A model generated the notes under the pieces. That model was not told the origin of the DNA. It saw only the letters and a list, made by a program, of their open reading frames with translations, and made no database searches. 64,000 bases of DNA from Planctomycetota bacterium (GTDB lineage: Bacteria > Planctomycetota > MHYJ01 > JACQXL01), in NCBI GenBank assembly GCA_016235865.1, contig JACRIK010000030.1:1-64000 (forward strand), given 5' to 3'. Below, piece by piece: positions 1 through 64,000 of this stretch; positions within the stretch are counted from its first letter, which is position 1, and each line of letters starts with the position of its first letter. Both the position numbers and the translations under genes were made by a program.

Positions 1-1
1 C

Positions 2-3000
2 AGCACCAACAGCTCAGGTATCGCCACCTTTAGCAATCTGAGCATCACCACGACCGGGACGGCGTATCAGTTGCAGGCGCGGTCAGGCGCAGCCGGGCCG
101 GTTAGTTCAGGCAGTTTCAATATCACGGCCGGGGCGCCGGGCAATTTGGTGTTCTTCCAGCAGCCGACCAATACCGCGGCTGGAGCGACAATATCAGAGG
201 TTGATGTTAGCGTCAGGGACGCATACGGTAACCCGGTTGGTTTCGGAGTGCCTGTTTCTCTGACCACGACCGCTCAATTAAACGGGACCACCACGAAAAA
301 CACGAATACTTCAGGGATTGCCATATTCGATAACTTGAGCATTACCGCGAGCGGAATTTATCAATTGCAGGCGCGCTCCGGCGCAATCGGGCCGGTAGGC
401 TCAAGCAGTTTCAGCATTACGGCCATAGCTCCGAACAACCTGGCGTTTGTCCAGCCGCCGACCACTACCGTTTCAGGCGCTCTATTTGCGCCGGTAATCA
501 CGGTTCGAATCCGGGATATCTACGGTAATACCGTAACAACCGCCTCCAATCCGGTAAGTATTACAGTCAGCGCTGGTTCAGCGTTCAGCGGGACAACTAC
601 CGGCGTGGCGGCTTCATCAGGCATAGCCACATTTAATAATGTTGGCATAACCGGAGCCGGCACCCTGCGCACCATGACTGCTACAGCAGCCGCTTTGACT
701 ATTGCTACCTCTGGCACCTTTGATGTTCTAAGCTACGGCGCGGCCGATAATCTGGCGTTTGTCCAGCAGCCGATTACTAATGGGATTGGCGCCATCATAA
801 CGCCGCCGGTTACAGTCATAGTCCGGGATGCCTACGCGAATCCTGTCCCGGCTGTCTCGGTCTCTGTAACCACCACCACCGGCGCCCTGATGAATGGCAC
901 GCTTATTACCCAAAGCAATGTCTCCGGCATTGCCACGTTTAATGATTTAAGCATTCCGGCAGAGGGATCCGGCTATGTCTTAAGCGCTACGGCCCTGTCC
1001 GGCGCCATCAGCGCCACCTCTGCTGCATTTGATATCGGCACCGCGCCGGTTATTACCATTACAGGAGCGACTACGGTTACAGGTACATCGGCCGTGCTGA
1101 ATGCAACAGTCAATTCCACCGGGTTGTCAACCATAGCCTATTTTGAGTGGGACATCACTAATACATCTTATACCTATAGCACCACGGCGCAGGCCATCGG
1201 GTCCGGTTTAAGCGATGTTATTGTTACCGCAACACTAACATCTCTTAACCCCGGCGTTACTTACTATTTCAGGGCAGGCGCCACCAATATGGCCGGTACG
1301 ACCACCAGTCCGGCCATATCCTTTACGGCGCTGGGGGTACTGCTGTCCAATGACGGCGGCGGCAACTGGCCGTATTACCGGCCCATGACCATCACCAATA
1401 ACAGCGGCGCAACCCTGACGGATTATCAGGTGATGGTAGAGCCGTTCCGCGACTCGGGCGATTTCATCGGCAATAATATTACTAACACCGGTTTGGCCTG
1501 CTCTTTGCCGCTCTCTGAAGGCACGGGCGGCACTACTGCGGATGCCTCTGGTAATAACAATACTGGTACCCTGGTCAACAGTCCAACCTGGACGCAAGGC
1601 AGGTTTGGGAACGCTCTGCAATTTAATGGCTCAACTACCCGCGTCACTACTGCTGATAGCTCATCATTAGATTTCGGCACAGGTGATTTTACTATTGAAG
1701 GCTGGGTTAATTATTCATCTTTCGGCGGTGTTATGAGACTTGTAGCCGCGGGCAGTGATGCCGACGGAGCTAGTAATGAATGGTTTTTCGGCAACTGGGT
1801 TTCGCCTTACCGGCTGAATTTTGCCTGCCGGAACGCAGCTGGAAATGGTTACTATGAGGGGGGCTCTAATAATATAACGGTTAGTGCCGGCAACTGGTAT
1901 CATATTGCCGTGGTTCGTTCAGGCACAGCGGTAACTTACTATTTTAACGGTAATAATGTAGGAGGTTTTACTATCCCTGTTAGTAATCACCCGATAAACG
2001 GCGGAAGCACCGGCGCGTTAATAGGCGCTAGATACCAAACCAATGCCTCAACCATTATTGAATATACCAATGGCTTGATAGATGAGATCAAGATTCACAA
2101 GCGCGCACTGTCGGCTGAGGAAATCTCTATGCGTTACGGCTCAGGACTGGTTGGCTCTTGGCACTTCTCCGAGCCGCTGACCGACACCTCCATTACCACG
2201 ACTGATCTGTCAGGTTCAAGCAATAACGGCACGTTGGTCAACAGCCCAACCCGGGTAGCCGGACGCTTTGGTAATGCGCTTTCCTTTGATGGCACGGATG
2301 ACAGAGTAGATGTCAGCGACACAGACAATCTATCATTTACTAATGGGATGTTTACAACAGAATTCTGGTTTAAAGCGCCGACTCAAATCGGCTCAGGTGA
2401 TACACGTAATTATCTTGTTGCAAAAGGTGCTACCAGTAATTATGAGTATGGCGTTAATATTGACAGGATTACCGGGCTTGTCCAATTTGAAACATGGACA
2501 TCTGCCGGCGCCGGCGCCGGATATATTACTTCTTCAATACGTTATGACGATGATACATGGCATTATCTGGTGGCGACAAGAGATGGTAATGGCACATCTT
2601 CAAATAGGGTTCGGCTTTATATTGACGGGCAAGAAATTGGTAGTGGTGTTCTGGTGACTAATAGTATGTCAAATACGACGAGTGGGATTCGCTTCGGCAA
2701 TCGCAGTGACTTGACTGCCAGTTTTTATCGCGGATTAATAGACGAAGCCCGTATCTATAACCGGGTTCTTTCCGCCGCTGAAATTACGGCCCGCTATAAT
2801 GCTGGCACACCCAAGGTCAAGCACGATTTGGCGGATATTCGGTTCGCGAGTTCGGATGGTTCGCAGGAGTATTCTTACTGGCAGGAAACCGATAGCCGAT
2901 TTTGGGTGAAGGAGCCGTCTATCTCAGCGAGTGTGACCACCGGCATCAGAATGTACTACGGTAATATCTCGGCTACCTCGTCATCCAGTGGCACTAATAC

Positions 3001-6000
3001 CTTTGCACTTTTTGATGATTTTGAGGGTTCGGGACTTCTTGCATGGACTAATAATGCTGGAACATGGTTAAATGAGGGGGGATATAGAAAACAAAAATCA
3101 ACATCAGCCGTTTACTATAAAGCATCATATGTATCTACTAACTTAACTGATTATATTGTACATGCTAAAATGTATATCAATTCAGCAACTTTGGGTTCTG
3201 GACGACAGGGATTGACAATAGAAAGAGACGGCACATCTACTTGGTTTGCTGGAGTAATTTATGAATTCAGCCTCTCTCAAAGCGCAATTCTGGAAGAAGG
3301 GGCAGCATGGCGAAATACAGGTGCGATAGGATTTACTCCCGTGGTATATACGTGGTATGACTTGGATATGTTGAGACAGAATAATATTCAAAAAGTATCA
3401 ATCTGTAAGGCGGGAACTCAACTATCATGGCAGGCCTCGGACACACGACCATTAAAACCGACCACAATTGCTGGATTATGGGGAGGTTTCGATACTGAGG
3501 TATGGTATGATGACTTCTTTGTCCGCAAATACTCGGCCATAGCGCCGATTCATTCAGTGCCGGGCGTTGAAAACGGGGTATTCGCCCCGACCAACCTGAG
3601 CGCCGTTGTTGTTTCCGAGAGCCAGGTCAATTTAACCTGGCAGGACAATTCAGACAACGAATTCGCCTTTAAGGTTGACCGTTCCTTTGACGGGGTTACC
3701 TACGGGATGCTGGCTAATATCGGCGTCAATATCACTTCATGCACCGATAGTACCGTCACGCCCACCGGCACCTATTATTACAAGGTGGCGTCTTATAAGG
3801 ATCTGAGCAGCTATTTATATTCTAATACGGTAAGTGTTACCATCTCGGCTCCTGTGTCGCCTTCCAATCTGATTACCACTACAGGCGGCACCTCACCCAT
3901 AACCCTGCAGTGGAGTGACAATTCATCCAATGAAACCGGGTTTTACCTGGAACGTTCATTGGACGGCGTGAACTGGGCCGTGACCATAACCGTGCCGGCT
4001 AATATCACCTCATACGCTGATGCAAGCGTGTCTATAAGTACCACGTATTATTACCGGATACGGTCATTTAACGGTATCGGCATCAGCGATCCTTCAGGTG
4101 TGATTTCCAATACGGTCAATGGCCTTTCCAACAGCGGCGGGGGAATCTGGCAGTATTTGCGCCCGATAACCGTAACCAATACCGGTTCTAATCTGATTGA
4201 CTACCAGGTTGTGGTCAGTCCGTTTATGGATTCATCTTTTATTAATAATGCAGGTCTGGTCGGCTCCTGGCACTTTTCCGAGGTAGTTACGGCCACGACC
4301 ACGGCGGATATGTCCGGTTATTATAACACCGGCACATTAACTAACGGAGCTGTTATTACTTCATCAGGCCGGTTTGGAAATGGATGCTCGTTTAACGGGA
4401 CAAATAGATATGTAAATTGTGGTTCTCGCACAGTTTCAATTCCATTTACTTTTGAAGCTTGGGTAAATCCATCCACTTGGCCTACATCTGTGGGAATTGT
4501 TGAAGTATCTAACGGCGCATCCGTCAGGGTGGGTCTTGATAGTCAAGGCGTTGCCGGAAGGCTGAGCATATGGTATCAAGGTTCGGCCGGTAATTACGTT
4601 TCTTATATGACAGATGCTCCTGCCACCGGCAGCTGGACGCACATAATTGGCGTAATAAGCGGAACCGGAAGTTCCGACGGGATGTTATATTATAATGGTG
4701 TTCCGCAAACAATGACTTTTACATCCGCCGGAACTCCGGCTGCTTCTGTAAGTGCTACCTGTTTTATCGGGGCTATTGATACGGTGCCAAATTATCCTTT
4801 TGATGGCATTATAGACGAAGCCCGCATCTACAACCGGGCTCTGTCCGACACTGAGATAGCCACCCGCTACAACTCAGGCATACCCAAGGTCAATGGCGAT
4901 TACGCCGATATCCGGTTTACCGATGCGGCCATGACCCGGGAATTGCCTTATTGGCAGGAAAGCGATAATAAATTCTGGCTCAAGATGCCGTCCCTGCTCA
5001 GCGGAACCACTCAGTTGAAGATGTTCTATGGTAATGTTTCAGCCACATCTTCATCTAGCATTACTAACACCTTTGTTTTTGGCGATGATTTCACCGGCGC
5101 AACTATAGATGTTGCTAAATGGGTAGAATATGATACGGGTAGTTGGCTTAACCAGAACAACCGATTAGTTTCCACCGGTGGTTCTAGTACATGGGGCAAT
5201 CCCTCTGTCTACAGTATTGGTAATTTTAACAGGACAGATTCACTGTCGTTGGAGTTTGATTATAAATGGACCGGTTCCGCCTACAGTAACTTCTTTGGTT
5301 GGAAAGATGCAACCACGGGTCGAGATTATACAGATATGCCTTATGGATTTTATTCCAATGCCAGTCAAGCCGATGATGTTTATGAGGATGGTACGAATAG
5401 AGGTGATGTTGGTCAGAACTGGACCTCAGGTCAAGCATATAAAATTAGGATGCGGCTCAAGACCTCATCCGGTTGTATATATGAACGCTCTACCGATAGC
5501 GGTTTGAGTTGGGTTACTTGGTATGATTCGGTCTATTCATCCGAATCGTTGCTCAAGGTCGCTTTAATCAGCGGCGGTCCGAGCGGCGCATTATTTGATT
5601 CGGACAACTGGCGCATCAGGAAATATTCGGCCATTGAGCCGGTTTTGGCAGTCAACTCTGAAGTCCAGGTTAATACACCGTCTAATCTGACCGCTACGGT
5701 TGTTTCCGGGAATCAGATTGACCTGAACTGGCAGGACAACTCGGTGGGCGAACTGGGCTTCAAGGTTGAACGCTCATTTGACGGCAGCGCTTGGACCCAG
5801 ATCGGAACAGTCATAGGCAATGTGACCATTTATTCCGATACCACCATAACTCCCAATAATTATTATTACTATCAAGTCAGGTCGTATGATGCCAATGGCG
5901 ATTCTCCGTATTCCAATATTGAAACGATTTGGAGTTCTTTGCCCAGCCAGCCGGATACCCTGATAACCACGACAGTTACCGCTGGTTCAATCACTTTGCA

Positions 6001-9000
6001 ATGGGCTGATAATTCCAGTAACGAGACCGGATTTGAGGTCTGGCGCTCGATGAACGGCGTGACTTACACCTTGGTGGCCACGCTGGCTCGTAATACCACT
6101 TCTTATACTGATAACGGGCTACTGATGTCAACCGCCTATGCCTACCAGATTCGGGTTTATAACGGTATGGGCACCAGTAATTATTCCGGTTCGGTTAGTC
6201 AAATAACAGGATCTTTCTACCCGGTATATATAACCTTTAACAATACCTCAACCGGCCAAAATGGCACCATACAAACGAGTACTATAACGCAGACCGGAGT
6301 TTACCGGATAGAGGCTTGGGGTGCCCAAGGCGGTAGTGGAACCTCATATACAGGAGGTCTGGGTGCAAGAATGATGGGAGATTTTACTATAACTGCCGGG
6401 ACACAGCTAAAAATCTTAGTCGGACAACAAGGATTAAATCAGGCCACCTATAAATCAGGTGGCGGTGGCGGTGGAACGTTTGTCACTGATAACAGCAATA
6501 ACCCGCTAATCATTGCTGGTGGTGGTGGTGGTGGTGGTGGAAACTCTAACCCCCAAAATGGACAGCCTGGATTGACAGGAACCTCTGGCGGCAATGGTTC
6601 TCAGGGGGTAGCTACTGGTGGAACAGGCGGTGGCGGCGGTGGTGCTTCCGGTGGCGGTGGCGGCGGTGGTGGACTTACCGGGAATGGTACTGCTGGTTGG
6701 ACACCCGGGGGGATGAGTTTTATAAATGGCGGTACAGCTGGTGGCTTGAACGGTGGATATGGCGCTCAAGGTGGCTTTGGTGGAGGATCTAGTGGTGAGT
6801 GGAATAATCAAGGTGCAACAGGAGCAGGGGGAGGATATTCTGGAGGTGCAGGCACAGGTTCAAATGGTGTAGCAGGTGGTGGTGGTTCTTACAACGCCGG
6901 AACAAACCAATCTAATTCTAGTGGCGCGAGAACCGGACAAGGGCTGGTGACTATTCAGGGTATTTCTGGCGCGTCAGAAAATTTAAATATTACCACCAAC
7001 CTGATGGCCACGGTGGTCTCCGATACCGTTGTTGCCCTGACCTGGCAGGATAACTCGCCGGGTGAAAACGGGTTTAGAATTGAACGCTCATTGGACGGGG
7101 TTGACTGGACCGTGACTTATACCCTGGCCGCCAACACCACGGCCTATACTGATACGGCTGTTTCAGCCGGCACGACTTATTATTACCGCGTCCGGTCTTA
7201 TAACTTCCTTACAGAACATCCCAATTCCAACATTGAGCAGACCAGGACTTCACTGCCCAGCGCGCCGAGCGGTCTGGTAACCGCCACGGTTTATTCGTCT
7301 TACATCATGTTGCAATGGGCAGACAATTCCAATAACGAAACCGGGTTTGAATTGGAACGCTCTGTTAATGGTATTACCTATACCCTGCTGGCCACGCTCA
7401 TGCGCAACACCACGGTTTATACCGATACCGGGCTGGTTAGTGGCACGCCTTACGCCTACCGGATCCGGGCCTATAACGCTATCAGCGCTAGCGGTTATTC
7501 CAATATACTCAACGTAACTACCCTGGGATTTGCCGCCTTCGGTGGGACCATCACATTCAGCGGCGGCTATACCATTCATACTTTCACGGTCTCCGGGACA
7601 TTCACGGCGAATAGCAATAGGAATGTTGATGTCCTGGTGGTGGCCGGCGGCGGCAGCGGCGGAAATCATAATACCACCAATGCCAACGGTGGCGGCGGCG
7701 GCGGCGGCGTTATCTACAATACTTCTTATTCCGTAACGTCCGGGGCTATTGCGGTGACGGTCGGCAATGGCGGCGCGGCTATTACAAATGTTACTACCAG
7801 CGTGGGTTACAACGGACAAAACTCTGTCTTCGGGTCGCTGGTTGCCCTGGGCGGCGGTGGTGGTGGTTCGACCGGCTCCGCGAATGTGGCGGGCAGCGGC
7901 GGCAGCGGCGGCGACAAGGCCAATAACGGCGGCGCGGCCGGGGTCTCTGTTCAAGTGGGCGGCTATGGTAATTCCGGTGGTGCCAGCGCTATCGCCTGGA
8001 CCGGCGCAGGCGGCGGCGGCGCCGGCTCAGCCGGATTTATCGGCAGTAGCTCTGTAGTAACCGGTGGCAATGGCGGAACCGGGATATCCAGCACCATATC
8101 GGGTTCGCTGAAATATTACGGTGGTGGCGGCGGCGGCGGCGCCAACAGCACCGAGCGGGCCGGTGACGGCTATGACGGCGGCGGCCGCGGCTGCGGAAAC
8201 ACCACTTATTACGCCTACAATTATTACCCTGACGAGGTTAATTCCACGACCAGGGGCAGCGGCACTCCCAACGCCGTGGCCAACACCGGCGGCGGCGGCG
8301 GCGCTGGTTCCTATTGGTCAGGTAGTGGCGGCGGCAATAACTATTGGACTACCGGTTCCGGAGCCGGAGGCTCAGGTATTGTCATCATACGCTATTTGAC
8401 CAACGATATCCAGGTTAATGCTACCACCAACCTGCGGGCCACGGTGGTCTCCGATACCATTGTTGCCCTGACCTGGCAGGATAATTCGCCGGGTGAAGAG
8501 GGCTTCAGGTTGGAGCGCTCCGAGGACGGGAATAACTGGACTGTGACTTATACGCTGGGTGCCAATACCATGGCCTATACCGATACGGCTGTTTCAGCCG
8601 GCACGACTTATTATTACCGGGTCAGGTCTTATAACTTTATAGGGGATAACGCAAATTCCAATACTGAGGTAACCAGGACTTCGTTGCCCAATGCGCCGAG
8701 CAGCCTGGTAACTACCACGATTTATGCCACGGCTATCGTTTTGCAATGGGCCGATAATTCCAATAATGAAACTGGCTTTGAGGTCTGGCGCTCTACGGAC
8801 GGCGTGACCTACACCCTGGTTGCCACGCTGGACCGTAATACCACCTCGTATACCGACAGCGGCTTGGCTATGGCTACCTCCTATGCTTATCAGGTTAGGG
8901 CCTATAACGGCATCGGAACCAGCAGCTATTCCAATGTGTGTATTGCGACTACTTATGCAATAGAAGCAACGGGCGGTACAACATCTGTTAGTAATTATAC

Positions 9001-12000
9001 CACTCATATTTTTACTTCAGGCGGGACATTTACAGTTACAGCAGGTAGCGGGAATGTTGAAGTCCTGGTGGTTGGTGGTGGCGGCGGAGGTGGAACACAA
9101 CATGGCGGCGGTGGCGGTGCGGGTGGATTGATTTATAACCCGTCTTTTGCTGTGGTCGTTGGTTCATATCCTATAACTGTGGGTGCCGGAGGCGCTGGTG
9201 CTCCAGCTGGAGGAAACGGAGATAGACCACGTGGAACTAATGGCTCTGATTCAGTATTCAGCACATTAACCGCAATAGGGGGCGGTGGGGGCGGTTCTTA
9301 TAGGACCGGCGCGGCATTAAGTGGTAATGATGGCGGCTCAGGTGGCGGCGGTGGTTCAGGAGGAAGTAGCGGAGCCGGCGGAGCTACGACACAAACAGGT
9401 GGATTTGGAAGCGCTGGCGGTTCTGATACGCTAAATGTAGCCCCTTGGAGGGGCGGCGGTGGCGGTGGAGCTGGAGCAGCCGGCGCTACCGGTATGACGA
9501 CCGGTAATGGCGGAGCAGGAAAAGAATATTCTATTTCCGGCGTTAGCACCTATTATGCGGGCGGCGGCGGTGCCGGCAGCAATACTGGAACTGGCGGCGC
9601 AGGCGGTCTTGGCGGCGGCGGGGCTGGCTCATCAAATGGAGCATCAGGCCCCGATGGAACTGCGGGAACTCCTAACACCGGCGGCGGTGGCGGCGCCGGC
9701 GGGGCATATAATTATGCCGGCGGCGCTGGCGGCTCGGGCATCGTTATCATCCGTTATCTTCCTTCAAGTGGTATTGTTGCCACCGGTGGGACAATCATAC
9801 CTGCTGGCACAAAAACTCATATCTTTACTTCAAGCGGCACATTGGCTGTTACCGGCGGCGGTAATGTTGAGGTCTATGCCTGGGGTGGCGGAGGGGCCGG
9901 TGGCAATGTCGGCGGATGGGGTTATGGAGCTGCGGGCGGTGCCGGCGGGGCTGCCCAGGGAACCTTGAATGTAGTTTCCGGCACATATAATGTTGTCGTG
10001 GGCGGTGGCGGAGTGATTAACAGTTATGTCGGCGCCGCGGGCGGCGGCGGTCCGGGTTCAAATAATAATGTTGATAACCAGTACGCTGGCGGCGGCGGCG
10101 GCTATTCCGGAATATTTGCATCATCTGTTTCCCAGGCTAATGCCCGTATTATTGCGGGCGGCGGCGGCGGCGGCGGCAGCAGCCGGGCCGGCACGGGAAA
10201 TGCCGGTGGCGCGGGTGGCGGCGCATCAGGCGAAAGAGGATTTTCACCTTACGACAGCAAGACCTCATATGGCGGTAACCCTGGTACCCAGGCGGGTCCG
10301 GGCGCCGATGCCAGCTGCGATAGCGCCCAGGCCATTGGCGGGCAATGGGCCCTGCAGGGCGGCGTGGTTAGGATTAATAGTGCGGGCGGTGGCGGCGGCG
10401 GCGGCTATTGGGGCGGTTCTGCCGGCGGTTACAGCGAATCCAATACCATGGCCGGCGGCGGCGGCGGTTCTGGATATCTGCATCCAACCCTGATATCCGG
10501 CGGCGTGTTGACAGCCGGAACTGGTATAACACCGGGTGATTACGCCAATGCTTACCGAGGCACGGCCGGTACTGCCGGCGTAGTAGCCGGCAATGGCAAT
10601 AATGGCGTAGTCATAGTCAGGTATTTACAAAGCGGCAATAATATTACCGGCAACCTCGCGGCCCAGGCGCTTTCCAACACCACGATTGCCCTGACCTGGC
10701 AGGATAATTCGCCGGGTGAAAACGGGTTCAAGATTGAACGTTCGCCGGAAGGCATTACTTGGACGCAAATAGTCACTGTGACGGCCAATGCCACGGCCTA
10801 TACCGATACGGCTGTTTCAGCCGGTACGACTTATTATTATCGTATCTGTTCCTATGATTTGCTCGCAAACCATCCTTATTCCAACATTGAGCAGACCAGA
10901 ACTTCGTTACCCGCCGCGCCGAGCGGACTGGTAACCGCCACGGTTTATGCCTCAACCATCGGTTTGCAATGGGCGGATAATTCCAACAACGAAGACGGGT
11001 TTGAAATCGAGCGTTCTATTGAAGGCATCACCTACTCCCTGTACGCCACGGTTACGCGTAACACCACGGTCTATACCAATACCGGGCTGGTCAGCGGCAC
11101 GGCCTATGCCTACCGGGTCAGGTCCTATAACGATTTCGGCCCGAGCGGTTATTCCAATACGATTAACATAGTTACCTCTAATGTATTCTTGGCTACCGGT
11201 GGGACTATAACATATACCGGCGGCTATACCATCCATACCTTTACATCTTCCGGGACATTCACGCCGAACGGCAGCCAGAATGTCGAGGTCCTGGTGGTGG
11301 GCGGCGGCGGCAGCGGCGGAAACCACTCCACCACCAATGCCAACGGCGGCGGCGGCGGCGGCGGCGTCATCTCCAATAGCGCGTATTCAGTGGCTCCGGG
11401 CGCCATGGCGGTGACAGTCGGCAATGGCGGCTCGGCCATTCCTGTTGTTGCTGCTGTGGGCAACAACGGGGGGAATTCGGTCTTTGGTTCGTTGGTGGCT
11501 CTGGGCGGCGGCGGCGGCGGTTCGACCGGGTTGGTCGCGATTGCGGCTAGAAGCGGCGGCAGCGGTGGCGGTAAGGCCAATGGCGGCGGCGCGGCCGGGT
11601 CTTCTATTCAGGCGGGCGGCTATGGTAATTCCGGCGGTGCCAGTGCCGTAGCCTGGACCGGCGCGGGCGGCGGCGGAGCCGGCTCAGCCGGGTTTGCCGG
11701 AAACACCGGCGCAACCGGCGGTAATGGCGGGACTGGGATATCCAGTACCATATCGGGTTCGCTCAGATATTACGGCGGCGGCGGCGGCGGCGGTGGCAAC
11801 AGTAGTGAGCGCGCCGGTGATGGCTTTGACGGCGGCGGACGCGGCTGCGGCCAAACCTCTTACTACGTCTATAATTCTTACCCGGTCGAGGTCAATGCCA
11901 CGACCCGGGGCAGCAGCACTCCCAATGCCATTACCAATACCGGCGGCGGTGGCGGCGGTGGTTCATACTGGGCGCCCAACGGCGGCTGGACTACCGGCTC

Positions 12001-15000
12001 AGGCGCCGGCGGCTCCGGCATCGTCATCGTCCGTTATTTAACCAATAATCAGGTAAATATTTCCGGCAACCTCCAGGCCACGGTTATTTCTGACACTGAA
12101 ATTACCCTGACCTGGCAGGATAACTCGCCCAGCGACCAGGGATTTAGACTGGAGCGCTCCGAAGACGGGAGTAACTGGACCGTGACTTATACTTTGGCCG
12201 CCAACACCACGTTCTATACTGATACGGCGGTTTCAGCCGGCACGACTTATTATTACCGGGTCCGGTCTTATAACTTTATAGAGGATAACCCCAATTCCAA
12301 CATTGAGCAGACCAGGACTTCCCTGCCCAATGATCCGAGCGGCCTAATAACCGCCACGCTTTATTCCTCTGCCATCGTCTTGCAATGGGCGGATAATTCC
12401 AATAATGAAAATGGTTTTGAAATAGAACGCTCCACGGACGGAATTACTTACTCCCTATGCGCCACGGTCACGCGCAATACTCAGGTCTATACCAATACCG
12501 GGTTGGTCAGCGGCACGGCCTATGCATACCGGATTAGGGCCTATAACGCGGTCGGCGTGAGCGGTTATTCTAATATAGCCAGTGCAACTACCCTGGGGTT
12601 CTCGGCCACCGGCGGCACAATATCTTATGGTAATTATACCACTCATGTCTTTACTGCCAGCGGGGCATTTACCGTTACCGCAGGCAGCGGGAATGTTGAA
12701 GTCCTGGTGGTGGCCGGCGGCGGTGGTGGTGGTTGGCATCACGGCGGCGGCGGCGGCGGCGGTGGTGTCGTTTACGATACTGCTCTTGCTGTAGGTGCTG
12801 GTTCTTATCCTATAGTTATAGGAGCGGGCGGAACTTCCCCCGGTCCCGATGATACTTATGGGAATAATGGCGGTGATTCTACAGCATTTGGGTTACTTGC
12901 TTCTGGTGGCGGTGGTGGAGGTTACTACAGCAATAACGCTGGGAAGGCTGGCGGCTCTGGTGGCGGTGGTGGTGGTTATAACGGAACAGCCGGTTCATCA
13001 GACCAATCTTCTCGTATGGCTTCAAGTGGTACACGAACAGTTTATGGAAATGCTGGAGGTAATAGAACCGGTTCCGGGAGCAATACCAACGGTAACGGTG
13101 GTGGAGCAGGTGGCGCATCAAGCAGTAGTCAGGGTGGTCCTGGTATCTACATAAGTGCGTTTTCGTCATTTGGTTCAAACGGTTATTTCGGAGGTGGCGG
13201 CGGAGGCGGCAACGATGGTGTCGGAAATAGCGGTATGCACGGAGGTGGAAATGGTGGAAATGGTGGTGGTGGCGCCGGCACAGCAGCCACTGCAAATACC
13301 GGTTCCGGCGGCGGCGGCGGCGGCGGCAGTTCTGGAGACGGTCGTCCAGGCGGTTCCGGTATCGTCATCATTCGTTATCTGGCTTCAAGCGGTATTGTTG
13401 CCACCGGCGGGACAATTATACCTCCATCTGGCACAACAACGCATATTTTTACAACCTCCGGAACATTCACGCCGAACGGCAGCCAGAATGTCGAGGTTTT
13501 GGTGGTAGGCGGCGGCGGCAGCGGCGGAAACCATAGCACCACCAATGCCAACGGCGGCGGCGGCGGCGGCGGTGTCATCTCTAATAGCGCGTATTCAGTG
13601 GCTCCGGGCGCCATGGCGGTCACAGTCGGCAATGGCGGCGCGGCTATTACAAATGCCACTATGAGCGTGGGTTACAACGGAGAAAATTCGGTCTTTGGGT
13701 CGCTGGTTGCCCTGGGTGGCGGCGGCGGTGGTTCCACCGGTTCCGCGAGTCCGGCCGGTAGCGGCGGCAGTGGTGGCGGTAAGGCCAATGGCGGCGGAGC
13801 AGGCGGGACTTCTACCCAAACAGGCGGTTATGGTAATTCCGGCGGCAATGATTCTCAAAACTATACCGGTGCAGGCGGTGGCGGCGCCGGCTCGGCCGGG
13901 GTTGGTGGCAGCGGCGGTACAGCACCGGCTGGCAATGGTGGGGCCGGGATAGCCAGTACCATATCGGGTTCGCTCAGATATTACGGCGGCGGCGGCGGCG
14001 GCGGCGCCAACAGCAGCGAGCGCGCCGGGGATGGCTTTGACGGCGGCGGACGCGGTTGCGGAACTACTTCTTACTATGGTAACACTTCTTACCCGGTCGA
14101 GGTCAATGCCACGACCCGGGGCAGCAGCACTCCTAATGGTATTGCCAATACCGGCGGCGGCGGCGGCGGCGGTTCCTACTGGGCGCCCAACGGCGGCTGG
14201 CTCAACGGCTCGGGCGCCGGTGGCTCAGGCATCGTCATCATACGTTATAATGACACCCAAACAAATATTGCCTCCAACCTGCAGGCCACGGTTATTTCTG
14301 ATACGGAAATCGCCCTGACCTGGCAGGATAATTCGCCCAGCGACCAGGGATTTAGACTGGAGCGCTCTTTAGACGGGAATGACTGGACCGTGACTTATAC
14401 TTTGGCCGCCAACACCACGTCCTATACTGATACGGCGGTTTCCGCCGGCACGACCTATTATTACCGGGTCCGGTCTTATAACTTTATCGAGGATAATCCC
14501 AATTCCAACATTGAGCAGACCCGGACTTCCCTGCCAAATGATCCGAGCGGCCTGATAACCGCCACGGTTTATGCCTATTCCATCGTCTTGCAATGGGCGG
14601 ATAATTCCAATAACGAAACCGGGTTTGAATTGGAGCGCTCCACTGACGGCATCACCTACTCCCTGTGCGCCACGATTACGCGCAATACTCAGGTCTATAC
14701 CAATACCGGGCTGGTCAGCGGCACGGCCTATGCCTACCGGATCCGGGCCTATAACGCTCTCGGTCCGAGCGGTTATTCCAATATCGCCAGCGCAGTTACC
14801 TTTGGATTCTCCGCCATCGGAGGCACAAAATCTGATGGTAATTACACCACTCATATCTTTACTTCCAGCGGGGCATTTACCGTTACCGCAGGCAGTGGGA
14901 ATGTTGAAGTCCTGGTGGTGGCCGGCGGCGGCGGCGGCGGCAAAGCAGAACCTAATCCAAGCGGCGATGGCGGCGGTGGCGGCGGCGCCGGCGGTTTGAT

Positions 15001-17821
15001 TTATAATTCGTCTTATGCTGTGGCTGTTGGTTCATATCCGATAACTGTCGGTGGCGGTGGTAGTGGTTCCACTGCGAATGCCAGCCGGGGTGGAAACGGC
15101 TCTGATAGTGTTTTTGGTACGCTTGCCGCGGTCGGCGGCGGCGGCGGCGGGTCGGATAATGATGATGCCACCGGCGTAAATAGAGGGGCAGATGGCGGCT
15201 CTGGCGGTGGCGCGGCAAACAGATATAATGTCAGTACCGCTGCGAGTTCGGGAACCTCCGGACAGGGGAATGCCGGAGGTGATGCTACATCAAATACAAC
15301 TTCATGGCGCGGTGGTAGCGGCGGCGGCGGCGCCGGTGCGGTAGGAGTAACACGATCAAGCAACGTAGGCGGCGCGGGTGGCAACGGTTTGTTAAGCAGT
15401 ATTAGCGGTTTCCCCGTTACTTATGCCGGCGGCGGCGGCGGCGGAACGTGTAATAGTAGCGGTGGCCAGGGCGGTTCAGGCGGCGGCGGAGCCGGCGGCG
15501 GAGTTAATACTGCCGGGATATCCGGAACTGCCAACACCGGCGGCGGCGGCGGCGGCGGTGGTTCGGGCAGCGGTGGCGCCGGTAACGGCGGAGCCGGCGG
15601 TTCAGGCATCGTTATCATTCGGTATCTGGCTTCAAGCGGTATTGTGGCCACCGGAGGGACAATTATACCTCCTGGCACAACCATGCATACCTTTACCACT
15701 GCCGGGACATTTACGGTGGAAGGCACTGGAAGCGTTGAGGTCTATGCCTGGGGCGGCGGCGGTGCCGGCGGCACGGTCGGCGGCTGGAACTATGGCGCTC
15801 CGGGCGGGGCCGGCGGCGCGGCCCGGGGAACCTTGAGTATAAATTCCGGTACATATAATGTTGTGGTAGGCGGCGGTGGGGTGGTTAATAGCGTAGTCGG
15901 CGCGGCCGGCGGCGGCGGCCCGGGCAGAACTCCTACTGACAGTGATGGTAATAAATATGCCAGTGGCGGCGGCGGCTATTCCGGGATGTTTATGTCATCT
16001 GTTTCCCAGGCTAATGCTCTTATCATTGCCGGCGGCGGCGGCGGCGGCGGCAGCAGCCGGGCCGGCACCGGTAATGCCGGCGGCGGCGGCGGCGGCTCGG
16101 TGGGTCAGGTGGGATATTCTCCTTACGATAGCAAGCCCCAATACGGCGGTAATCCCGGTACCCAGACCGCGGCCGGAGCCGATGCCAGTTGTGACTCTGC
16201 TAATTATCCCGGCGGACAGGGCGCCCTGCAGGGCGGCGTGGTTAGGATTAATAGTTATGGCGGCGGCGGCGGCGGCGGCTACTGGGGCGGCTCAGCCGGC
16301 GGGTATAGCGAATCCAACACCATGGCCGGCGGCGGCGGCGGCTCGGGATATCTGAATACCACCCTGATATCCGGCGGCGTATTAACGGCCGGCACCGGCA
16401 TCACGCCGGGCGATTACGCCAATGCTTATCGGGGTACGGCCGGAAATGCCGGCGCGGTGGCTGCCAATGGCAGTTCCGGCACCGTAATAATCAGGTATAC
16501 AAACACTTCAGCCACTGCAAATGCTACCAGCAACTTACGGCTGGCGGTGGTTTCTGAGACCGCCATTACACTGACTTGGCAGGATAACTCGCCGGGTGAA
16601 AACGGGTTCAAGATTGAACGTTCGCCGGAAGGCATTACCTGGACCCAAATCGTTACCGTAACGGCCAATACCACGGCCTATACCGATACGACCGTTTCAG
16701 CCGCCACGACTTATTATTACCGGGTCCGGTCTTATAACTTCCTGGAAGATAATCCTTATTCCAATATTGCGTCAACCCTGACTACGTTGCCCGACGCGCC
16801 GAGTGCCCTGACCGCCACCACGGTTTCCGCCCTTTATATGCGCTTGCAATGGGCGGATAACTCCAATAACGAGACCGGCTTCAGGATAGAGCGCCAGACC
16901 ATTCCGACCGATAGCGGATTTTCATTGATTGCCACAGTATCCCAGAGCGCCACTGCATATACCGATACCGGTTTAGCCATGGGCACCAGCTATAATTATC
17001 AGGTTTACGCCTATAACGGCATCAGCCCGAGCGGTTATTCCAATGTGCTCAGCGCCACTACCCTGACGGCCGAGAATCTAAGTCTGACCTTTACCAACAC
17101 CTCAACCGGCCAAAACGGGAGTATCCAGACACTGACCATAACATACAGCGGCACTTACCGCATAGAGGTCTGGGGCGCCCAGGGCGGCATAGCCGGTAAT
17201 ACTGGAGGTTTGGGTGCCAGGATGCGTGGAGACTTTTATCTGAACGCGGGTGATGTGCTTAGCATTGCTGTTGGACAACAAGGTGTTAATGGTGCTTCAG
17301 CAGGGGGAGGCGGTGGTTCATTCGTGGTTAGAAGTGGCGTGCCGCTGATAATCGCCGGCGGCGGTGGCGGCGGCGGTCAAACTGGTGCCGGGATGGATGC
17401 CGTTACCGGGACCTCGGGTACCTACGATAGACCAAATGTTAACCCGGGCGGGTCAGGTGGTAATGGCGGTTCGGCTTCTGGTTCTTGGGGAGGCAGTGGC
17501 GGAGCTGGATTTTCTAGTAACGGAACTACCGGGGCAAATAGTTGTACCGGTGGGCTTAATTGGGCTAATGGATTAACCGGCGGGGCGCAGGGTAGTAGCT
17601 ATGGCGCTGCTGGCGGATATGGTGGTGGCGGCGGTGCTACCTGGCCGGCTGGCGGCGGCGGCGGCTATTCCGGCGGCGGCGGTGCCTGGTCTAATGGCTC
17701 TGGTTCTGACAGGGGCGGCGGCGGTGGTGGTGGGTCTTACAACGCGGGTACTAACCAATCCAATTCCGATGGCGTTCGGACCGGACAGGGCCTGATGACT
17801 ATTATCAGCCTTGATTTTTAG
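2..17821 (+). CDS. Giant modular surface protein, 5' end outside window (Big_1-like, DUF2341/LamG, FN3, glycine-rich modules)
   Basis: The frame is open from base 2 and the first residues already match the internal Ig-like repeat, so the real start lies upstream; over 5930 residues are visible. Order by nucleotide: invasin/Big_1-like Ig repeats (2-1030), an FN3-like domain (1040-1340), DUF2341 split around two LamG jellyrolls (1348-2990), a further beta-rich domain (3000-3540), an FN3 pair (3580-4120), DUF2341 split around one LamG (4129-5040), then FN3 pairs (5670, 6985, 8410, 10640, 12050, 14260, 16510) alternating with ten glycine-rich modules. The first and last glycine-rich modules (6220-6960, 17080-17818) resemble the ALK/LTK glycine-rich fold, with GxYRIExWGAQGG and VGQQG. 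The others start with a HxFTxSGTF-type strand and end in SGIVIIRY. No transmembrane anchor or sorting signal is visible at the C terminus. Inferred role: secreted or cell-surface adhesin or matrix protein; ligand unknown. The domain pattern is seen directly; family names come from recall. Confidence 0.9.
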   Translation, partial: STNSSGIATFSNLSITTTGTAYQLQARSGAAGPVSSGSFNITAGAPGNLVFFQQPTNTAAGATISEVDVSVRDAYGNPVGFGVPVSLTTTAQLNGTTTKNTNTSGIAIFDNLSITASGIYQLQARSGAIGPVGSSSFSITAIAPNNLAFVQPPTTTVSGALFAPVITVRIRDIYGNTVTTASNPVSITVSAGSAFSGTTTGVAASSGIATFNNVGITGAGTLRTMTATAAALTIATSGTFDVLSYGAADNLAFVQQPITNGIGAIITPPVTVIVRDAYANPVPAVSVSVTTTTGALMNGTLITQSNVSGIATFNDLSIPAEGSGYVLSATALSGAISATSAAFDIGTAPVITITGATTVTGTSAVLNATVNSTGLSTIAYFEWDITNTSYTYSTTAQAIGSGLSDVIVTATLTSLNPGVTYYFRAGATNMAGTTTSPAISFTALGVLLSNDGGGNWPYYRPMTITNNSGATLTDYQVMVEPFRDSGDFIGNNITNTGLACSLPLSEGTGGTTADASGNNNTGTLVNSPTWTQGRFGNALQFNGSTTRVTTADSSSLDFGTGDFTIEGWVNYSSFGGVMRLVAAGSDADGASNEWFFGNWVSPYRLNFACRNAAGNGYYEGGSNNITVSAGNWYHIAVVRSGTAVTYYFNGNNVGGFTIPVSNHPINGGSTGALIGARYQTNASTIIEYTNGLIDEIKIHKRALSAEEISMRYGSGLVGSWHFSEPLTDTSITTTDLSGSSNNGTLVNSPTRVAGRFGNALSFDGTDDRVDVSDTDNLSFTNGMFTTEFWFKAPTQIGSGDTRNYLVAKGATSNYEYGVNIDRITGLVQFETWTSAGAGAGYITSSIRYDDDTWHYLVATRDGNGTSSNRVRLYIDGQEIGSGVLVTNSMSNTTSGIRFGNRSDLTASFYRGLIDEARIYNRVLSAAEITARYNAGTPKVKHDLADIRFASSDGSQEYSYWQETDSRFWVKEPSISASVTTGIRMYYGNISATSSSSGTNTFALFDDFEGSGLLAWTNNAGTWLNEGGYRKQKSTSAVYYKASYVSTNLTDYIVHAKMYINSATLGSGRQGLTIERDGTSTWFAGVIYEFSLSQSAILEEGAAWRNTGAIGFTPVVYTWYDLDMLRQNNIQKVSICKAGTQLSWQASDTRPLKPTTIAGLWGGFDTEVWYDDFFVRKYSAIAPIHSVPGVENGVFAPTNLSAVVVSESQVNLTWQDNSDNEFAFKVDRSFDGVTYGMLANIGVNITSCTDSTVTPTGTYYYKVASYKDLSSYLYSNTVSVTISAPVSPSNLITTTGGTSPITLQWSDNSSNETGFYLERSLDGVNWAVTITVPANITSYADASVSISTTYYYRIRSFNGIGISDPSGVISNTVNGLSNSGGGIWQYLRPITVTNTGSNLIDYQVVVSPFMDSSFINNAGLVGSWHFSEVVTATTTADMSGYYNTGTLTNGAVITSSGRFGNGCSFNGTNRYVNCGSRTVSIPFTFEAWVNPSTWPTSVGIVEVSNGASVRVGLDSQGVAGRLSIWYQGSAGNYVSYMTDAPATGSWTHIIGVISGTGSSDGMLYYNGVPQTMTFTSAGTPAASVSATCFIGAIDTVPNYPFDGIIDEARIYNRALSDTEIATRYNSGIPKVNGDYADIRFTDAAMTRELPYWQESDNKFWLKMPSLLSGTTQLKMFYGNVSATSSSSITNTFVFGDDFTGATIDVAKWVEYDTGSWLNQNNRLVSTGGSSTWGNPSVYSIGNFNRTDSLSLEFDYKWTGSAYSNFFGWKDATTGRDYTDMPYGFYSNASQADDVYEDGTNRGDVGQNWTSGQAYKIRMRLKTSSGCIYERSTDSGLSWVTWYDSVYSSESLLKVALISGGPSGALFDSDNWRIRKYSAIEPVLAVNSEVQVNTPSNLTATVVSGNQIDLNWQDNSVGELGFKVERSFDGSAWTQIGTVIGNVTIYSDTTITPNNYYYYQVRSYDANGDSPYSNIETIWSSLPSQPDTLITTTVTAGSITLQWADNSSNETGFEVWRSMNGVTYTLVATLARNTTSYTDNGLLMSTAYAYQIRVYNGMGTSNYSGSVSQITGSFYPVYITFNNTSTGQNGTIQTSTITQTGVYRIEAWGAQGGSGTSYTGGLGARMMGDFTITAGTQLKILVGQQGLNQATYKSGGGGGGTFVTDNSNNPLIIAGGGGGGGGNSNPQNGQPGLTGTSGGNGSQGVATGGTGGGGGGASGGGGGGGGLTGNGTAGWTPGGMSFINGGTAGGLNGGYGAQGGFGGGSSGEWNNQGATGAGGGYSGGAGTGSNGVAGGGGSYNAGTNQSNSSGARTGQGLVTIQGISGASENLNITTNLMATVVSDTVVALTWQDNSPGENGFRIERSLDGVDWTVTYTLAANTTAYTDTAVSAGTTYYYRVRSYNFLTEHPNSNIEQTRTSLPSAPSGLVTATVYSSYIMLQWADNSNNETGFELERSVNGITYTLLATLMRNTTVYTDTGLVSGTPYAYRIRAYNAISASGYSNILNVTTLGFAAFGGTITFSGGYTIHTFTVSGTFTANSNRNVDVLVVAGGGSGGNHNTTNANGGGGGGGVIYNTSYSVTSGAIAVTVGNGGAAITNVTTSVGYNGQNSVFGSLVALGGGGGGSTGSANVAGSGGSGGDKANNGGAAGVSVQVGGYGNSGGASAIAWTGAGGGGAGSAGFIGSSSVVTGGNGGTGISSTISGSLKYYGGGGGGGANSTERAGDGYDGGGRGCGNTTYYAYNYYPDEVNSTTRGSGTPNAVANTGGGGGAGSYWSGSGGGNNYWTTGSGAGGSGIVIIRYLTNDIQVNATTNLRATVVSDTIVALTWQDNSPGEEGFRLERSEDGNNWTVTYTLGANTMAYTDTAVSAGTTYYYRVRSYNFIGDNANSNTEVTRTSLPNAPSSLVTTTIYATAIVLQWADNSNNETGFEVWRSTDGVTYTLVATLDRNTTSYTDSGLAMATSYAYQVRAYNGIGTSSYSNVCIATTYAIEATGGTTSVSNYTTHIFTSGGTFTVTAGSGNVEVLVVGGGGGGGTQHGGGGGAGGLIYNPSFAVVVGSYPITVGAGGAGAPAGGNGDRPRGTNGSDSVFSTLTAIGGGGGGSYRTGAALSGNDGGSGGGGGSGGSSGAGGATTQTGGFGSAGGSDTLNVAPWRGGGGGGAGAAGATGMTTGNGGAGKEYSISGVSTYYAGGGGAGSNTGTGGAGGLGGGGAGSSNGASGPDGTAGTPNTGGGGGAGGAYNYAGGAGGSGIVIIRYLPSSGIVATGGTIIPAGTKTHIFTSSGTLAVTGGGNVEVYAWGGGGAGGNVGGWGYGAAGGAGGAAQGTLNVVSGTYNVVVGGGGVINSYVGAAGGGGPGSNNNVDNQYAGGGGGYSGIFASSVSQANARIIAGGGGGGGSSRAGTGNAGGAGGGASGERGFSPYDSKTSYGGNPGTQAGPGADASCDSAQAIGGQWALQGGVVRINSAGGGGGGGYWGGSAGGYSESNTMAGGGGGSGYLHPTLISGGVLTAGTGITPGDYANAYRGTAGTAGVVAGNGNNGVVIVRYLQSGNNITGNLAAQALSNTTIALTWQDNSPGENGFKIERSPEGITWTQIVTVTANATAYTDTAVSAGTTYYYRICSYDLLANHPYSNIEQTRTSLPAAPSGLVTATVYASTIGLQWADNSNNEDGFEIERSIEGITYSLYATVTRNTTVYTNTGLVSGTAYAYRVRSYNDFGPSGYSNTINIVTSNVFLATGGTITYTGGYTIHTFTSSGTFTPNGSQNVEVLVVGGGGSGGNHSTTNANGGGGGGGVISNSAYSVAPGAMAVTVGNGGSAIPVVAAVGNNGGNSVFGSLVALGGGGGGSTGLVAIAARSGGSGGGKANGGGAAGSSIQAGGYGNSGGASAVAWTGAGGGGAGSAGFAGNTGATGGNGGTGISSTISGSLRYYGGGGGGGGNSSERAGDGFDGGGRGCGQTSYYVYNSYPVEVNATTRGSSTPNAITNTGGGGGGGSYWAPNGGWTTGSGAGGSGIVIVRYLTNNQVNISGNLQATVISDTEITLTWQDNSPSDQGFRLERSEDGSNWTVTYTLAANTTFYTDTAVSAGTTYYYRVRSYNFIEDNPNSNIEQTRTSLPNDPSGLITATLYSSAIVLQWADNSNNENGFEIERSTDGITYSLCATVTRNTQVYTNTGLVSGTAYAYRIRAYNAVGVSGYSNIASATTLGFSATGGTISYGNYTTHVFTASGAFTVTAGSGNVEVLVVAGGGGGGWHHGGGGGGGGVVYDTALAVGAGSYPIVIGAGGTSPGPDDTYGNNGGDSTAFGLLASGGGGGGYYSNNAGKAGGSGGGGGGYNGTAGSSDQSSRMASSGTRTVYGNAGGNRTGSGSNTNGNGGGAGGASSSSQGGPGIYISAFSSFGSNGYFGGGGGGGNDGVGNSGMHGGGNGGNGGGGAGTAATANTGSGGGGGGGSSGDGRPGGSGIVIIRYLASSGIVATGGTIIPPSGTTTHIFTTSGTFTPNGSQNVEVLVVGGGGSGGNHSTTNANGGGGGGGVISNSAYSVAPGAMAVTVGNGGAAITNATMSVGYNGENSVFGSLVALGGGGGGSTGSASPAGSGGSGGGKANGGGAGGTSTQTGGYGNSGGNDSQNYTGAGGGGAGSAGVGGSGGTAPAGNGGAGIASTISGSLRYYGGGGGGGANSSERAGDGFDGGGRGCGTTSYYGNTSYPVEVNATTRGSSTPNGIANTGGGGGGGSYWAPNGGWLNGSGAGGSGIVIIRYNDTQTNIASNLQATVISDTEIALTWQDNSPSDQGFRLERSLDGNDWTVTYTLAANTTSYTDTAVSAGTTYYYRVRSYNFIEDNPNSNIEQTRTSLPNDPSGLITATVYAYSIVLQWADNSNNETGFELERSTDGITYSLCATITRNTQVYTNTGLVSGTAYAYRIRAYNALGPSGYSNIASAVTFGFSAIGGTKSDGNYTTHIFTSSGAFTVTAGSGNVEVLVVAGGGGGGKAEPNPSGDGGGGGGAGGLIYNSSYAVAVGSYPITVGGGGSGSTANASRGGNGSDSVFGTLAAVGGGGGGSDNDDATGVNRGADGGSGGGAANRYNVSTAASSGTSGQGNAGGDATSNTTSWRGGSGGGGAGAVGVTRSSNVGGAGGNGLLSSISGFPVTYAGGGGGGTCNSSGGQGGSGGGGAGGGVNTAGISGTANTGGGGGGGGSGSGGAGNGGAGGSGIVIIRYLASSGIVATGGTIIPPGTTMHTFTTAGTFTVEGTGSVEVYAWGGGGAGGTVGGWNYGAPGGAGGAARGTLSINSGTYNVVVGGGGVVNSVVGAAGGGGPGRTPTDSDGNKYASGGGGYSGMFMSSVSQANALIIAGGGGGGGSSRAGTGNAGGGGGGSVGQVGYSPYDSKPQYGGNPGTQTAAGADASCDSANYPGGQGALQGGVVRINSYGGGGGGGYWGGSAGGYSESNTMAGGGGGSGYLNTTLISGGVLTAGTGITPGDYANAYRGTAGNAGAVAANGSSGTVIIRYTNTSATANATSNLRLAVVSETAITLTWQDNSPGENGFKIERSPEGITWTQIVTVTANTTAYTDTTVSAATTYYYRVRSYNFLEDNPYSNIASTLTTLPDAPSALTATTVSALYMRLQWADNSNNETGFRIERQTIPTDSGFSLIATVSQSATAYTDTGLAMGTSYNYQVYAYNGISPSGYSNVLSATTLTAENLSLTFTNTSTGQNGSIQTLTITYSGTYRIEVWGAQGGIAGNTGGLGARMRGDFYLNAGDVLSIAVGQQGVNGASAGGGGGSFVVRSGVPLIIAGGGGGGGQTGAGMDAVTGTSGTYDRPNVNPGGSGGNGGSASGSWGGSGGAGFSSNGTTGANSCTGGLNWANGLTGGAQGSSYGAAGGYGGGGGATWPAGGGGGYSGGGGAWSNGSGSDRGGGGGGGSYNAGTNQSNSDGVRTGQGLMTIISLDF
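9775..10625 (+). repeat. Second glycine-rich module type, copy 1
   Basis: This module starts with IVATGGTIIP-type residues and contains the VEVYAWGGGGAGG core. It is closely repeated at 15640-16495. Each copy directly follows another glycine-rich module without an FN3 pair between them, so the two types form a composite block. Confidence 0.8.
11230..12040 (+). repeat. Glycine-rich module, copy 1 of a near-identical pair
   Basis: Internal coding repeat of the giant gene. It is nearly identical at the DNA level to 13440-14250, including synonymous positions (for example around 11265-11420 versus 13475-13630). This implies recent duplication or gene conversion rather than ancient divergence. 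A more diverged relative lies at 7540-8400. Confidence 0.85.
13440..14250 (+). repeat. Glycine-rich module, copy 2 of a near-identical pair
   Basis: Partner of 11230-12040. The two copies differ mainly in a central segment (13650-13940) and in short glycine tracts. Confidence 0.85.
15640..16495 (+). repeat. Second glycine-rich module type, copy 2
   Basis: Close DNA and protein repeat of 9775-10625, sharing VEVYAWGGGGAGG, YGGNPGTQ, ADASCDSA and the ITPGDYANAYRGTAG segment. The two Cys-containing patches suggest a conserved fold rather than mere low complexity. Confidence 0.8.
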
Positions 17822-17844
17822 AGCCGGCGTAATGGTATTATCTT

Positions 17845-18168
17845 ATGAAGGAATTACAGATTAAAGTTCAGAACAACAACGACGGCAGCGCGAACATCTC
17901 TATTCATGGCATGGTAGACGCCTATTCTTACGGCCAGTTGGAGCAGGCATTCAATAACCTGATTAATCAGGGTATTTATAATTTTGTGGTGGACCTGTCA
18001 AATGTGGATTATCTAAGCAGCGCCGGGGCCGGTATTTTTATCGGCACATTGGGCATAGTCCAGGAAAACAAGGGCAGTATTAAATTGGTTGACCCCAGGC
18101 CCAAGGTGCGCGAAACCTTTAACCTGCTCGGGCTGTCGCAATTCTTCGATATCACCGGCAATAAATAG
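17845..18168 (+). CDS. STAS-domain protein, anti-sigma factor antagonist type
   Basis: A 107-residue single STAS domain of normal SpoIIAA/RsbV length. The landmark is the VDYLSSAGAG turn (residues 54-63), which lines up with the phospho-acceptor loop of SpoIIAA (usually DSSGLG); Ser59 would be the phosphosite, and the usual Gly after it is Ala. Such proteins bind an anti-sigma kinase when unphosphorylated and free a sigma factor, but no partner kinase or phosphatase is in view. The ATG lies 24 bp after the stop of the giant surface-protein gene on the same strand, so the two may share a transcript. Family is clear; the specific pathway is unknown. Confidence 0.85.
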   Translation: MKELQIKVQNNNDGSANISIHGMVDAYSYGQLEQAFNNLINQGIYNFVVDLSNVDYLSSAGAGIFIGTLGIVQENKGSIKLVDPRPKVRETFNLLGLSQFFDITGNK

Positions 18169-18188
18169 CGCCGGCTGATAAATATATC

Positions 18189-18217
18189 TTGACTTTCGCC
18201 GCCTGATATCCTATTGT
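18189..18217 (+). promoter_or_regulatory. Predicted sigma-70 promoter for yifB
   Basis: TTGACT at 18189-18194, a 17-bp spacer, then TATTGT at 18212-18217. The -10 box ends only 10 bp before the yifB ATG (18228), so the transcript would be nearly leaderless. Confidence 0.5.
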
Positions 18218-18227
18218 TTATAAGGAA

Positions 18228-19766
18228 ATGATAAGCAAGATTATCAGCGCGGCGGTTAAGGGCATTGATGCCTGCCCTCTGGAGATAGAGGTCGATATCA
18301 CCCGCAAGCACCTGCCCAATATCATCCTGGTCGGCCTGCCTGATGCCGCGGTCAAGGAGAGTATTTCACGGATTCTTACCGCCTTTACCAACGCCCATTA
18401 CAGGTTTCCGGGCGAGAGTAAAATCACCATCAATCTGGCCCCGGCTGATATCAAGAAGGAAGGCCCGGTTTATGACCTGCCGATTGCCCTGGGCATCCTG
18501 GCCTCGTCCGAACTGATTAACAAGGATGCGCTGAAGGATTACGCGGTTATCGGAGAACTGGCTTTAGACAGCAAGGTTAGGCCGATAAAAGGCGCCTTGT
18601 CTATGGCCATGCTCTGCCGGGAAGAGGGCATAAAAGGAATTATCCTGCCCAGGGAGAATTCGGCCGAGGCCGGGGTGGTGGACGGCCTGGAGGTCATCGG
18701 CGTCAGGAATCTGGCCGAGGCAGTCGGGTTCCTGAATAAGCAGATTGTTATTAAGCCAACTATTATAGATATAGATGCCATATCCAAAGAGACCGATGAC
18801 TATGACCTGGATTTCTCAGAGGTCAAGGGCCACGAATATGTCAAGCGGGCGCTGCTGGTCGCGGCCAGCGGGATGCATAACTGCCTGATGATTGGGCCGC
18901 CCGGATCGGGCAAGACCATGCTGGCCAAGCGGGTGCCGACTATACTGCCCAACCTGACCCTGCAGGAGGCCTTAGAGACCACCCGCATCCACAGCGTTAC
19001 CGGCCTGTTGCCGTCCGGCCAGGCCCTGATAACCGTCCGGCCGTTCCGCGCTCCACATCACACCTTATCAGAACCGGGCCTGCTGGGCGGCGGCGCCTAT
19101 CCCAGGCCGGGCGAGATAAGCCTTTCTCATAACGGCGTCCTGTTCCTGGATGAACTGCCGGAATTCCACCGGAATCTGCTGGAAGGCCTGCGCCAGCCGC
19201 TGGAAGAGGGTGGCATCACTATCGGCCGGGCCACCACCTCGGTCAGCTATCCGGCCAAGTTTATGCTCATCGCGGCCATGAATCCCTGTCCCTGCGGGTT
19301 TTACGGCGACAGCCGCAAGGAATGCCGGTGCACGCCCCGGCAAATCCAGAACTACATCGGCAAGATTTCCGGGCCGCTGCTGGACCGGATAGACATCCAT
19401 ATCGATGTGCCGGCCATTGCCTACAAGGAACTGTCCGCCAAGTCCGAAGGCACCTCGTCAAGCCAGATGAAACAGAGCGTGCTAAAGGCGCGCCGGACAC
19501 AGGCCGAACGCTTTAAAGCGGAGAAGATTCTGGCCAACTCCCGGATGAATAACCGGCAGGTCAAGAAGTTCTGCAAGCTGGACGAAGAATCGGATGCGCT
19601 GTTAAGGCAGGCCATTGATGAACTGGGCCTGTCAGCCCGGGCATATACCCGCATCCTCAAGGTAGCCCGGACCATTGCCGATATCGAAGGCGCGGCTGAT
19701 ATCAACGCCCAGCACATCTCCGAGGCCATTCAATACCGCAGCCTGGACCGCAATAGTCGCATATAA
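18228..19766 (+). CDS. yifB: YifB/ComM family Mg-chelatase-like AAA+ ATPase
   Basis: A 512-residue protein of full family length. An N-terminal ChlI/Lon-protease-like S5-fold domain (about 1-175) precedes a Mg-chelatase AAA+ core with Walker A GPPGSGKT (223-230) and Walker B VLFLDE (304-309), a Cys-rich CPCGFYGDSRKECRC loop, and the C-terminal Mg_chelatase_C helical domain (about 410-505). The characterised relative ComM is a hexameric helicase aiding branch migration of recombination intermediates during natural transformation; a similar role is inferred here. The next gene starts one base after this stop, indicating translational coupling to ygiQ. Confidence 0.95.
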   Translation: MISKIISAAVKGIDACPLEIEVDITRKHLPNIILVGLPDAAVKESISRILTAFTNAHYRFPGESKITINLAPADIKKEGPVYDLPIALGILASSELINKDALKDYAVIGELALDSKVRPIKGALSMAMLCREEGIKGIILPRENSAEAGVVDGLEVIGVRNLAEAVGFLNKQIVIKPTIIDIDAISKETDDYDLDFSEVKGHEYVKRALLVAASGMHNCLMIGPPGSGKTMLAKRVPTILPNLTLQEALETTRIHSVTGLLPSGQALITVRPFRAPHHTLSEPGLLGGGAYPRPGEISLSHNGVLFLDELPEFHRNLLEGLRQPLEEGGITIGRATTSVSYPAKFMLIAAMNPCPCGFYGDSRKECRCTPRQIQNYIGKISGPLLDRIDIHIDVPAIAYKELSAKSEGTSSSQMKQSVLKARRTQAERFKAEKILANSRMNNRQVKKFCKLDEESDALLRQAIDELGLSARAYTRILKVARTIADIEGAADINAQHISEAIQYRSLDRNSRI

Positions 19767-19767
19767 T

Positions 19768-21681
19768 ATGTTTTTACCCACTACCATAGAAGAAGCAAAT
19801 AAACTCGGATACAAGGAACTCGACATTATTCTGGTCACCGGCGATACATACATAGACAGCCCATTTATCGGAGCGGCTGTTATCGGCAAGGTGTTGGTTA
19901 ATGCCGGGTTTCGGGTCGGTATTATTGCCCAGCCGGACATCAAGAGCGACAAGGATATCACCCGCTTGGGTGAGCCGGAACTGTTCTGGGGCGTTACCGC
20001 CGGTTCGGTTGATTCAATGGTAGCCAATTATACGGCATCAAAGAAACACAGACGTAATGATGATTTTACCCCGGGTGGAGAGAATACCAAACGGCCGGAT
20101 AGGGCATCTATTGTCTATTCCAACCTGATAAAGAGATACTTTCCCGCCATTCGGCGGGACTCCGCTTCACAGCTCCGTAAAAATACCAAGCCCATTGTCC
20201 TGGGCGGGATAGAGTCCAGCCTACGTCGGATTGCCCATTATGATTACTGGGATGACGCGATCAGACGCTCAATACTGTTCGATGCCAAGGCCGATATCCT
20301 GGTCTATGGAATGGGGGAACAGGCAGTGGTGGAATTGGCTCATGCGCTAAAAACCCAACCTGTTTACACTGAGCGTAGCGAACACCGCAGTGACCACGAG
20401 CCCCTACTGGGGCGTAGTGAATGTGTCATTCCCGTCCAGCCGAAGGCGGGAGGAATCCAGAATTGGCAGGATATTAAGGGCCTCTGCTATATATCAAGTG
20501 AACCCAGGAAAGACTATATGCTCCTGCCATCATACGAAGAGGTTAAAGATGATAAGCATAAATTCATAGAGATGTTTCACACCTTCTATAACAACAACGA
20601 CCCGATAACGGCTAAGGGCCTATGCCAGAAACAGGATACCAGATACCTGATTCAGAATCCGCCCTCGGAGAATCTGACCACAAAGGAACTTGATGCTATC
20701 TATGAACCCAGCCCCGGCACGCAGGGGCTGGGCGAGCTGGATTATGAGAATGAGGTGCATCCGTACTACCTCAAGCAGGGCAAGGTTCACCCCCACACTA
20801 AAATCTTTGGTGTGGGGGTAAAAGCCTTAGAGACCATCAAATTCTCCATCACCAGCCATCGGGGCTGTTACGGCGAATGTAATTTCTGTTCCATCACGGT
20901 CCATCAGGGCCGGACTGTTATCTCGCGCAGTCTTGAATCCATCATCAGGGAGGCGGAGAAACTGGCCAAAATGCCTGATTTCAAGGGCTATATCTCTGAT
21001 GTGGGCGGCCCCACGGCCAATATGTATGCCATAGAGTGTGCTAAGAAACTAAAGATTGGAGCGTGCGTAGCCGCAGCGGAGTCCCGATTATTTCGGGACG
21101 GGGGCAAACGATGTCTCTATCCTAACATTTGTAAAAACTTAAAGATAGACCATTCCAGACAGATAGAACTCCTGCGGGGCTTAAGGCAGATACCGGGCGT
21201 CAAAAAGGTCTTTATCGGCTCAGGCATTAGGCACGATATGGTCATGGAAGACGCCAAATACGGGCTGAAGTATCTGGCTGAGGTGGTCGAGCATCACACC
21301 TCAGGCCAGCTCAAGATTGCGCCGGAACATACGGAAGATAATGTATTAAAACATATGGGTAAACCGAATCGGGATTATCTCAAGCGGTTCAAGGATGAAT
21401 TTTATCGACTTAACAAGCAGTTTGGCAAGCGTCAATTCCTGACCTATTATCTCATCGCCGCGCATCCGGGTTGTTCGTATCAGGATATGCTGGAATTGAG
21501 GAAATACACCCGTCAGGAACTGAAAATCACGCCCGAGCAGGCCCAGGTCTTTACGCCTCTGCCATCCACCTATTCGGCCCTGATGTATTATACCGGGATC
21601 AATCCTTTCGCTGATGAAAAGATATTTGTGGAAAAGGATATTGCCAATAAGCAGAGACAGAAGGAAGTGATTACTAAATAA
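19768..21681 (+). CDS. ygiQ: YgiQ family radical SAM protein with palindromic insertions
   Basis: I chose the ATG at 19768 (MFLPTT..., 637 aa). The longer open frame from 19675 overlaps yifB by 92 bp and its extra residues look unlike the family. UPF0313/YgiQ landmarks: an N-terminal domain with GDTYID and GGIESSLRR, the radical SAM [4Fe-4S] motif CYGECNFC, and the C-terminal KIAPEHTED and AAHPGC segments. Substrate is unknown for the family. Three segments look foreign to the family and coincide with DNA hairpins: about residues 124-134, 200-235 and 432-446. They keep the frame, so the protein is probably intact. Translation is likely coupled to yifB (1-bp gap). Confidence 0.92.
   Translation: MFLPTTIEEANKLGYKELDIILVTGDTYIDSPFIGAAVIGKVLVNAGFRVGIIAQPDIKSDKDITRLGEPELFWGVTAGSVDSMVANYTASKKHRRNDDFTPGGENTKRPDRASIVYSNLIKRYFPAIRRDSASQLRKNTKPIVLGGIESSLRRIAHYDYWDDAIRRSILFDAKADILVYGMGEQAVVELAHALKTQPVYTERSEHRSDHEPLLGRSECVIPVQPKAGGIQNWQDIKGLCYISSEPRKDYMLLPSYEEVKDDKHKFIEMFHTFYNNNDPITAKGLCQKQDTRYLIQNPPSENLTTKELDAIYEPSPGTQGLGELDYENEVHPYYLKQGKVHPHTKIFGVGVKALETIKFSITSHRGCYGECNFCSITVHQGRTVISRSLESIIREAEKLAKMPDFKGYISDVGGPTANMYAIECAKKLKIGACVAAAESRLFRDGGKRCLYPNICKNLKIDHSRQIELLRGLRQIPGVKKVFIGSGIRHDMVMEDAKYGLKYLAEVVEHHTSGQLKIAPEHTEDNVLKHMGKPNRDYLKRFKDEFYRLNKQFGKRQFLTYYLIAAHPGCSYQDMLELRKYTRQELKITPEQAQVFTPLPSTYSALMYYTGINPFADEKIFVEKDIANKQRQKEVITK
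20143..20158 (+). repeat. Palindromic insertion 1 inside ygiQ
   Basis: CCCGCC (20143-20148) pairs with GGCGGG (20153-20158) around a 4-base loop. It encodes part of the segment AIRRDSASQLR, which separates residues that are nearly adjacent in YgiQ homologs I recall. Confidence 0.55.
20370..20460 (+). repeat. REP-like palindromic insertion 2 inside ygiQ
   Basis: The stretch contains CACTG/CAGTG and GCCCC/GGGGC hairpins. It ends (20425-20460) with GTCATTCCCG ... CGGGAGGAATCCAG, the same frame as the intergenic REP-like hairpin at 55333-55359 (GTCATTCCCG ... CGGGAATCCAG). It encodes about 30 extra residues between AHALKTQ and the family motif IKGLCYIS, without a stop or frameshift. Confidence 0.75.
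21062..21105 (+). repeat. Palindromic insertion 3 inside ygiQ
   Basis: GTCCCGA (21081-21087) and TCGGGAC (21093-21099) form a perfect 7-bp stem with loop TTATT. It encodes SRLFRDGGK inside a Cys-rich region (GAC ... KRCLYPNICKNL) where relatives have only a few residues. Confidence 0.65.
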
Positions 21682-21731
21682 GTGTTTGAAACCACAGATT
21701 TCACAGATTACACTGATTCATCAGAAATGAC

Positions 21732-21759
21732 TTGACTGATGATAGGTGATATGTATTCT
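21732..21759 (+). promoter_or_regulatory. Predicted promoter upstream of the 21817 gene
   Basis: TTGACT at 21732-21737, a 16-bp spacer, TATTCT at 21754-21759. It lies 57 bp before the ATG in an AT-rich gap. Confidence 0.45.
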
Positions 21760-21816
21760 ATTACTGTATTACATGTTATTAGTTTATAATTAGAGTTAAA
21801 CTGAAAAGTATTGTTT

Positions 21817-22365
21817 ATGGAATTAGCTGAAATAATAAAGAATATAGCCGATATTCTGAAGACTCACGATTCAACAAATCCTAGAGACGAAGAAAAGAAT
21901 TTTAAACCCGGAATTGGTCCTTTAGAAGAAACTCAAATTGTCCAGGAAATAGCGAAGCGTCTTATGGAAAAGGGAGTTGCTTCACAAATACATCAAGCTC
22001 CTGATTTATCAATCAATGATGAATGGGCCATTGAATTCAAGTTGGCTAGACCATTTGGTGATAACGGAAAGGAGGCTGAACATTGGTCTAAAAAGATTTT
22101 GCATCCATATGAAGGTAACAAATCTTTGTTAGGCGACTGCTTGAAATTAATGAGAGAAAAATCTTATCCTAAAAAAGCAGTTATTGCGATCGGTTATGAA
22201 CATAATCCTGCAAAAATATCATTGGATCCTGCAATAAAAGCTGTAGAGGCGGTTGCGGCCGGTGTTTTAGACATTAAATTATCTGAACGAATAGAAGAAG
22301 TACGCGGCGATTTGGTCCATCCAGTGCATGAAGTTTTGAGGGTAATAGGGTGGGAAGTGAAATAA
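21817..22365 (+). CDS. Hypothetical protein with a PD-(D/E)XK nuclease-like motif
   Basis: I chose the ATG at 21817 (MELAEI..., 182 aa) over an in-frame TTG at 21811. I do not recognise a named family. Residues APDLSINDEWAIEFK fit the PD-x(n)-ExK metal-binding pattern of restriction-endonuclease-like folds (PD, then E-F-K), followed by LARPFGDNG and a mixed alpha/beta C-terminal half with KKAVIAIGYEH as a likely core strand. The N terminus is helical. Codon use is strikingly AT-rich compared with yifB/ygiQ, suggesting horizontal acquisition. It is a single gene between ygiQ and a dense palindrome/array region; no methylase or partner is visible. Function is not assigned; the nuclease-like fold is an inference from one motif. 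Confidence 0.6.
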   Translation: MELAEIIKNIADILKTHDSTNPRDEEKNFKPGIGPLEETQIVQEIAKRLMEKGVASQIHQAPDLSINDEWAIEFKLARPFGDNGKEAEHWSKKILHPYEGNKSLLGDCLKLMREKSYPKKAVIAIGYEHNPAKISLDPAIKAVEAVAAGVLDIKLSERIEEVRGDLVHPVHEVLRVIGWEVK

Positions 22366-22459
22366 CTGCTTAAAAGACATGTAAGACATATTCGGAATTA
22401 TACTTCATAACATGAATTACACCTTCCCTAACCCCTTGAAATACAAGGATTTACTTGGG

Positions 22460-22625
22460 AAATGTGCTACGTAGCACATTTTAGCCCCTCCGCTTTGTCC
22501 TATGGGCTAACTGGCTCTATTCCCGACAAAAACTGCCGGGATAAGAGCCGGTAATTCATTACATTCATAACCGGCTCTAATGTGTGACGTCACACATTTT
22601 TACCGGCTTTGTTGGACGTCCAACA
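22460..22625. repeat. Three perfect ACGT-centred palindromes plus nested hairpins
   Basis: Perfect palindromes sit at 22460-22481 (AAATGTGCTAC and complement), 22579-22598 (AATGTGTGAC and complement) and 22610-22625 (TGTTGGAC and complement). All follow ATGT-NNN-AC-GT-NNN-ACA(T) with a different but self-complementary NNN (GCT, GTG, TGG). Between them lie a GGCTCT...AGAGCC hairpin (about 22512-22553) and an AGAGCCGGT...ACCGGCTCT inverted repeat. No gene is seen in 22366-22680. Confidence 0.85.
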
Positions 22626-22682
22626 TTTGACCCTACCATCTTATCTATGTAACCATATCCCCTATGCAGGAGGTTGGGCTGG

Positions 22683-23078
22683 GGTATGAGAGGTGCTCAG
22701 CCGGGGTATGAGAGGTGCTGAGCTGGGGTATGAGAGGTGCTGAGCTGGGGTATGAGAGGTGCTCAGCCGGAGTATGAGAGGTGCTGAGCCAGGGTATGAG
22801 AGGTGCTGAGCTATGGTATGAGAGGTGCTGAGCTGTGGTATGCGAGGTGCTCAGCCAGGGTATGAGAGGTGCTGAGCCAGGGTATGTGAGGTGCTCAGCC
22901 AGGGTATGCGGGGTGCTGGGCTATGGTATGAGAGGTGCTGAGCCAGGGTATGCGAGGTGCTGAGCTGGGGTATGCGAGGTGCTGAGCTAGGGTATGAGAG
23001 GTGCTGGGCCAGGGTATGCGGGGTGCTGGACTAGGGTATGGGAGGTGCTGGGCTAGGGTATGCAGGAGGCCCCTATCC
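22683..23078. repeat. 22-bp tandem array A (about 17-18 units)
   Basis: Units start at 22683 and every 22 bp to 23057 with no insertion or deletion; consensus GGTATGAGAGGTGCTGAGCTGG. The last unit is diverged. Substitutions cluster at a few positions (GAG/GCG, CTGAGC/CTCAGC, AGCTGG/AGCCAG). Neighbouring units carrying GCTCAGC and GCTGAGC are complementary and can form hairpins. There are no unique spacers, so it is not a CRISPR array. The flanks 22673 and 23062 both carry TATGCAGGAGG. The rest of 22366-23263 shows no credible gene. Confidence 0.95.
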
Positions 23079-23263
23079 CCCTATGTCATATTTTGCCTGA
23101 TACAATATTTTATGAAACGCATCATCGGCCGGATTACGCAACGTCTTATTTATTCAGTGTTTATTGACAATGACCGGCCGGGAATGCGGCTGATTTCTCT
23201 TGAAATCAGGCGAAAACATGCATAGATAATACTGAATCAAGATTAACCCCCGCTCATATATTT

Positions 23264-24181
23264 ATGCAAAAATATGACATTCCTGACTTGAGTTCCGAGG
23301 AAGGCCACCGGCTTTTTCATTACTTCCGTTGGCCCAAGGGCATCAGATGCCCCAGGTGCAACGTCCTGCAAAACAAGATTTACCGTGATAAGAAAACCAA
23401 TCGCACCAAATACTACTGCGAGAAGTGCCGGTTATGGTTCAATGATTTCGCCGGCACCATCCTGGAAGGCACGCGGCTGTCCCTGAGCCAGTGGTTCAAG
23501 GCCGTATATATGTTCCTGAAATCAAACGCCACGGCAGCCGGGGTGGCCAGCGAGCTTAAGGTTAACCGCAATACGGCCCAGGCGCTGCATAAGAAAATAA
23601 ACCGGGAAAAATTATGGTGCCAACTACTGCTTAACCGGTTTTGCGGCCGGACCAAGAATCGGGCGGTGGTCCAGTTTTCCCTTAAAGAGGTGGCTCATTA
23701 TCTTGATATGAGCCGGCGCAATCTTTATCGGCTGGTCAAGAAGGGGAGTATCAAGGCCGTCCGGTCTGGTGGCCAATGGCGCGTCTATCCGGAAGAGGTT
23801 CAGAAATACCTGGCGGCCAAACTCACGTATTACGGGATATCCGGCAGATGGGCGGTCCGGGAACACCATTTCTTCCGGCCCGAGGTGCTGGATAAATACC
23901 GTAAAGACCCGGTTGAGTATTACATAAACGAAGACGTTTATCAGGGCTGGGTGGGTTCCAACAAGGACCATCACTATGTCCAGAAACTATTGGAGATAGC
24001 CGGTCGGAAACGATGGCATGCGGTCGGCCGGATGATATATTATAATATCCATTATTTCAGGATGATTACGCCCGAAGGCCGGCCGGCCTTGGCCGTCAGC
24101 CACCGGGATTACCAGGAAATGCCGGACGAACAGTATGTGCATTGGTCGGGATTTATAATTTCCGAGGGACGTAAGGGGTAA
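23264..24181 (+). CDS. IS1595-type transposase zinc ribbon fused to an excisionase-like HTH; likely domesticated
   Basis: A 305-residue protein. The N terminus (about 1-115) looks like the IS1595 family N-terminal region: a zinc ribbon (CPRC ... YYCEKC) followed by FNDFAGTILEGTRLSLSQWFKAVY and an HTH-like ASELKVNRNTAQALHKKI. The DDE catalytic domain that should follow is absent. Instead residues about 138-185 form an excisionase/MerR-type HTH (FSLKEVAHYLDMSRRNLYRLVKKGSI...GGQWRVYPEEVQKYL), then an aromatic-rich C-terminal domain I do not recognise. It starts about 185 bp downstream of array A and ends 5 bp from the convergent 24187-25887 gene. Most likely a sequence-specific DNA-binding protein derived from a transposase; it cannot transpose alone. 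Target unknown; array A is a candidate by position only. Confidence 0.75.
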   Translation: MQKYDIPDLSSEEGHRLFHYFRWPKGIRCPRCNVLQNKIYRDKKTNRTKYYCEKCRLWFNDFAGTILEGTRLSLSQWFKAVYMFLKSNATAAGVASELKVNRNTAQALHKKINREKLWCQLLLNRFCGRTKNRAVVQFSLKEVAHYLDMSRRNLYRLVKKGSIKAVRSGGQWRVYPEEVQKYLAAKLTYYGISGRWAVREHHFFRPEVLDKYRKDPVEYYINEDVYQGWVGSNKDHHYVQKLLEIAGRKRWHAVGRMIYYNIHYFRMITPEGRPALAVSHRDYQEMPDEQYVHWSGFIISEGRKG

Positions 24182-24186
24182 GTCGC

Positions 24187-25887
24187 CTACAAATGGTCGG
24201 TCTTGCGGATGTAGGTTTCCTTGATGGTCTGGGCACGCTGGATGAGATGCAGGTATTTTTCCAGCGGCGCTTTTCGGTGTTTGAGGGAATCCTGGAAGAG
24301 CGAGCGAATCTCGGCCCGCTTGATTACGCCCTGCAGGACGCCATCATAGAGTTTGTCGCCCAGCATATAGCCCAGGGCGTGTGAGTTGCCGATGAATTCA
24401 TCCGTAGAGAGATAGGATACCTTTTTATAGGTCGGCCATTTATTCGTTTCCGTAAACTCCTTTTCCCGTTTCTTGTGTTCTACTACGAATAATGATATCT
24501 GATAGACCTCTTTGAGATGCCGGGTAGTCAGGCGTTTGCCCTTGTTTTGGGCCAGAAAGTCCACGAAATCCAGTTCCTTGTAGCACATCCGCTTGTGATT
24601 AATCACCTTGGAGCCAAAGAATCCCATGGCCTCGCGCAGGACGGCGTAGTAGAATTTGTCCTGTGTAGAGCGTTTTGCTTTATGGGTTCCACTTTCTGTG
24701 TATTTGTGATGGATGAAGTGGGACGCCTGTTCCGCGGCGTGGTTTAACGAGAGGTTAGTGAGACAAATGGTATCCGCATCCTCGATAAAGTAACTCTCGG
24801 TCTTTAACAGGTCGGTTTCAAGGTGCTTGGCCTCTTCAGCCGAGAGGGTTTCTTTCTTGATGTGTTTCAATAATTCCATATCCTGGGCCGTGCAGACGGT
24901 GAGCGAGTCGGTCTTGGGCACCTCCATCTCCAGGAATTCGCAGATAGTTCTGATTAGCTGGGCTACTTCGTCAATAAATGAGGTGCCGATATCGCCATCC
25001 GACCAGTCCTGATGCGCCGGATGGGTCTGCATCTGGCGCTCTTGGTTATACCAGTGGATGCAGGATTGGAACAGGGTCAGGGGCGTGCTGTTCATCACGC
25101 CATAGACATTGTCCTTGATTTTGACCACGTCTATCTTCTGTTCCTCGCCGGCCAGGGCCAGTTGCCAGTAGATGCGTTCGCTGTTCTGGCAGATGATGAG
25201 TTTCTTGGGCGGCGGAGTGATAATCTTATCCACCTGCAGGGGCAGGTGGTTCTCGCTGATATGCAGGTCGCCGAACAGGATGATGATAACGGCATTGGGG
25301 TTGTCAATATGGGCCTTGGCAATTATTTTGGCGGCGACGGAGTCGCGGCGGTGCAGGGACGAGACCTTCTCGCCTTTGGTTGAGAGCGACGGCTCGGAAT
25401 TCAGGGCGATGACCTTGAGTTTATGCTCGCGGGCATAGTCCAGGATGACCTTATAATGGCTCCATTCAAAGCCCCAGGTTTTGTCGTAGTCAATCGCCTT
25501 TAGGAAGGCGGCCTCATCCGTCTTATTGTCCAGATACTGGTCTAAGATATCCTGGTGTTTGCCCTGAATCATTTCCAGGGCAAGGATAATCGGGCGTTGC
25601 GCCACGGCTTTCGGGGCGATTAAGCAGGCCTCCAGCAGGCGAATCAGGGTTTTTTGCGATTGCCTCAGGGTATGATAATCACCCAGATAGACAATATCAG
25701 ACGCCAAAACCTGTTCGACTAATTCCTGCTTGGTGGCCGTGCGCTCATAACGGCTGGTGAGGTGCTTGTAATCCTCGTAGTATTGGTCAATCTGGGGGTT
25801 ATGGCGGCAGTAGTCCTGGTAGAGGTCGGTCTTGAGTTTCTTGACCAGCCGTTTCTGGATTTCGATCAGTTCTTGGCGGACGGACAT
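24187..25887 (-). CDS. ChaN/Tiki-superfamily protein with helical C-terminal extension
   Basis: A 566-residue protein. Residues about 60-280 match the ChaN-like (haem-binding uptake, Tiki/TraB/EreA-related) fold: DIVYLGDYHTLRQSQ, a LALEMIQGKHQDILDQYL strand-helix, WGFEWSHYKVILDYAREHKLKVIALN, and ILFGDLHISENHLP. The acidic/His residues (GDYH, LEM, GDLH) are those expected for metal or haem binding in the superfamily. The C-terminal half (about 290-566) is mostly helical and unrecognised. No signal peptide or lipobox is seen, unlike classical ChaN lipoproteins, so a cytoplasmic location is likely. It is downstream of panB on the same strand (71-bp gap with a short CAGTAGTCAGTA-type repeat). Biochemical role unknown. 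Confidence 0.75.
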   Translation of the reverse strand: MSVRQELIEIQKRLVKKLKTDLYQDYCRHNPQIDQYYEDYKHLTSRYERTATKQELVEQVLASDIVYLGDYHTLRQSQKTLIRLLEACLIAPKAVAQRPIILALEMIQGKHQDILDQYLDNKTDEAAFLKAIDYDKTWGFEWSHYKVILDYAREHKLKVIALNSEPSLSTKGEKVSSLHRRDSVAAKIIAKAHIDNPNAVIIILFGDLHISENHLPLQVDKIITPPPKKLIICQNSERIYWQLALAGEEQKIDVVKIKDNVYGVMNSTPLTLFQSCIHWYNQERQMQTHPAHQDWSDGDIGTSFIDEVAQLIRTICEFLEMEVPKTDSLTVCTAQDMELLKHIKKETLSAEEAKHLETDLLKTESYFIEDADTICLTNLSLNHAAEQASHFIHHKYTESGTHKAKRSTQDKFYYAVLREAMGFFGSKVINHKRMCYKELDFVDFLAQNKGKRLTTRHLKEVYQISLFVVEHKKREKEFTETNKWPTYKKVSYLSTDEFIGNSHALGYMLGDKLYDGVLQGVIKRAEIRSLFQDSLKHRKAPLEKYLHLIQRAQTIKETYIRKTDHL

Positions 25888-25958
25888 AGGGTATCAGTAG
25901 TCAGTAGACAGTATGCAGTAGTCAGTGGGGAAGGGAATGATTATACACTGTCTTCTGT

Positions 25959-26819
25959 TTATTTCTTTTTATTAAGGTATTCTTCCAGCTTCTTTAGTTC
26001 GGCTGGAGAGATAGAGAACGAGTGTTCGGGCTGGGGGAACTGGCGGTTCTTGACCTCGACCTGGTACCGGCCCAGGGCTTCTCCGATAACAGATGCGAGA
26101 TTGGCGTACTGTTTTACGAACTTGGGCGTAAAGAGCTGGTATAGCCCGAGGATATCGTGGATGATGAGGAGTTGGCCGTCAACCGCATCGCCGGCGCCGA
26201 TGCCGAAAATCAATACGGATGAGCGTTCGCGGATAATCGCCGAGACCTTGGTCGGCACGCTTTCCAGGAGTATTGCGAATGCGCCGGCTTCTTCCAATGC
26301 CTTGGCGTCCTGGACCAGCGCCAGGGCGGTGTCGGCGTCCTTGCCCTGGGCCTTGAAGCCGCCCAGCATAGAACTTGATTGGGGCGTCAGGCCGATGTGC
26401 CCGACCACCGGAATACCGGCATTGACAATGGCTTTGACCTTGTCGGCCACGCGGACGCCGCCTTCAAGTTTAATAGCGTCGCAATTGCCTTCCTTCATAA
26501 AGCGCCCGGCATTGCGCACGGCTTCTTCCACCGAGACCTGGTAGGACAGGAAGGGCATATCGCCGATAAGAAAGACATTGGGCGCGCCGCGCCGGACGGC
26601 CTGGCAGTGTCCAATCATGGTATCCATGGTAATGGGCAGGGTGGAGGAATTGCCGTAGACGACCATGCTGGCCGAGTCGCCCACCAGAATCATCTCAATG
26701 CCGGCCTGTTCCACCAGGACGGCGTTGGGATAATCGTAGGTGGTAATCCAGGAGATGGGCTCGCCTTTCTTCTTCAGTTCATAAAGATACGGGATGGAGA
26801 TTCTTTTTATTTCGGCCAT
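25959..26819 (-). CDS. panB: 3-methyl-2-oxobutanoate hydroxymethyltransferase (ketopantoate synthesis)
   Basis: A 286-residue protein of normal PanB length. It transfers a hydroxymethyl group from 5,10-methylene-THF to 2-oxoisovalerate, the first committed step to pantothenate and CoA. Conserved blocks are all present: ITTYDYPNAVLVEQAG, the Mg-binding VGDSASMVVYG, the TMIGHCQAVRRGA helix, IGDMPFLSYQ, AIKLEGG, GHIGLTPQ and LLESVP with the catalytic Glu. The start ATG (26819) is preceded by a GAGGTG-like ribosome site. Upstream (26866-26983) is a MITE-like element. No panC or panD is in the window. Confidence 0.97.
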   Translation of the reverse strand: MAEIKRISIPYLYELKKKGEPISWITTYDYPNAVLVEQAGIEMILVGDSASMVVYGNSSTLPITMDTMIGHCQAVRRGAPNVFLIGDMPFLSYQVSVEEAVRNAGRFMKEGNCDAIKLEGGVRVADKVKAIVNAGIPVVGHIGLTPQSSSMLGGFKAQGKDADTALALVQDAKALEEAGAFAILLESVPTKVSAIIRERSSVLIFGIGAGDAVDGQLLIIHDILGLYQLFTPKFVKQYANLASVIGEALGRYQVEVKNRQFPQPEHSFSISPAELKKLEEYLNKKK

Positions 26820-26865
26820 AAGCGCACCTCTGACTTTCTAAATTACCGTATATTGTAAAGGGTCA

Positions 26866-26983
26866 ACCCCGTTAGAAGCAGGTCGCCACGGGCGACCGTA
26901 TCATCGAATCTTTAACTTAGCGATAATTCTATTGCTGATATAGATATTTATATGAATATGGAACCAAATACTTCTAACGGGGT
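26866..26983. mobile_element. MITE-like element 1, 13-bp terminal inverted repeats
   Basis: ACCCCGTTAGAAG (26866-26878) is perfectly inverted at 26971-26983, giving a 118-bp element with no gene. It may be flanked by a 3-bp duplication (TCA on both sides). The same termini occur at 44979-45058. It lies between panB and the histidine kinase gene. Confidence 0.75.
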
Positions 26984-27003
26984 CAAGATATTTTGAAGGC
27001 ATT

Positions 27004-28710
27004 TTAGCCCTGCGGTAGCCAGATAGAGAAGGTCGTGCCTTTGTCTAATTTACTTTCCACCGTGACGTTGCCGCCGTGGTTTTCGATGATTCGCTTGGCA
27101 ATGGAGAGCCCCAGCCCGATGCCGTCTGATTTGGTGGTGAAGAACGGGTCGAATATCCGGGGGATATTATGCGGCTGGATTCCCTGTCCGCAATCGGTGA
27201 TTTCTATCATAATACCTTCCTGTGAGGATATAAGCAGGGGGTTGGTGGATTTACGGGCTTTTACGGAGATGTCGCATTTTTCGCTGGCCGATGATTCCAG
27301 GGCGTTAATAATGATGTTATAGATGACCTGCTTGACTTGCTCGGCATCGATGTGGCAGATGAGTTTGCCGGCCGGCAAATCTGTTTTGATTCCAATTCCG
27401 TTTGGCGGGGCCTGGCGTATCATCAAAACGACCTCATTGATGATTTCCACGACATTAGCCGGCTGGACAACCGGTTTGCGGTCACGGGTAAAGTCAATAA
27501 AGTTGCTGACCAGATGGTCCAAACGCTCGGATTCTTTTATAATGGTTTTTATCAGGGTATTCTGGTCTTCGGAGAGCTGGGATTTGAGTTGGTTGGATAT
27601 TTCCTGGACCCCGCCCCTTACGGAAGTGAGGGGATTACGGATTTCGTGGGCGATACCCAGGCTCATCTCACGCAATGAGTTGAGGAATTCACTCTGCTTC
27701 GAGATGTCCTCAAGTTTCTGCTTCAAGGTGATGTCGTTGATGATGACAATAAATCCCTTGAGTTGCATATCATCCGACTTGAGGAGCGAGGTTTTTATCT
27801 CCAGCAAACTGCGTTCCTGATTATGAGGTGAAGGTATATTCAGGATAAACGGCAGCTGGGAATCGGTTTTGGGGGAATCCTGGTTTAAGAACGTCTGGCT
27901 GAAGGCCAGGAATTTATCCTTTTGCTGCTTGTCCAACCTGGCCGCATCGTCAAGGAATTCTTTTAATAAGGTATCGGTGGGCGGATTTTCCAGCGATGAT
28001 AGTTTGATGCCGAACATCTGCTGGACCGGCGGATTGGCATACATAACCTTGCCTTGAGGGGAGAGGACCAGGATGCCGCTGGTCATATTCTGGAGGATTC
28101 TGGCCTTAAGCAGCCGTTCGTAATTCAGGGCGATGACCAGGCGTCCCACGAAAAAAGCCACGAAGTGGATGATAATCGTGAAGAATAACAGGTATGGGAA
28201 GATAAACCTGAAACCCTGGGCGATATTTTTGACATAGTCCGGCGGCAGGAGAGGCAGGTCAAACCGGCCGGTAGCGCTGAATGAATAGATGATGGTAATC
28301 AGCGCCAGCAGGATGGCAGAAACACTGGCAAAGAATAGTCCAACCTTGGCTGAGATCAGGATATTTGCCGCCAGAATCAGCGCAAAATATATGGAGACGA
28401 AAATGCTGGCCGAGCCGCCGGTGCAATAGGCCAGAGAAGAGGTCAGGATGATGTCAACGCCTATCTGGAGCAGGGCAATGGTTCTTAAATTATCGCGGGC
28501 TATTTTGAGCAGGATCAGGTAGATGATATTGCTGAAACAGGCAATGGTTAGTATGATGTAGGCGGCCAGGAAGCGCGGTTGGAGAAAAAGGGTTTCCTTT
28601 AGCGGAAACTGGGAGATGATAACGGCCACCAGGGCCAGGATGGCGATGCAGAGCCGCCAGAACAGGACCCATTTCAGGCGTGAGAGCAGGATATTATGAG
28701 GTACTTGCAT
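27004..28710 (-). CDS. Membrane sensor histidine kinase with PAS domain (PilS/NtrB type)
   Basis: A 568-residue protein. About six N-terminal transmembrane helices (residues 13-195) precede a PAS domain (about 203-335), HisKA with H-box GIAHEIRNP (phospho-acceptor His355), and HATPase_c with the N/G boxes DCGQGIQP and GIGLGLSIAKRIIENHGG. Six helices plus PAS plus HisKA is the PilS layout, and the gene is 18 bp downstream of the GspF/PilC gene in the same operon, so control of pilus/secretion expression is a fair inference. No response regulator is in the window, so its partner is elsewhere. Confidence 0.9.
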   Translation of the reverse strand: MQVPHNILLSRLKWVLFWRLCIAILALVAVIISQFPLKETLFLQPRFLAAYIILTIACFSNIIYLILLKIARDNLRTIALLQIGVDIILTSSLAYCTGGSASIFVSIYFALILAANILISAKVGLFFASVSAILLALITIIYSFSATGRFDLPLLPPDYVKNIAQGFRFIFPYLLFFTIIIHFVAFFVGRLVIALNYERLLKARILQNMTSGILVLSPQGKVMYANPPVQQMFGIKLSSLENPPTDTLLKEFLDDAARLDKQQKDKFLAFSQTFLNQDSPKTDSQLPFILNIPSPHNQERSLLEIKTSLLKSDDMQLKGFIVIINDITLKQKLEDISKQSEFLNSLREMSLGIAHEIRNPLTSVRGGVQEISNQLKSQLSEDQNTLIKTIIKESERLDHLVSNFIDFTRDRKPVVQPANVVEIINEVVLMIRQAPPNGIGIKTDLPAGKLICHIDAEQVKQVIYNIIINALESSASEKCDISVKARKSTNPLLISSQEGIMIEITDCGQGIQPHNIPRIFDPFFTTKSDGIGLGLSIAKRIIENHGGNVTVESKLDKGTTFSIWLPQG

Positions 28711-28728
28711 TAGGATGTTCTGCCAGCA

Positions 28729-29949
28729 CTATTTTTTCTTGCCAATTGATTTCTGTATTTCGAAAATAGGCATCATTATGGCGATAACGATGCCGCCGAC
28801 AATTACGCCCATCATACCAATCATCAGCGGTTCAATCATAGAGGTTAATCCCTCGACGGCAGTTTTGACCTGCTGGTCGTAGAATTCCGATATTTTTTCC
28901 AGGAGGGATTCCAGGGCGCCTGATTTCTCGCCGATGCCGATCATCCGGGTAACCATGGGCGGGAATATTTTACTCCGGCTCAGGGGCTCGCTGAGCGTTT
29001 CCCCCTTGCGGACATTTTCCTTAGCGGTATTTATGGCATCCTCAAGGAGCCGGTTGCCGGAGGTAGAGGCGACGATTTCCAGGGCGCCTAATATCGGCAC
29101 ACCGCTTTTAATGAGCGTCGAAAATGTGCGGGCAAAACGGGATACGGCTACTTTCTTAAACAGGTCTCCGAAGACCGGCAGCCGCAGGCTGAGCCAGTCG
29201 TAATAATATGCGCCTTTATTGGTTTTGATAATGGCCATAAGCCCCACGATAATCCCAATAATTCCCGGGACCCACGCCCAGTAGTAGGATTTCATTATCA
29301 AACTGATCAGCATAAGTACTCTCGTAGGCAGGGGCAGGTCTACCCCTAATCCCTTGAATATTTTCTCGAACTGGGGGATGATGAAAACCATCAGACCGAC
29401 GACAATTAAAAGAATCAATGTAAGAGAGATGACCGGGTAAGTCATGGCTGATTTAATTTCACGTTTGAGTGCCTGGGCGCTTTCCAGATATTCCGCCAAC
29501 CTGATAAGGATTATGTCCAATTGTCCGCTGGCTTCGCCGGCCTTAATCATGTTGATGTATATTTTCGAGAAAACTCTTGGGTAGGCCGTTATGGATTCCG
29601 AGAAATCAGAGCCGCTGCGCACTTTCTCAATAACCTCGCCGAGGACTAATTTTAACCCGGGCTTATCGATTTGTTCCTGCAGAACCTCAAGGCATTCCAG
29701 AAGGGGGATACCGGCTGAAATCATTGTGGATAACTGCCTGGTAAAGATAACCAGCTCTTCAGTGGATGCCTTTTTAGCCGGGGTTGATGAGAATAACCCA
29801 CCGCTTTTTTTACCGGCTTCCTCGATAGTCAGGAGCGTCAGTCCTTTTTTGCGTAATTCGTTAGTGGCTTCAATACGATTGACGGCATTGACAGTGCCCT
29901 TGCTTTGTTTGCCGGTGGTTGACCTTGCCGTGTATTTGAATTCTTTCAT
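28729..29949 (-). CDS. Type II secretion/type IV pilus inner-membrane platform protein (GspF/PilC)
   Basis: A 406-residue protein with two T2SSF repeats, each with cytoplasmic helices followed by a membrane segment (TYPVISLTLILLIVVGLMVF; a second block near residues 215-240; a third MIGMMGVIVGGIVIAIMMPI at the C terminus). The N-terminal region (FKYTARSTTGKQSKGTVNA) is typical of the family. It anchors the PilB/GspE motor and assembles pseudopilins or pilins. It is 36 bp downstream of the adjacent ATPase gene in the same operon. Sequence alone does not decide between T2SS and T4P. Confidence 0.95.
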   Translation of the reverse strand: MKEFKYTARSTTGKQSKGTVNAVNRIEATNELRKKGLTLLTIEEAGKKSGGLFSSTPAKKASTEELVIFTRQLSTMISAGIPLLECLEVLQEQIDKPGLKLVLGEVIEKVRSGSDFSESITAYPRVFSKIYINMIKAGEASGQLDIILIRLAEYLESAQALKREIKSAMTYPVISLTLILLIVVGLMVFIIPQFEKIFKGLGVDLPLPTRVLMLISLIMKSYYWAWVPGIIGIIVGLMAIIKTNKGAYYYDWLSLRLPVFGDLFKKVAVSRFARTFSTLIKSGVPILGALEIVASTSGNRLLEDAINTAKENVRKGETLSEPLSRSKIFPPMVTRMIGIGEKSGALESLLEKISEFYDQQVKTAVEGLTSMIEPLMIGMMGVIVGGIVIAIMMPIFEIQKSIGKKK

Positions 29950-29985
29950 AATCTCATGGTCTCCTCGATTTCAGGATATTATAGA

Positions 29986-31704
29986 TTAAGTATTCTTTGA
30001 TACTTCGTCAATGGATGTCAACCCCTGCATTGCTTTAATGATAGCACCGCGCCTGATAGTTGTCAAACCTAATTTGTTAATGGCGTAATCGCGGATTTCC
30101 AGCGGGGAAGAATCGTTGATAATCATTCTTTTTATCTCGTCATCCAGCTCCAGGACTTCATAAATAGCCACGCGCCCTTTATAACCTCCGGTGCACCGTG
30201 AACAGCCCACCGGCTCAAAGAGGGTGGCTTTGCTTATGTCGTCTTTCTTGAATCCGAGAGTGAGTAATTTTTTCTCATCAATGGTTTTTATCGGTCTCTT
30301 GCAATTGGTGCATAATTTTCGTATCAGGCGCTGGTTAGCAACCAGAAGGACTGCGGAGGAAATCATAAAACGGTCAATGCCCATATCAGCCAACCGTGAA
30401 ACCGTGGAGACGCTGTCATTGGTATGGAGCGTGCTGAAGACCAGGTGGCCGGTGATAGCGGCCTTGACTCCGATATCGGCGGTTTCCAAGTCGCGCATTT
30501 CTCCAATCATAATGATATCGGGGTCCTGTCTTAAGATGGAACGGAGCGCCGCGGCAAAGGTCATGCCCTGTTTGGCGTTAACCGGCACCTGAATGATACC
30601 GGGGAGCTGATATTCCACCGGGTCTTCCACGGTAATGATGTTATCCTGCGGGTTGAATATCTTCTTGACCGCGCAGTAAAGCGTGGTGGTTTTACCGCAG
30701 CCGGTTGGTCCGCTTATCAGGACCATTCCATAAGAAGCGTCAATGGCCTTTTCGAAAGCCTTGAAATCCTTTTCTTCGAACCCTAAATCCTCAATTTTTA
30801 GGTTCAATGCCGATGAGTCAAGGACTCTCATCACGACTCTTTCTCCATGGACAGTTGGTATGATGGAGACGCGGATATCAACCCGCCGGTCCCCCTTTTT
30901 TATCTGGAACTTTCCATCCTGCGGAAGGCGTCGTTCGGCAATATCGAGGTGTGATATAATTTTAATACGTGAGACTACGGCATTATGGAGTTTCTTTGGC
31001 GGCGCAAATGCTTCTTGCAGGATACCGTCATAACGGAAGCGGACGGAGGTTTTCTTTTCATATGGTTCAATATGAATATCCGACGCCCCCTCATCCATTG
31101 CCTTGGAGAGCATCATGTTTACCAGCTTGATAACAGGGGATTCGCCGGCTTCATCTGATATTTGCGTTAAATCCAGTTTTTCATCCTTGTCCGCGGTGGA
31201 TTTGCTTAATTCTAAATCAAGTGTTTCTCCGGACATATCTTCCATTAATTCATCCATTTTGTGTTCTTCGGGGTGATATGCCCGGACAATGGCATCTTTT
31301 ATCCAGCGTTCCAATGTCAAAACTAATCTCAACTCGCATTTACTCAGGATTCTTAAATCGTCCAGTTTCACGACATCGAAGGGATCTGATACGGCGATGG
31401 TGAGAATATTGCCTATCCGGGAGATAGGCAATATATTATATTCGGTCGCTTTTTTCTCGGGAATTACCACCACCACTTTTTCGTCAAATGTGATTCTTTC
31501 AGGCACCACCGGCGGTATATTTACATCTGAAGATATGGCGGACAGCAAAGTGCTCTCGTCTATTACTTTTTTATCAATAAGAAGGTCAACAAAGGTCTTT
31601 TTCTCCTTATCGGTTAGCGCGATTATCTCTTCGGACTTTTCCTGGGTTATGGCTTTATTCTTTAATAGAATGCGGTTAAATTTCTTGTCGATACTGGATA
31701 ACAT
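29986..31704 (-). CDS. GspE/PilB secretion/pilus assembly ATPase, paralog 1
   Basis: A 572-residue protein. An MshEN/T2SSE N-terminal domain (about 1-150) precedes the hexameric ATPase core: Walker A GPTGCGKTTT, Asp box (TVEDPVEYQL), Walker B with IMIGEMRD, the His box GHLVFSTLHTND, and a C-terminal tetracysteine zinc motif (CTNC ... CSRC). It powers pseudopilin/pilin assembly on the platform protein encoded just downstream. It lies 15 bp after a second, diverged PilB-like gene. Confidence 0.95.
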   Translation of the reverse strand: MLSSIDKKFNRILLKNKAITQEKSEEIIALTDKEKKTFVDLLIDKKVIDESTLLSAISSDVNIPPVVPERITFDEKVVVVIPEKKATEYNILPISRIGNILTIAVSDPFDVVKLDDLRILSKCELRLVLTLERWIKDAIVRAYHPEEHKMDELMEDMSGETLDLELSKSTADKDEKLDLTQISDEAGESPVIKLVNMMLSKAMDEGASDIHIEPYEKKTSVRFRYDGILQEAFAPPKKLHNAVVSRIKIISHLDIAERRLPQDGKFQIKKGDRRVDIRVSIIPTVHGERVVMRVLDSSALNLKIEDLGFEEKDFKAFEKAIDASYGMVLISGPTGCGKTTTLYCAVKKIFNPQDNIITVEDPVEYQLPGIIQVPVNAKQGMTFAAALRSILRQDPDIIMIGEMRDLETADIGVKAAITGHLVFSTLHTNDSVSTVSRLADMGIDRFMISSAVLLVANQRLIRKLCTNCKRPIKTIDEKKLLTLGFKKDDISKATLFEPVGCSRCTGGYKGRVAIYEVLELDDEIKRMIINDSSPLEIRDYAINKLGLTTIRRGAIIKAMQGLTSIDEVSKNT

Positions 31705-31719
31705 AATGGATTAATTTAG

Positions 31720-33435
31720 TTATACTTCGGTCATCCTCAGGACTTCTTCAATAGAGGTTTTACCGCGTAATATATTAAGTATGCCGCAACGCCTTAAGCT
31801 GATCATGTTTTTTTGTTTCAGGGCATAATCCTTGATATCCATGACCGAGGAGCCTTTGATAATCATCCGGCGCATTTCATCGTCAATTTCCAGGGCTTCC
31901 AGGAAGGCAAATCGGCCTTTGTATCCTTTATTACAACGCGGACAGCCAGTGGGGCGATAAATAGAGGATGATTTGCATTCCGATTCCTTGAATCCGATCT
32001 CCACCATTTTTTCTATTACCGGTAACTTTTCCATCGGTTTCTTGCAGCTATCGCAGAGTTTTCGGGCCAGGCGCTGGGCGGCTATCAGAATTACCGAGGA
32101 GGCCACCAGGAATTTGTCCACGCCCATATCAATTAACCTTGAAATGGATGAGGCGGCATCGTTTGTATGTAAGGTGCTGAGAACCAAGTGCCCGGTCATG
32201 GCGGCTTTAATGGCAATGTCAGCGGTTTCGCCATCTCTGATTTCTCCGACCATTATTTTATTCGGGTCTTGGCGCAATATCGAACGCAGGGCTGTAGAGA
32301 AAGTAAAACCTCTTTTAGGGTTTATAGGGACTTGTCCGACCCCTTCTAGCTGGTATTCAACCGGATCTTCCACGGTCATTACGTTATCTTCTACGGACAT
32401 GATTTCCTTAAGAGCCGAATACAATGTGGTGCTTTTACCACTGCCGGTTGGTCCGGTTACCAGAAGCATGCCGTATGGGGTATTGATTGCCCGCCGAAAG
32501 GCATCTAATGCTTCAGGCTCAAATCCCAAAACATCCAGGCCCATGGTAATGCTTGAGGAGTCAAGAACACGCATCACGACCTTTTCTCCAAAAATAGTAG
32601 GCAGGGTTGAAACGCGGAAATCTATCTGCCGTCCTTCGAACTTAATCTGAAATTTGCCGTCCTGAGGGATTCTTCTTTCGGCGATGTCAAGAGAAGTCAT
32701 AATTTTCATTCTGGAAATAATCGCATTAAATATCTTCTTGGGGGGCGACATGGCTTCGTGAAGGACGCCGTCTTTGCGGTAACGAATCGAGACCATTTTT
32801 TCGTACGGTTCCACATGGATATCGCTGGCTTTTTCCTCCAGCGCCTTGTAGATAATTTTATTGACGAATTTAATAATCGGTGCGTCCTCGCCTGATTTGG
32901 TTAGCTCGGCGATGCTCATATCATCGCCGGTATCGATTTTCGTTATTTCGACATCATCCGTTAAGCTCTCATCCAATAATTTTTCCATTTCCTTTTCGCC
33001 GGGGTTATAGACAAGCTCTAATTTCTGCTTTATTTTTGCCGGCGTTGAAATGACCATCCGGATGTCGCAGTTGAAGAGCATTTTGGCTTCGTCGAGTTTT
33101 ACAATATCATAGGGGTTAGAAAGAATAACCGTTATGAGGTTGTTAAGCTTATCTATAGGTATCATGCTGTATGATTCCAGCCGCTCTCTGTCGAATGACA
33201 GGACTAAATCCTCATCCGGCTGAATTTTATCTATATCGATAGGGGGAATATTAGTATCCAGGGCGACGAGAGCCAATAGGGTTGCCTCGGGTATGACATT
33301 GTTCTTGAGAATAGTATCCACATAAGACAGGTCGCTGTTGAGTGACTGGCTGATAATTTCCTGGTTTTTATCAGCGGTTATGATATTTTGCTTGAGAAGC
33401 AGGCTGCTTATTTTTTTATCTAAACTCGTTTTCAT
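31720..33435 (-). CDS. GspE/PilB secretion/pilus assembly ATPase, paralog 2
   Basis: A 571-residue protein, collinear with its neighbour but clearly diverged. N-terminal T2SSE_N domain, Walker A GPTGSGKSTT, TVEDPVEYQLEG, Walker B IMVGEIRDGETAD, GHLVLSTLHTND, and a CDSC...CPRC zinc motif. All catalytic elements are kept in both paralogs, so both should hydrolyse ATP. It is 9 bp downstream of a stand-alone N-domain gene. Two active assembly ATPases next to one platform gene suggest either alternate motors or a mixed hexamer; neither looks like a PilT retraction ATPase because both keep the N domain and zinc motif. Confidence 0.95.
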   Translation of the reverse strand: MKTSLDKKISSLLLKQNIITADKNQEIISQSLNSDLSYVDTILKNNVIPEATLLALVALDTNIPPIDIDKIQPDEDLVLSFDRERLESYSMIPIDKLNNLITVILSNPYDIVKLDEAKMLFNCDIRMVISTPAKIKQKLELVYNPGEKEMEKLLDESLTDDVEITKIDTGDDMSIAELTKSGEDAPIIKFVNKIIYKALEEKASDIHVEPYEKMVSIRYRKDGVLHEAMSPPKKIFNAIISRMKIMTSLDIAERRIPQDGKFQIKFEGRQIDFRVSTLPTIFGEKVVMRVLDSSSITMGLDVLGFEPEALDAFRRAINTPYGMLLVTGPTGSGKSTTLYSALKEIMSVEDNVMTVEDPVEYQLEGVGQVPINPKRGFTFSTALRSILRQDPNKIMVGEIRDGETADIAIKAAMTGHLVLSTLHTNDAASSISRLIDMGVDKFLVASSVILIAAQRLARKLCDSCKKPMEKLPVIEKMVEIGFKESECKSSSIYRPTGCPRCNKGYKGRFAFLEALEIDDEMRRMIIKGSSVMDIKDYALKQKNMISLRRCGILNILRGKTSIEEVLRMTEV

Positions 33436-33444
33436 CTTGAGTAA

Positions 33445-33900
33445 TTACGGTTTCTTTTTATCGCCGCTCTGCATTGATTGCATTATCTGTTTAATCTGAG
33501 AGCTGGTGCTGACGAACGCGAATATCTGGCAAGAAGTCTTCTTTTCTATCTCCTCAAATATTTTCTCGCCGAGGGGCGATGAGATCGCTATGATGATGAT
33601 ATTGCCGATTTTATCGAGGATGATGAACTGCTTCATAAAATCGACCGGCATAAGGTTAAACGCTTCTTTAGTGATGTTGTAACGGGTGGCGTCTATATAG
33701 GGTAAATTGAACTGGGTTGACATGGCGGCGGCGATATCCAGTTCGGTGACATAACCGAGTTTAATTAAATTCTCGCCCAATAACCCGCCGGTCTTTTGCT
33801 GCTCGCTGAGTCCTTCCTGGACTTGTTCATTGGTGATTAATCCCTCATTAATGAGGATTTCCCCTAATTTTCTTTTAGTTATTTTTGTGATATTTGGCAT
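33445..33900 (-). CDS. Stand-alone GspE/PilB N-terminal (MshEN-like) domain protein
   Basis: A 151-residue protein consisting only of the T2SSE_N fold. It opens with KRKLGEILINEGLITNEQVQEGL and GGLLGENLIKLGYVTELDIA, the two LGxxLxxxGxxx repeats that bind c-di-GMP in some MshE proteins, then the beta-rich half with LPYIDATRYNI. There is no ATPase core. It is first of the four-gene motor cluster (9 bp to the next gene), so it may be a regulatory or adaptor subunit of the ATPases; that role is an inference. Confidence 0.85.
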   Translation of the reverse strand: MPNITKITKRKLGEILINEGLITNEQVQEGLSEQQKTGGLLGENLIKLGYVTELDIAAAMSTQFNLPYIDATRYNITKEAFNLMPVDFMKQFIILDKIGNIIIIAISSPLGEKIFEEIEKKTSCQIFAFVSTSSQIKQIMQSMQSGDKKKP

Positions 33901-33921
33901 ATAAGTATTTTATTGGTTTTT

Positions 33922-35106
33922 TTATATTAATTCAATTGCCAGAGCAACAGCGTTGCCGCCTCCGAGGCATAGCGTTGCCAATCCTTTTTTTAGATGGCGT
34001 TGTTTTAGGGCGTAAATAAGGGTTGTTAAGATTCGGGCGCCACTGCACCCAATTGGGTGTCCCAGGGCAACGGCGCCTCCGTGGATATTGACTATTTCCG
34101 GATTAGCCTTTAACTCGTTGGTTACCGCCACAGCCGCGGCCGAGAATGCCTCGTTGATTTCTATCAAGTCAAAGTCGGTTATTTTCATCTTTGTTTTTTG
34201 CAGCAGGTTCTTTACCGCCTCGACCGGCGCCATCATTACCCATTCCGGCGAGAGACCTCCCGCGGCATAATCTATTATGCGCGCCATTGGTTTTAAGCCC
34301 ATCTTTTCCTGTTTCTCGGATGACATTATCAGCAGGGCGCTGGCGCCATCGCTTATCTGAGATGCATTACCCGCTGTAACCGTTCCGTTTTCCTTGAACG
34401 CAGGTTTTAACTGTCCCAGTTTTTCTGCCGTGGTATCTTCGCGCATGCCCTCGTCTTTATCTAATGTGATAGGTTCCTTGCCTTTTGGGGCGGGTATTTT
34501 AACGGACATGATTTCATCCTTAAAACTGCCTTCTTTTGCTGCTTTAACCGCTTTTTGGTGGCTTTGGGCGGCAAAGAAGTCCTGCATTTCACGGGAAACT
34601 TTATATTTATCCGAGACCAATTCAGCCGTAATGGCCATATGGAAATTATTATAGATATCCCATAAGCCGTCCAAAACCATGGCATCCACAAGTTCCGCGT
34701 GCCCCAATCGTTGCCCGAATCGCGCAGACGGTAAAACATACGGGGCATTGGTCATGCTTTCCATTCCGCCGGCAATGATTGACTGTGATTCTCCAGCCTT
34801 GATTGAATTAGCTGCCAGCATAACTGCTTTTAAGCCTGAGCCGCAGACCTTATTTATTGTCAGGGCGGGGACTCGATCCGGGACGCCGCCATAATGCGAG
34901 GCTTGGCGGGCCGGGTTCTGTCCCAATCCGGCAGCTACGACATTGCCCATTATTACTTCATCAACAATATCCGGCGAGACACCGGCTCGTTTAATTGATT
35001 CCGCTACTACCAGGCTGCCTAATTTTGGTGCCGAGAATGTACTCAATGAACCGTTAAATCTCCCAATGGGCGTGCGAACCGCACTTATAATCATAGCCGA
35101 ATTCAT
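33922..35106 (-). CDS. Acetyl-CoA C-acetyltransferase (thiolase)
   Basis: A 394-residue protein, normal thiolase II length. Nucleophile Cys88 in INKVCGSGLKAV; later motifs EINEAF, GGAVALGHPIGCSGAR (catalytic His) and CLGGGNAVA (second Cys near 380). It condenses or cleaves acetyl-CoA/acetoacetyl-CoA and possibly longer 3-ketoacyl-CoA. It is 21 bp upstream of the secretion ATPase cluster, so cotranscription is likely even though the functions seem unrelated. In the same window a butyryl/isobutyryl-CoA mutase may belong to the same C4 acyl-CoA metabolism. Confidence 0.95.
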   Translation of the reverse strand: MNSAMIISAVRTPIGRFNGSLSTFSAPKLGSLVVAESIKRAGVSPDIVDEVIMGNVVAAGLGQNPARQASHYGGVPDRVPALTINKVCGSGLKAVMLAANSIKAGESQSIIAGGMESMTNAPYVLPSARFGQRLGHAELVDAMVLDGLWDIYNNFHMAITAELVSDKYKVSREMQDFFAAQSHQKAVKAAKEGSFKDEIMSVKIPAPKGKEPITLDKDEGMREDTTAEKLGQLKPAFKENGTVTAGNASQISDGASALLIMSSEKQEKMGLKPMARIIDYAAGGLSPEWVMMAPVEAVKNLLQKTKMKITDFDLIEINEAFSAAAVAVTNELKANPEIVNIHGGAVALGHPIGCSGARILTTLIYALKQRHLKKGLATLCLGGGNAVALAIELI

Positions 35107-35144
35107 AACTCGCCCTTTCTATGTTTCAAAGCGCAATAAATTCC

Positions 35145-35172
35145 TTGACTCCTCTTACGGATAAATTATAAT
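35145..35172 (+). promoter_or_regulatory. Sigma-70 promoter for tRNA-Thr
   Basis: TTGACT at 35145-35150, a 16-bp spacer, TATAAT at 35167-35172, about 46 bp before the mature tRNA 5' end. Confidence 0.75.
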
Positions 35173-35218
35173 TTAATCATCACTGATATGGATTTCCCCA
35201 GACTTCAATGATATTAAG

Positions 35219-35290
35219 GCTAGCCTAGCTCAATGGCAGAGCATCCCGTTCGTAACGGGAAGGTTATGGGTTCGACTCCCATGGCTAGCT
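35219..35290 (+). tRNA. tRNA-Thr (anticodon CGU)
   Basis: Acceptor GCTAGCC/GGCTAGC with discriminator T at 35290. Anticodon stem TCCCG/CGGGA with loop TTCGTAA gives CGT, reading ACG (Thr). A T-arm with TTCGACT is present. The 3' CCA is not encoded. Confidence 0.93.
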
Positions 35291-35320
35291 TTACCTATCA
35301 CACAGAAGCAACCGCCTGGT

Positions 35321-36316
35321 TTATTTCTTAATGGTCAGTTTGCCTTTTACGCCTATTTTCTGGAAATCCAACAGGCATTTGGTCGCTTCTTCTTTAGTTA
35401 CATCTTTGAGAATAGGCACCAACAGGCGGGTTGTCAGTATCTGTGCCTGTTTCACGGGGATGCCTTTCATTTTTGCTATCAGTTCAGCCGTGGCCACTTT
35501 TTTCTCCGGGGGTATTGAAGTCAGGAATACGCTGCAGGTGCATAATTCCTCGGGAATGGGTGCCGTGCCAGGTTCTTCAACGGCAACTGGGGCCTCTACA
35601 ATTTGTCCGTTTTCTTCTGAGCCGTTTTGGGTGGCCGTAGCCGGGGCTTCTTTGTTGCCATCAAGAATATCTATGGGTTCCAGGACATCGGCGTTATTCT
35701 GTGATTGGTCTTCTACCGGGGCTAATTCCACAACCTCATCGCTGTCTGAACCTGACTTGGTATCTGTCAGCGGCGGTAATTCCACCACGTCGCTTTCGTT
35801 CATATCCGGTGTTGGTTCCTTTGGTTTCACTCTGGTTGATGTAGTAGTTGATGTCTGTTTTAGCGGAGTTTCTTCTTTAACCTGGAGGTAACGAGCCAGG
35901 GGGTTGCCAATTCTTTTGAAGACAAATGTCTCGGCGCAATTAGGGCAGACAAAGGCATTACCGCGCCATTGGAAATCCACATATTTAATCAGTTCGCCTG
36001 TTGGGGCTACGGCGTAATTCGGCATCTTACTGGGCCAGACCACGCGCGGGATAGTCGGTGACAGGCGGGTGGAAATCATAAATTCTATTCCCGCCTTGGA
36101 AAGATTCACCAGGCGGTCTTTTAGTATTTTGAGAGTGTCTTTATTCAGGCCGGTCAGTAACACTATCGGCGCGCTTCTTAATATCTGCTCGGCCGGCTCT
36201 ATTTCTAATGAGAATGAGTCTGCAAACTGCTCAATCACGGAAGGAAGGTTATGTTCAGCTACCCGCATAATTATTAAGTTATGGCCGGCTATTATTTGGC
36301 TTGATTCTGGATTCAT
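35321..36316 (-). CDS. Uncharacterised protein with two L7/L12-CTD-like domains and a CxxC motif
   Basis: A 331-residue protein. The C-terminal 65 residues (PPEKKVATAELIAKMKGIPV, then VTKEEATKCLLDFQKIGV) follow the helix/strand spacing of the ribosomal protein L7/L12 C-terminal domain, including the KEEA turn. Residues about 12-85 show a similar beta-alpha pattern (LPSVIEQFADSFSLEIEPAE). Between them lie a CxxC pair (FVCPNCAETFVF, about 123-132) and a long acidic, Pro/Thr/Ser-rich linker (about 150-260). Function unknown; the L7/L12-like fold is inferred by eye. It is transcribed after the SDR gene (16-bp gap). Confidence 0.55.
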   Translation of the reverse strand: MNPESSQIIAGHNLIIMRVAEHNLPSVIEQFADSFSLEIEPAEQILRSAPIVLLTGLNKDTLKILKDRLVNLSKAGIEFMISTRLSPTIPRVVWPSKMPNYAVAPTGELIKYVDFQWRGNAFVCPNCAETFVFKRIGNPLARYLQVKEETPLKQTSTTTSTRVKPKEPTPDMNESDVVELPPLTDTKSGSDSDEVVELAPVEDQSQNNADVLEPIDILDGNKEAPATATQNGSEENGQIVEAPVAVEEPGTAPIPEELCTCSVFLTSIPPEKKVATAELIAKMKGIPVKQAQILTTRLLVPILKDVTKEEATKCLLDFQKIGVKGKLTIKK

Positions 36317-36332
36317 AAATTACCTCCTATAT

Positions 36333-37337
36333 CTAAATCCAACCATTTTCCGAATACCAGTTTGCTGTTTCTTTCAGCCCTTTTTCGATGGGCGTTGAAG
36401 CCCCAAAACCAATGCCTATTCTAATCTTTTCAGTCAGACAAGTCCAGTAATTCTGACTTAATTCCAACACTTTTTGGCTGTTTATCATGGACGGTTCACG
36501 GCCTAAGATATAGCAGAATCCTTCGTATATTTCCGCCGCCGTTTTGATAAAGCCGTCTGATAGTTTAACGCTGACGGCATTTTTGTTGACGATGTTACTG
36601 ATGATTTTAATAACCTCATTGATAGAGTAATACTCTTTGTTAGCCACAAAGTATGTTTGGCCGATAGCGCGATGATCTTCTGCAGCAAGAATAGTGGCGT
36701 CAATCAGGTCATGGACATATATCAGACTGATATGTTTTTTATGGTTGAATTGCGGCTTGATGCCGCGGGCAGCCGCCTGGAAGAAAAATAATAAACCGCT
36801 GTCACGGGGGCCGTAAACCGGAGGCGGCCTGAGTATTGTTATGGGTAATAATGCATCATAGCTCTTTACGGCAATTTCGCCCTTGAGCTTGCTTTGGCCG
36901 TAATAGGAAATCGGCCGGCAGGGGGCATCTTCGGTTATTCCGTTAATGGTATCAGACGGCCCGGCTGCGGCCAAACTGCTTAAATGCAGGAAACGTTTCA
37001 GGTTTTTGTTATTTGCCTTGGCCATGGCTTCTATGAGATATTTGGCGGCTAGGAAATTGGCCTGGTCATAATCTTCAGCCCGATACGCCTTTATCAGCCC
37101 GGCCAGATGATAGACATAATCAGCATCTTTCAGGATATATGTTAAGGTGTTATAAGAAGCGGGGTTTGAGATGTCCAGATTAACAAACTTGAGGTTATCG
37201 GAGTGGGGGAGCGACTTAAGGTGCTGCAGGTTGCTGGTGTTTCTGCAGACGCAGTGTACCTCGTATTTTTTCTGTAACAACCGTTCAACGAGGTGCCCGC
37301 CGACAAAACCCGTTCCGCCGGTAACCAGAACTTTCAT
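36333..37337 (-). CDS. NAD-dependent epimerase/dehydratase family protein (extended SDR)
   Basis: A 334-residue extended SDR. N-terminal dinucleotide motif TGGTGFVGG (residues 6-14), LDIS after strand 3, the YHLAG strand, Ser at HLSSLA (about 119-121), and catalytic YxxxK as Tyr146/Lys150 (YYGQSK). ILRPPPVYGPRD is the typical substrate-side motif. Likely substrates are nucleotide sugars or sterol-like/3-beta-hydroxy compounds; sequence alone does not decide. It sits between the DUF192 lipoprotein and the 35321-36316 gene in a minus-strand run that begins with the secretin. Confidence 0.88.
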   Translation of the reverse strand: MKVLVTGGTGFVGGHLVERLLQKKYEVHCVCRNTSNLQHLKSLPHSDNLKFVNLDISNPASYNTLTYILKDADYVYHLAGLIKAYRAEDYDQANFLAAKYLIEAMAKANNKNLKRFLHLSSLAAAGPSDTINGITEDAPCRPISYYGQSKLKGEIAVKSYDALLPITILRPPPVYGPRDSGLLFFFQAAARGIKPQFNHKKHISLIYVHDLIDATILAAEDHRAIGQTYFVANKEYYSINEVIKIISNIVNKNAVSVKLSDGFIKTAAEIYEGFCYILGREPSMINSQKVLELSQNYWTCLTEKIRIGIGFGASTPIEKGLKETANWYSENGWI

Positions 37338-37387
37338 AGGCCAGAGATAATAGTAAATTTATCCGGTTAAGGCAATAAAAATGGTTG

Positions 37388-37840
37388 CTACCGCTGCTGC
37401 AGGCGATTTCTGAGGGATGGCGGGAATAAGACGATATCGCCGGCTTTAACCTGATTGTCCTTGAACCAGCCGCGATTGGTTTCTAATGCATATTGCGCCG
37501 GAGCGCTTGAAGTAATGCTTTCTAAGCTGAATGGTTTCATATCCTGGATTTCCAATATTGAGCCGTCCGGTTTGATAAAGGCAATGGAAAGCGGTATTGA
37601 GGTGTCTTTCATCCAGAAATTCAGTATCTTTCCCTCCGGGTAGGCAAAAAGCATTCCGTGGCCGGGCGCTAATGAAGTCCTGTATTGAAGTCCCTTGGCG
37701 CGCGTCTGTTCAGTGTCTGCCAGCTCTATCACGATTGATTTCCCGTTGATGGTTAGTTTATAGGTTGTCGGTGTATCCGACTGGCATCTCAACAGGAATA
37801 TGATGCCTAGTAAAATGAATAATAAGCGTTTTATCGGCAT
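37388..37840 (-). CDS. DUF192 family lipoprotein
   Basis: A 150-residue protein. A short signal peptide (KRLLFILLGIIFLLRC) ends in an LLRC lipobox with Cys19. The rest is the compact DUF192 beta-barrel with RAKGLQYRTSL, GMLFAYP and FWMKDTSIPLSIAFI, the signature blocks. Function unknown for the family. It lies 21 bp downstream of the secretin gene, so it may be translated from the secretin transcript. Confidence 0.9.
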   Translation of the reverse strand: MPIKRLLFILLGIIFLLRCQSDTPTTYKLTINGKSIVIELADTEQTRAKGLQYRTSLAPGHGMLFAYPEGKILNFWMKDTSIPLSIAFIKPDGSILEIQDMKPFSLESITSSAPAQYALETNRGWFKDNQVKAGDIVLFPPSLRNRLQQR

Positions 37841-37861
37841 GGCCTGATTTTAGATATGTTT

Positions 37862-39838
37862 TTATTCCGGTTTCGGTTTATCCTCTTTTAGGATACCGTC
37901 TTTCTTCTTTTCCTCTAATACTTTCTCTGCCGCCTTGGTTTCTTTCAGCAGTTCGGAGAATTCTTTCATTATATTGGGCTTGATGAATATGCACAGATGG
38001 TATTTACGGACGGAATCAGTGTCCTTCCTGAATAGATAGCCCAGGAGAGGTATATCTCCCAGCAGGGGGACCTTGGAGGTGGTCTTGGAGGTTACTTCGC
38101 GGGTCAGCCCGCCGATGACCACCGTATCCTTATCCGGCACGGTAACCGTGGTCTTGGCGGTCCTGGTGGTTTTGGGTGTTTTTTGGTCCGGTTCTCCCAA
38201 AAACTGTTCGGATTTCTGTTCAATCGCCAGTCGGACATAGTTATCCTCGCTGATAACCGGCGTGATTTTTAGGCTCATTTCTGCTGAGACATATCCAGTC
38301 CAGGAAGTTTGCGCCGGTTGCCCGACACCGCCGGGATAAGTCGTGGCAAAAGAGGGCGCCTGGTCTGACATAACAATTGATGCCTCGGTATTATCGTTGG
38401 CTAATATAACCGGGGCGGCCTTGAGGTTTATGCCGCTGTCTTTTTGAGCCGCCTGCAGTAAAAACGGGATATTATATCTGGTATCTTTCCAGGCGCCGAT
38501 GGTTAAACTGCCCACGCCTTTTTCAGTTGCATTGGGAATAACAGGAATCTTGCCGCCGGTGGCGTCAAATGTAGAAATCCCGGTGCTGGTTCCGCCAAAC
38601 CCGCCCAGGGCGCTGGTTGGCTCTTTGACCGATGCCAATTCTATGCCTAACTGGACCATCTTCTCGTCAGTCAGTTCCGCGATGATAACCTCCAGCAATA
38701 CCTGCATCTTTCTGACGTCTATCTTTTTTATAAGTTCCAGCATCTCCTCATACATCGCCTTGGGCGCGCTGATAATCAAAGAATTGGAGTTTTTGTCTGC
38801 CTGGATGCTCACGGTTTTTTCCGATGGCTTGATCGCGGTGCCTAAAGTGTTTAACGGCTGTTTGAATACCGCATCCAATATCCTCTGGACATCTTCGGCA
38901 TTGGTGTTGGTTAATTTATATATATAATAATCATTATCCTTCTTGGGCGCTTCGGCGTCAAAGACGTCGATAATCTTGAGGATATCCTTCATGTCTCTTT
39001 CCTGCGCCAATATTATGAGAGAATTGGTGCGTTCATCATGGAAGATACGCGGGGCGCCGCGCGCTTTGGTGCTGAATCGCAGCTGGATATAACTGTCTAA
39101 ATTAGCCTTTACGGGCATTACCGACACGTTCTTTAACTGCCTGGTCTCGAAAATAATACCTTCCTGGTCCAGCAGCTTGATGATTTCCCAGTGTCTTTTG
39201 ATATTTGAGGCATAATCGGTAATTATAACAGTATTATTTTCCGGTATAATAAGATATGAGGCCTCCATACCCTTGCCTCTGAGCGGCGCCAGTTGTTGTG
39301 AAACGGTGCCGGCGTCAATATATTTGAGTTGGATGACCTGCGTAATTATCCGGTCATCGCTGGGCAGGTTTTCTATGTCTGAATTGGAGTTAATCGTTGC
39401 CGGATGTTCCCTGGCATCGGCAATCTTTACCAACTTCCAGGCCGGTTCGGTTCTGAGCAGGGTATAACCCTTCATTCGCAGGGTGGTGTCCAGGATGGAA
39501 TTAACCACGCTGTCATATTTGTCCTCCGGAACCTTGAATGATAGGGGAATGGTATTAAATGTTTGATTCTTGATTTGGTCAATGTCACCCAGGACTATTT
39601 TATTTTCTCTTTGTGCAACATATTGCAGAAAGGTGGTTATCTGGACGCCGCCGATGGTAACGGTGTTCATCTTGGGCGGTTGTGCTGTTTTATCCGCCCC
39701 TGATGCGCCTGAGCCGCCTGTAGCGCCGCCCTGGGGGGCATCCTGGGCCAGCCCGCACAGCGAGAATAAGGCGGATAACGCCATGATACCGATTAACACC
39801 GACCATGCCTGCCGGCTGGCAGGTAATTTGTTTGACAT
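37862..39838 (-). CDS. Secretin of type II secretion/type IV pilus system (GspD/PilQ family)
   Basis: I chose the ATG at 39838 (MSNKLPASRQ..., 658 aa) because GGAG (39846-39849 on the minus strand) sits about 7 bases before it; an upstream in-frame Met at 39862 has no such site. Signal peptide at about 10-35, a Gly/Ala/Gln-rich segment, an N0-like and two secretin_N domains (about 80-330), then the outer-membrane secretin core with VPDKDTVVIGGLTRE and SKVPLLGDIPLLGYLF. The C terminus is a Lys/Glu-rich helix. It forms the outer-membrane exit pore. It lies separately from the ATPase/platform operon but completes that machine. Confidence 0.95.
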   Translation of the reverse strand: MSNKLPASRQAWSVLIGIMALSALFSLCGLAQDAPQGGATGGSGASGADKTAQPPKMNTVTIGGVQITTFLQYVAQRENKIVLGDIDQIKNQTFNTIPLSFKVPEDKYDSVVNSILDTTLRMKGYTLLRTEPAWKLVKIADAREHPATINSNSDIENLPSDDRIITQVIQLKYIDAGTVSQQLAPLRGKGMEASYLIIPENNTVIITDYASNIKRHWEIIKLLDQEGIIFETRQLKNVSVMPVKANLDSYIQLRFSTKARGAPRIFHDERTNSLIILAQERDMKDILKIIDVFDAEAPKKDNDYYIYKLTNTNAEDVQRILDAVFKQPLNTLGTAIKPSEKTVSIQADKNSNSLIISAPKAMYEEMLELIKKIDVRKMQVLLEVIIAELTDEKMVQLGIELASVKEPTSALGGFGGTSTGISTFDATGGKIPVIPNATEKGVGSLTIGAWKDTRYNIPFLLQAAQKDSGINLKAAPVILANDNTEASIVMSDQAPSFATTYPGGVGQPAQTSWTGYVSAEMSLKITPVISEDNYVRLAIEQKSEQFLGEPDQKTPKTTRTAKTTVTVPDKDTVVIGGLTREVTSKTTSKVPLLGDIPLLGYLFRKDTDSVRKYHLCIFIKPNIMKEFSELLKETKAAEKVLEEKKKDGILKEDKPKPE

Positions 39839-39890
39839 AAAGGTGTCTCCTATAATTAGCATTAACCGTTAAAAAGTTACCTCATTTATA

Positions 39891-39919
39891 TTGAACCCCT
39901 TATTTGTGTATACTATTAT
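39891..39919 (+). promoter_or_regulatory. Sigma-70 promoter for the MeaB gene, overlapping the divergent secretin promoter
   Basis: TTGAAC at 39891-39896, 17-bp spacer, TATTAT at 39914-39919. The -10 box shares five bases with the -10 box of the opposite promoter. Confidence 0.7.
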
Positions 39920-39943
39920 ACCCCCAAGACAGGGTAATGTCAA
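39915..39943 (-). promoter_or_regulatory. Consensus sigma-70 promoter for the secretin operon
   Basis: On the minus strand TTGACA (39943-39938), a 17-bp spacer, TATAAT (39920-39915): a perfect consensus. It gives a leader of about 70 bases before the secretin ATG. Confidence 0.85.
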
Positions 39944-39968
39944 GAGCTTTTATAAATATCGGCAGATT

Positions 39969-40925
39969 ATGAACAATACTCAATTGGTAAAGAATATCCT
40001 CAAAGGCCATAAGGTGGCTGTCTCCCGGGCCATCTCGCTGGTGGAGAACGAGCACAAGGAAGCGGACAAACTGCTGTCTCAGCTCTATTGTTATGTGGGT
40101 AAGGCCAAGCGTATCGGTATCACCGGCCCGCCCGGCATCGGTAAGAGCACTTTAGTTAACGAATTGGTCATTGCTATGCGCAAACAGAACAAAAAGGTCG
40201 GCGTCATTGCCATAGACCCGAGCAGTATCTTTTCCGGCGGGGCTATTTTGGGCGACCGAATCCGGATGCAGCAGATTGGCGTGGACGAGAATGTCTTTAT
40301 CCGGAGCATGGCTACCCGGGGCGTGCACGGAGGCCTGAACCGGACCGCCTCAGAAGTGGCGGATATCCTGGATGCCGCGGGTAAGGACTATATCATCTTT
40401 GAGACCGTGGGCGTGGGCCAGTCCGAGGTGGAGATATTCCGCACGGCTGATGTCACGGTCGTGGTGCTCTCGCCGGAATCAGGCGACTCCATCCAGGCAA
40501 TGAAATCAGGACTGATGGAGATAGCTGATATCATTGCCGTCAATAAATCCGACCTGCCCGGGGCTGATGCCTTTGTCGGTAACCTGCGCAATACTCTTGA
40601 AATTAGTCGCTCAGGGCGTGGTAACAATAAACACATCGCTATTATTAAAACGCAGGCCAACCAGGGCATTGGCATTACCGAACTCTTAGACACCATCACC
40701 GGTTATCTGGGGCAGATAGCCCAGAGCGGGCAACTGGCCATAAAGCGTCAGGAACTCCTCAAGGAGCGCATCAAATCGCTCATCCTCTGCAAGATAGAAA
40801 ACACCATCACCACCCACCCGCAAATCACCAGGCAGATAGAGGAGTATCTGAAGGAATGTAATACCAAGCCAAAGATAACACCGTATGAACTCGTCGACAA
40901 GGTTATAAAAAGAGTTGTAAAGTGA
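39969..40925 (+). CDS. meaB: MeaB/ArgK family GTPase, B12-mutase chaperone
   Basis: I chose the ATG at 39969 (318 aa); an upstream in-frame start at 39891 would lie inside the promoter. P-loop GITGPPGIGKSTL, the DPSS motif (AIDPSSIFSGGAILGDR), the ETVGVGQSEV switch region and NKSD specificity loop are typical of G3E GTPases of the MeaB group. These proteins gate adenosylcobalamin loading and protect methylmalonyl- or isobutyryl-CoA mutases. The C-terminal dimerisation arm is present. It is 2.4 kb upstream of the mutase genes on the same strand, supporting this role. Confidence 0.95.
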   Translation: MNNTQLVKNILKGHKVAVSRAISLVENEHKEADKLLSQLYCYVGKAKRIGITGPPGIGKSTLVNELVIAMRKQNKKVGVIAIDPSSIFSGGAILGDRIRMQQIGVDENVFIRSMATRGVHGGLNRTASEVADILDAAGKDYIIFETVGVGQSEVEIFRTADVTVVVLSPESGDSIQAMKSGLMEIADIIAVNKSDLPGADAFVGNLRNTLEISRSGRGNNKHIAIIKTQANQGIGITELLDTITGYLGQIAQSGQLAIKRQELLKERIKSLILCKIENTITTHPQITRQIEEYLKECNTKPKITPYELVDKVIKRVVK

Positions 40926-41046
40926 TAAACGCTGATTATATCTTGTGCAACGATAGTAAATACGACGAGACCGCGGAGCGAACCCGAAGGGACCGGGAAG
41001 AACGAACCGGCAACGAATGCGAAGCAAATTGGTGGATAAGGTAATT

Positions 41047-41108
41047 AGAGCCAGTTAGGAGCACAGCGACTTATCCCTCTGACGGGATCCCGTTGAGGGA
41101 CTGGCTCT
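41047..41108. repeat. Nested hairpin repeat
   Basis: AGAGCCAGT (41047-41055) pairs with ACTGGCTCT (41100-41108). Inside is a TCCCTC/GAGGGA stem and the perfect 12-bp palindrome ACGGGATCCCGT (41082-41093). The outer arms resemble the AGAGCCGG inverted repeats near 22550. The rest of 40926-41181 holds only short dispersed repeats, and a strong AGGAGG ribosome site for the next gene. Confidence 0.75.
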
Positions 41109-41181
41109 TATCCTGTTAAGGATAAGGAAAGTGGTTAAGAAATAGCCACAGATTAACACTGATAATTAGGAGGTATTACCG

Positions 41182-42156
41182 ATGAAAACATATCGTTGCC
41201 CAACTTGCAAGAAACCTCTCACGAAAAATGAATTTGAGAGAGCTCTTGGTATACTTGACAAACGTGAGAAGTACTACAAAAACAAAGAAGCATCCTCACA
41301 AAAGAAGGTCCAAGACCTAAAAAATATGTGGAAAAAAGACAAACAGGCACAATCAAAGAAAATTAAAGACGCAGGGAAGTCAGGTGAGCGTAAAGGAATA
41401 CGGAAAGCGGGACGCATGGTGACCGGTTTAAAAACAGAAAATGAAAAACTACACAAACGAATTAGCCAACTTGAAAAAGGTAAAACACCTCAAACTGAAG
41501 GTTTAGAATTTGAGGAGAAACTTGCCGCTCGTTTAAGAAGAGAATTCCGCGAAGATGACATTCAGCACAAAGGTAAAGGTGGAGATGTTCTTCACATTGT
41601 AAAGTTCAACCAAGAACCTGTTGGTGTTATCATCTACGAGTGTAAGAGGGAGTCAAAAATAAAGCCTCAACATATTCGTCAAACATATCTTGCAAAACAG
41701 TCTCGTGAAGCGGAATTTGCCGTCTTAGTAACAACTGGTCAAAAGAAAGGTTTTAGTGGGCTCTCACAAATGGACGGAGTTTTGGTAGTTTCTCCTCTTG
41801 GCACCGTTCCTCTTGCTTCTCTGCTCCGGGGTTATCTTAAAGAAATGAATAAAGCAAAAATCCCTAAAGATAAGCGGACAATAATTGCACAGCAACTTAT
41901 GAAATACATAACAAGCCCACAGTTCAAGAATCCTATTGATGAAGTGGTGCAACTTTCTTCTGAACTTCAAGGCATGGTTATAGAGGAATATAAGGATCAT
42001 TGTCGTACGTGGAACAAACGATTGAATAATTATAAAACGATTGAATGGGATAGTTCACAGATTCGGAAGAATTTACAACTTGTTCAACACGGCAAGAAAC
42101 CAGAAGTAAGTATTCATCCGAAAGCTACCTTGTTACAATTGCCTGCTCCTTTATGA
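41182..42156 (+). CDS. Zinc-ribbon/coiled-coil protein with DUF2130-like PD-(D/E)XK nuclease domain
   Basis: A 324-residue protein with a strong AGGAGG site 8-9 bases before the ATG. The N terminus starts with CPTCKKPL (half of a zinc ribbon), then a Lys/Glu-rich coiled coil (about 25-105). Residues about 112-215 resemble DUF2130: EFEEKLAARLRREF, GGDVLHIVKF as the Asp strand, IIYECKRESK as the ExK strand, and EFAVLVTTGQ. This is the arrangement of restriction-endonuclease-like nucleases. The C-terminal 110 residues are helical. Codon use is AT-rich relative to neighbours, suggesting acquisition. It lies just upstream of array D, as the other PD-(D/E)XK-like gene lies upstream of array A. Target unknown. 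Confidence 0.65.
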   Translation: MKTYRCPTCKKPLTKNEFERALGILDKREKYYKNKEASSQKKVQDLKNMWKKDKQAQSKKIKDAGKSGERKGIRKAGRMVTGLKTENEKLHKRISQLEKGKTPQTEGLEFEEKLAARLRREFREDDIQHKGKGGDVLHIVKFNQEPVGVIIYECKRESKIKPQHIRQTYLAKQSREAEFAVLVTTGQKKGFSGLSQMDGVLVVSPLGTVPLASLLRGYLKEMNKAKIPKDKRTIIAQQLMKYITSPQFKNPIDEVVQLSSELQGMVIEEYKDHCRTWNKRLNNYKTIEWDSSQIRKNLQLVQHGKKPEVSIHPKATLLQLPAPL

Positions 42157-42164
42157 TGATGGAA

Positions 42165-42414
42165 TTCTGGGGGCGGTGAATGGTTCACTGACGTCTCCGA
42201 AAGGTTCGTACAGGGCGGGGAATGATTCACTGATGTCTCCAAACGGTTCGCTCAGGGCGGGGAATCATTCACTGATGTCTCCAAGCGGTTCGTAGAGGGC
42301 GGGGAATGGTTCACTGATGTCTCCGAACGGTTCGTAGAGGGCGGGGAATGGTTCACTGATGTCTCCGAACGGTTCGTAGAGGGCGGGGAATGGTTCACTG
42401 AAGGGGCTGAATGG
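42165..42414. repeat. 42-bp tandem array D (six units, each 2 x 21 bp)
   Basis: TTCACTGA recurs at 42184, 42226, 42268, 42310, 42352 and 42394, exactly 42 bp apart with no indels. The unit splits into two 21-mers that both begin GGTTC. The CGAAC-G-GTTCG junction is an 11-base palindrome. The array starts right after the stop of the 41182 gene; 42415-42560 contains only hairpins and a ribosome site. Confidence 0.9.
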
Positions 42415-42487
42415 CTCGTTTATATGAGCGAATAAGTCATCTAACTGTATAATATTTAATGGGTTGTAGCTAATTCCCCATTGTTAA

Positions 42488-42541
42488 AGGGGGATAAAGG
42501 GGGTTATTACAACCCCCCGGCCCCCTTTGTTAAGGGGGAGT
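42488..42541. repeat. G/C-run hairpin repeat
   Basis: GGGGGTT ... AACCCCC forms a 7-bp stem with a 5-base loop, inside larger AAAGGGGG / CCCCCTTT arms. It sits just before the ribosome site (AGAGGTG) of the next gene and could act as a transcript barrier. Confidence 0.6.
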
Positions 42542-42560
42542 TCTGGAAAAGAGGTGTAAA

Positions 42561-43223
42561 ATGCCAAAAAAGGACTATATACCGTATTCGGATGCGGAGT
42601 TTGACGAGTGGTTCCGCAATTTTGCGGCTAATATTGGGCCGATTGCAACACGGCTCGAAATGCCACCGGCTTTGATTACCGCGGTACTTGATGCCTATGC
42701 CAACTGGAAGCCGGGCTATGTGGCGCAACAGACGGCAAAGAATGCTCACCAAGCCGCCACGGCAATCAAGGATGAATTACGCGACACGGGCAAAGAAGCG
42801 GTCAGGCCTTTGGTCGGGATAATGCAGGCGAATCGGGACCTGACCGACGGAGAACGGGCCACACTGCGTATTACAGTGCCGGACCGGAAGCTGACCCAGG
42901 CCTCTCCGGACTATGTGGCGGCTTTAGACCCGCCTCTGTTACTACTGGACTGGTCCGGGCGCGGATTGGTAGTCGTTCATTTCGGCGTCAATCCGTCCAA
43001 TGAAAAGAATAACGGCAAGCCGCTGGGGCTTTTCGGCGCGCAAATCTGGTGCCGGCAGGATGGCAAGGACTGGGAGTATGTGGCGGTTGATACCAACAGC
43101 CCCTATACGCACAATTTTTCTATCACCGAACCGGTCAAGGTGGAATACCGGGCTCAGTGGATAGATAAACAGATGCGCCCAGGTGGTTTTAGCCAGACGG
43201 CTAAGTGCGTGGTAACGCCCTGA
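42561..43223 (+). CDS. Hypothetical protein
   Basis: A 220-residue protein with AGAGGTG seven bases before the ATG. I do not recognise a family. The N-terminal half is helical (DAEFDEWFRNFAANIGPIAT, AVLDAYANWKPGYVAQQTAK), with a D-R-LT-GERATLRITVPDR turn. The C-terminal half (about 125-220) is beta-rich and ends like an immunoglobulin/FN3-type sandwich (HNFSITEPVKVEYRAQWIDK). No signal peptide. GC content matches the neighbouring core genes rather than the AT-rich 41182 gene. It stands alone between array D and the mutase genes. Confidence 0.75.
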   Translation: MPKKDYIPYSDAEFDEWFRNFAANIGPIATRLEMPPALITAVLDAYANWKPGYVAQQTAKNAHQAATAIKDELRDTGKEAVRPLVGIMQANRDLTDGERATLRITVPDRKLTQASPDYVAALDPPLLLLDWSGRGLVVVHFGVNPSNEKNNGKPLGLFGAQIWCRQDGKDWEYVAVDTNSPYTHNFSITEPVKVEYRAQWIDKQMRPGGFSQTAKCVVTP

Positions 43224-43239
43224 GCCAGCCGAAGGGTAA

Positions 43240-43323
43240 CACCTTAAAGAGAACACGAACAATTCGTGCTATTCGTTACATTCGCTTCGCGGTCTCTTCG
43301 AGTTCGTGTGATTCGTGTTTATC
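43240..43323. repeat. ACGAATNNN-type dispersed hairpin repeat
   Basis: An AACACGAACAATTCGTG arm and a GATTCGTGTTT arm flank a TTCGC-rich centre. It is related to 59883-60026 and 61371-61489, and lies just upstream of the mutase promoter. Confidence 0.6.
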
Positions 43324-43329
43324 TTTTTC

Positions 43330-43358
43330 TTGACCTTTTTCAAGGTGTTTATTATACT
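43330..43358 (+). promoter_or_regulatory. Sigma-70 promoter for the mutase large-subunit gene
   Basis: TTGACC at 43330-43335, 17-bp spacer, TATACT at 43353-43358. The -10 box ends eight bases before the ATG (43367), so the predicted transcript is leaderless. Confidence 0.7.
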
Positions 43359-43366
43359 TTCTGTCT

Positions 43367-44977
43367 ATGCCACAAGCTACAACAACAAGCAAGCCGACTC
43401 ATACGGATGCTGAGTCCAAACCGGAAAAGGTCCTATACAAGCCCGAAGACTTGCAGGGTTTCTCTTATGAGAAAGACCTGAATAATCCGGGTGAATTCCC
43501 GTTTACCCGGGGTGTGCATCCGGATATGTATTCAGGCCAGCTCTGGACCATGCGCCAGTTCTCCGGTTTCGGTACTGCCAAGGATACCAACCAGCGTTAT
43601 AAATTCCTGCTCTCGCGCGGCCAGACCGGGCTGTCGGTCGCCTTTGACCTGCCGACCATAATGGGTTATGATTCAGACCATGCCCGGGCCAAGGGCGAGG
43701 TGGGCAAGTGCGGCGTGGCTATCTGCTCCCTGGAGAATATGGAGACGTTGTTCAGCGGGATTCCGCTTGATAAGGTCTCGACCTCAATGACCATCAATGC
43801 CCCGGCGTCAATCCTGCTGGCATTCTATGTGGCGGCCGGCGAAAAGCAGGGAGTGTCATCGGATAAACTGCGCGGCACCATCCAGAACGATATCTTAAAG
43901 GAATACATCGCCCAAAAATCCTGGATATTCCCGCCCAAGCCGTCTATGCGCATAATCACGGATATCATGGCATTTTGCGCCGAACACGTGCCTCAGTGGA
44001 ATACGATTTCCATTTCCGGCTATCATATCCGCGAGGCCGGCTCAACGGCCGTGCAGGAATTGGCATTTACATTAGCCGATGGTTTCGGCTATGTCGAGAC
44101 CGGGATAGCGGCCGGGCTGGATGTGGATACCTTTGCGCCCCGGCTGTCTTATTTCTTTAACGCGCACCTGGATTTCTTTGAGGAGATTGCCAAATACCGG
44201 GCTGCCCGGAGAATCTGGGCCCGGCATATGAAGGATAAATATCATGCCAAGGACCGGCGTTCCTGGTTGCTACGCTTCCATACCCAGACCGCCGGATGTT
44301 CTTTGACGGCCCAGCAACCTGAGAATAATATCGTCCGGACTGCCTATCAGGGCTTAAGCGCGGTCCTGGGCGGCACCCAAAGCCTGCATACCAATTCCAT
44401 GGATGAGACCCTGGCATTGCCGACTGAACACGCGGTGACTATCGCCTTGCGCACCCAGCAGTTAATCGCCTATGAAAGCGGAGTGACCAAGACCGCTGAC
44501 CCATTGGGCGGTTCGTATTATGTAGAGGCGCTGACCAATAAGTTGGAGGCCGAGGCCGAAGCGTACTTTAAAAAGATAGAGGAATTGGGCGGGGTGGTTA
44601 AGGCAATTGAGCAGGGCTTCTTCCAGCGCGAGATTGCCAAGTCCGCTTACGATTACCAGAAGGATATAGAGTCCAAGAAGCGGATTGTGGTGGGGATTAA
44701 TGAATTCGTGGATGATAAGGAGCCGGATATTGATTTGCTCAAGATTCCGGCCTCGGTGGAGAAGAATCAATGCGCCCAGTTGAAGGCATTGCGCAAACGG
44801 CGCGATAACCTCAAGGTCAAGCAGACACTGGAAGAAGTCCGCCAGCGCGCCAAGGACGGCCGTAACCTGATGCCGGCTATTATAGATGCCGTGAAATGTT
44901 ATGCCACCGAAGGTGAGATTATCCAGACCTTGAGAGCCGAATTCGGGGAATACCGGGAACCGCCAATTTACTGGTGA
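43367..44977 (+). CDS. icmA: Acyl-CoA mutase large subunit, isobutyryl-CoA mutase type
   Basis: A 536-residue protein: the TIM-barrel substrate domain of the methylmalonyl-CoA mutase family without the B12 domain, the normal IcmA length. Conserved blocks: [79 protein letters not shown]. Two specificity residues decide the call. The position equivalent to Tyr89 of Propionibacterium MCM is Phe65, and the Arg207 equivalent is Gln183 (spacing 118 in both). Phe/Gln is the isobutyryl-CoA mutase pair; MCM has Tyr/Arg and 2-hydroxyisobutyryl-CoA mutase has Ile/Gln. Inferred reaction: isobutyryl-CoA to butyryl-CoA, adenosylcobalamin-dependent, with the small subunit at 45116. A MITE-like element begins one base after the stop. 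Confidence 0.9.
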
Positions 44978-44978
44978 G

Positions 44979-45058
44979 CCCCGTTAGAAGCGTTCCCGAA
45001 GGTTGGTTAGAATATAGTATTAGTTTAGATACATCACTATTGTTCGCTTCTAACGGGG
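44979..45058. mobile_element. MITE-like element 2, 14-bp terminal inverted repeats
   Basis: CCCCGTTAGAAGCG (44979-44992) is perfectly inverted at 45045-45058; total 80 bp. It shares its termini with the element at 26866-26983 but has a different core. It separates the two mutase subunit genes and could fold into a long hairpin in the transcript. Confidence 0.8.
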
Positions 45059-45073
45059 TAAGTACCCAAAAAG

Positions 45074-45100
45074 TTGACATTATCCACAAAATATTATAAG
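45074..45100 (+). promoter_or_regulatory. Possible promoter for the mutase small-subunit operon
   Basis: TTGACA at 45074-45079 and TATAAG at 45095-45100, with a 15-bp spacer (short). It would give the small subunit its own promoter downstream of the MITE-like element. Confidence 0.4.
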
Positions 45101-45115
45101 TAAGGGATTCTGTAT

Positions 45116-45532
45116 ATGAGCCGAAAAATCAGAGTATTGGTGGCCAAGCCGGGCCTGGACGGCCACGACCGCGGCGCCAAGGTGGTGGCCTGCGCCCTGC
45201 GTGATGCCGGGATGGAGGTCATTTATACAGGTCTGCACCAGACCCCGGAGATGGTGGTCCAGTCGGCCGTGGAAGAGGATGCGGATATCGTGGCCATGTC
45301 CATCCTGTCCGGCGCGCATATGACCCTGTTCCCGGAGGTCTTAAAACTGATGAAGAAACAGGGCTTGAAGAATGTTCTGTTATCCGGCGGCGGAATCATA
45401 TCGGATGAGGATATAAAGAAACTCAGTAAGCTGGGCGTGGGAAAACTCTTTACCCCGGGCGCGCCTTTAGCTGATATTGTAGATTACTGCACTAAAGAAG
45501 GTGCTAAGATTATAGCCAAAAAGGAGAAATAG
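45116..45532 (+). CDS. icmB: Acyl-CoA mutase small (B12-binding) subunit
   Basis: A 138-residue stand-alone cobalamin-binding domain, the length of IcmB. The base-off/His-on motif DxHxxG is present as Asp15-His17-Gly20 ([10 protein letters not shown]). The SILSGAHM segment and the LLSGGGI glycine turn complete the Rossmann-like B12 pocket. It pairs with the large subunit at 43367 to form the active heterotetramer. The start codon of the next gene lies two bases after its stop, with AAGGAG inside the 3' end of this gene, so translation is coupled. Confidence 0.93.
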
Positions 45533-45534
45533 AA

Positions 45535-46872
45535 ATGAAGACCGCGACAAAAGATATTGATACTGATATTCTGCTGGAGAAAGAAAATGTTGATTTGGAT
45601 GAGCTGATGGGCATGCGCAAGGCCATGTTGCTCTCGATGAAGACCAGAGGGCAGTTGGAAAAGACCTTCTCCCGGGCTGACGAGGCCAAGAAGGAATTAT
45701 CATCCCAGGCCAAGGCCATTGCCCGCAAGGGCGTCATCTGCTGGATGCTGGACAAGACCGAGGAAGCTATTAAATACCTGGAAGAGGGCTCGTCCACTGA
45801 TGAGGCGACCTATATCCTGGGGCTGTGTTATATGGAAACCGGCCGGAACGAGAAGGCCCATAAATTACTGGCCGCGTCTTATAAGACATATTCTGATTCG
45901 CCCGAAGTGTTTGCTTCTTACCTTGATTCCCTGATAAAGACCGGGCAGATTGACGAGGTGTTGCAGATAATCCAGAAGGTTAAGGGGAAATTTGCCAAGT
46001 CGCCGATGCTGTCGTATTATCACGGCCTGTGCTTGGAACAGCAGGGCGATTATGACAAGGCCGAGGAAGAATACGAGAACGCCCTGGATATTGATTCTGA
46101 ATACGCGCCGGCTATTTTCCGCCTGGCCTACCGGTATGACCTGAGCGGCAAGGACGAGGACGCATTGGAACTCTACGAGAAGTTACTTCACATCAAGCCG
46201 ACCCATATCAATGCCCTGATAAACCTGGGCATATTTTATGAGGATAATGATGAACCCCAGAAGGCATTGGAATGCTATGAGGCGGTGTTAAATATCCATC
46301 CCAATCATTCCCGGGCAAATCTTTATAAAGAGGACGCCCGTTCGTCTCTGGTGATGTATTATGACGACAATCTCAAACGCAAGGAACAGGAACTAAAACG
46401 GCTGCTGAGCCAGCCGCTTTCCGAATTCCAGCTGCCGACCCGGGCCAGGAACGGGTTGGATGAATTGAATATTAAAACTATCGGCGAACTGGTCAGGAAA
46501 ACAGAAGATGAATTACTTTCCCACGAGAATTTCGGCGCCAAGTCATTAGTTGATATCAAGGATTTATTAGCCCGGCGGGGATTAATGCTTTCTGCGGAAA
46601 ACCGGCCGATTACCCTGGAATCACTGCTCAAGTCCTATATCTCCGCCGAAACGCCCAAGCAGGTCGACGTGGTTAATAAGCCCATTTTTGAGATTGATTG
46701 GTCCGCGCGCGTTAAGGCATCGTTAACCAGGCTGAAGGTTTACACCTTCGGTGATTTGGCCAATAAGAGCGAGAAGGATTTTATGGATTTGCCCAATTTC
46801 GGCCAGACCTCCCTGGATGAGATAAGGCGCCGGCTGGAGCAATTTGGATTATCCCTGAAATCTTCAGAATAG
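45535..46872 (+). CDS. TPR protein with two RNA polymerase alpha-CTD-like domains
   Basis: A 445-residue protein. Residues about 60-275 are tetratricopeptide repeats (for example YYHGLCLEQQGDYDKAEEEY and ALINLGIFYEDNDEPQKALE). Two alpha-CTD (helix-hairpin-helix) domains follow at about 290-350 and 375-440. In the first, TRARNGL keeps the residues equivalent to E. coli alpha Arg265 and Asn268, and NFGAKSL keeps Asn294, Gly296, Lys298 and Ser299, the UP-element DNA-contact set. In the second, Arg265 is kept, Asn268 is Ala and Lys298 is Thr. Not RNA polymerase alpha itself: there is no NTD. Likely a DNA- or sigma-contacting scaffold; role unknown. It is translationally coupled to icmB. Confidence 0.88.
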   Translation: MKTATKDIDTDILLEKENVDLDELMGMRKAMLLSMKTRGQLEKTFSRADEAKKELSSQAKAIARKGVICWMLDKTEEAIKYLEEGSSTDEATYILGLCYMETGRNEKAHKLLAASYKTYSDSPEVFASYLDSLIKTGQIDEVLQIIQKVKGKFAKSPMLSYYHGLCLEQQGDYDKAEEEYENALDIDSEYAPAIFRLAYRYDLSGKDEDALELYEKLLHIKPTHINALINLGIFYEDNDEPQKALECYEAVLNIHPNHSRANLYKEDARSSLVMYYDDNLKRKEQELKRLLSQPLSEFQLPTRARNGLDELNIKTIGELVRKTEDELLSHENFGAKSLVDIKDLLARRGLMLSAENRPITLESLLKSYISAETPKQVDVVNKPIFEIDWSARVKASLTRLKVYTFGDLANKSEKDFMDLPNFGQTSLDEIRRRLEQFGLSLKSSE

Positions 46873-46884
46873 ATAGATTAAAAA

Positions 46885-47745
46885 TTGGAATACTTCTATT
46901 TTACCGTCATTTTCCTCTTCGGGATTATCATTGGCAGTTTCCTTAATGTCTGTATCTTTCGTCTGCCCCGGGAGGGCATGTCCATCCTGAAGCCCGGCTC
47001 ATTCTGTCCGGCTTGCAAGATCCCGATCAGGTGGTATCAGAATGTTCCTTTATTCTCTTTTATTATTCTGGGCGGGAAATGCGCCCAGTGCTCGGCTCGG
47101 ATTCCCTTGCGTTATCCGCTGGTTGAATTCCTTACCGGGGCGCTCTTTGTCCTGTCCGCCTACTGGTACCTGGCGCCTTTTGATAGCCCGGCGGACGGCG
47201 AACGGATAGTCCGTTTTGCGGTCACAATTTATCTGGCAAGTATCCTGGTCGTGGCGACATTTATTGATATAGATTTTCGTATCATACCTGACGAATTGAC
47301 CGTCTCGGGTATCATCCTGGCATTATTAGTCAGCGCGCTGTTCCCCTTGCTCCATAAGCCGGTCTTTCAGGCGCTGCCTTCTTTTGCCAATGGATTGTTC
47401 AGTTCGTTAGCCGGAATCATTGTCGGAGGCGGAGTGGTTTATTTAGTCGGTGTCTTCGGCAAACTGGTTTTCCGCAAGGATGCGATGGGATTCGGCGATG
47501 TCAAACTGATGGCCTTCTTAGGCGGGTTCCTGGGCTGGGAGTCCACGCTCTATATCTTCATCGTGGCTTGTTTCATCGGTTCCATCATCGGCATCACCCT
47601 GTATTTTATCACCAAAGACCATTATATCGCCTTTGGCCCGTATATTGCCCTGGCGGCGCTGGTGGTGATGTTCTTCAAGCCGCAGATAACCGATATCGCT
47701 TTCCACCGGTACCCGGAGTTTATTCGGGGGATCTTCCTTACTTAG
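46885..47745 (+). CDS. Prepilin peptidase (A24A), PilD/GspO family
   Basis: A 286-residue protein with a TTG start at 46885, chosen because no upstream ATG fits and the hydrophobic first helix (FIIIGSFLNVCIFRLP, the family hallmark) begins here. The cytoplasmic zinc motif is CPAC...CAQC. The two catalytic aspartates are in DIDFRIIPDE and GFGDVKLMA. About seven membrane helices. It cleaves and N-methylates type IV prepilins and pseudopilins, serving the secretin/ATPase machinery encoded elsewhere in this window. Confidence 0.95.
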   Translation: MEYFYFTVIFLFGIIIGSFLNVCIFRLPREGMSILKPGSFCPACKIPIRWYQNVPLFSFIILGGKCAQCSARIPLRYPLVEFLTGALFVLSAYWYLAPFDSPADGERIVRFAVTIYLASILVVATFIDIDFRIIPDELTVSGIILALLVSALFPLLHKPVFQALPSFANGLFSSLAGIIVGGGVVYLVGVFGKLVFRKDAMGFGDVKLMAFLGGFLGWESTLYIFIVACFIGSIIGITLYFITKDHYIAFGPYIALAALVVMFFKPQITDIAFHRYPEFIRGIFLT

Positions 47746-47763
47746 AATATTTGTTTTATTTTA

Positions 47764-47792
47764 TTGACATAGAATAAGATATAAAATATCGT
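47764..47792 (+). promoter_or_regulatory. Possible promoter for the 47803/48077 gene pair
   Basis: TTGACA at 47764-47769, 17-bp spacer, TATCGT at 47787-47792. The weak -10 box ends ten bases before the ATG at 47803. Confidence 0.4.
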
Positions 47793-47802
47793 CAGTTACA
47801 AT

Positions 47803-48066
47803 ATGACAAACAAGTTCCAAAAATACTATGCGTCATTAACCCCCGAAGAGCGGATGTTGCTGACTTTAAGGGATGAACTCTATGGCGGGCAGTGGGAACG
47901 GATGACCAAAGACCTAAATGACCGCCTCAAAGGGCGGCCTTATATCTTCAAATTAGTCGAGCGCATCAAAGACGACCTACAGCGCGTTGAGAAACTCCAG
48001 GAGTACGAGAAGAAGCATGGTATCAACCTGGCTGACTTTGTCAATGCAGAACCAGAAAAGCAATAA
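47803..48066 (+). CDS. Small conserved-looking hypothetical protein
   Basis: An 87-residue, mostly helical protein with alternating acidic and basic residues (SLTPEERMLLTLRDELYGGQ; KLVERIKDDLQRVEKLQEYE). No membrane segment, no Cys. It ends ten bases before the lipoprotein gene and probably shares its transcript. Family not recognised. Confidence 0.8.
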   Translation: MTNKFQKYYASLTPEERMLLTLRDELYGGQWERMTKDLNDRLKGRPYIFKLVERIKDDLQRVEKLQEYEKKHGINLADFVNAEPEKQ

Positions 48067-48076
48067 GAGTTATATT

Positions 48077-49558
48077 ATGAAATCCAAGTCTGTATTACCG
48101 ATGCTGATAGCGGCGATGGTTATTGCCGGCCTGACCTCCTGCGGCTTATTTGAAAAGAAGTCCAAGCAGACGCCTTCGGGAGACAGTGTTGGAGCCGAAT
48201 TGCGCAGCAGTGACATAAAACAGATGGAATATTACCGGGGCTATATAGCCAAGAATCTGCCTTTCAAGCAAATACGCTGGGAAGCGGTCTTCAGCGGCGA
48301 GAAGGTGCGCCAGATGTCCAGATACGGCGATTCGTTCTACGTTGAAACCAATGCCCATCGTTTTTATAGTCTGAACAGCAAAACCGGTTTCCGGCAATGG
48401 CAACTGCAGCTGCCCGGGCCCATAGATTACTTCATCTCCACGGTCGGCGATTTGCCCAAGAAAGAAGCCGAATTAAGAAAGAGTCTTGTAACGGTGGAAA
48501 AAGAAATATCAAGCGAGAGCAAGAGCAAAGACCGGGACGAGGACAAAATCAAGTCGCTCAAAAGGCAGCTCCAGGCCCTTCAGCAGGAGTTTATCTCGCT
48601 GCGACTGAGGGATGTGCTTTACTTGACCTGCAAAGGCAGCTTATATTGCATAGATCGCTCGGTCGGAACTATTCTCTGGCAGGCACAGCTGGAGTTTGTT
48701 CCGGGTACCGCTCCCTGCGCCACGATTGCATCGGTTTTTATCGGCTCGTTGGATGTGCACCGCGTCTATCAGGTTGATACCACTTTAAGATACGAAAAGG
48801 ACTGGTTCAAGATAGCTGAGCCGGTTAACACCACGCCTCTTTACGAAAACCTCATTCTCTATTTCGGCTCGCAGGACGGCAAGGTTTATGCCTATGATAC
48901 CGTGGAACACAAGTTATTATGGTCTTATCAGACCGAGAAAAGTATTGTGGCGGATATGATTCTGGACGGGGATATCCTTTATGTTCCTTCTGCTGATTTT
49001 GCGATATACGGGATTGACCGTTATGCCGGCATCCTGCTCTGGAAGTTTGAGACCGGCTCGGCTGTTACCACGCCCATGAGAGTGGATAAGATGGTTACCA
49101 AAACGGTAATACCGGTCAAGGCGCCGGCGGCTGAAGCGGGAAGCGAAGGAGCCGAAAATCCGGCCGAGAGCGCCCCGGTCAAGATGCAGGATACTATTTC
49201 CCGGACCCTGTATGCCTACAGCGACAATAACGGCCTTTATGCACTGGATTTGATAACCACCTCCGTTATCATCAAGGACGAAGACCCGTCAAGACCTGAC
49301 CGGGAAAAGATAATGCGCCGGGCAAACCCCAGATGGAAATTTGAGGATGGCCGGGATTTCCTAATCAGGGGGCAAAAACGCATTTACGTCACGGGTCTTG
49401 ATAATCGGACGCTTTATGCGCTCGGCACAGGTGAGCGTTTGGATGTAAAAGAAAAATACGACCTGTCTTATTTCCCGGCCCGCTTCGGAGATTTGACTGA
49501 AGGCATACTTTATCTGGCCACTCCGGATGGATACCTCTTCTCGGTCAAGGAACCGTAA
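48077..49558 (+). CDS. Lipoprotein with PQQ-like beta-propeller repeats (BamB-like)
   Basis: I chose the ATG at 48077 (493 aa) because it starts a clean lipoprotein signal, with a hydrophobic segment ending in the LTSC lipobox. Beta-propeller blades follow with the PQQ-repeat signature: FYSLNSKTGFRQWQ, LYCIDRSVGTILWQ, VYAYDTVEHKLLWSY, IYGIDRYAGILLWKFET, LYALDL. A charged coiled coil of about 45 residues (near 130-175) is inserted between the first blades. A Pro/Ala/Glu-rich linker interrupts a later blade. BamB-type proteins scaffold outer-membrane protein assembly; a similar scaffold role is possible but not proven. It ends four bases from the convergent antiporter gene. Confidence 0.85.
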   Translation: MKSKSVLPMLIAAMVIAGLTSCGLFEKKSKQTPSGDSVGAELRSSDIKQMEYYRGYIAKNLPFKQIRWEAVFSGEKVRQMSRYGDSFYVETNAHRFYSLNSKTGFRQWQLQLPGPIDYFISTVGDLPKKEAELRKSLVTVEKEISSESKSKDRDEDKIKSLKRQLQALQQEFISLRLRDVLYLTCKGSLYCIDRSVGTILWQAQLEFVPGTAPCATIASVFIGSLDVHRVYQVDTTLRYEKDWFKIAEPVNTTPLYENLILYFGSQDGKVYAYDTVEHKLLWSYQTEKSIVADMILDGDILYVPSADFAIYGIDRYAGILLWKFETGSAVTTPMRVDKMVTKTVIPVKAPAAEAGSEGAENPAESAPVKMQDTISRTLYAYSDNNGLYALDLITTSVIIKDEDPSRPDREKIMRRANPRWKFEDGRDFLIRGQKRIYVTGLDNRTLYALGTGERLDVKEKYDLSYFPARFGDLTEGILYLATPDGYLFSVKEP

Positions 49559-49562
49559 TTTT

Positions 49563-50948
49563 CTACCCTCTGAAGAAGATAAATGTCACCAGGATGAATA
49601 TCGGAATAAGAATCAGTATCGAATAAGCCATATATCCGAAGAAGGACGGCATTTTAATCTTCGATTCCTCGGCAATCGCCTTGACCATGAAATTAGGGCC
49701 GTTGCCGATATAGGTATTTGCGCCCATAAAAACCGCGCCGCAGGAAATGGCGGTTAAGAGGAATACCCCCTGTCCGCCAACAGCCAGAAGGTCCTTAAGA
49801 TACATTGCACTCAAGGGAACATTTAATATTCCGCTGGCCGCAGAGGTCATGGTCAGGTAGGTCGGCGCGTTATCCAGGAAACTGGACAGCGACCCGGTGG
49901 CCCAGAAGAAGTGCCACGGCTGGGTCAGCCCCAGCTCTGTCCCGCGGGCATTGAGTATCATCAGCGCCGGTATCATGGTCACGAATATTCCGGCAAATAA
50001 TACCGCCACCTCGATTATCGGGCCAAAGGTAAATCCGTTAGATTGCCGGGTATGTTTCCTGGTAAACAAGAGTGAACACACGGCCATCAGCATCATCAGC
50101 GCCTCTTTGATTCCGAATTCCCAGTTTAGGTATCCGGACAGGAATATGGCCGCGACCACGCCGCCCAGGAAGAGGAAATTCAGGGTGCCTTCCATACCCA
50201 ATGCTTTCTTGGGCTCTACCTGCTGGTCCAGGTCGCCGGGTGTGGCGATATCTTCCTTGTGGAATTTCCATTGGTCATAGATATTAAAGGCGACCAGCAG
50301 GATGCCGCAGACAAACAGCCATTCCCAGACCAGGTTAAATGTCCAGAGAAAAGGCACGCCTTTGAGGAATCCCAGGAACAGAGGCGGGTCGCCCAGCGGC
50401 GTCAATAACCCGCCGCAATTGCTGACGATGAATATGAAAAATATGATGATATGGGCCTTAGCGCGGCGCGCCTTGTTGGCCCGGATGAGCGGCCGGATTA
50501 AGAGCATGGAAGCGCCGGTCGTGCCGATGAAACTGGCCAGGACGGCCCCGATGGCCAGTACCACTGTATTGATTAAAGGCGTGCCGGCTAAAGAACCTTT
50601 GATGTAAATACCTCCGGCAATCACATAGAGGGCGCCTAATAAGATAATAAACGATACGTAATCCAGGGCGACCACTCCTAGTTCAGGCGCATGCACCTTG
50701 AGAATATAGATAGCCACCGGGATGCCTAAAATCAGGGAAATAATCCCTTTGTGCAGGTTACTTTCCCACCAGTGGGCAAAGGCCAAAGGAATAATGGCGA
50801 TGGACAAAAGCATCAGGGCAAAAGGTATTACGGACCATAAAGGCAGGTGTTTGCCGACCTCGGAGGAACTTTCTCCGCTGGCCCAGGTCAATCCGGCGAT
50901 GCCCAATAGCATAATCAGTCCGCTGGCGATATGTCGTAATTTAATCAT
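49563..50948 (-). CDS. NhaD-like sodium:proton antiporter family membrane protein
   Basis: I chose the ATG at 50948 (MIKLRH..., 461 aa), preceded by GAAAG; an upstream Met at 50990 adds residues unlike a signal. About 11-12 membrane helices of the ion transporter/ArsB-NhaD superfamily. Motifs include SFIGTTGASMLLIRPLIRAN, SNCGGLLTPLGDPPLFLGFL (the re-entrant Asn/Gly/Pro signature) and SSFLDNAPTYLTM in the second half. It likely exchanges Na+ or Li+ for H+. Substrate is inferred from the family. It has its own promoter. Confidence 0.88.
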   Translation of the reverse strand: MIKLRHIASGLIMLLGIAGLTWASGESSSEVGKHLPLWSVIPFALMLLSIAIIPLAFAHWWESNLHKGIISLILGIPVAIYILKVHAPELGVVALDYVSFIILLGALYVIAGGIYIKGSLAGTPLINTVVLAIGAVLASFIGTTGASMLLIRPLIRANKARRAKAHIIIFFIFIVSNCGGLLTPLGDPPLFLGFLKGVPFLWTFNLVWEWLFVCGILLVAFNIYDQWKFHKEDIATPGDLDQQVEPKKALGMEGTLNFLFLGGVVAAIFLSGYLNWEFGIKEALMMLMAVCSLLFTRKHTRQSNGFTFGPIIEVAVLFAGIFVTMIPALMILNARGTELGLTQPWHFFWATGSLSSFLDNAPTYLTMTSAASGILNVPLSAMYLKDLLAVGGQGVFLLTAISCGAVFMGANTYIGNGPNFMVKAIAEESKIKMPSFFGYMAYSILILIPIFILVTFIFFRG

Positions 50949-50980
50949 AGCTGCATCACTTTCTAAATAATTAAAGCCCC

Positions 50981-51009
50981 AATATGGCAAGGACTAAAGA
51001 GTCTGTCAA
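50981..51009 (-). promoter_or_regulatory. Promoter for the antiporter gene
   Basis: Minus strand: TTGACA (51009-51004), 17-bp spacer, CATATT (50986-50981), about 33 bp before the ATG. Confidence 0.6.
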
Positions 51010-51054
51010 GGTTTTTAAATCCTCATTTTATCGGCCAAAAAGTAATAACTTATC

Positions 51055-51083
51055 TTGACCTTCCGGTCGATATTGTTTATATT
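51055..51083 (+). promoter_or_regulatory. Promoter for the CAU tRNA
   Basis: TTGACC at 51055-51060, 17-bp spacer, TATATT at 51078-51083, 15 bp before the mature tRNA. Confidence 0.75.
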
Positions 51084-51098
51084 GCGTGCCTAATATCG

Positions 51099-51170
51099 GG
51101 GCCCGTAGCGCAATGGTAGCGCAGCGGACTCATAATCCGTTGGTTGCCCGTTCGAGTCGGGCCGGGCCCA
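51099..51170 (+). tRNA. tRNA with anticodon CAU (elongator Met or lysidine-modified Ile2)
   Basis: Acceptor GGGCCCG/CGGGCCC fully paired, discriminator A at 51170, T-arm GCCCG-TTCGAGT-CGGGC. Anticodon stem GCGGA/TCCGT with loop CTCATAA. The fully paired 1-72 end argues against the initiator. The CTCATAAT and TTGGT features also occur in Ile2 tRNAs, so Met versus Ile2 is left open. CCA is not encoded. Confidence 0.9.
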
Positions 51171-51172
51171 TT

Positions 51173-51264
51173 AGAAACTCTTACGAACGCAGTGAGTTAG
51201 AGTTTCTTACCCCGCACATAGCTTTATTCTATGCGTCTGCGAAGTAGTGGTTTATGTGCGGGGT
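51173..51264 (+). promoter_or_regulatory. Two successive hairpins between the tRNA and the MetE-like gene
   Basis: Hairpin 1: AGAAACTCT (51173-51181) with AGAGTTTCT (51199-51207). Hairpin 2: ACCCCGCACATA (51209-51220) with TATGTGCGGGGT (51253-51264), 12 perfect pairs. The second ends three bases before the first possible ATG (51268) and would bury any GGGG ribosome site. Confidence 0.7.
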
Positions 51265-51267
51265 TAG

Positions 51268-52332
51268 ATGATTTATAGTAGTAGGATAAATTACGTGAAC
51301 TTCAACTTTACTCCAACCGGTATCGGCAGTATTCCTTATATTGACCCCAAGGCATCGGTCCATCTGGTACTGAAGTATTTCAAGCAGATTCCTTTCTGGC
51401 CCCAATTGCCCCAGCGGATATTTTTTGAAGGCATGGGCACCCAGTTCAGCGAAGGCCTGCCCGGACTGGTAATTAGCCTGGAACAGAATGCGTTCTACAT
51501 TGATACCGCATCCGGGCAACTGGAGAAGGAAACAGCCCGCTTTTACGAGAAATACCTGGCTGGCGACTTGGATGCCTTTGCCATTTCACCGGATTATGCC
51601 TCGGGTTTCCACGAGCTAATCAGCCAGATCAAGTCCAAGAAACTCAAGCCGATGTATGTCAAGGGCCAGATAACCGGGCCGCTGACCTTCGGCGCCTTGG
51701 TGACCGATAAAGATGGCCAGGCCATCATGCATCATTCCTTATTGTCCGACGTGCTGATTAAGAACCTGATAATGAAGGCCCGCTGGCAGATTAAGGAATT
51801 TAACGAGCTCGGATTAAAGAGCATCATCTTCCTGGATGAGCCGTATCTGATGGGCTATGGCTCGGCTTTCATTCCCTTGAGCCGTGAGATTGTTATCAAG
51901 CAGTTGACCGAGGTGATAGACGCGATTCATCAGGACGGCGCCCTGGTCGGCATACACTGCTGCGGCAATACGGATTGGGCTATGATTATGGAGACGCCAG
52001 TTGATGTCCTGAATTTTGACGCCTACGGGTTTATGGACAAGCTGTCGCTATATGCGGATATGGTGAAAAAATATGTCGACCGGGGCGGGGTGATTGCCTG
52101 GGGCATCGTGCCTTCGATTATGCTGGATGGTCTGCCGTCAGCCAAAGAGCTGGCCGGTATATTGAATAAAGGGCTGGCTGAGTTGGTTAAAAGGGGAGTG
52201 GATAAGAAGCGGCTGATGAGCCAGTCAATCCTGACGCCGTCCTGTGGATTAGGCGGGCTTCAGGAAGCGCAGGCCGAGGAGCGGCTGAAGTTGTTGATAG
52301 AGGTTGTGGAGAGCGTAGAGCGTGGTGCCTAA
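51268..52332 (+). CDS. MetE-like cobalamin-independent methionine synthase/UROD-fold methyltransferase
   Basis: A 354-residue protein from the ATG; a GTG at 51295 (MNFNFTPTGIGSIPY...) with AGTAGGA upstream is an equally good or better start, because the ATG abuts a strong hairpin. It is a single TIM barrel equal to the C-terminal catalytic half of MetE. Visible landmarks: TGIGSIPY, KGQITGPLTFG, IIFLDEPYL, GIHCCGNTDW (zinc ligands His and Cys) and LTPSCGLG (zinc Cys). The MetE N-terminal folate-binding half is missing, so the methyl donor may be a corrinoid protein, as in short core-MetE proteins. It is 11 bp upstream of the GGQ gene. Confidence 0.85.
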   Translation: MIYSSRINYVNFNFTPTGIGSIPYIDPKASVHLVLKYFKQIPFWPQLPQRIFFEGMGTQFSEGLPGLVISLEQNAFYIDTASGQLEKETARFYEKYLAGDLDAFAISPDYASGFHELISQIKSKKLKPMYVKGQITGPLTFGALVTDKDGQAIMHHSLLSDVLIKNLIMKARWQIKEFNELGLKSIIFLDEPYLMGYGSAFIPLSREIVIKQLTEVIDAIHQDGALVGIHCCGNTDWAMIMETPVDVLNFDAYGFMDKLSLYADMVKKYVDRGGVIAWGIVPSIMLDGLPSAKELAGILNKGLAELVKRGVDKKRLMSQSILTPSCGLGGLQEAQAEERLKLLIEVVESVERGA

Positions 52333-52343
52333 GGCGAATAGTT

Positions 52344-52727
52344 ATGGAAGATATTAACAAGCTGATGCAGAAATTCAGCATTTTCGAAAACGATATTATT
52401 GAATCGTTCATATCATCCGGCGGGCCGGGCGGGCAGCATGTCAATAAAACCGCGTCTTGCGTGTATCTGAAACATATTCCCACCGGCATAGAGGTTAAAT
52501 GCCAGAGCCAGCGTTCCCAGGCGGCCAACCGCATTACGGCCCGGAAGATTCTGGTGAAACGGATAGAAGAGCTTTATTTGAAGCGGGCGCTGGCCAGACG
52601 CCAGGCCATGGAAAAGATTCGCCGCCAAAAACGCCGGCCGTCCCGGGCCGCCCGGTTAACACGCCTTGAAGCCAAACACCGGCATTCCGTTAAGAAGAAG
52701 TTGCGCTCGGACAGGGAAGAATACTAA
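52344..52727 (+). CDS. Peptide chain release factor-like GGQ protein (ArfB/RF-1 domain)
   Basis: A 127-residue protein consisting of the RF-1 catalytic domain only. The GGQ motif is at residues 29-31 (SSGGPGGQHVNKTAS), followed by the QRSQAANR helix. The C terminus is strongly basic (KRRPSRAARLTRLEAKHRHS), as in ArfB/YaeJ, whose tail enters the empty mRNA channel of stalled ribosomes. No codon-recognition domain. Likely role: peptidyl-tRNA hydrolysis on stalled ribosomes. It could be a distinct RF-like subfamily, since the tail is shorter than in E. coli ArfB. Confidence 0.88.
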   Translation: MEDINKLMQKFSIFENDIIESFISSGGPGGQHVNKTASCVYLKHIPTGIEVKCQSQRSQAANRITARKILVKRIEELYLKRALARRQAMEKIRRQKRRPSRAARLTRLEAKHRHSVKKKLRSDREEY

Positions 52728-52734
52728 AGAAATT

Positions 52735-52864
52735 TTTTACAACAGGCCCTTTGCGTAGCAATGGTCGGCAGCATTTAGCCGGTGGCTAAAGCGCACCGGG
52801 TACTTAAGCGGATTTAACGGATATTAATCCTAATCGGTTTAATCAGTTAAATCCTGTTGTAAAA
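52735..52864. mobile_element. MITE-like inverted-repeat element
   Basis: TTTTACAACAGG (52735-52746) is perfectly inverted at 52853-52864, giving a 130-bp non-coding unit between convergent genes. It could fold as a bidirectional terminator (T-rich left end, A-rich right end). Confidence 0.6.
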
Positions 52865-52885
52865 TACCGTTGTTAAACCACGTCG

Positions 52886-54277
52886 TTAACCGCCAGTAAG
52901 GTATTTATCAATAGAGCGAGCGGCTATTTTCCCTTGTCCCATAGCTTCTATCACCGTAGCCGCGCCGGTTACAATATCACCGCCGGCATAGACACCCTTC
53001 ATGGTGGTGGCCAAGGTCTCGGGATTGGCATTGATATTGCCCCATTTATTCAGTTCTATTTCGGGCGTGGCTTTTAGCAGGAGCGGATTAGGCCCGTTGC
53101 CGATAGCTACTACCACCGTATCAACTTCTATTTCAAATTCCGAGTCCTTGATGGGAATCGGCCGGCGCCGGCCTGATTCATCCGGTGCGCCTAATTCCAT
53201 CTTGATACATTTTATGCCGCGGACACAGCCGTCCTTGCCCAGAACCTCAATGGGATTGGTCAGCAGTTGGAAATCGATGCCTTCCTCTTGGGCGTGATGA
53301 ATCTCTTCCTTCCGGGCCGGCATCTCTTCCGGCGACCGGCGGTAAACGATATAGACCTTTTCCGCGCCCAGGCGCAGGGCAGTCCGGGCTGAGTCCATGG
53401 CTACATTGCCGGCCCCGACCACGGCTACCTTTTTGCTCTTGACCATAGGGGTATCGTATTCCGGGAAGAGATAGGCCTTCATCAGATTGACCCGGGTCAG
53501 ATATTCGTTGGCTGACAGCACGCCGATAAGGTTCTCGCCGGGGATATTCAGGAACATGGGCAGTCCGGCGCCGGTGCCGACAAACGCGGCTTTATAGCCT
53601 TCCTTGAACAGCTCGGTCAGGGTAGCCACCTTGCCGACGAGCATATTGGTCTCCACCTTGACGCCCATCATAGTCAGGTAATTCACCTCGGCCTGGACAA
53701 TCACCTTGGGCAGTCGGAATTCCGGGATGCCATAGACCAGGACGCCGCCGGTTTTATGGAGCGCCTCAAAGATGGTCACGTCATAGCCCTTGAGCGCCAA
53801 ATCGCCGGCGCAGGTCAGTCCGGCCGGGCCTGAGCCAACCACGGCCACCTTGATATTCTTTTTCTCGGCGATATTCGGGATTTTAACGGCGTTGGTATTG
53901 CGTTCAAAGTCAGCCACAAATCGTTCCAGCGAGCCGATAGCTACCGGCTTGTCCTTCTTGCCGACGATGCAGACCTTTTCGCACTGGCTTTCCTGGGGGC
54001 AGACCCGTCCGCAGACGGCCGGCAGGGCATTGGTGGACTTTACCTTGCGGGCCGCTTCCACAAACTTGCCTTCGGCTACCAGCTTGATAAATTCCGGAAT
54101 CGCCACCTCAACCGGACAGCCCTTGACGCAGGCCGGCTTTTTGCATTGCAGGCAGCGCTGGGCCTCTTTCATGGCGATTTCCTGGGGGAATCCGAACGGG
54201 ACTTCGTTGAAATTCTTGATGCGGTCGTGCGGTTTCTGTTCGGGCATCTTCTGGCGTTCAATCTTTTCTTTCGGCAT
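52886..54277 (-). CDS. nfnB: NfnB/GltA-like NADPH oxidoreductase (large subunit of bifurcating transhydrogenase)
   Basis: I chose the ATG at 54277 (463 aa) with GAGAGGAC just upstream. The N-terminal ferredoxin-like domain has Cys sets CLQCKKPACVKGCPV and CGRVCPQESQCEKVC for two [4Fe-4S] clusters. The FAD motif is VVGSGPAGLTCAGDLA, the NADPH motif VVGAGNVAMDSARTALRLG, then YRRSPEEMPARKEE and the final AGGDIVTGAATVIEA. This matches GltD-like proteins. The adjacent downstream small subunit identifies it as NfnB: NADH-dependent reduced ferredoxin:NADP+ oxidoreductase. A stand-alone glutamate synthase small subunit is less likely because no gltB-type gene is nearby. Confidence 0.9.
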   Translation of the reverse strand: MPKEKIERQKMPEQKPHDRIKNFNEVPFGFPQEIAMKEAQRCLQCKKPACVKGCPVEVAIPEFIKLVAEGKFVEAARKVKSTNALPAVCGRVCPQESQCEKVCIVGKKDKPVAIGSLERFVADFERNTNAVKIPNIAEKKNIKVAVVGSGPAGLTCAGDLALKGYDVTIFEALHKTGGVLVYGIPEFRLPKVIVQAEVNYLTMMGVKVETNMLVGKVATLTELFKEGYKAAFVGTGAGLPMFLNIPGENLIGVLSANEYLTRVNLMKAYLFPEYDTPMVKSKKVAVVGAGNVAMDSARTALRLGAEKVYIVYRRSPEEMPARKEEIHHAQEEGIDFQLLTNPIEVLGKDGCVRGIKCIKMELGAPDESGRRRPIPIKDSEFEIEVDTVVVAIGNGPNPLLLKATPEIELNKWGNINANPETLATTMKGVYAGGDIVTGAATVIEAMGQGKIAARSIDKYLTGG

Positions 54278-54322
54278 ACATGTCCTCTCTAACTTAATAA
54301 CTAAGAAAACTTCGTAACTTCT

Positions 54323-54393
54323 GCCACGAAGGCACAAAGACACTAAGAAGAAATTAATGAGTTGTTTTCTTCGTGCCTTAGTGTCTTGGTGGC
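54323..54393. repeat. Short-period inverted repeat between nfnB and nfnA
   Basis: Arms of 8-bp-period repeats (GGCACAAA, GACACTAA, ...) at 54323-54353 are complemented by 54366-54393. It fills most of the 141-bp gap within the nfn pair. Confidence 0.65.
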
Positions 54394-54418
54394 TATAAAC
54401 ATTTTTTTAATTCGTGTC

Positions 54419-55288
54419 TTACTTCACCTGTTTCTGCGCGGCCATCGCCAGGTCAATACAACTCGGGCTATGCTGGAATTTCTCCACGGCCGTCTTTTCC
54501 TGGACATTATAGGTCCGGAGCCGTTTCTGGAGTTCGTCAAAATCCACCAGATGTCCGTCGAATTCCGGGCCGTCCACGCAGGCGAATTGGGTTTTGCCGC
54601 CGACCGTCACCCGGCAGACACCGCACATGCCGGTGGCATCGAGCATAATTGGATTCAAACTGACCATGGTCTTGAGATTGTATGTCTTGGTCAGGTTAGC
54701 CATGGCCTTCATCATCGGCACCGGGCCGATAGCCACGGCCAGGTCAACCTTGATTCCGCGGGCCATGACCTGTTTGAGCAGGTCTGAGGTGAATCCCTTG
54801 ATGCTGTAAGAGCCGTCGTCGGTCGCCACCAGGAGTTCATCCGAGACCTTGGCCATTTCTTTTTCCAGGATGAGCAGGTTCTTGGTGCGCGCGCCGATGA
54901 GCGAGATGACCTTGTTGCCAGCCAGCCGCATGGCCTGGGCAATCGGATAGACCGGGGCAATGCCGATACCGCCGCCCACGCAGACCACGGTACCGTATTT
55001 CTCAATGTGGGTGGCCTTGCCCAGCGGGCCGACCAAGTCGTGAATACTCTGTCCGGGCTCCATCTGTCCCAGTTGCATGGTGGATTTACCCACGGCCTGG
55101 AAGACAATGGTGAGCGAGCCGGCGACCGCATCCGCATCGCAGATGGTCAGGGGCACCCGTTCCCCGTTTTCGTCTATCCGGAGCACCACGAATTGGCCGG
55201 CCTTTCTGGCTCGGGCTATGCGTGGCGCGTCTATGACCATCTTATAGACGCAGTCCGAAAGCACCTCTTTGGCAAGTATCTTGAACAT
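54419..55288 (-). CDS. nfnA: NfnA-like FAD/[2Fe-2S] small subunit (ferredoxin-NADP reductase/DHOD-K family)
   Basis: A 289-residue protein. FAD domain with RIARARKAGQFVVLRIDENG and RVPLTICDAD, then the NAD domain with VCVGGGIGIAPVYPIA. Near the C terminus is the [2Fe-2S] motif DATGMCGVCRVTVGGKTQFACVDGPEFDGH, with four Cys. This is the layout of PyrK-like and NfnA subunits. Transcribed just before the NfnB gene, it makes the complete NfnAB pair that couples NADH and reduced ferredoxin to NADP+ reduction by flavin-based bifurcation. Confidence 0.92.
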   Translation of the reverse strand: MFKILAKEVLSDCVYKMVIDAPRIARARKAGQFVVLRIDENGERVPLTICDADAVAGSLTIVFQAVGKSTMQLGQMEPGQSIHDLVGPLGKATHIEKYGTVVCVGGGIGIAPVYPIAQAMRLAGNKVISLIGARTKNLLILEKEMAKVSDELLVATDDGSYSIKGFTSDLLKQVMARGIKVDLAVAIGPVPMMKAMANLTKTYNLKTMVSLNPIMLDATGMCGVCRVTVGGKTQFACVDGPEFDGHLVDFDELQKRLRTYNVQEKTAVEKFQHSPSCIDLAMAAQKQVK

Positions 55289-55332
55289 AAGAATTCCTCT
55301 CTTACTGGCCGCTTGTCATTCCTGCCCCGTAT

Positions 55333-55359
55333 GTCATTCCCGCGAAAGCGGGAATCCAG
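55333..55359. repeat. REP-like hairpin (intergenic copy)
   Basis: GTCATT...AATCCAG flanks an 8-bp perfect stem ATTCCCGC/GCGGGAAT with a GAAA loop (55344-55347). The same frame is found inserted in ygiQ at 20425-20460. Confidence 0.85.
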
Positions 55360-55472
55360 CGGAACGACTTACGACTATTAAAATCCAAAACGAATTTCTT
55401 CAGTATAATTTATTATTTATGGATTCCAAGTTTTTAGATGAATATTTTGTATCGGGTGATAAGAGGGGGCAG

Positions 55473-55846
55473 GGTATCCCCCAGATATATAGGGGGTATA
55501 TCCCATATACTTGAGGGGTATATCCCATATACCTGGGGGGTATATCCTATATACCTGTATGGTATATCCCATATACCCGTGGGGTATATCCTATATACTT
55601 GAGGGGTATATCCCATATACTTGGGGGGTATATCCTATATACTTGGGGGGTATATCCCATATACCTGGGGGGTATATCCCATATACCTGAGGGGTATATC
55701 CCATATACCTGTGGGGTATATCCCATATACCTGGGGGGTATATCCCATATACTTAGGGGGTATATCCCATATACTTAGGGGGTATATCCCATATACTTAG
55801 GGGGTATATCCCATATACCTATGGGGTATATACCACCCTACGGGGT
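55473..55846. repeat. 22-bp tandem array B (16-17 units)
   Basis: Units start at 55495 and every 22 bp to 55825 without an indel, with a degenerate unit at 55473. Consensus GGTATATCCCATATACCTGGGG. Each unit is itself a hairpin: GGTATAT pairs with ATATACC around CCC. The common variant ATATACT keeps pairing through a G-U wobble in RNA. The remainder of 55289-55895 shows no gene. Confidence 0.95.
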
Positions 55847-55895
55847 GGTATAGGGGGAATCCCCCTAACTTATATTTGATATGTATAGTTTAATT

Positions 55896-57026
55896 TTATC
55901 TTAGATGCAGGGTATTAATTAATTCATTGGCCAGACGTTTGGTTTCATTCAGATGGCGGGTGAATCTGCGGCTGAGCCAGTAATACAGGAGCATCAGGCC
56001 GATAATGAAAATGAGTTCTATCAGCATTACAAAGGATGTTTCAATGATGTTATTCAACAGCACAGGAAGACATTTGAATATTGTTAAGCTGGTTTTCATC
56101 TCATGGAGCAGGGAAAATAAATTACCCATAACAGCGAAATAGGTAACGATTACTGATATCATCCCGGCCAGGAGCAGTAAACTTAACCTGATATCAAATC
56201 TAGCGGTCTCGCGTTCAATAGCCAAATCGGCGGCTTTATTGATTTCCTCTTTGCCCTGTCTCTGGAAGGGAATCAGGGAGCGGATGATATTGAATAGTCC
56301 ACTTCGGTTAGTATCGCATAAAGCCAAAGCTTCCTGATGTTGCTTTGCTTTAAGATGTTGCCTGAGTTGAGGCATCAAGGAGTTAATTGATTTTTCATCA
56401 CGGCTGAGGCCGGAGAGATATAGGGTGGCCAGCCAGCTGACTATGGCGGCCAGTATGATGATAATCCAACCGTTGGTATTAACCTTGAATTCAAAGCGCG
56501 GCTTTTTTACCGGCGGAGTTTCTTTATAGTTTATAACAGGCGGACTGATTACACTGGTGCTTTCCGGGGCTTTTGAATCATAGTAATTCGGTATAATCAC
56601 ATAGCGGCTGATATTACACTTTCTTAATATATTTAATGCGTTTACCAGCGCCTGGTGCGGCACCCGGTCATCCGGATATATCCTAATCAGCAGGTTTGAG
56701 TGCTGGGTCTTTAATGCCTGATAGAGCGAATCCCAGTCCGAATAAATCCGCTTATTGAATTCTATGGTGGTGCACAGGGGTTTATCAGGGTTATATTTCA
56801 GGCGGATTAACAGGGATTGCTTATCTGCGATACTGGTCTTTGGCGCATAATAATAAAATATGCCTTCGAAAGATTTGTAACCAGAGCCATAAAATATCAG
56901 GGAAACATCTGCTGTCTGTAAGGCCCAGATAAAGATGGGGATTAACAGGCATCCCAGTAGGATATAGACATCCAATCGGAAGGTGTGGGTAATCTTCCGG
57001 GCCCATTCACTGGCGTATTTATTCAT
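55896..57026 (-). CDS. ExbD-ExbB fusion protein (TonB/Tol-type energizer)
   Basis: I chose the ATG at 57026 (376 aa), 13 bases after the upstream stop. N-terminal ExbD-like part (1-150): one membrane helix beginning LDVYILLGCLLIPIFI with Asp19 at the position of the ExbD proton-path aspartate, then a periplasmic domain with LLIRIYPDDRVPHQALVNAL...CNISRYVIIP. A linker leads to a second helix (about 190-205). The C-terminal ExbB/MotA-like part (about 215-376) has KQHQEALALCDTNRSGLFNI, NKAADLAIERETARFDIRLS and two long helices. Order ExbD then ExbB in one chain is unusual. Last gene of a three-gene operon; proton-driven energizing of an outer-membrane or motility process is inferred. Confidence 0.75.
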   Translation of the reverse strand: MNKYASEWARKITHTFRLDVYILLGCLLIPIFIWALQTADVSLIFYGSGYKSFEGIFYYYAPKTSIADKQSLLIRLKYNPDKPLCTTIEFNKRIYSDWDSLYQALKTQHSNLLIRIYPDDRVPHQALVNALNILRKCNISRYVIIPNYYDSKAPESTSVISPPVINYKETPPVKKPRFEFKVNTNGWIIIILAAIVSWLATLYLSGLSRDEKSINSLMPQLRQHLKAKQHQEALALCDTNRSGLFNIIRSLIPFQRQGKEEINKAADLAIERETARFDIRLSLLLLAGMISVIVTYFAVMGNLFSLLHEMKTSLTIFKCLPVLLNNIIETSFVMLIELIFIIGLMLLYYWLSRRFTRHLNETKRLANELINTLHLR

Positions 57027-57039
57027 CTTATAATCCTGA

Positions 57040-57588
57040 TTAGTAACCAGGCGGCATTTCCACGGCGATTTCCATCTTCCATAGCCGGGTCTTGGAGCAG
57101 GCTTCACGGATAATCCTGAATAGTCTACAGGGAGCGTTCCCGTCTGCCCTTATCATAACCGGGCGATTGGACCAGCTTTTGGGGTCGTCTCTGATTTCCC
57201 GGTCTAAATTTCCTTCAACTTGTAATCTTTGTTCTAATTCTAATCTTGTTAATTCCTTGCCTTTTATCTTTATCCTCCAGTGCTCTTCAATCTGGCAGGG
57301 CTGAATCAATATGCCGTTTTTATATCTTAACTCCGGACAGTCTTTTCCATACGGCACCTCATGGTTGATATTCACCATCAGCCGGTACTTATTCGGATGG
57401 TCGTCTGCCACAGCCGCATCGGCCTTGGCCAAATATACCCGCTCAAGTTTCTGGTTGAGGGTATCTGTACTGAACAGGATAAATAAAAATATCATCGGGC
57501 ATAATAAGAATATCATGATGACGGCCAGACCTAAGAAGTTGGGTAGTTTGGACTGGCTGGCTAAGTTAGATGCTTGTTTTAGGTTCAT
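57040..57588 (-). CDS. ExbD/TolR-like protein
   Basis: A 182-residue protein. One N-terminal membrane helix (about 19-42, LGLAVIMIFLLCPMIFLFIL), then a periplasmic domain. It ends with RPVMIRADGNAPCRLFRIIREACSKTRLWKMEIAVEMP, the strand-helix-strand typical of ExbD/TolR. The conserved Asp at the start of the helix is missing (Asn or Gly at that position), so this copy may not carry protons; the fusion protein encoded next keeps it. Two Cys pairs in the middle could form disulfides. It lies between the ExbB-like and the fusion genes with gaps of 13 bases on each side. Confidence 0.75.
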   Translation of the reverse strand: MNLKQASNLASQSKLPNFLGLAVIMIFLLCPMIFLFILFSTDTLNQKLERVYLAKADAAVADDHPNKYRLMVNINHEVPYGKDCPELRYKNGILIQPCQIEEHWRIKIKGKELTRLELEQRLQVEGNLDREIRDDPKSWSNRPVMIRADGNAPCRLFRIIREACSKTRLWKMEIAVEMPPGY

Positions 57589-57601
57589 ATAAATAATAAT
57601 A

Positions 57602-58321
57602 CTATGTTCGGAACCTGGATATTATTTTTTCAGCTATGATATTCAATTCGAGGATATAATAATTAATCCTGTTCTTGTTCAGGAAGTAGAAAAAGACAGC
57701 GACAAGCAAGGCCAGAATACCCAGGCATATGGATACCAATGATTCCTCGATGCCCTGTGCCAAAGCAGCAGGGGATGGAGAACACATTGTCTTCAAGACC
57801 CCGAAAGTTGCCAGTATGCCCAGGACGGTGCCTAATGTTCCAATGATAGCTGAGAGCGTGGCAATAAACAGGTATTTATTCGGGGCGTTGGCAATTTTGA
57901 AGGTGTGTTTTTGCAGTGTTCCATCCATTGCGCTGGCAATGGCGTTCGTATCCTTGGTATCCATATCAAACCCGGCCTTGACGATTTCAGCCAGATGGGC
58001 ATCGGTGGCCTGGCATAGCTCTAATACCTTAACATGGTCGCCACTTGATAGCAGTTCATCTAATTTAGATGCGGTTTGCGGTGATGCCATGTTTCCTGTG
58101 CGGAACTTAAAGAAATCCATAATGCCATATACAATCGCATTAAAACCCAGGAAGGCGAGGATATAGCTGTAAATACCGCCGGCCTTGAACAGGTCCATTA
58201 ATGTAGTCTCCCGCCATCCTTCGTGGGGCTCCGGCTTGGTTAACCAGTAAGTACAAAACATTATACCGATTATTGCAAAGAAGATTAAAATTTGCTGTCC
58301 TATAAATCTTGTCTTGTTCAT
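57602..58321 (-). CDS. MotA/TolQ/ExbB-family proton channel protein
   Basis: A 239-residue protein, typical ExbB length. Four membrane helices: about 9-25, 48-68, and the paired helices YLFIATLSAIIGTLGTVLGI and SLVSICLGILALLVAVFFYF. The cytoplasmic segment has the ExbB motif KVLELCQATDAHLAEIVKAG and DGTLQKHTFKIANAPNKYLF. The channel-lining GTLGTVLGI is well kept. First gene of the operon, with its own promoter; array C lies just upstream. Confidence 0.88.
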   Translation of the reverse strand: MNKTRFIGQQILIFFAIIGIMFCTYWLTKPEPHEGWRETTLMDLFKAGGIYSYILAFLGFNAIVYGIMDFFKFRTGNMASPQTASKLDELLSSGDHVKVLELCQATDAHLAEIVKAGFDMDTKDTNAIASAMDGTLQKHTFKIANAPNKYLFIATLSAIIGTLGTVLGILATFGVLKTMCSPSPAALAQGIEESLVSICLGILALLVAVFFYFLNKNRINYYILELNIIAEKIISRFRT

Positions 58322-58407
58322 CTCATTCCTCCTTTTGTTTGGCGTTTAGTTGGAATCTGTGAATAATTCTGGCGTTAATCAATGATGCTACTCTTAAGAT
58401 GGATAAT

Positions 58408-58437
58408 TTAATACACTATTTCTTCTTGCTTTGTCAA
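58408..58437 (-). promoter_or_regulatory. Promoter for the ExbB/ExbD operon
   Basis: Minus strand: TTGACA (58437-58432), 18-bp spacer, TATTAA (58413-58408). The -35 box lies 37 bp from the edge of array C. Confidence 0.65.
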
Positions 58438-58473
58438 GACAATCAGTGGCTATTCTTTTCTGGCCTCTAACAT

Positions 58474-58809
58474 CAGGGCTTTGTTAGTTAACACCAGGGT
58501 TTTGTTAGTCAACAACGGGGCTTTGTTAGTCAACAACGGGGCAGTTGTGACTACAATCAGGGCAGTTGGACATACAATCGTGGCAGTTGGACATACAATC
58601 GGGCCAGTTGGACATACAATCGGGCCAGTTGGACATACAACCAGGGCAGTTGGACATACAATCGGGGCAGTTGGACATACAATCGGGGCAGTTGGACATA
58701 CAACCAGGGCAGTTGGACATACAATCGGGGCAGTTGGACATACAACCAGGGCAGTTGGACATACAATCAGAACAGTTGTATATACAACTGGAGCAGTTGG
58801 ACAGGGGTT
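58474..58809. repeat. 21-bp tandem array C (16 units)
   Basis: The C(G/A)GGGC box recurs every 21 bp from 58474 to 58789 with no indel. The first four units read TTGTTAGTCAACAAC; the rest read TTGGACATACAATC, ending with GTTGTATATACAAC. Every type is an approximate palindrome (TTG...CAA). Because 21 is a multiple of 3, the array is open in several frames on both strands; these open frames are not genes. The remainder of 58322-58951 holds the operon promoter and small hairpins only. Confidence 0.95.
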
Positions 58810-58932
58810 AAAATCACCTGAAGATGATATAACCTATATAAAATATAGAGTTATGATAAAAATGGCGCTAAAGACGCTCCAGCCAGTGGGGGACAATAGT
58901 TACAGGCGTTTATAGGGAAATACACACCCCTA

Positions 58933-58950
58933 CCCCTCTTATTAGAGGGG
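58933..58950 (-). terminator. Hairpin directly after the radical SAM gene
   Basis: CCCCTC/GAGGGG stem with loop TTATTA, immediately past the stop at 58952 (minus strand). There is no T run, so termination is only possible, not certain. Confidence 0.4.
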
Positions 58951-58951
58951 A

Positions 58952-59866
58952 TTAAAACGGGTACTTTTTCCCCTGATAAGAGCCTCTTTTGGTCAATTCC
59001 TCTTCAATCATCCTGATAATAGCGCTTTTGCTTACCCCCCATTTGGGGGCAATGAGCAACTCGCCACTCAACTCGCCGGTCAGGCGCATCAGCACCATTT
59101 TAGGTGGTAAACGTTCTATGGTATCGCAGACCAGAGGGATGTATTCCTCTAATGTCAGTAGTTTTATGGGTGCTTCCTTATGCATTTTAGCCAGTTGGGT
59201 ATTCTGCGCCACATAGAGGTGGTGTAGTTTAATGCCATCTACGCCGAAGTCAATCACCTTTTGCACGGATTGGAGCATATCATCTCTGGTCTCGTTCGGC
59301 AGTCCCAGAATCAGATGCGCGGCAATGGAGATGTTTCTGCCCTTGGTCCGCTTAACCGCATCCTCAAAATCAGCGTATTTATGGCCCCGATTGATGAATT
59401 CCAGTGTCTTGTCGTGAGCGGATTGCAGTCCGTATTCCAGCCAGACGTCATACTTTTTCGTATATCCGGTAATCAGGTCCAGGGTTTTATCCGGGACGCA
59501 GTCAGGCCTGGTGCCGATTGACAGCCCGACAATATCCGGGTGGGCTAATGCTTCGTCATAGAGGGCTTTTAGTTTATCAACCGGGCCCAGGGTATTGGTA
59601 TATGCCTGGAAGTAAATGATGAATTTATCGGCCTTGTGGCGCTGGCGGTAGAAGTCCATGGCCTTGGCGATTTGTTCGCTGATGGGCGGACGGATTGGTA
59701 GACGGGCATAGGGACTGAACGAGCGGTTCTCGCAATAGATGCACCCTCCGGTGCGTGTATCAGACGAACGATGCGGACAGGTAAATCCGGCGTCCAGGGC
59801 GATTTTGTAGACCTTCAGGCCGGGGAACCTGTCCTTGAGATAGTTCTTAAAGGAATAAAATAACAT
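58952..59866 (-). CDS. TIGR01212/YhcC-family radical SAM protein
   Basis: A 304-residue protein with the YhcC layout. It opens with FPGLKVYKIALDAGFTCPHR, then the [4Fe-4S] Cys set around GGCIYCENRSF. ISEQIAKAMDFYRQRHKADK, YFQAYTNT, GLSIGTRPDC, WLEYGLQSAHD and HLILGLPNET are the usual family blocks. Biochemical substrate unknown for the family. GTGTTTATAATTTCC, the end of a dispersed repeat (59883-60026), lies just upstream of the start and may supply a -10 box. Confidence 0.92.
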   Translation of the reverse strand: MLFYSFKNYLKDRFPGLKVYKIALDAGFTCPHRSSDTRTGGCIYCENRSFSPYARLPIRPPISEQIAKAMDFYRQRHKADKFIIYFQAYTNTLGPVDKLKALYDEALAHPDIVGLSIGTRPDCVPDKTLDLITGYTKKYDVWLEYGLQSAHDKTLEFINRGHKYADFEDAVKRTKGRNISIAAHLILGLPNETRDDMLQSVQKVIDFGVDGIKLHHLYVAQNTQLAKMHKEAPIKLLTLEEYIPLVCDTIERLPPKMVLMRLTGELSGELLIAPKWGVSKSAIIRMIEEELTKRGSYQGKKYPF

Positions 59867-59882
59867 ATATAAAAATAGTATC

Positions 59883-60026
59883 GGAAATTATAAACACGAA
59901 TAGCACGAATGGAACGAATCACACGAATGTCATTGCGAGCGGAGCGAAGCAATCTCCATCAGATTACTTCGTCACTTTGTTCCTCGTAATGACATTTTAT
60001 TCGTCTCATTCGTCGTATTCGTCTGA
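59883..60026. repeat. ACGAATNNN dispersed hairpin element, copy 1
   Basis: The left arm is ACGAAT with 3-base spacers (9-bp period, four units from 59895). The right arm is ATTCGT with 3-base spacers (59999-60025). Inside is a TGTCATTGCGAG/CTCGTAATGACA stem. The left end GGAAATTATAAACACGAAT recurs at 61370. Confidence 0.75.
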
Positions 60027-60032
60027 TTCGTG

Positions 60033-61340
60033 TTAGTATTTTCCCTGGCCGCTTAGTAAATGCGCGAAGACCTTGGTATCGGTAATCATATTCTTAATCA
60101 GGCAGTATTCGTTGGGCTGGTGCGCCATTTCACCCAGCGTTGACCAAACCACGGCCGGGTATCCGTGTTGCCGGAAATGGGCCGCAAAGGTTCCGCCGCC
60201 GATGCCGACCAGCACCGGCTTCTTGCCGATGACATACTTGATTGATGCGCTGAGCATCTTGACTGCCTGGGCGGACGGGGCAGTGTATGACGACGCTGAT
60301 TCATTGACCGGCTCTATGGTAATCTTGAGCTTGAACCCAGCCCTTGCGTGCACCCCGCCCTTGCGTGCAAGGGCTGGGTGCAAGGGCTGGGTGAACTTCC
60401 TGGCTATTCTGGCGGCTTCCTGCCGGAATATCCGTTTGATATGTTCCGGTTTGTATTTGGGCAATATCCGGCAATCGAAGTAGAAGATATCCTCGCCCGG
60501 AATGGTATTGACGTTCTCCACATTGGCGTCTTTTCGGGTCGGCTCAAAGGTGGAGACCGCCGGATTGAATAAGCGGTCTTTGAGTTTGAACTGCCGGTGC
60601 AGGACATTATCCAGTTGGCAGAGTAGATGCGCTCCGGCCCGATGGGCATTGATTCCTTTGTGGGGCATCGAGGCGTGGCATTGTTTGCCCTTGATGGTAA
60701 TCTTGAGCCAGAGAATTGATTTCTCGGCAATCTCAATCTCGCGGCTGTCCGGGCTTCCGCTATCCGGCACGATGATGATATCCTGTTTTCTGAATAGTTT
60801 TTTGTTATCCAATAGCCACTGGATGCCGAAATGGCTGCCGGTCTCTTCATCAGCCAGGAATCCCAAGGCGACGTCGTATTCCGGCACCAGATTCAGGTCC
60901 TTCATGGCCTTGGCCGCAAAGATAGAGGTGACGATGGCCTGCTGGTTATCCTCGGTGCCTCTGCCGAATACCTTACCATCTTTGACCACGGCTTTATACG
61001 GGTCGGTGTGCCAGAGATTCCGGGCGCCGGGCGGGACAATATCAATATGGCTGATGAGCCAGATGGTCTTAGAATGGTTTTTGCCTTTGATACGGGTAAT
61101 CAGGTTAGGCCGATATCCGCAGGGCGCTGATTTGTCAGGCGCGCGGTATTCTTCGATATTGCTGAAACCCAATTGCTTGAGCGCCTTTTTGAGATACTCG
61201 GCCTTTTTCACCTCGCCGATGCCTTTGCTTATCGGTGACAGGGCCGGGATAGCGGTCAGTCCGGCTTGGAGGCGAATCATCTCTGGCTGGAGCTGTTGGA
61301 TGCGCCTGAATACCTTGTCGATGATGTTGTTGTGTTGCAT
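60033..61340 (-). CDS. M20 family metallopeptidase/dipeptidase
   Basis: A 435-residue protein of the ArgE/DapE/PepV superfamily. Two-metal site residues: His-x-Asp in WLISHIDIVPPG, bridging Asp in GRGTEDNQQA, catalytic Glu in ADEETGSHFG, metal Asp in IVPDSGSPD, and the C-terminal His in GEMAHQPNEY. The dimerisation lid lies between about residues 200 and 310. A short insert (HPALARKGGVHARAG) is encoded by a DNA palindrome at 60335-60392. Likely cytosolic dipeptidase or amidohydrolase; substrate unknown. The OPT transporter gene just upstream suggests import of peptides followed by cleavage. Confidence 0.92.
   Translation of the reverse strand: MQHNNIIDKVFRRIQQLQPEMIRLQAGLTAIPALSPISKGIGEVKKAEYLKKALKQLGFSNIEEYRAPDKSAPCGYRPNLITRIKGKNHSKTIWLISHIDIVPPGARNLWHTDPYKAVVKDGKVFGRGTEDNQQAIVTSIFAAKAMKDLNLVPEYDVALGFLADEETGSHFGIQWLLDNKKLFRKQDIIIVPDSGSPDSREIEIAEKSILWLKITIKGKQCHASMPHKGINAHRAGAHLLCQLDNVLHRQFKLKDRLFNPAVSTFEPTRKDANVENVNTIPGEDIFYFDCRILPKYKPEHIKRIFRQEAARIARKFTQPLHPALARKGGVHARAGFKLKITIEPVNESASSYTAPSAQAVKMLSASIKYVIGKKPVLVGIGGGTFAAHFRQHGYPAVVWSTLGEMAHQPNEYCLIKNMITDTKVFAHLLSGQGKY
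60335..60392 (-). repeat. In-frame palindromic insertion in the M20 gene
   Basis: ACCCAGCCCTTG (60335-60346) is perfectly inverted at 60368-60379 and again at 60381-60392. CAAGGGCTGGGTG is thus also a 13-bp direct repeat. No frameshift; it adds about 15 residues. Confidence 0.75.
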
Positions 61341-61370
61341 AGTTGTTCACTCGCTTTCTTGCAGTACAGG

Positions 61371-61489
61371 AAATTATAAACACGAATAGGACGAATTGAG
61401 GCGAATCACACGAATAAGAAATTATCAGTTAAGATTCATATCCCTAAAGGATATTCGTGACATTCGTTTCATTCGTGTTATTCGTGTTC
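61371..61489. repeat. ACGAATNNN dispersed hairpin element, copy 2
   Basis: Same left end as copy 1 (AAATTATAAACACGAAT) and ATTCGT-NNN right arm (61453-61486). The right arm runs into the OPT gene and encodes its last residues. Confidence 0.75.
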
Positions 61490-63423
61490 CTCTTTTTCCT
61501 GCCTACTTTTATTATCAGTATCAGTCCAATAGTCAGGGCTATAAAGATGCCGAATCCCAATAATGATTCCATTGGCCCGTCCGGGATTTCACCCCTGAGA
61601 TTAAGTACCTTATCTACTGAAACCGATGCCAGCAGGGCCAGGATGATGCCGACCAGGGCGTCACCGGCTACCAGTCCGGAACTGAACAGGATTCCTTTTT
61701 CATTTATCTTCTCGAATTCATCTTTTTTGGTGGTCGTTGATACCAGTCCGGCCACCAGCCCGCCGATGATTATCGGCGCGGACAGGGTAAAGGGCAGGTA
61801 TAGTCCGATGGCAAACGGCAGTGACGAGATGCCCAGCAGTTCGACGCAGATACCGATAAATATGCCGATGAGCAACAACACCCAGGGCAGTTGCTGCGAG
61901 ATGACGCCTTTGACGATGATGGACATGAGGGTGGCCTGGGGCGCCTGTAATTTCCCTTCCGGGCCGAGCCCGTATGTTTTTTGCAGGAGCAGGAGCACCC
62001 AGGCAATGACCAGGGCCGGGGCCAGGACGCCGATAAACTCCGCAATCTGCTGTTTGTAAGGCGTGGCGCCGACCAGATATCCGGTCTTGAGGTCCTGGGA
62101 AATATCGCCGGCCATGCAGACCGCGATGCAGACAATGGCGCCGATAGTCATGGCGATAATCATACTGCTCTGGTCGGTCCAGCCGAATGCCACGAATATC
62201 AATGAGACCGCGACCAGGGTGGTGATGGTCATGCCCGATACCGGACTGGAGGACGAGCCGACAATGCCGACAATCCGCGAGGCGACGGTGATGAATAATC
62301 CGCCCAGGACCATTATCAGCAATACGCCGACCAAGCCCTTGGGCCAGGATGAGGCGGTGCCGACAGCCGGCTTGTAGAAGACCAGATAAGCGATAGCCGC
62401 AATTATGGTCAGGATGGAGATGATGAAGATATATTTGAATTTGATATCTTTATCGGTTCGGCAGACGGTTGATTCTGCCTGCTTGTTGAAGAGTTTGCTG
62501 AAACCCTGGCGGATGGAACTGATAACTATAGGCAGTGATTTGAGCAAGCTGACGATACCGCCCAGCAGGACTGCGCCGGCGCCGATGTATCTGATATACA
62601 CCTTCCAGATGCCCATGGCGTCGAGTTGGTTGATAGGGCTGGTAGCCGGCGGGACAGCTGAAGCCAGATTCGCGCCGATGAACTGAATCATTGGAATCAA
62701 GACCAGCCAGCCCAGGACCGCGCCGGCAAACATCAGCGCGGCGATGCGCAGGCCGATGATATAACCAACACCCAGGAGAATCGGCGTGACCTCGGCGCCT
62801 AATGTGGTCTGGACCTGAGGATTGTTTGATAATTTCAGGTTGAAGCCGACCACGTCTTTCCAGAGTCCCAAGCCATACATCAGGAATTTATAGAGCCCGC
62901 CGATGATGACGCCGCCGAAGACCAGTTTGGCCTTTGAGCCGCCTTCCTGGCCGGCTACCAGAATCTGGGCGCAGGCCGTGCCTTCAGGATAGGGCAGGGT
63001 GCAGTGCTCGCGGACTATCAGAAAGCGCCTGAGCGGAATCATAAACAGGATACCCAGGCATCCGCCCAACGCGGACATGATAAATATCTCCAGGATAGAA
63101 GGCGCCACGCCTAGGAATATCAGGGCCGGGACGGTGAAGATGATGCCGGCGGCCAGCGATTCGCCGGATGAGCCGATGGTCTGAACCATATTGTTTTCCA
63201 GGACCGTGCCCTTGCGCAGGATGCCGCGTAAAATGGCCATAGAGATAACGGCAGCCGGGATAGAGGCCGAGACGGTCATGCCGACCTTCAGTCCGACATA
63301 GGCATTGGCCGCGCCGAAGACGACGGACAGGATGATGCCCAGGATGATGGCCCGGACGCTGAATTCGCTGATGGATTGTTCGGCCTTGATATATGGCTGG
63401 AAATTATCCTTATTATCTTGCAT
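61444..63423 (-). CDS. OPT family oligopeptide transporter
   Basis: A 659-residue protein with about 15-16 membrane helices, the normal length for bacterial OPT. N-terminal landmarks are EFSVRAIILGIILSVVFGAA and AYVGLKVGMTVSASIPAAV; then LPYPEGTACAQILVAG, a hallmark of the family, and GDISQDLKTGYLVGATPYKQ in the second half. It imports small peptides or metal-peptide complexes by proton symport; substrate unknown. The C-terminal tail NTNNTNETNVTN is encoded by a dispersed repeat. Adjacent to an M20 dipeptidase on the same strand. Confidence 0.93.
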   Translation of the reverse strand: MQDNKDNFQPYIKAEQSISEFSVRAIILGIILSVVFGAANAYVGLKVGMTVSASIPAAVISMAILRGILRKGTVLENNMVQTIGSSGESLAAGIIFTVPALIFLGVAPSILEIFIMSALGGCLGILFMIPLRRFLIVREHCTLPYPEGTACAQILVAGQEGGSKAKLVFGGVIIGGLYKFLMYGLGLWKDVVGFNLKLSNNPQVQTTLGAEVTPILLGVGYIIGLRIAALMFAGAVLGWLVLIPMIQFIGANLASAVPPATSPINQLDAMGIWKVYIRYIGAGAVLLGGIVSLLKSLPIVISSIRQGFSKLFNKQAESTVCRTDKDIKFKYIFIISILTIIAAIAYLVFYKPAVGTASSWPKGLVGVLLIMVLGGLFITVASRIVGIVGSSSSPVSGMTITTLVAVSLIFVAFGWTDQSSMIIAMTIGAIVCIAVCMAGDISQDLKTGYLVGATPYKQQIAEFIGVLAPALVIAWVLLLLQKTYGLGPEGKLQAPQATLMSIIVKGVISQQLPWVLLLIGIFIGICVELLGISSLPFAIGLYLPFTLSAPIIIGGLVAGLVSTTTKKDEFEKINEKGILFSSGLVAGDALVGIILALLASVSVDKVLNLRGEIPDGPMESLLGFGIFIALTIGLILIIKVGRKKRNTNNTNETNVTNIL

Positions 63424-63494
63424 AGGGGGTAATAATATATTAAATTCTAATGAAAATCAAATTTAATATCAGTAACATTACATGAGGAGGTTTT

Positions 63495-63698
63495 ATGTTA
63501 GGATTTTTGCAGAATATCGGGATGACGGAATTGATAGTCATATTAGTAATTTTAGTGTTTCTTTTCGGCGCCACCAAGATACCGCAAATCGCCCGGTCGT
63601 TAGGCAAGTCGGCCCATGAATTCAAGAAGGGGATGCGCGAAGGCGACGAAGAGGTAAAGGATAAAAAAGACGAGGACAAGAAAGAAGCTTCTAAGTAA
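63495..63698 (+). CDS. tatA: TatA/TatE twin-arginine translocase subunit
   Basis: A 67-residue protein with GAGGAGG four bases before ATG. One N-terminal membrane helix (TELIVILVILVFLFGATKIP), the FG-x-x-KIP hinge, an amphipathic helix (IARSLGKSAHEFKKGM) and an acidic/basic tail (EGDEEVKDKKDEDKKE). It forms the Tat pore for folded proteins. tatC is not in the window. The 71-bp gap to the divergent OPT gene must contain both promoters. Confidence 0.95.
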   Translation: MLGFLQNIGMTELIVILVILVFLFGATKIPQIARSLGKSAHEFKKGMREGDEEVKDKKDEDKKEASK

Positions 63699-63798
63699 GA
63701 ACTAAGCGAAGCGTGACCGTGAGCAATCCCCCGAATGCTTTCGGAGGGGATGCGGAACGAACCCGCTACTGCGGGACTGTAACATGCCCACAATACCT

Positions 63799-63875
63799 GG
63801 ACGATTAGCTCAGCTGGTTAGAGCGCTTGGATCACACCCAAGAGGTCACAGGTTCGAATCCTGTATCGTCCACCA
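63799..63875 (+). tRNA. tRNA-Val (anticodon CAC)
   Basis: Acceptor GGACGAT/ATCGTCC, discriminator A, encoded CCA at 63873-63875. Anticodon stem CTTGG/CCAAG, loop ATCACAC, anticodon CAC (reads GTG). No clear promoter of its own; possibly cotranscribed with tatA. Confidence 0.95.
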
Positions 63876-63876
63876 T

Positions 63877-64000
63877 TCAAAACCACAAAGCCAGACCAAA
63901 AGTCGGGCCGTTGAGATTCCTGGTCTTATTATTTATCAGGGAATGATACCCGCCGAATATTTCCAACGAACCGCTGTGCCAGCCGACCGTGGTATCAAAA
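63877..64000 (-). CDS. C-terminal end of an outer-membrane beta-barrel-like protein (partial)
   Basis: The minus strand is open from the window edge to a stop at 63879-63877, giving about 41 residues: alternating hydrophobic strands (SGSLEIFGGYHSLI, PTFGLALWF) and a terminal Phe. An amphipathic last strand ending in Phe is the BAM recognition signature of outer-membrane barrels. The rest lies outside the window, and the end sits one base from the tRNA. Confidence 0.5.
   Translation of the reverse strand, partial: FDTTVGWHSGSLEIFGGYHSLINNKTRNLNGPTFGLALWF

Follow-up and report, generated by a model that had tools for sequence, protein, structure and literature searches.

A possible chromosome-organising site of parS-like palindromes and a 22-bp repeat array beside a nuclease-like gene in a planctomycete

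The locus described here resembles the ParB/parS and Noc/NBS systems in one part and BldC and the excisionases in another. parS is among the most conserved bacterial DNA sites. R204 is named among the residues that contact parS and that ParB and Noc have in common as conserved positions (PMC7383237). The clamps of ParB-family CTPases load at 16-bp palindromes and then slide away from them. On plasmid RK2, clamps of the ParB-like protein KorB are stalled by KorA (PMC11790492). Along direct repeats, BldC protomers are arranged head-to-tail, each taking up one turn of the helix (PMC5859096); filaments are formed by RdfS and Xis (PMC11963761).

We analyzed a stretch of 64,000 nucleotides from a Planctomycetota bacterium (positions 1 to 64,000 of contig JACRIK010000030.1, assembly GCA_016235865.1), which is called the window in the following. 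With a probability of about 0.5, we read part of it as a composite chromosome-organising site, consisting of parS-like sites and an HTH_17-bound 22-bp array, which lies beside an unrelated imported nuclease gene. The genome (G000) has a size of 2.67 Mb in 38 contigs, and the assemblies of the related genomes are fragmented.

Features of the window

The following features are considered.
21817..22365, + strand: PD-(D/E)XK-type nuclease-like gene, 182 aa, standing alone and judged to lie outside the module
22460..22481, no strand: parS-like palindrome 1, AAATGTGCTACGTAGCACATTT, perfect, with a 16-bp core at 22463-22478
22579..22598, no strand: parS-like palindrome 2, AATGTGTGACGTCACACATT, perfect, core at 22581-22596
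22610..22625, no strand: parS-like palindrome 3, TGTTGGACGTCCAACA, perfect
22682..23062, + strand: array A, 17.3 copies of a unit of exactly 22 bp, GGGTATGAGAGGTGCTGAGCCA, without indels
23264..24181, + strand: gene of the array-associated protein, with an IS1595-type zinc ribbon, HTH_17 and a conserved C-terminal domain
41182..42156, + strand: second AT-rich nuclease-like gene, a weak match to Mrr_cat, regarded as a passenger outside the module
42171..42401, + strand: array D, with a 42-bp period (2 x 21), belonging to a separate 21-bp class
55492..55835, no strand: further 22-bp array of the array A class, without palindromes and without an HTH_17 gene

A preliminary description had listed the first nuclease-like gene, the three perfect palindromes, array A and the zinc-ribbon/HTH gene, all of which are present, and had suggested that they might form a single module. 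The palindromes, array A and the zinc-ribbon/HTH gene indeed recur across genera, but the nuclease-like gene had to be excluded from this group. The window also contains, at 71-17821, an open reading frame of 5916 aa with repeated fibronectin-like and glycine-rich segments, which probably encodes a giant surface or secreted protein.

Relationship of the palindromes to parS

The three palindromes of the window match the pattern TGTNNNACGTNNNACA, and sites of this pattern mostly have GACGTC as their centre. A search of the whole genome yielded 13 matches, 11 of them near-symmetric and two asymmetric, and the reversed pattern used as a control gave 0 matches. All 11 near-symmetric sites are located at four 22-bp arrays, whereas the two asymmetric ones lie elsewhere. 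The probability that all four site loci fall within 200 bp of an array is 3e-7 by position alone and about 7e-4 if the test is restricted to noncoding DNA, which was assumed to make up 15%. In a sister genus (G003), the five intergenic palindrome loci with visible flanks all adjoin an array, and a sixth, at the end of a contig, lies beside a ParB gene. Nine site-adjacent arrays from two genera were compared, and the motif CACCTC was common to five of them, with a polarity that was always the same. This motif suggests that a site and its array form a matched pair. A dispersed hairpin repeat (AGAGCCAGTTA...TAACTGGCTCT followed by TATCCCGACAGTTTTTGTCGGG) often adjoins parS-like sites and is also present elsewhere; copies were found at 41045-41120 of the window, at 10545-10600 of locus L061 and at 17795-17850 of locus L059.

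Nineteen sites from three genera are 16-bp palindromes with TGT ends and an ACGT centre, in which positions 1-3 and 7-8 are invariant, partly because the search pattern demands these bases. The sixth base is G instead of C in 34 of the 38 half-sites, positions 4 and 5 are more variable than in canonical parS, and the canonical sequence TGTTTCACGTGAAACA does not occur in G000. As the canonical consensus is missing and the sixth base is G, the palindromes are described here as a putative parS-derived variant and not as canonical parS.

The strongest evidence for the parS identity of the palindromes is a positional homology within parB. In six relatives (G004, G012, G015, G016, G017, and G018) the parB gene itself contains canonical parS, which there codes for V-S-R-(G/E)-T. 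At the same codon and in the same frame, parB of G003, the one genome in which such an in-gene replacement was found, carries TGTTAGACGTCAAACA, coding for V-R-R-Q-T. Relative to the canonical site, G has replaced C as the sixth base and C has replaced G at the partner position; the central symmetry was thereby kept while the protein changed, and the resulting centre is that of the intergenic palindromes. The position of the G003 site and its compensated change indicate that the palindromes are probably switched parS.

Some palindrome loci also lie next to parB genes. One of the palindrome loci of G000 is situated 3′ of a ParB gene on contig C12, and one of those of G003 is situated 3′ of parAB. 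The C12 protein contains the domains ParB_N and HTH_ParB and is thus a ParB by domain content. In the clade of this ParB, the residue that aligns with the conserved R204 of the GHAR motif is K, M, I, or L (GHAR to GHAK/M/I/L), and R173 and G201 are kept. The protein does not qualify as Noc, since it scored 203.8 bits against a cut-off of 315 with the NCBIfam model nucleoid_noc and has R and G in place of the Noc specificity residues Q173 and R201. The ParB gene is duplicated in this order, with a parA-linked copy and solo copies (C3:441536-442297 and C12:110991-111875 in G000, C191 and C255 in G003, C29 and C51 in G007), and this duplication apparently represents a Noc-like arrangement of independent origin.

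22-bp arrays and the HTH_17 protein family

The sequence of array A was found nowhere else in the genome, so that a direct sequence identity with other arrays is rejected. Arrays of the same period are nevertheless frequent: 36 with a period of exactly 22 were present in 1.11 Mb, a sample that was not fully random because some stretches had been picked for palindromes or HTH genes, and extrapolation to the whole genome gives ~85 arrays of period 22 and ~48 of period 21. When the first 0.89 Mb was scanned at lags of 10 to 41 bp, many arrays were obtained only at lag 21 (16 arrays) and lag 22 (25 arrays), with one at lag 20 and none at lag 23. This concentration at two lags shows that the periodicity is not due to chance. 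Masked runs of N appeared as 16 further "arrays" at each lag and were excluded from the counts. Contig breaks were observed inside or beside 22-bp arrays at the starts of C2 and C3 and the end of C33 of G000 and in several G003 contigs, and the array counts are therefore lower bounds.

The unit sequences are very unlike from one 22-bp array to another. Certain arrays at separate sites have units matching at 20-22 of 22 positions, and units this similar are shared, for example, by the array that follows parB and the one that precedes the three-HTH gene on C18. About 30 of the 36 sampled arrays lie apart from both HTH_17 genes and parS-like sites, which argues that arrays also act in trans or otherwise. 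In small samples from other families (100 kb of G139, 40 kb of G024, 34 kb of G008, and 25 kb of G006) no such arrays were found. The 21-bp class comprises 20 arrays in 1.11 Mb, for example, at 58469-58803 and 42171-42401 of the window; a part of them are coding repeats, and some abut a 22-bp array. A small paralogous gene family without a Pfam match, whose products have the sequence MSYK[AS]FKGKW..., has a 22-bp array just past each 3′ end (L024:374-793, minus strand; L066:3556-3942, plus strand; L075:11970-12458, plus strand) and is a second candidate for an array-linked family.

The protein encoded at 23264-24181 belongs to an uncharacterised family. Pfam assigned Zn_ribbon_IS1595 and, at residues 139-185, HTH_17 with a score of 50.7 bits against a cut-off of 27, which assigns it to the HTH_17/excisionase fold; the conserved C-terminal domain covers about residues 205-302. 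Within the family this domain is combined with between one and three HTH_17 domains, or with a zinc ribbon and a single HTH_17. A single-sequence structure model had a mean pLDDT of 48.5, with low values outside the helical N-terminal half and the HTH regions, and the GC3 of the gene (0.65) is native. The NCBIfam model HTH_BldC gave 19 bits against a cut-off of 77 for a two-HTH paralog, which places it outside the BldC subfamily, and TIGR01764 (excise) was above its cut-off for this paralog. With the NCBIfam IS1595 model the score was 18 bits (cut-off, 75), only the zinc ribbon being above cut-off, and neither Pfam nor NCBIfam detected a transposase catalytic domain in the zinc-ribbon/HTH protein.

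For each of the five family members in the own genome, a 22-bp array lies no more than about 1 kb upstream, lag 22 being the best fit, and two of these five arrays also have parS-like sites. The same holds true for six of the eight assessable members in G002, G003, G005, and G007, although two of these six arrays are weaker (lag-22 identity of 0.60 for G003:C134 and 0.57 for G005:C7); the exceptions are G005:C3, which has no array, and G003:C138, which has only a marginal one. Five more G003 genes were left out, as their contigs end 1-266 bp upstream. Compared with a background of 14 arrays within 1 kb upstream of 590 other genes (2.4%), which was taken from the own genome with simple ORF calls, the link had a Fisher P value of 1.9e-8 for the own genome and 1.7e-8 for the related genera. 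It was first noticed in the own genome, so that the related genomes serve as the independent test, and the test is not circular because the members were picked by protein similarity alone. Two HTH_17 genes lacking the C-terminal domain (C30:129435 and C2:96469) have no upstream array. Distant zinc-ribbon matches in G048, G139, G147, and G168 fall outside the family defined by the HTH and C-terminal domains and were left out. The order of gene and array is conserved across genera despite differing unit sequences, and the HTH_17 gene downstream of an array likely encodes its partner.

Nuclease-like genes, competing explanations and known systems

The PD...ExK motif and the foreign composition that had been ascribed to the gene at 21817-22365 were borne out. 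Its GC content is 0.377, compared to 0.507 for the whole window, and its GC3 is 0.284, compared to 0.65-0.73 in three native genes of the window. E38, D63, E73, and K75 are invariant among five homologs down to 25% identity, so that the motif reading is sound at the sequence level. The protein had no match in Pfam, NCBIfam, or PADLOC and no sequence match in the PDB, and a structure model built from three sequences reached a mean pLDDT of 39.1, too low for the fold to be read from it. Zero homologs were present among 148 related genomes, and those found are few, namely, in a Vermiphilus MAG, an Armatimonadetes MAG, and two haloarchaeal plasmids. On the plasmids (L020:2598-4561 and L021:2616-4579) the homolog follows a GIY-YIG nuclease gene and overlaps its end, possibly forming a two-gene unit.

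The proposal that nuclease and array act as one element draws on their position and on the conserved PD-(D/E)XK residues. A check for arrays at the homologs, which the preliminary description had itself named as able to refute the idea, turned out against it: TRF found none at the Vermiphilus and Armatimonadetes loci, and the two plasmid loci have none in their annotation, which was the only source used there. Conversely, the closest parallels to the locus, around the second zinc-ribbon/HTH gene of the own genome (on C26) and around that of G003 (on C48), have kept the array with no nuclease next to it. Together with the absence from relatives and the foreign composition, these results rule out the nuclease and array as a module, and we regard a joint element as very improbable. 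Judged by its composition and distribution, the gene is a foreign, recently acquired passenger, unrelated to the putative chromosome-organising site. The suggestion that the gene at 41182 and array D repeat the nuclease-then-array order did not hold up either, as 98 relatives contain zero homologs of this gene and array D, which has no palindromes alongside, is of the separate 21-bp class. Of the roles guessed at earlier, the chromosome-organising one is supported independently by the likeness of the palindromes to parS.

In the composite-site model, the three palindromes would load a ParB-family protein that is specific to the lineage and has moved away from TGTTTCACGTGAAACA as its target. 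The 22-bp array, with two helical turns per unit, would be the binding platform of the downstream-encoded protein or its paralogs. With its one to three HTH_17 domains of the BldC/excisionase winged-helix type, this protein would coat the array head-to-tail in a fixed register, each unit accommodating two protomers or one two-HTH chain, and, bound to the array upstream, would autoregulate its expression. At parS-like sites with an adjoining array, the filament may stop or hold sliding ParB clamps in the manner of KorA and KorB. The data show the array class, the linkage of arrays with HTH genes and with palindromes, and the homology of one palindrome to parS; binding, filament, clamp stop, and cellular role we infer. 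The great differences between unit sequences are a difficulty for a single array reader, unless recognition is indirect or paralog specific. A more far-reaching version, in which the parS core switched along with a ParB paralog that had diverged, every switched site has an array as its partner, and phased filaments of a new family of multi-HTH_17 proteins control clamp spreading, is put forward tentatively.

The HTH_17 proteins might instead be ordinary autoregulators, the array being a multi-copy operator and the palindromes operators of another repressor, with no role in chromosome organisation. BldC and similar HTH_17 proteins are transcription factors (PMC5859096), and arrays precede the genes of this family, whereas the 590 other genes have 14 arrays upstream versus 44 downstream within 1 kb. 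We nevertheless consider this explanation rather unlikely, as about 30 of 36 arrays have no gene of the family alongside and the palindromes are associated with parB and with the place ancestrally held by parS. It is unlikely, too, that the arrays are selfish or slippage-born minisatellites expanding at gene ends, with a mobile-element-derived HTH_17 link and co-travelling palindromes. The many unrelated units would fit this origin, as would the sister arrays identical at 20-22 of 22 unit positions, the relation of the zinc ribbon to IS1595 transposases, the excisionase-like HTH, and the dispersed hairpins beside sites. However, the period does not stray from 21 or 22, neighbouring lags being empty or nearly so, the gene-array order is kept across genera though units differ, the composition of the HTH gene is native, and a transposase catalytic domain was not detected.

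The composite-site reading suggests a lineage-specific chromosome-organising system that is apparently undescribed; in the literature searched, nothing relevant turned up on parS centred on GACGTC or on intergenic 22-bp arrays paired with an HTH protein. Arrays of such a kind are otherwise treated chiefly as minisatellites, and ~85 register-locked, unlike 22-bp arrays with a linked HTH_17 family provide a concrete protein candidate for an array reader. Iteron arrays of plasmid origins and direct-repeat centromeres likewise consist of tandem repeats whose unit spans about two turns of the helix, next to the gene of a cognate DNA-binding protein, but here dozens of unlike arrays occur per genome and no replication initiator was noticed adjoining them. 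With Mrr_cat proteins and lone PD-(D/E)XK nucleases the locus shares the catalytic motif in the 21817 protein and the Mrr_cat match of 41182; these two genes, however, have no link to arrays.

BldC and the excisionases Xis and RdfS have in common with the present family the HTH_17 fold, direct repeats with a period of whole helical turns, and an array upstream of the own gene. BldC, however, is a small single-domain protein, and its subfamily model scored far below cut-off here; the proteins described here have one to three HTH_17 per chain, a conserved C-terminal domain and, in some cases, a zinc ribbon at the N terminus, and their arrays reach about 19 units instead of a few. The KorB-KorA pair of RK2 resembles the proposed system in combining a ParB-like sliding clamp with an adjoining sequence-specific DNA-binding partner, here a putative staller, and differs in that the partner here is an HTH_17 protein, the setting is chromosomal, and the interaction is proposed.

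The likeness to ParB/parS and Noc/NBS lies in the 16-bp palindrome TGT...ACGT...ACA, in sites beside parB, and, for parS, in the one site that occupies the ancestral parS codon within parB; an additional solo paralog relates to ParB here as Noc does. The differences are the centre, which is GACGTC (or TACGTA) and not CACGTG, the ParB clade without R204, and the adjoining 22-bp arrays, for which we found no description. If true, a natural switch of the parS core together with a lost ParB contact would add a second evolutionary experiment to that of Noc, and this switch can be tested by existing ParB assays.
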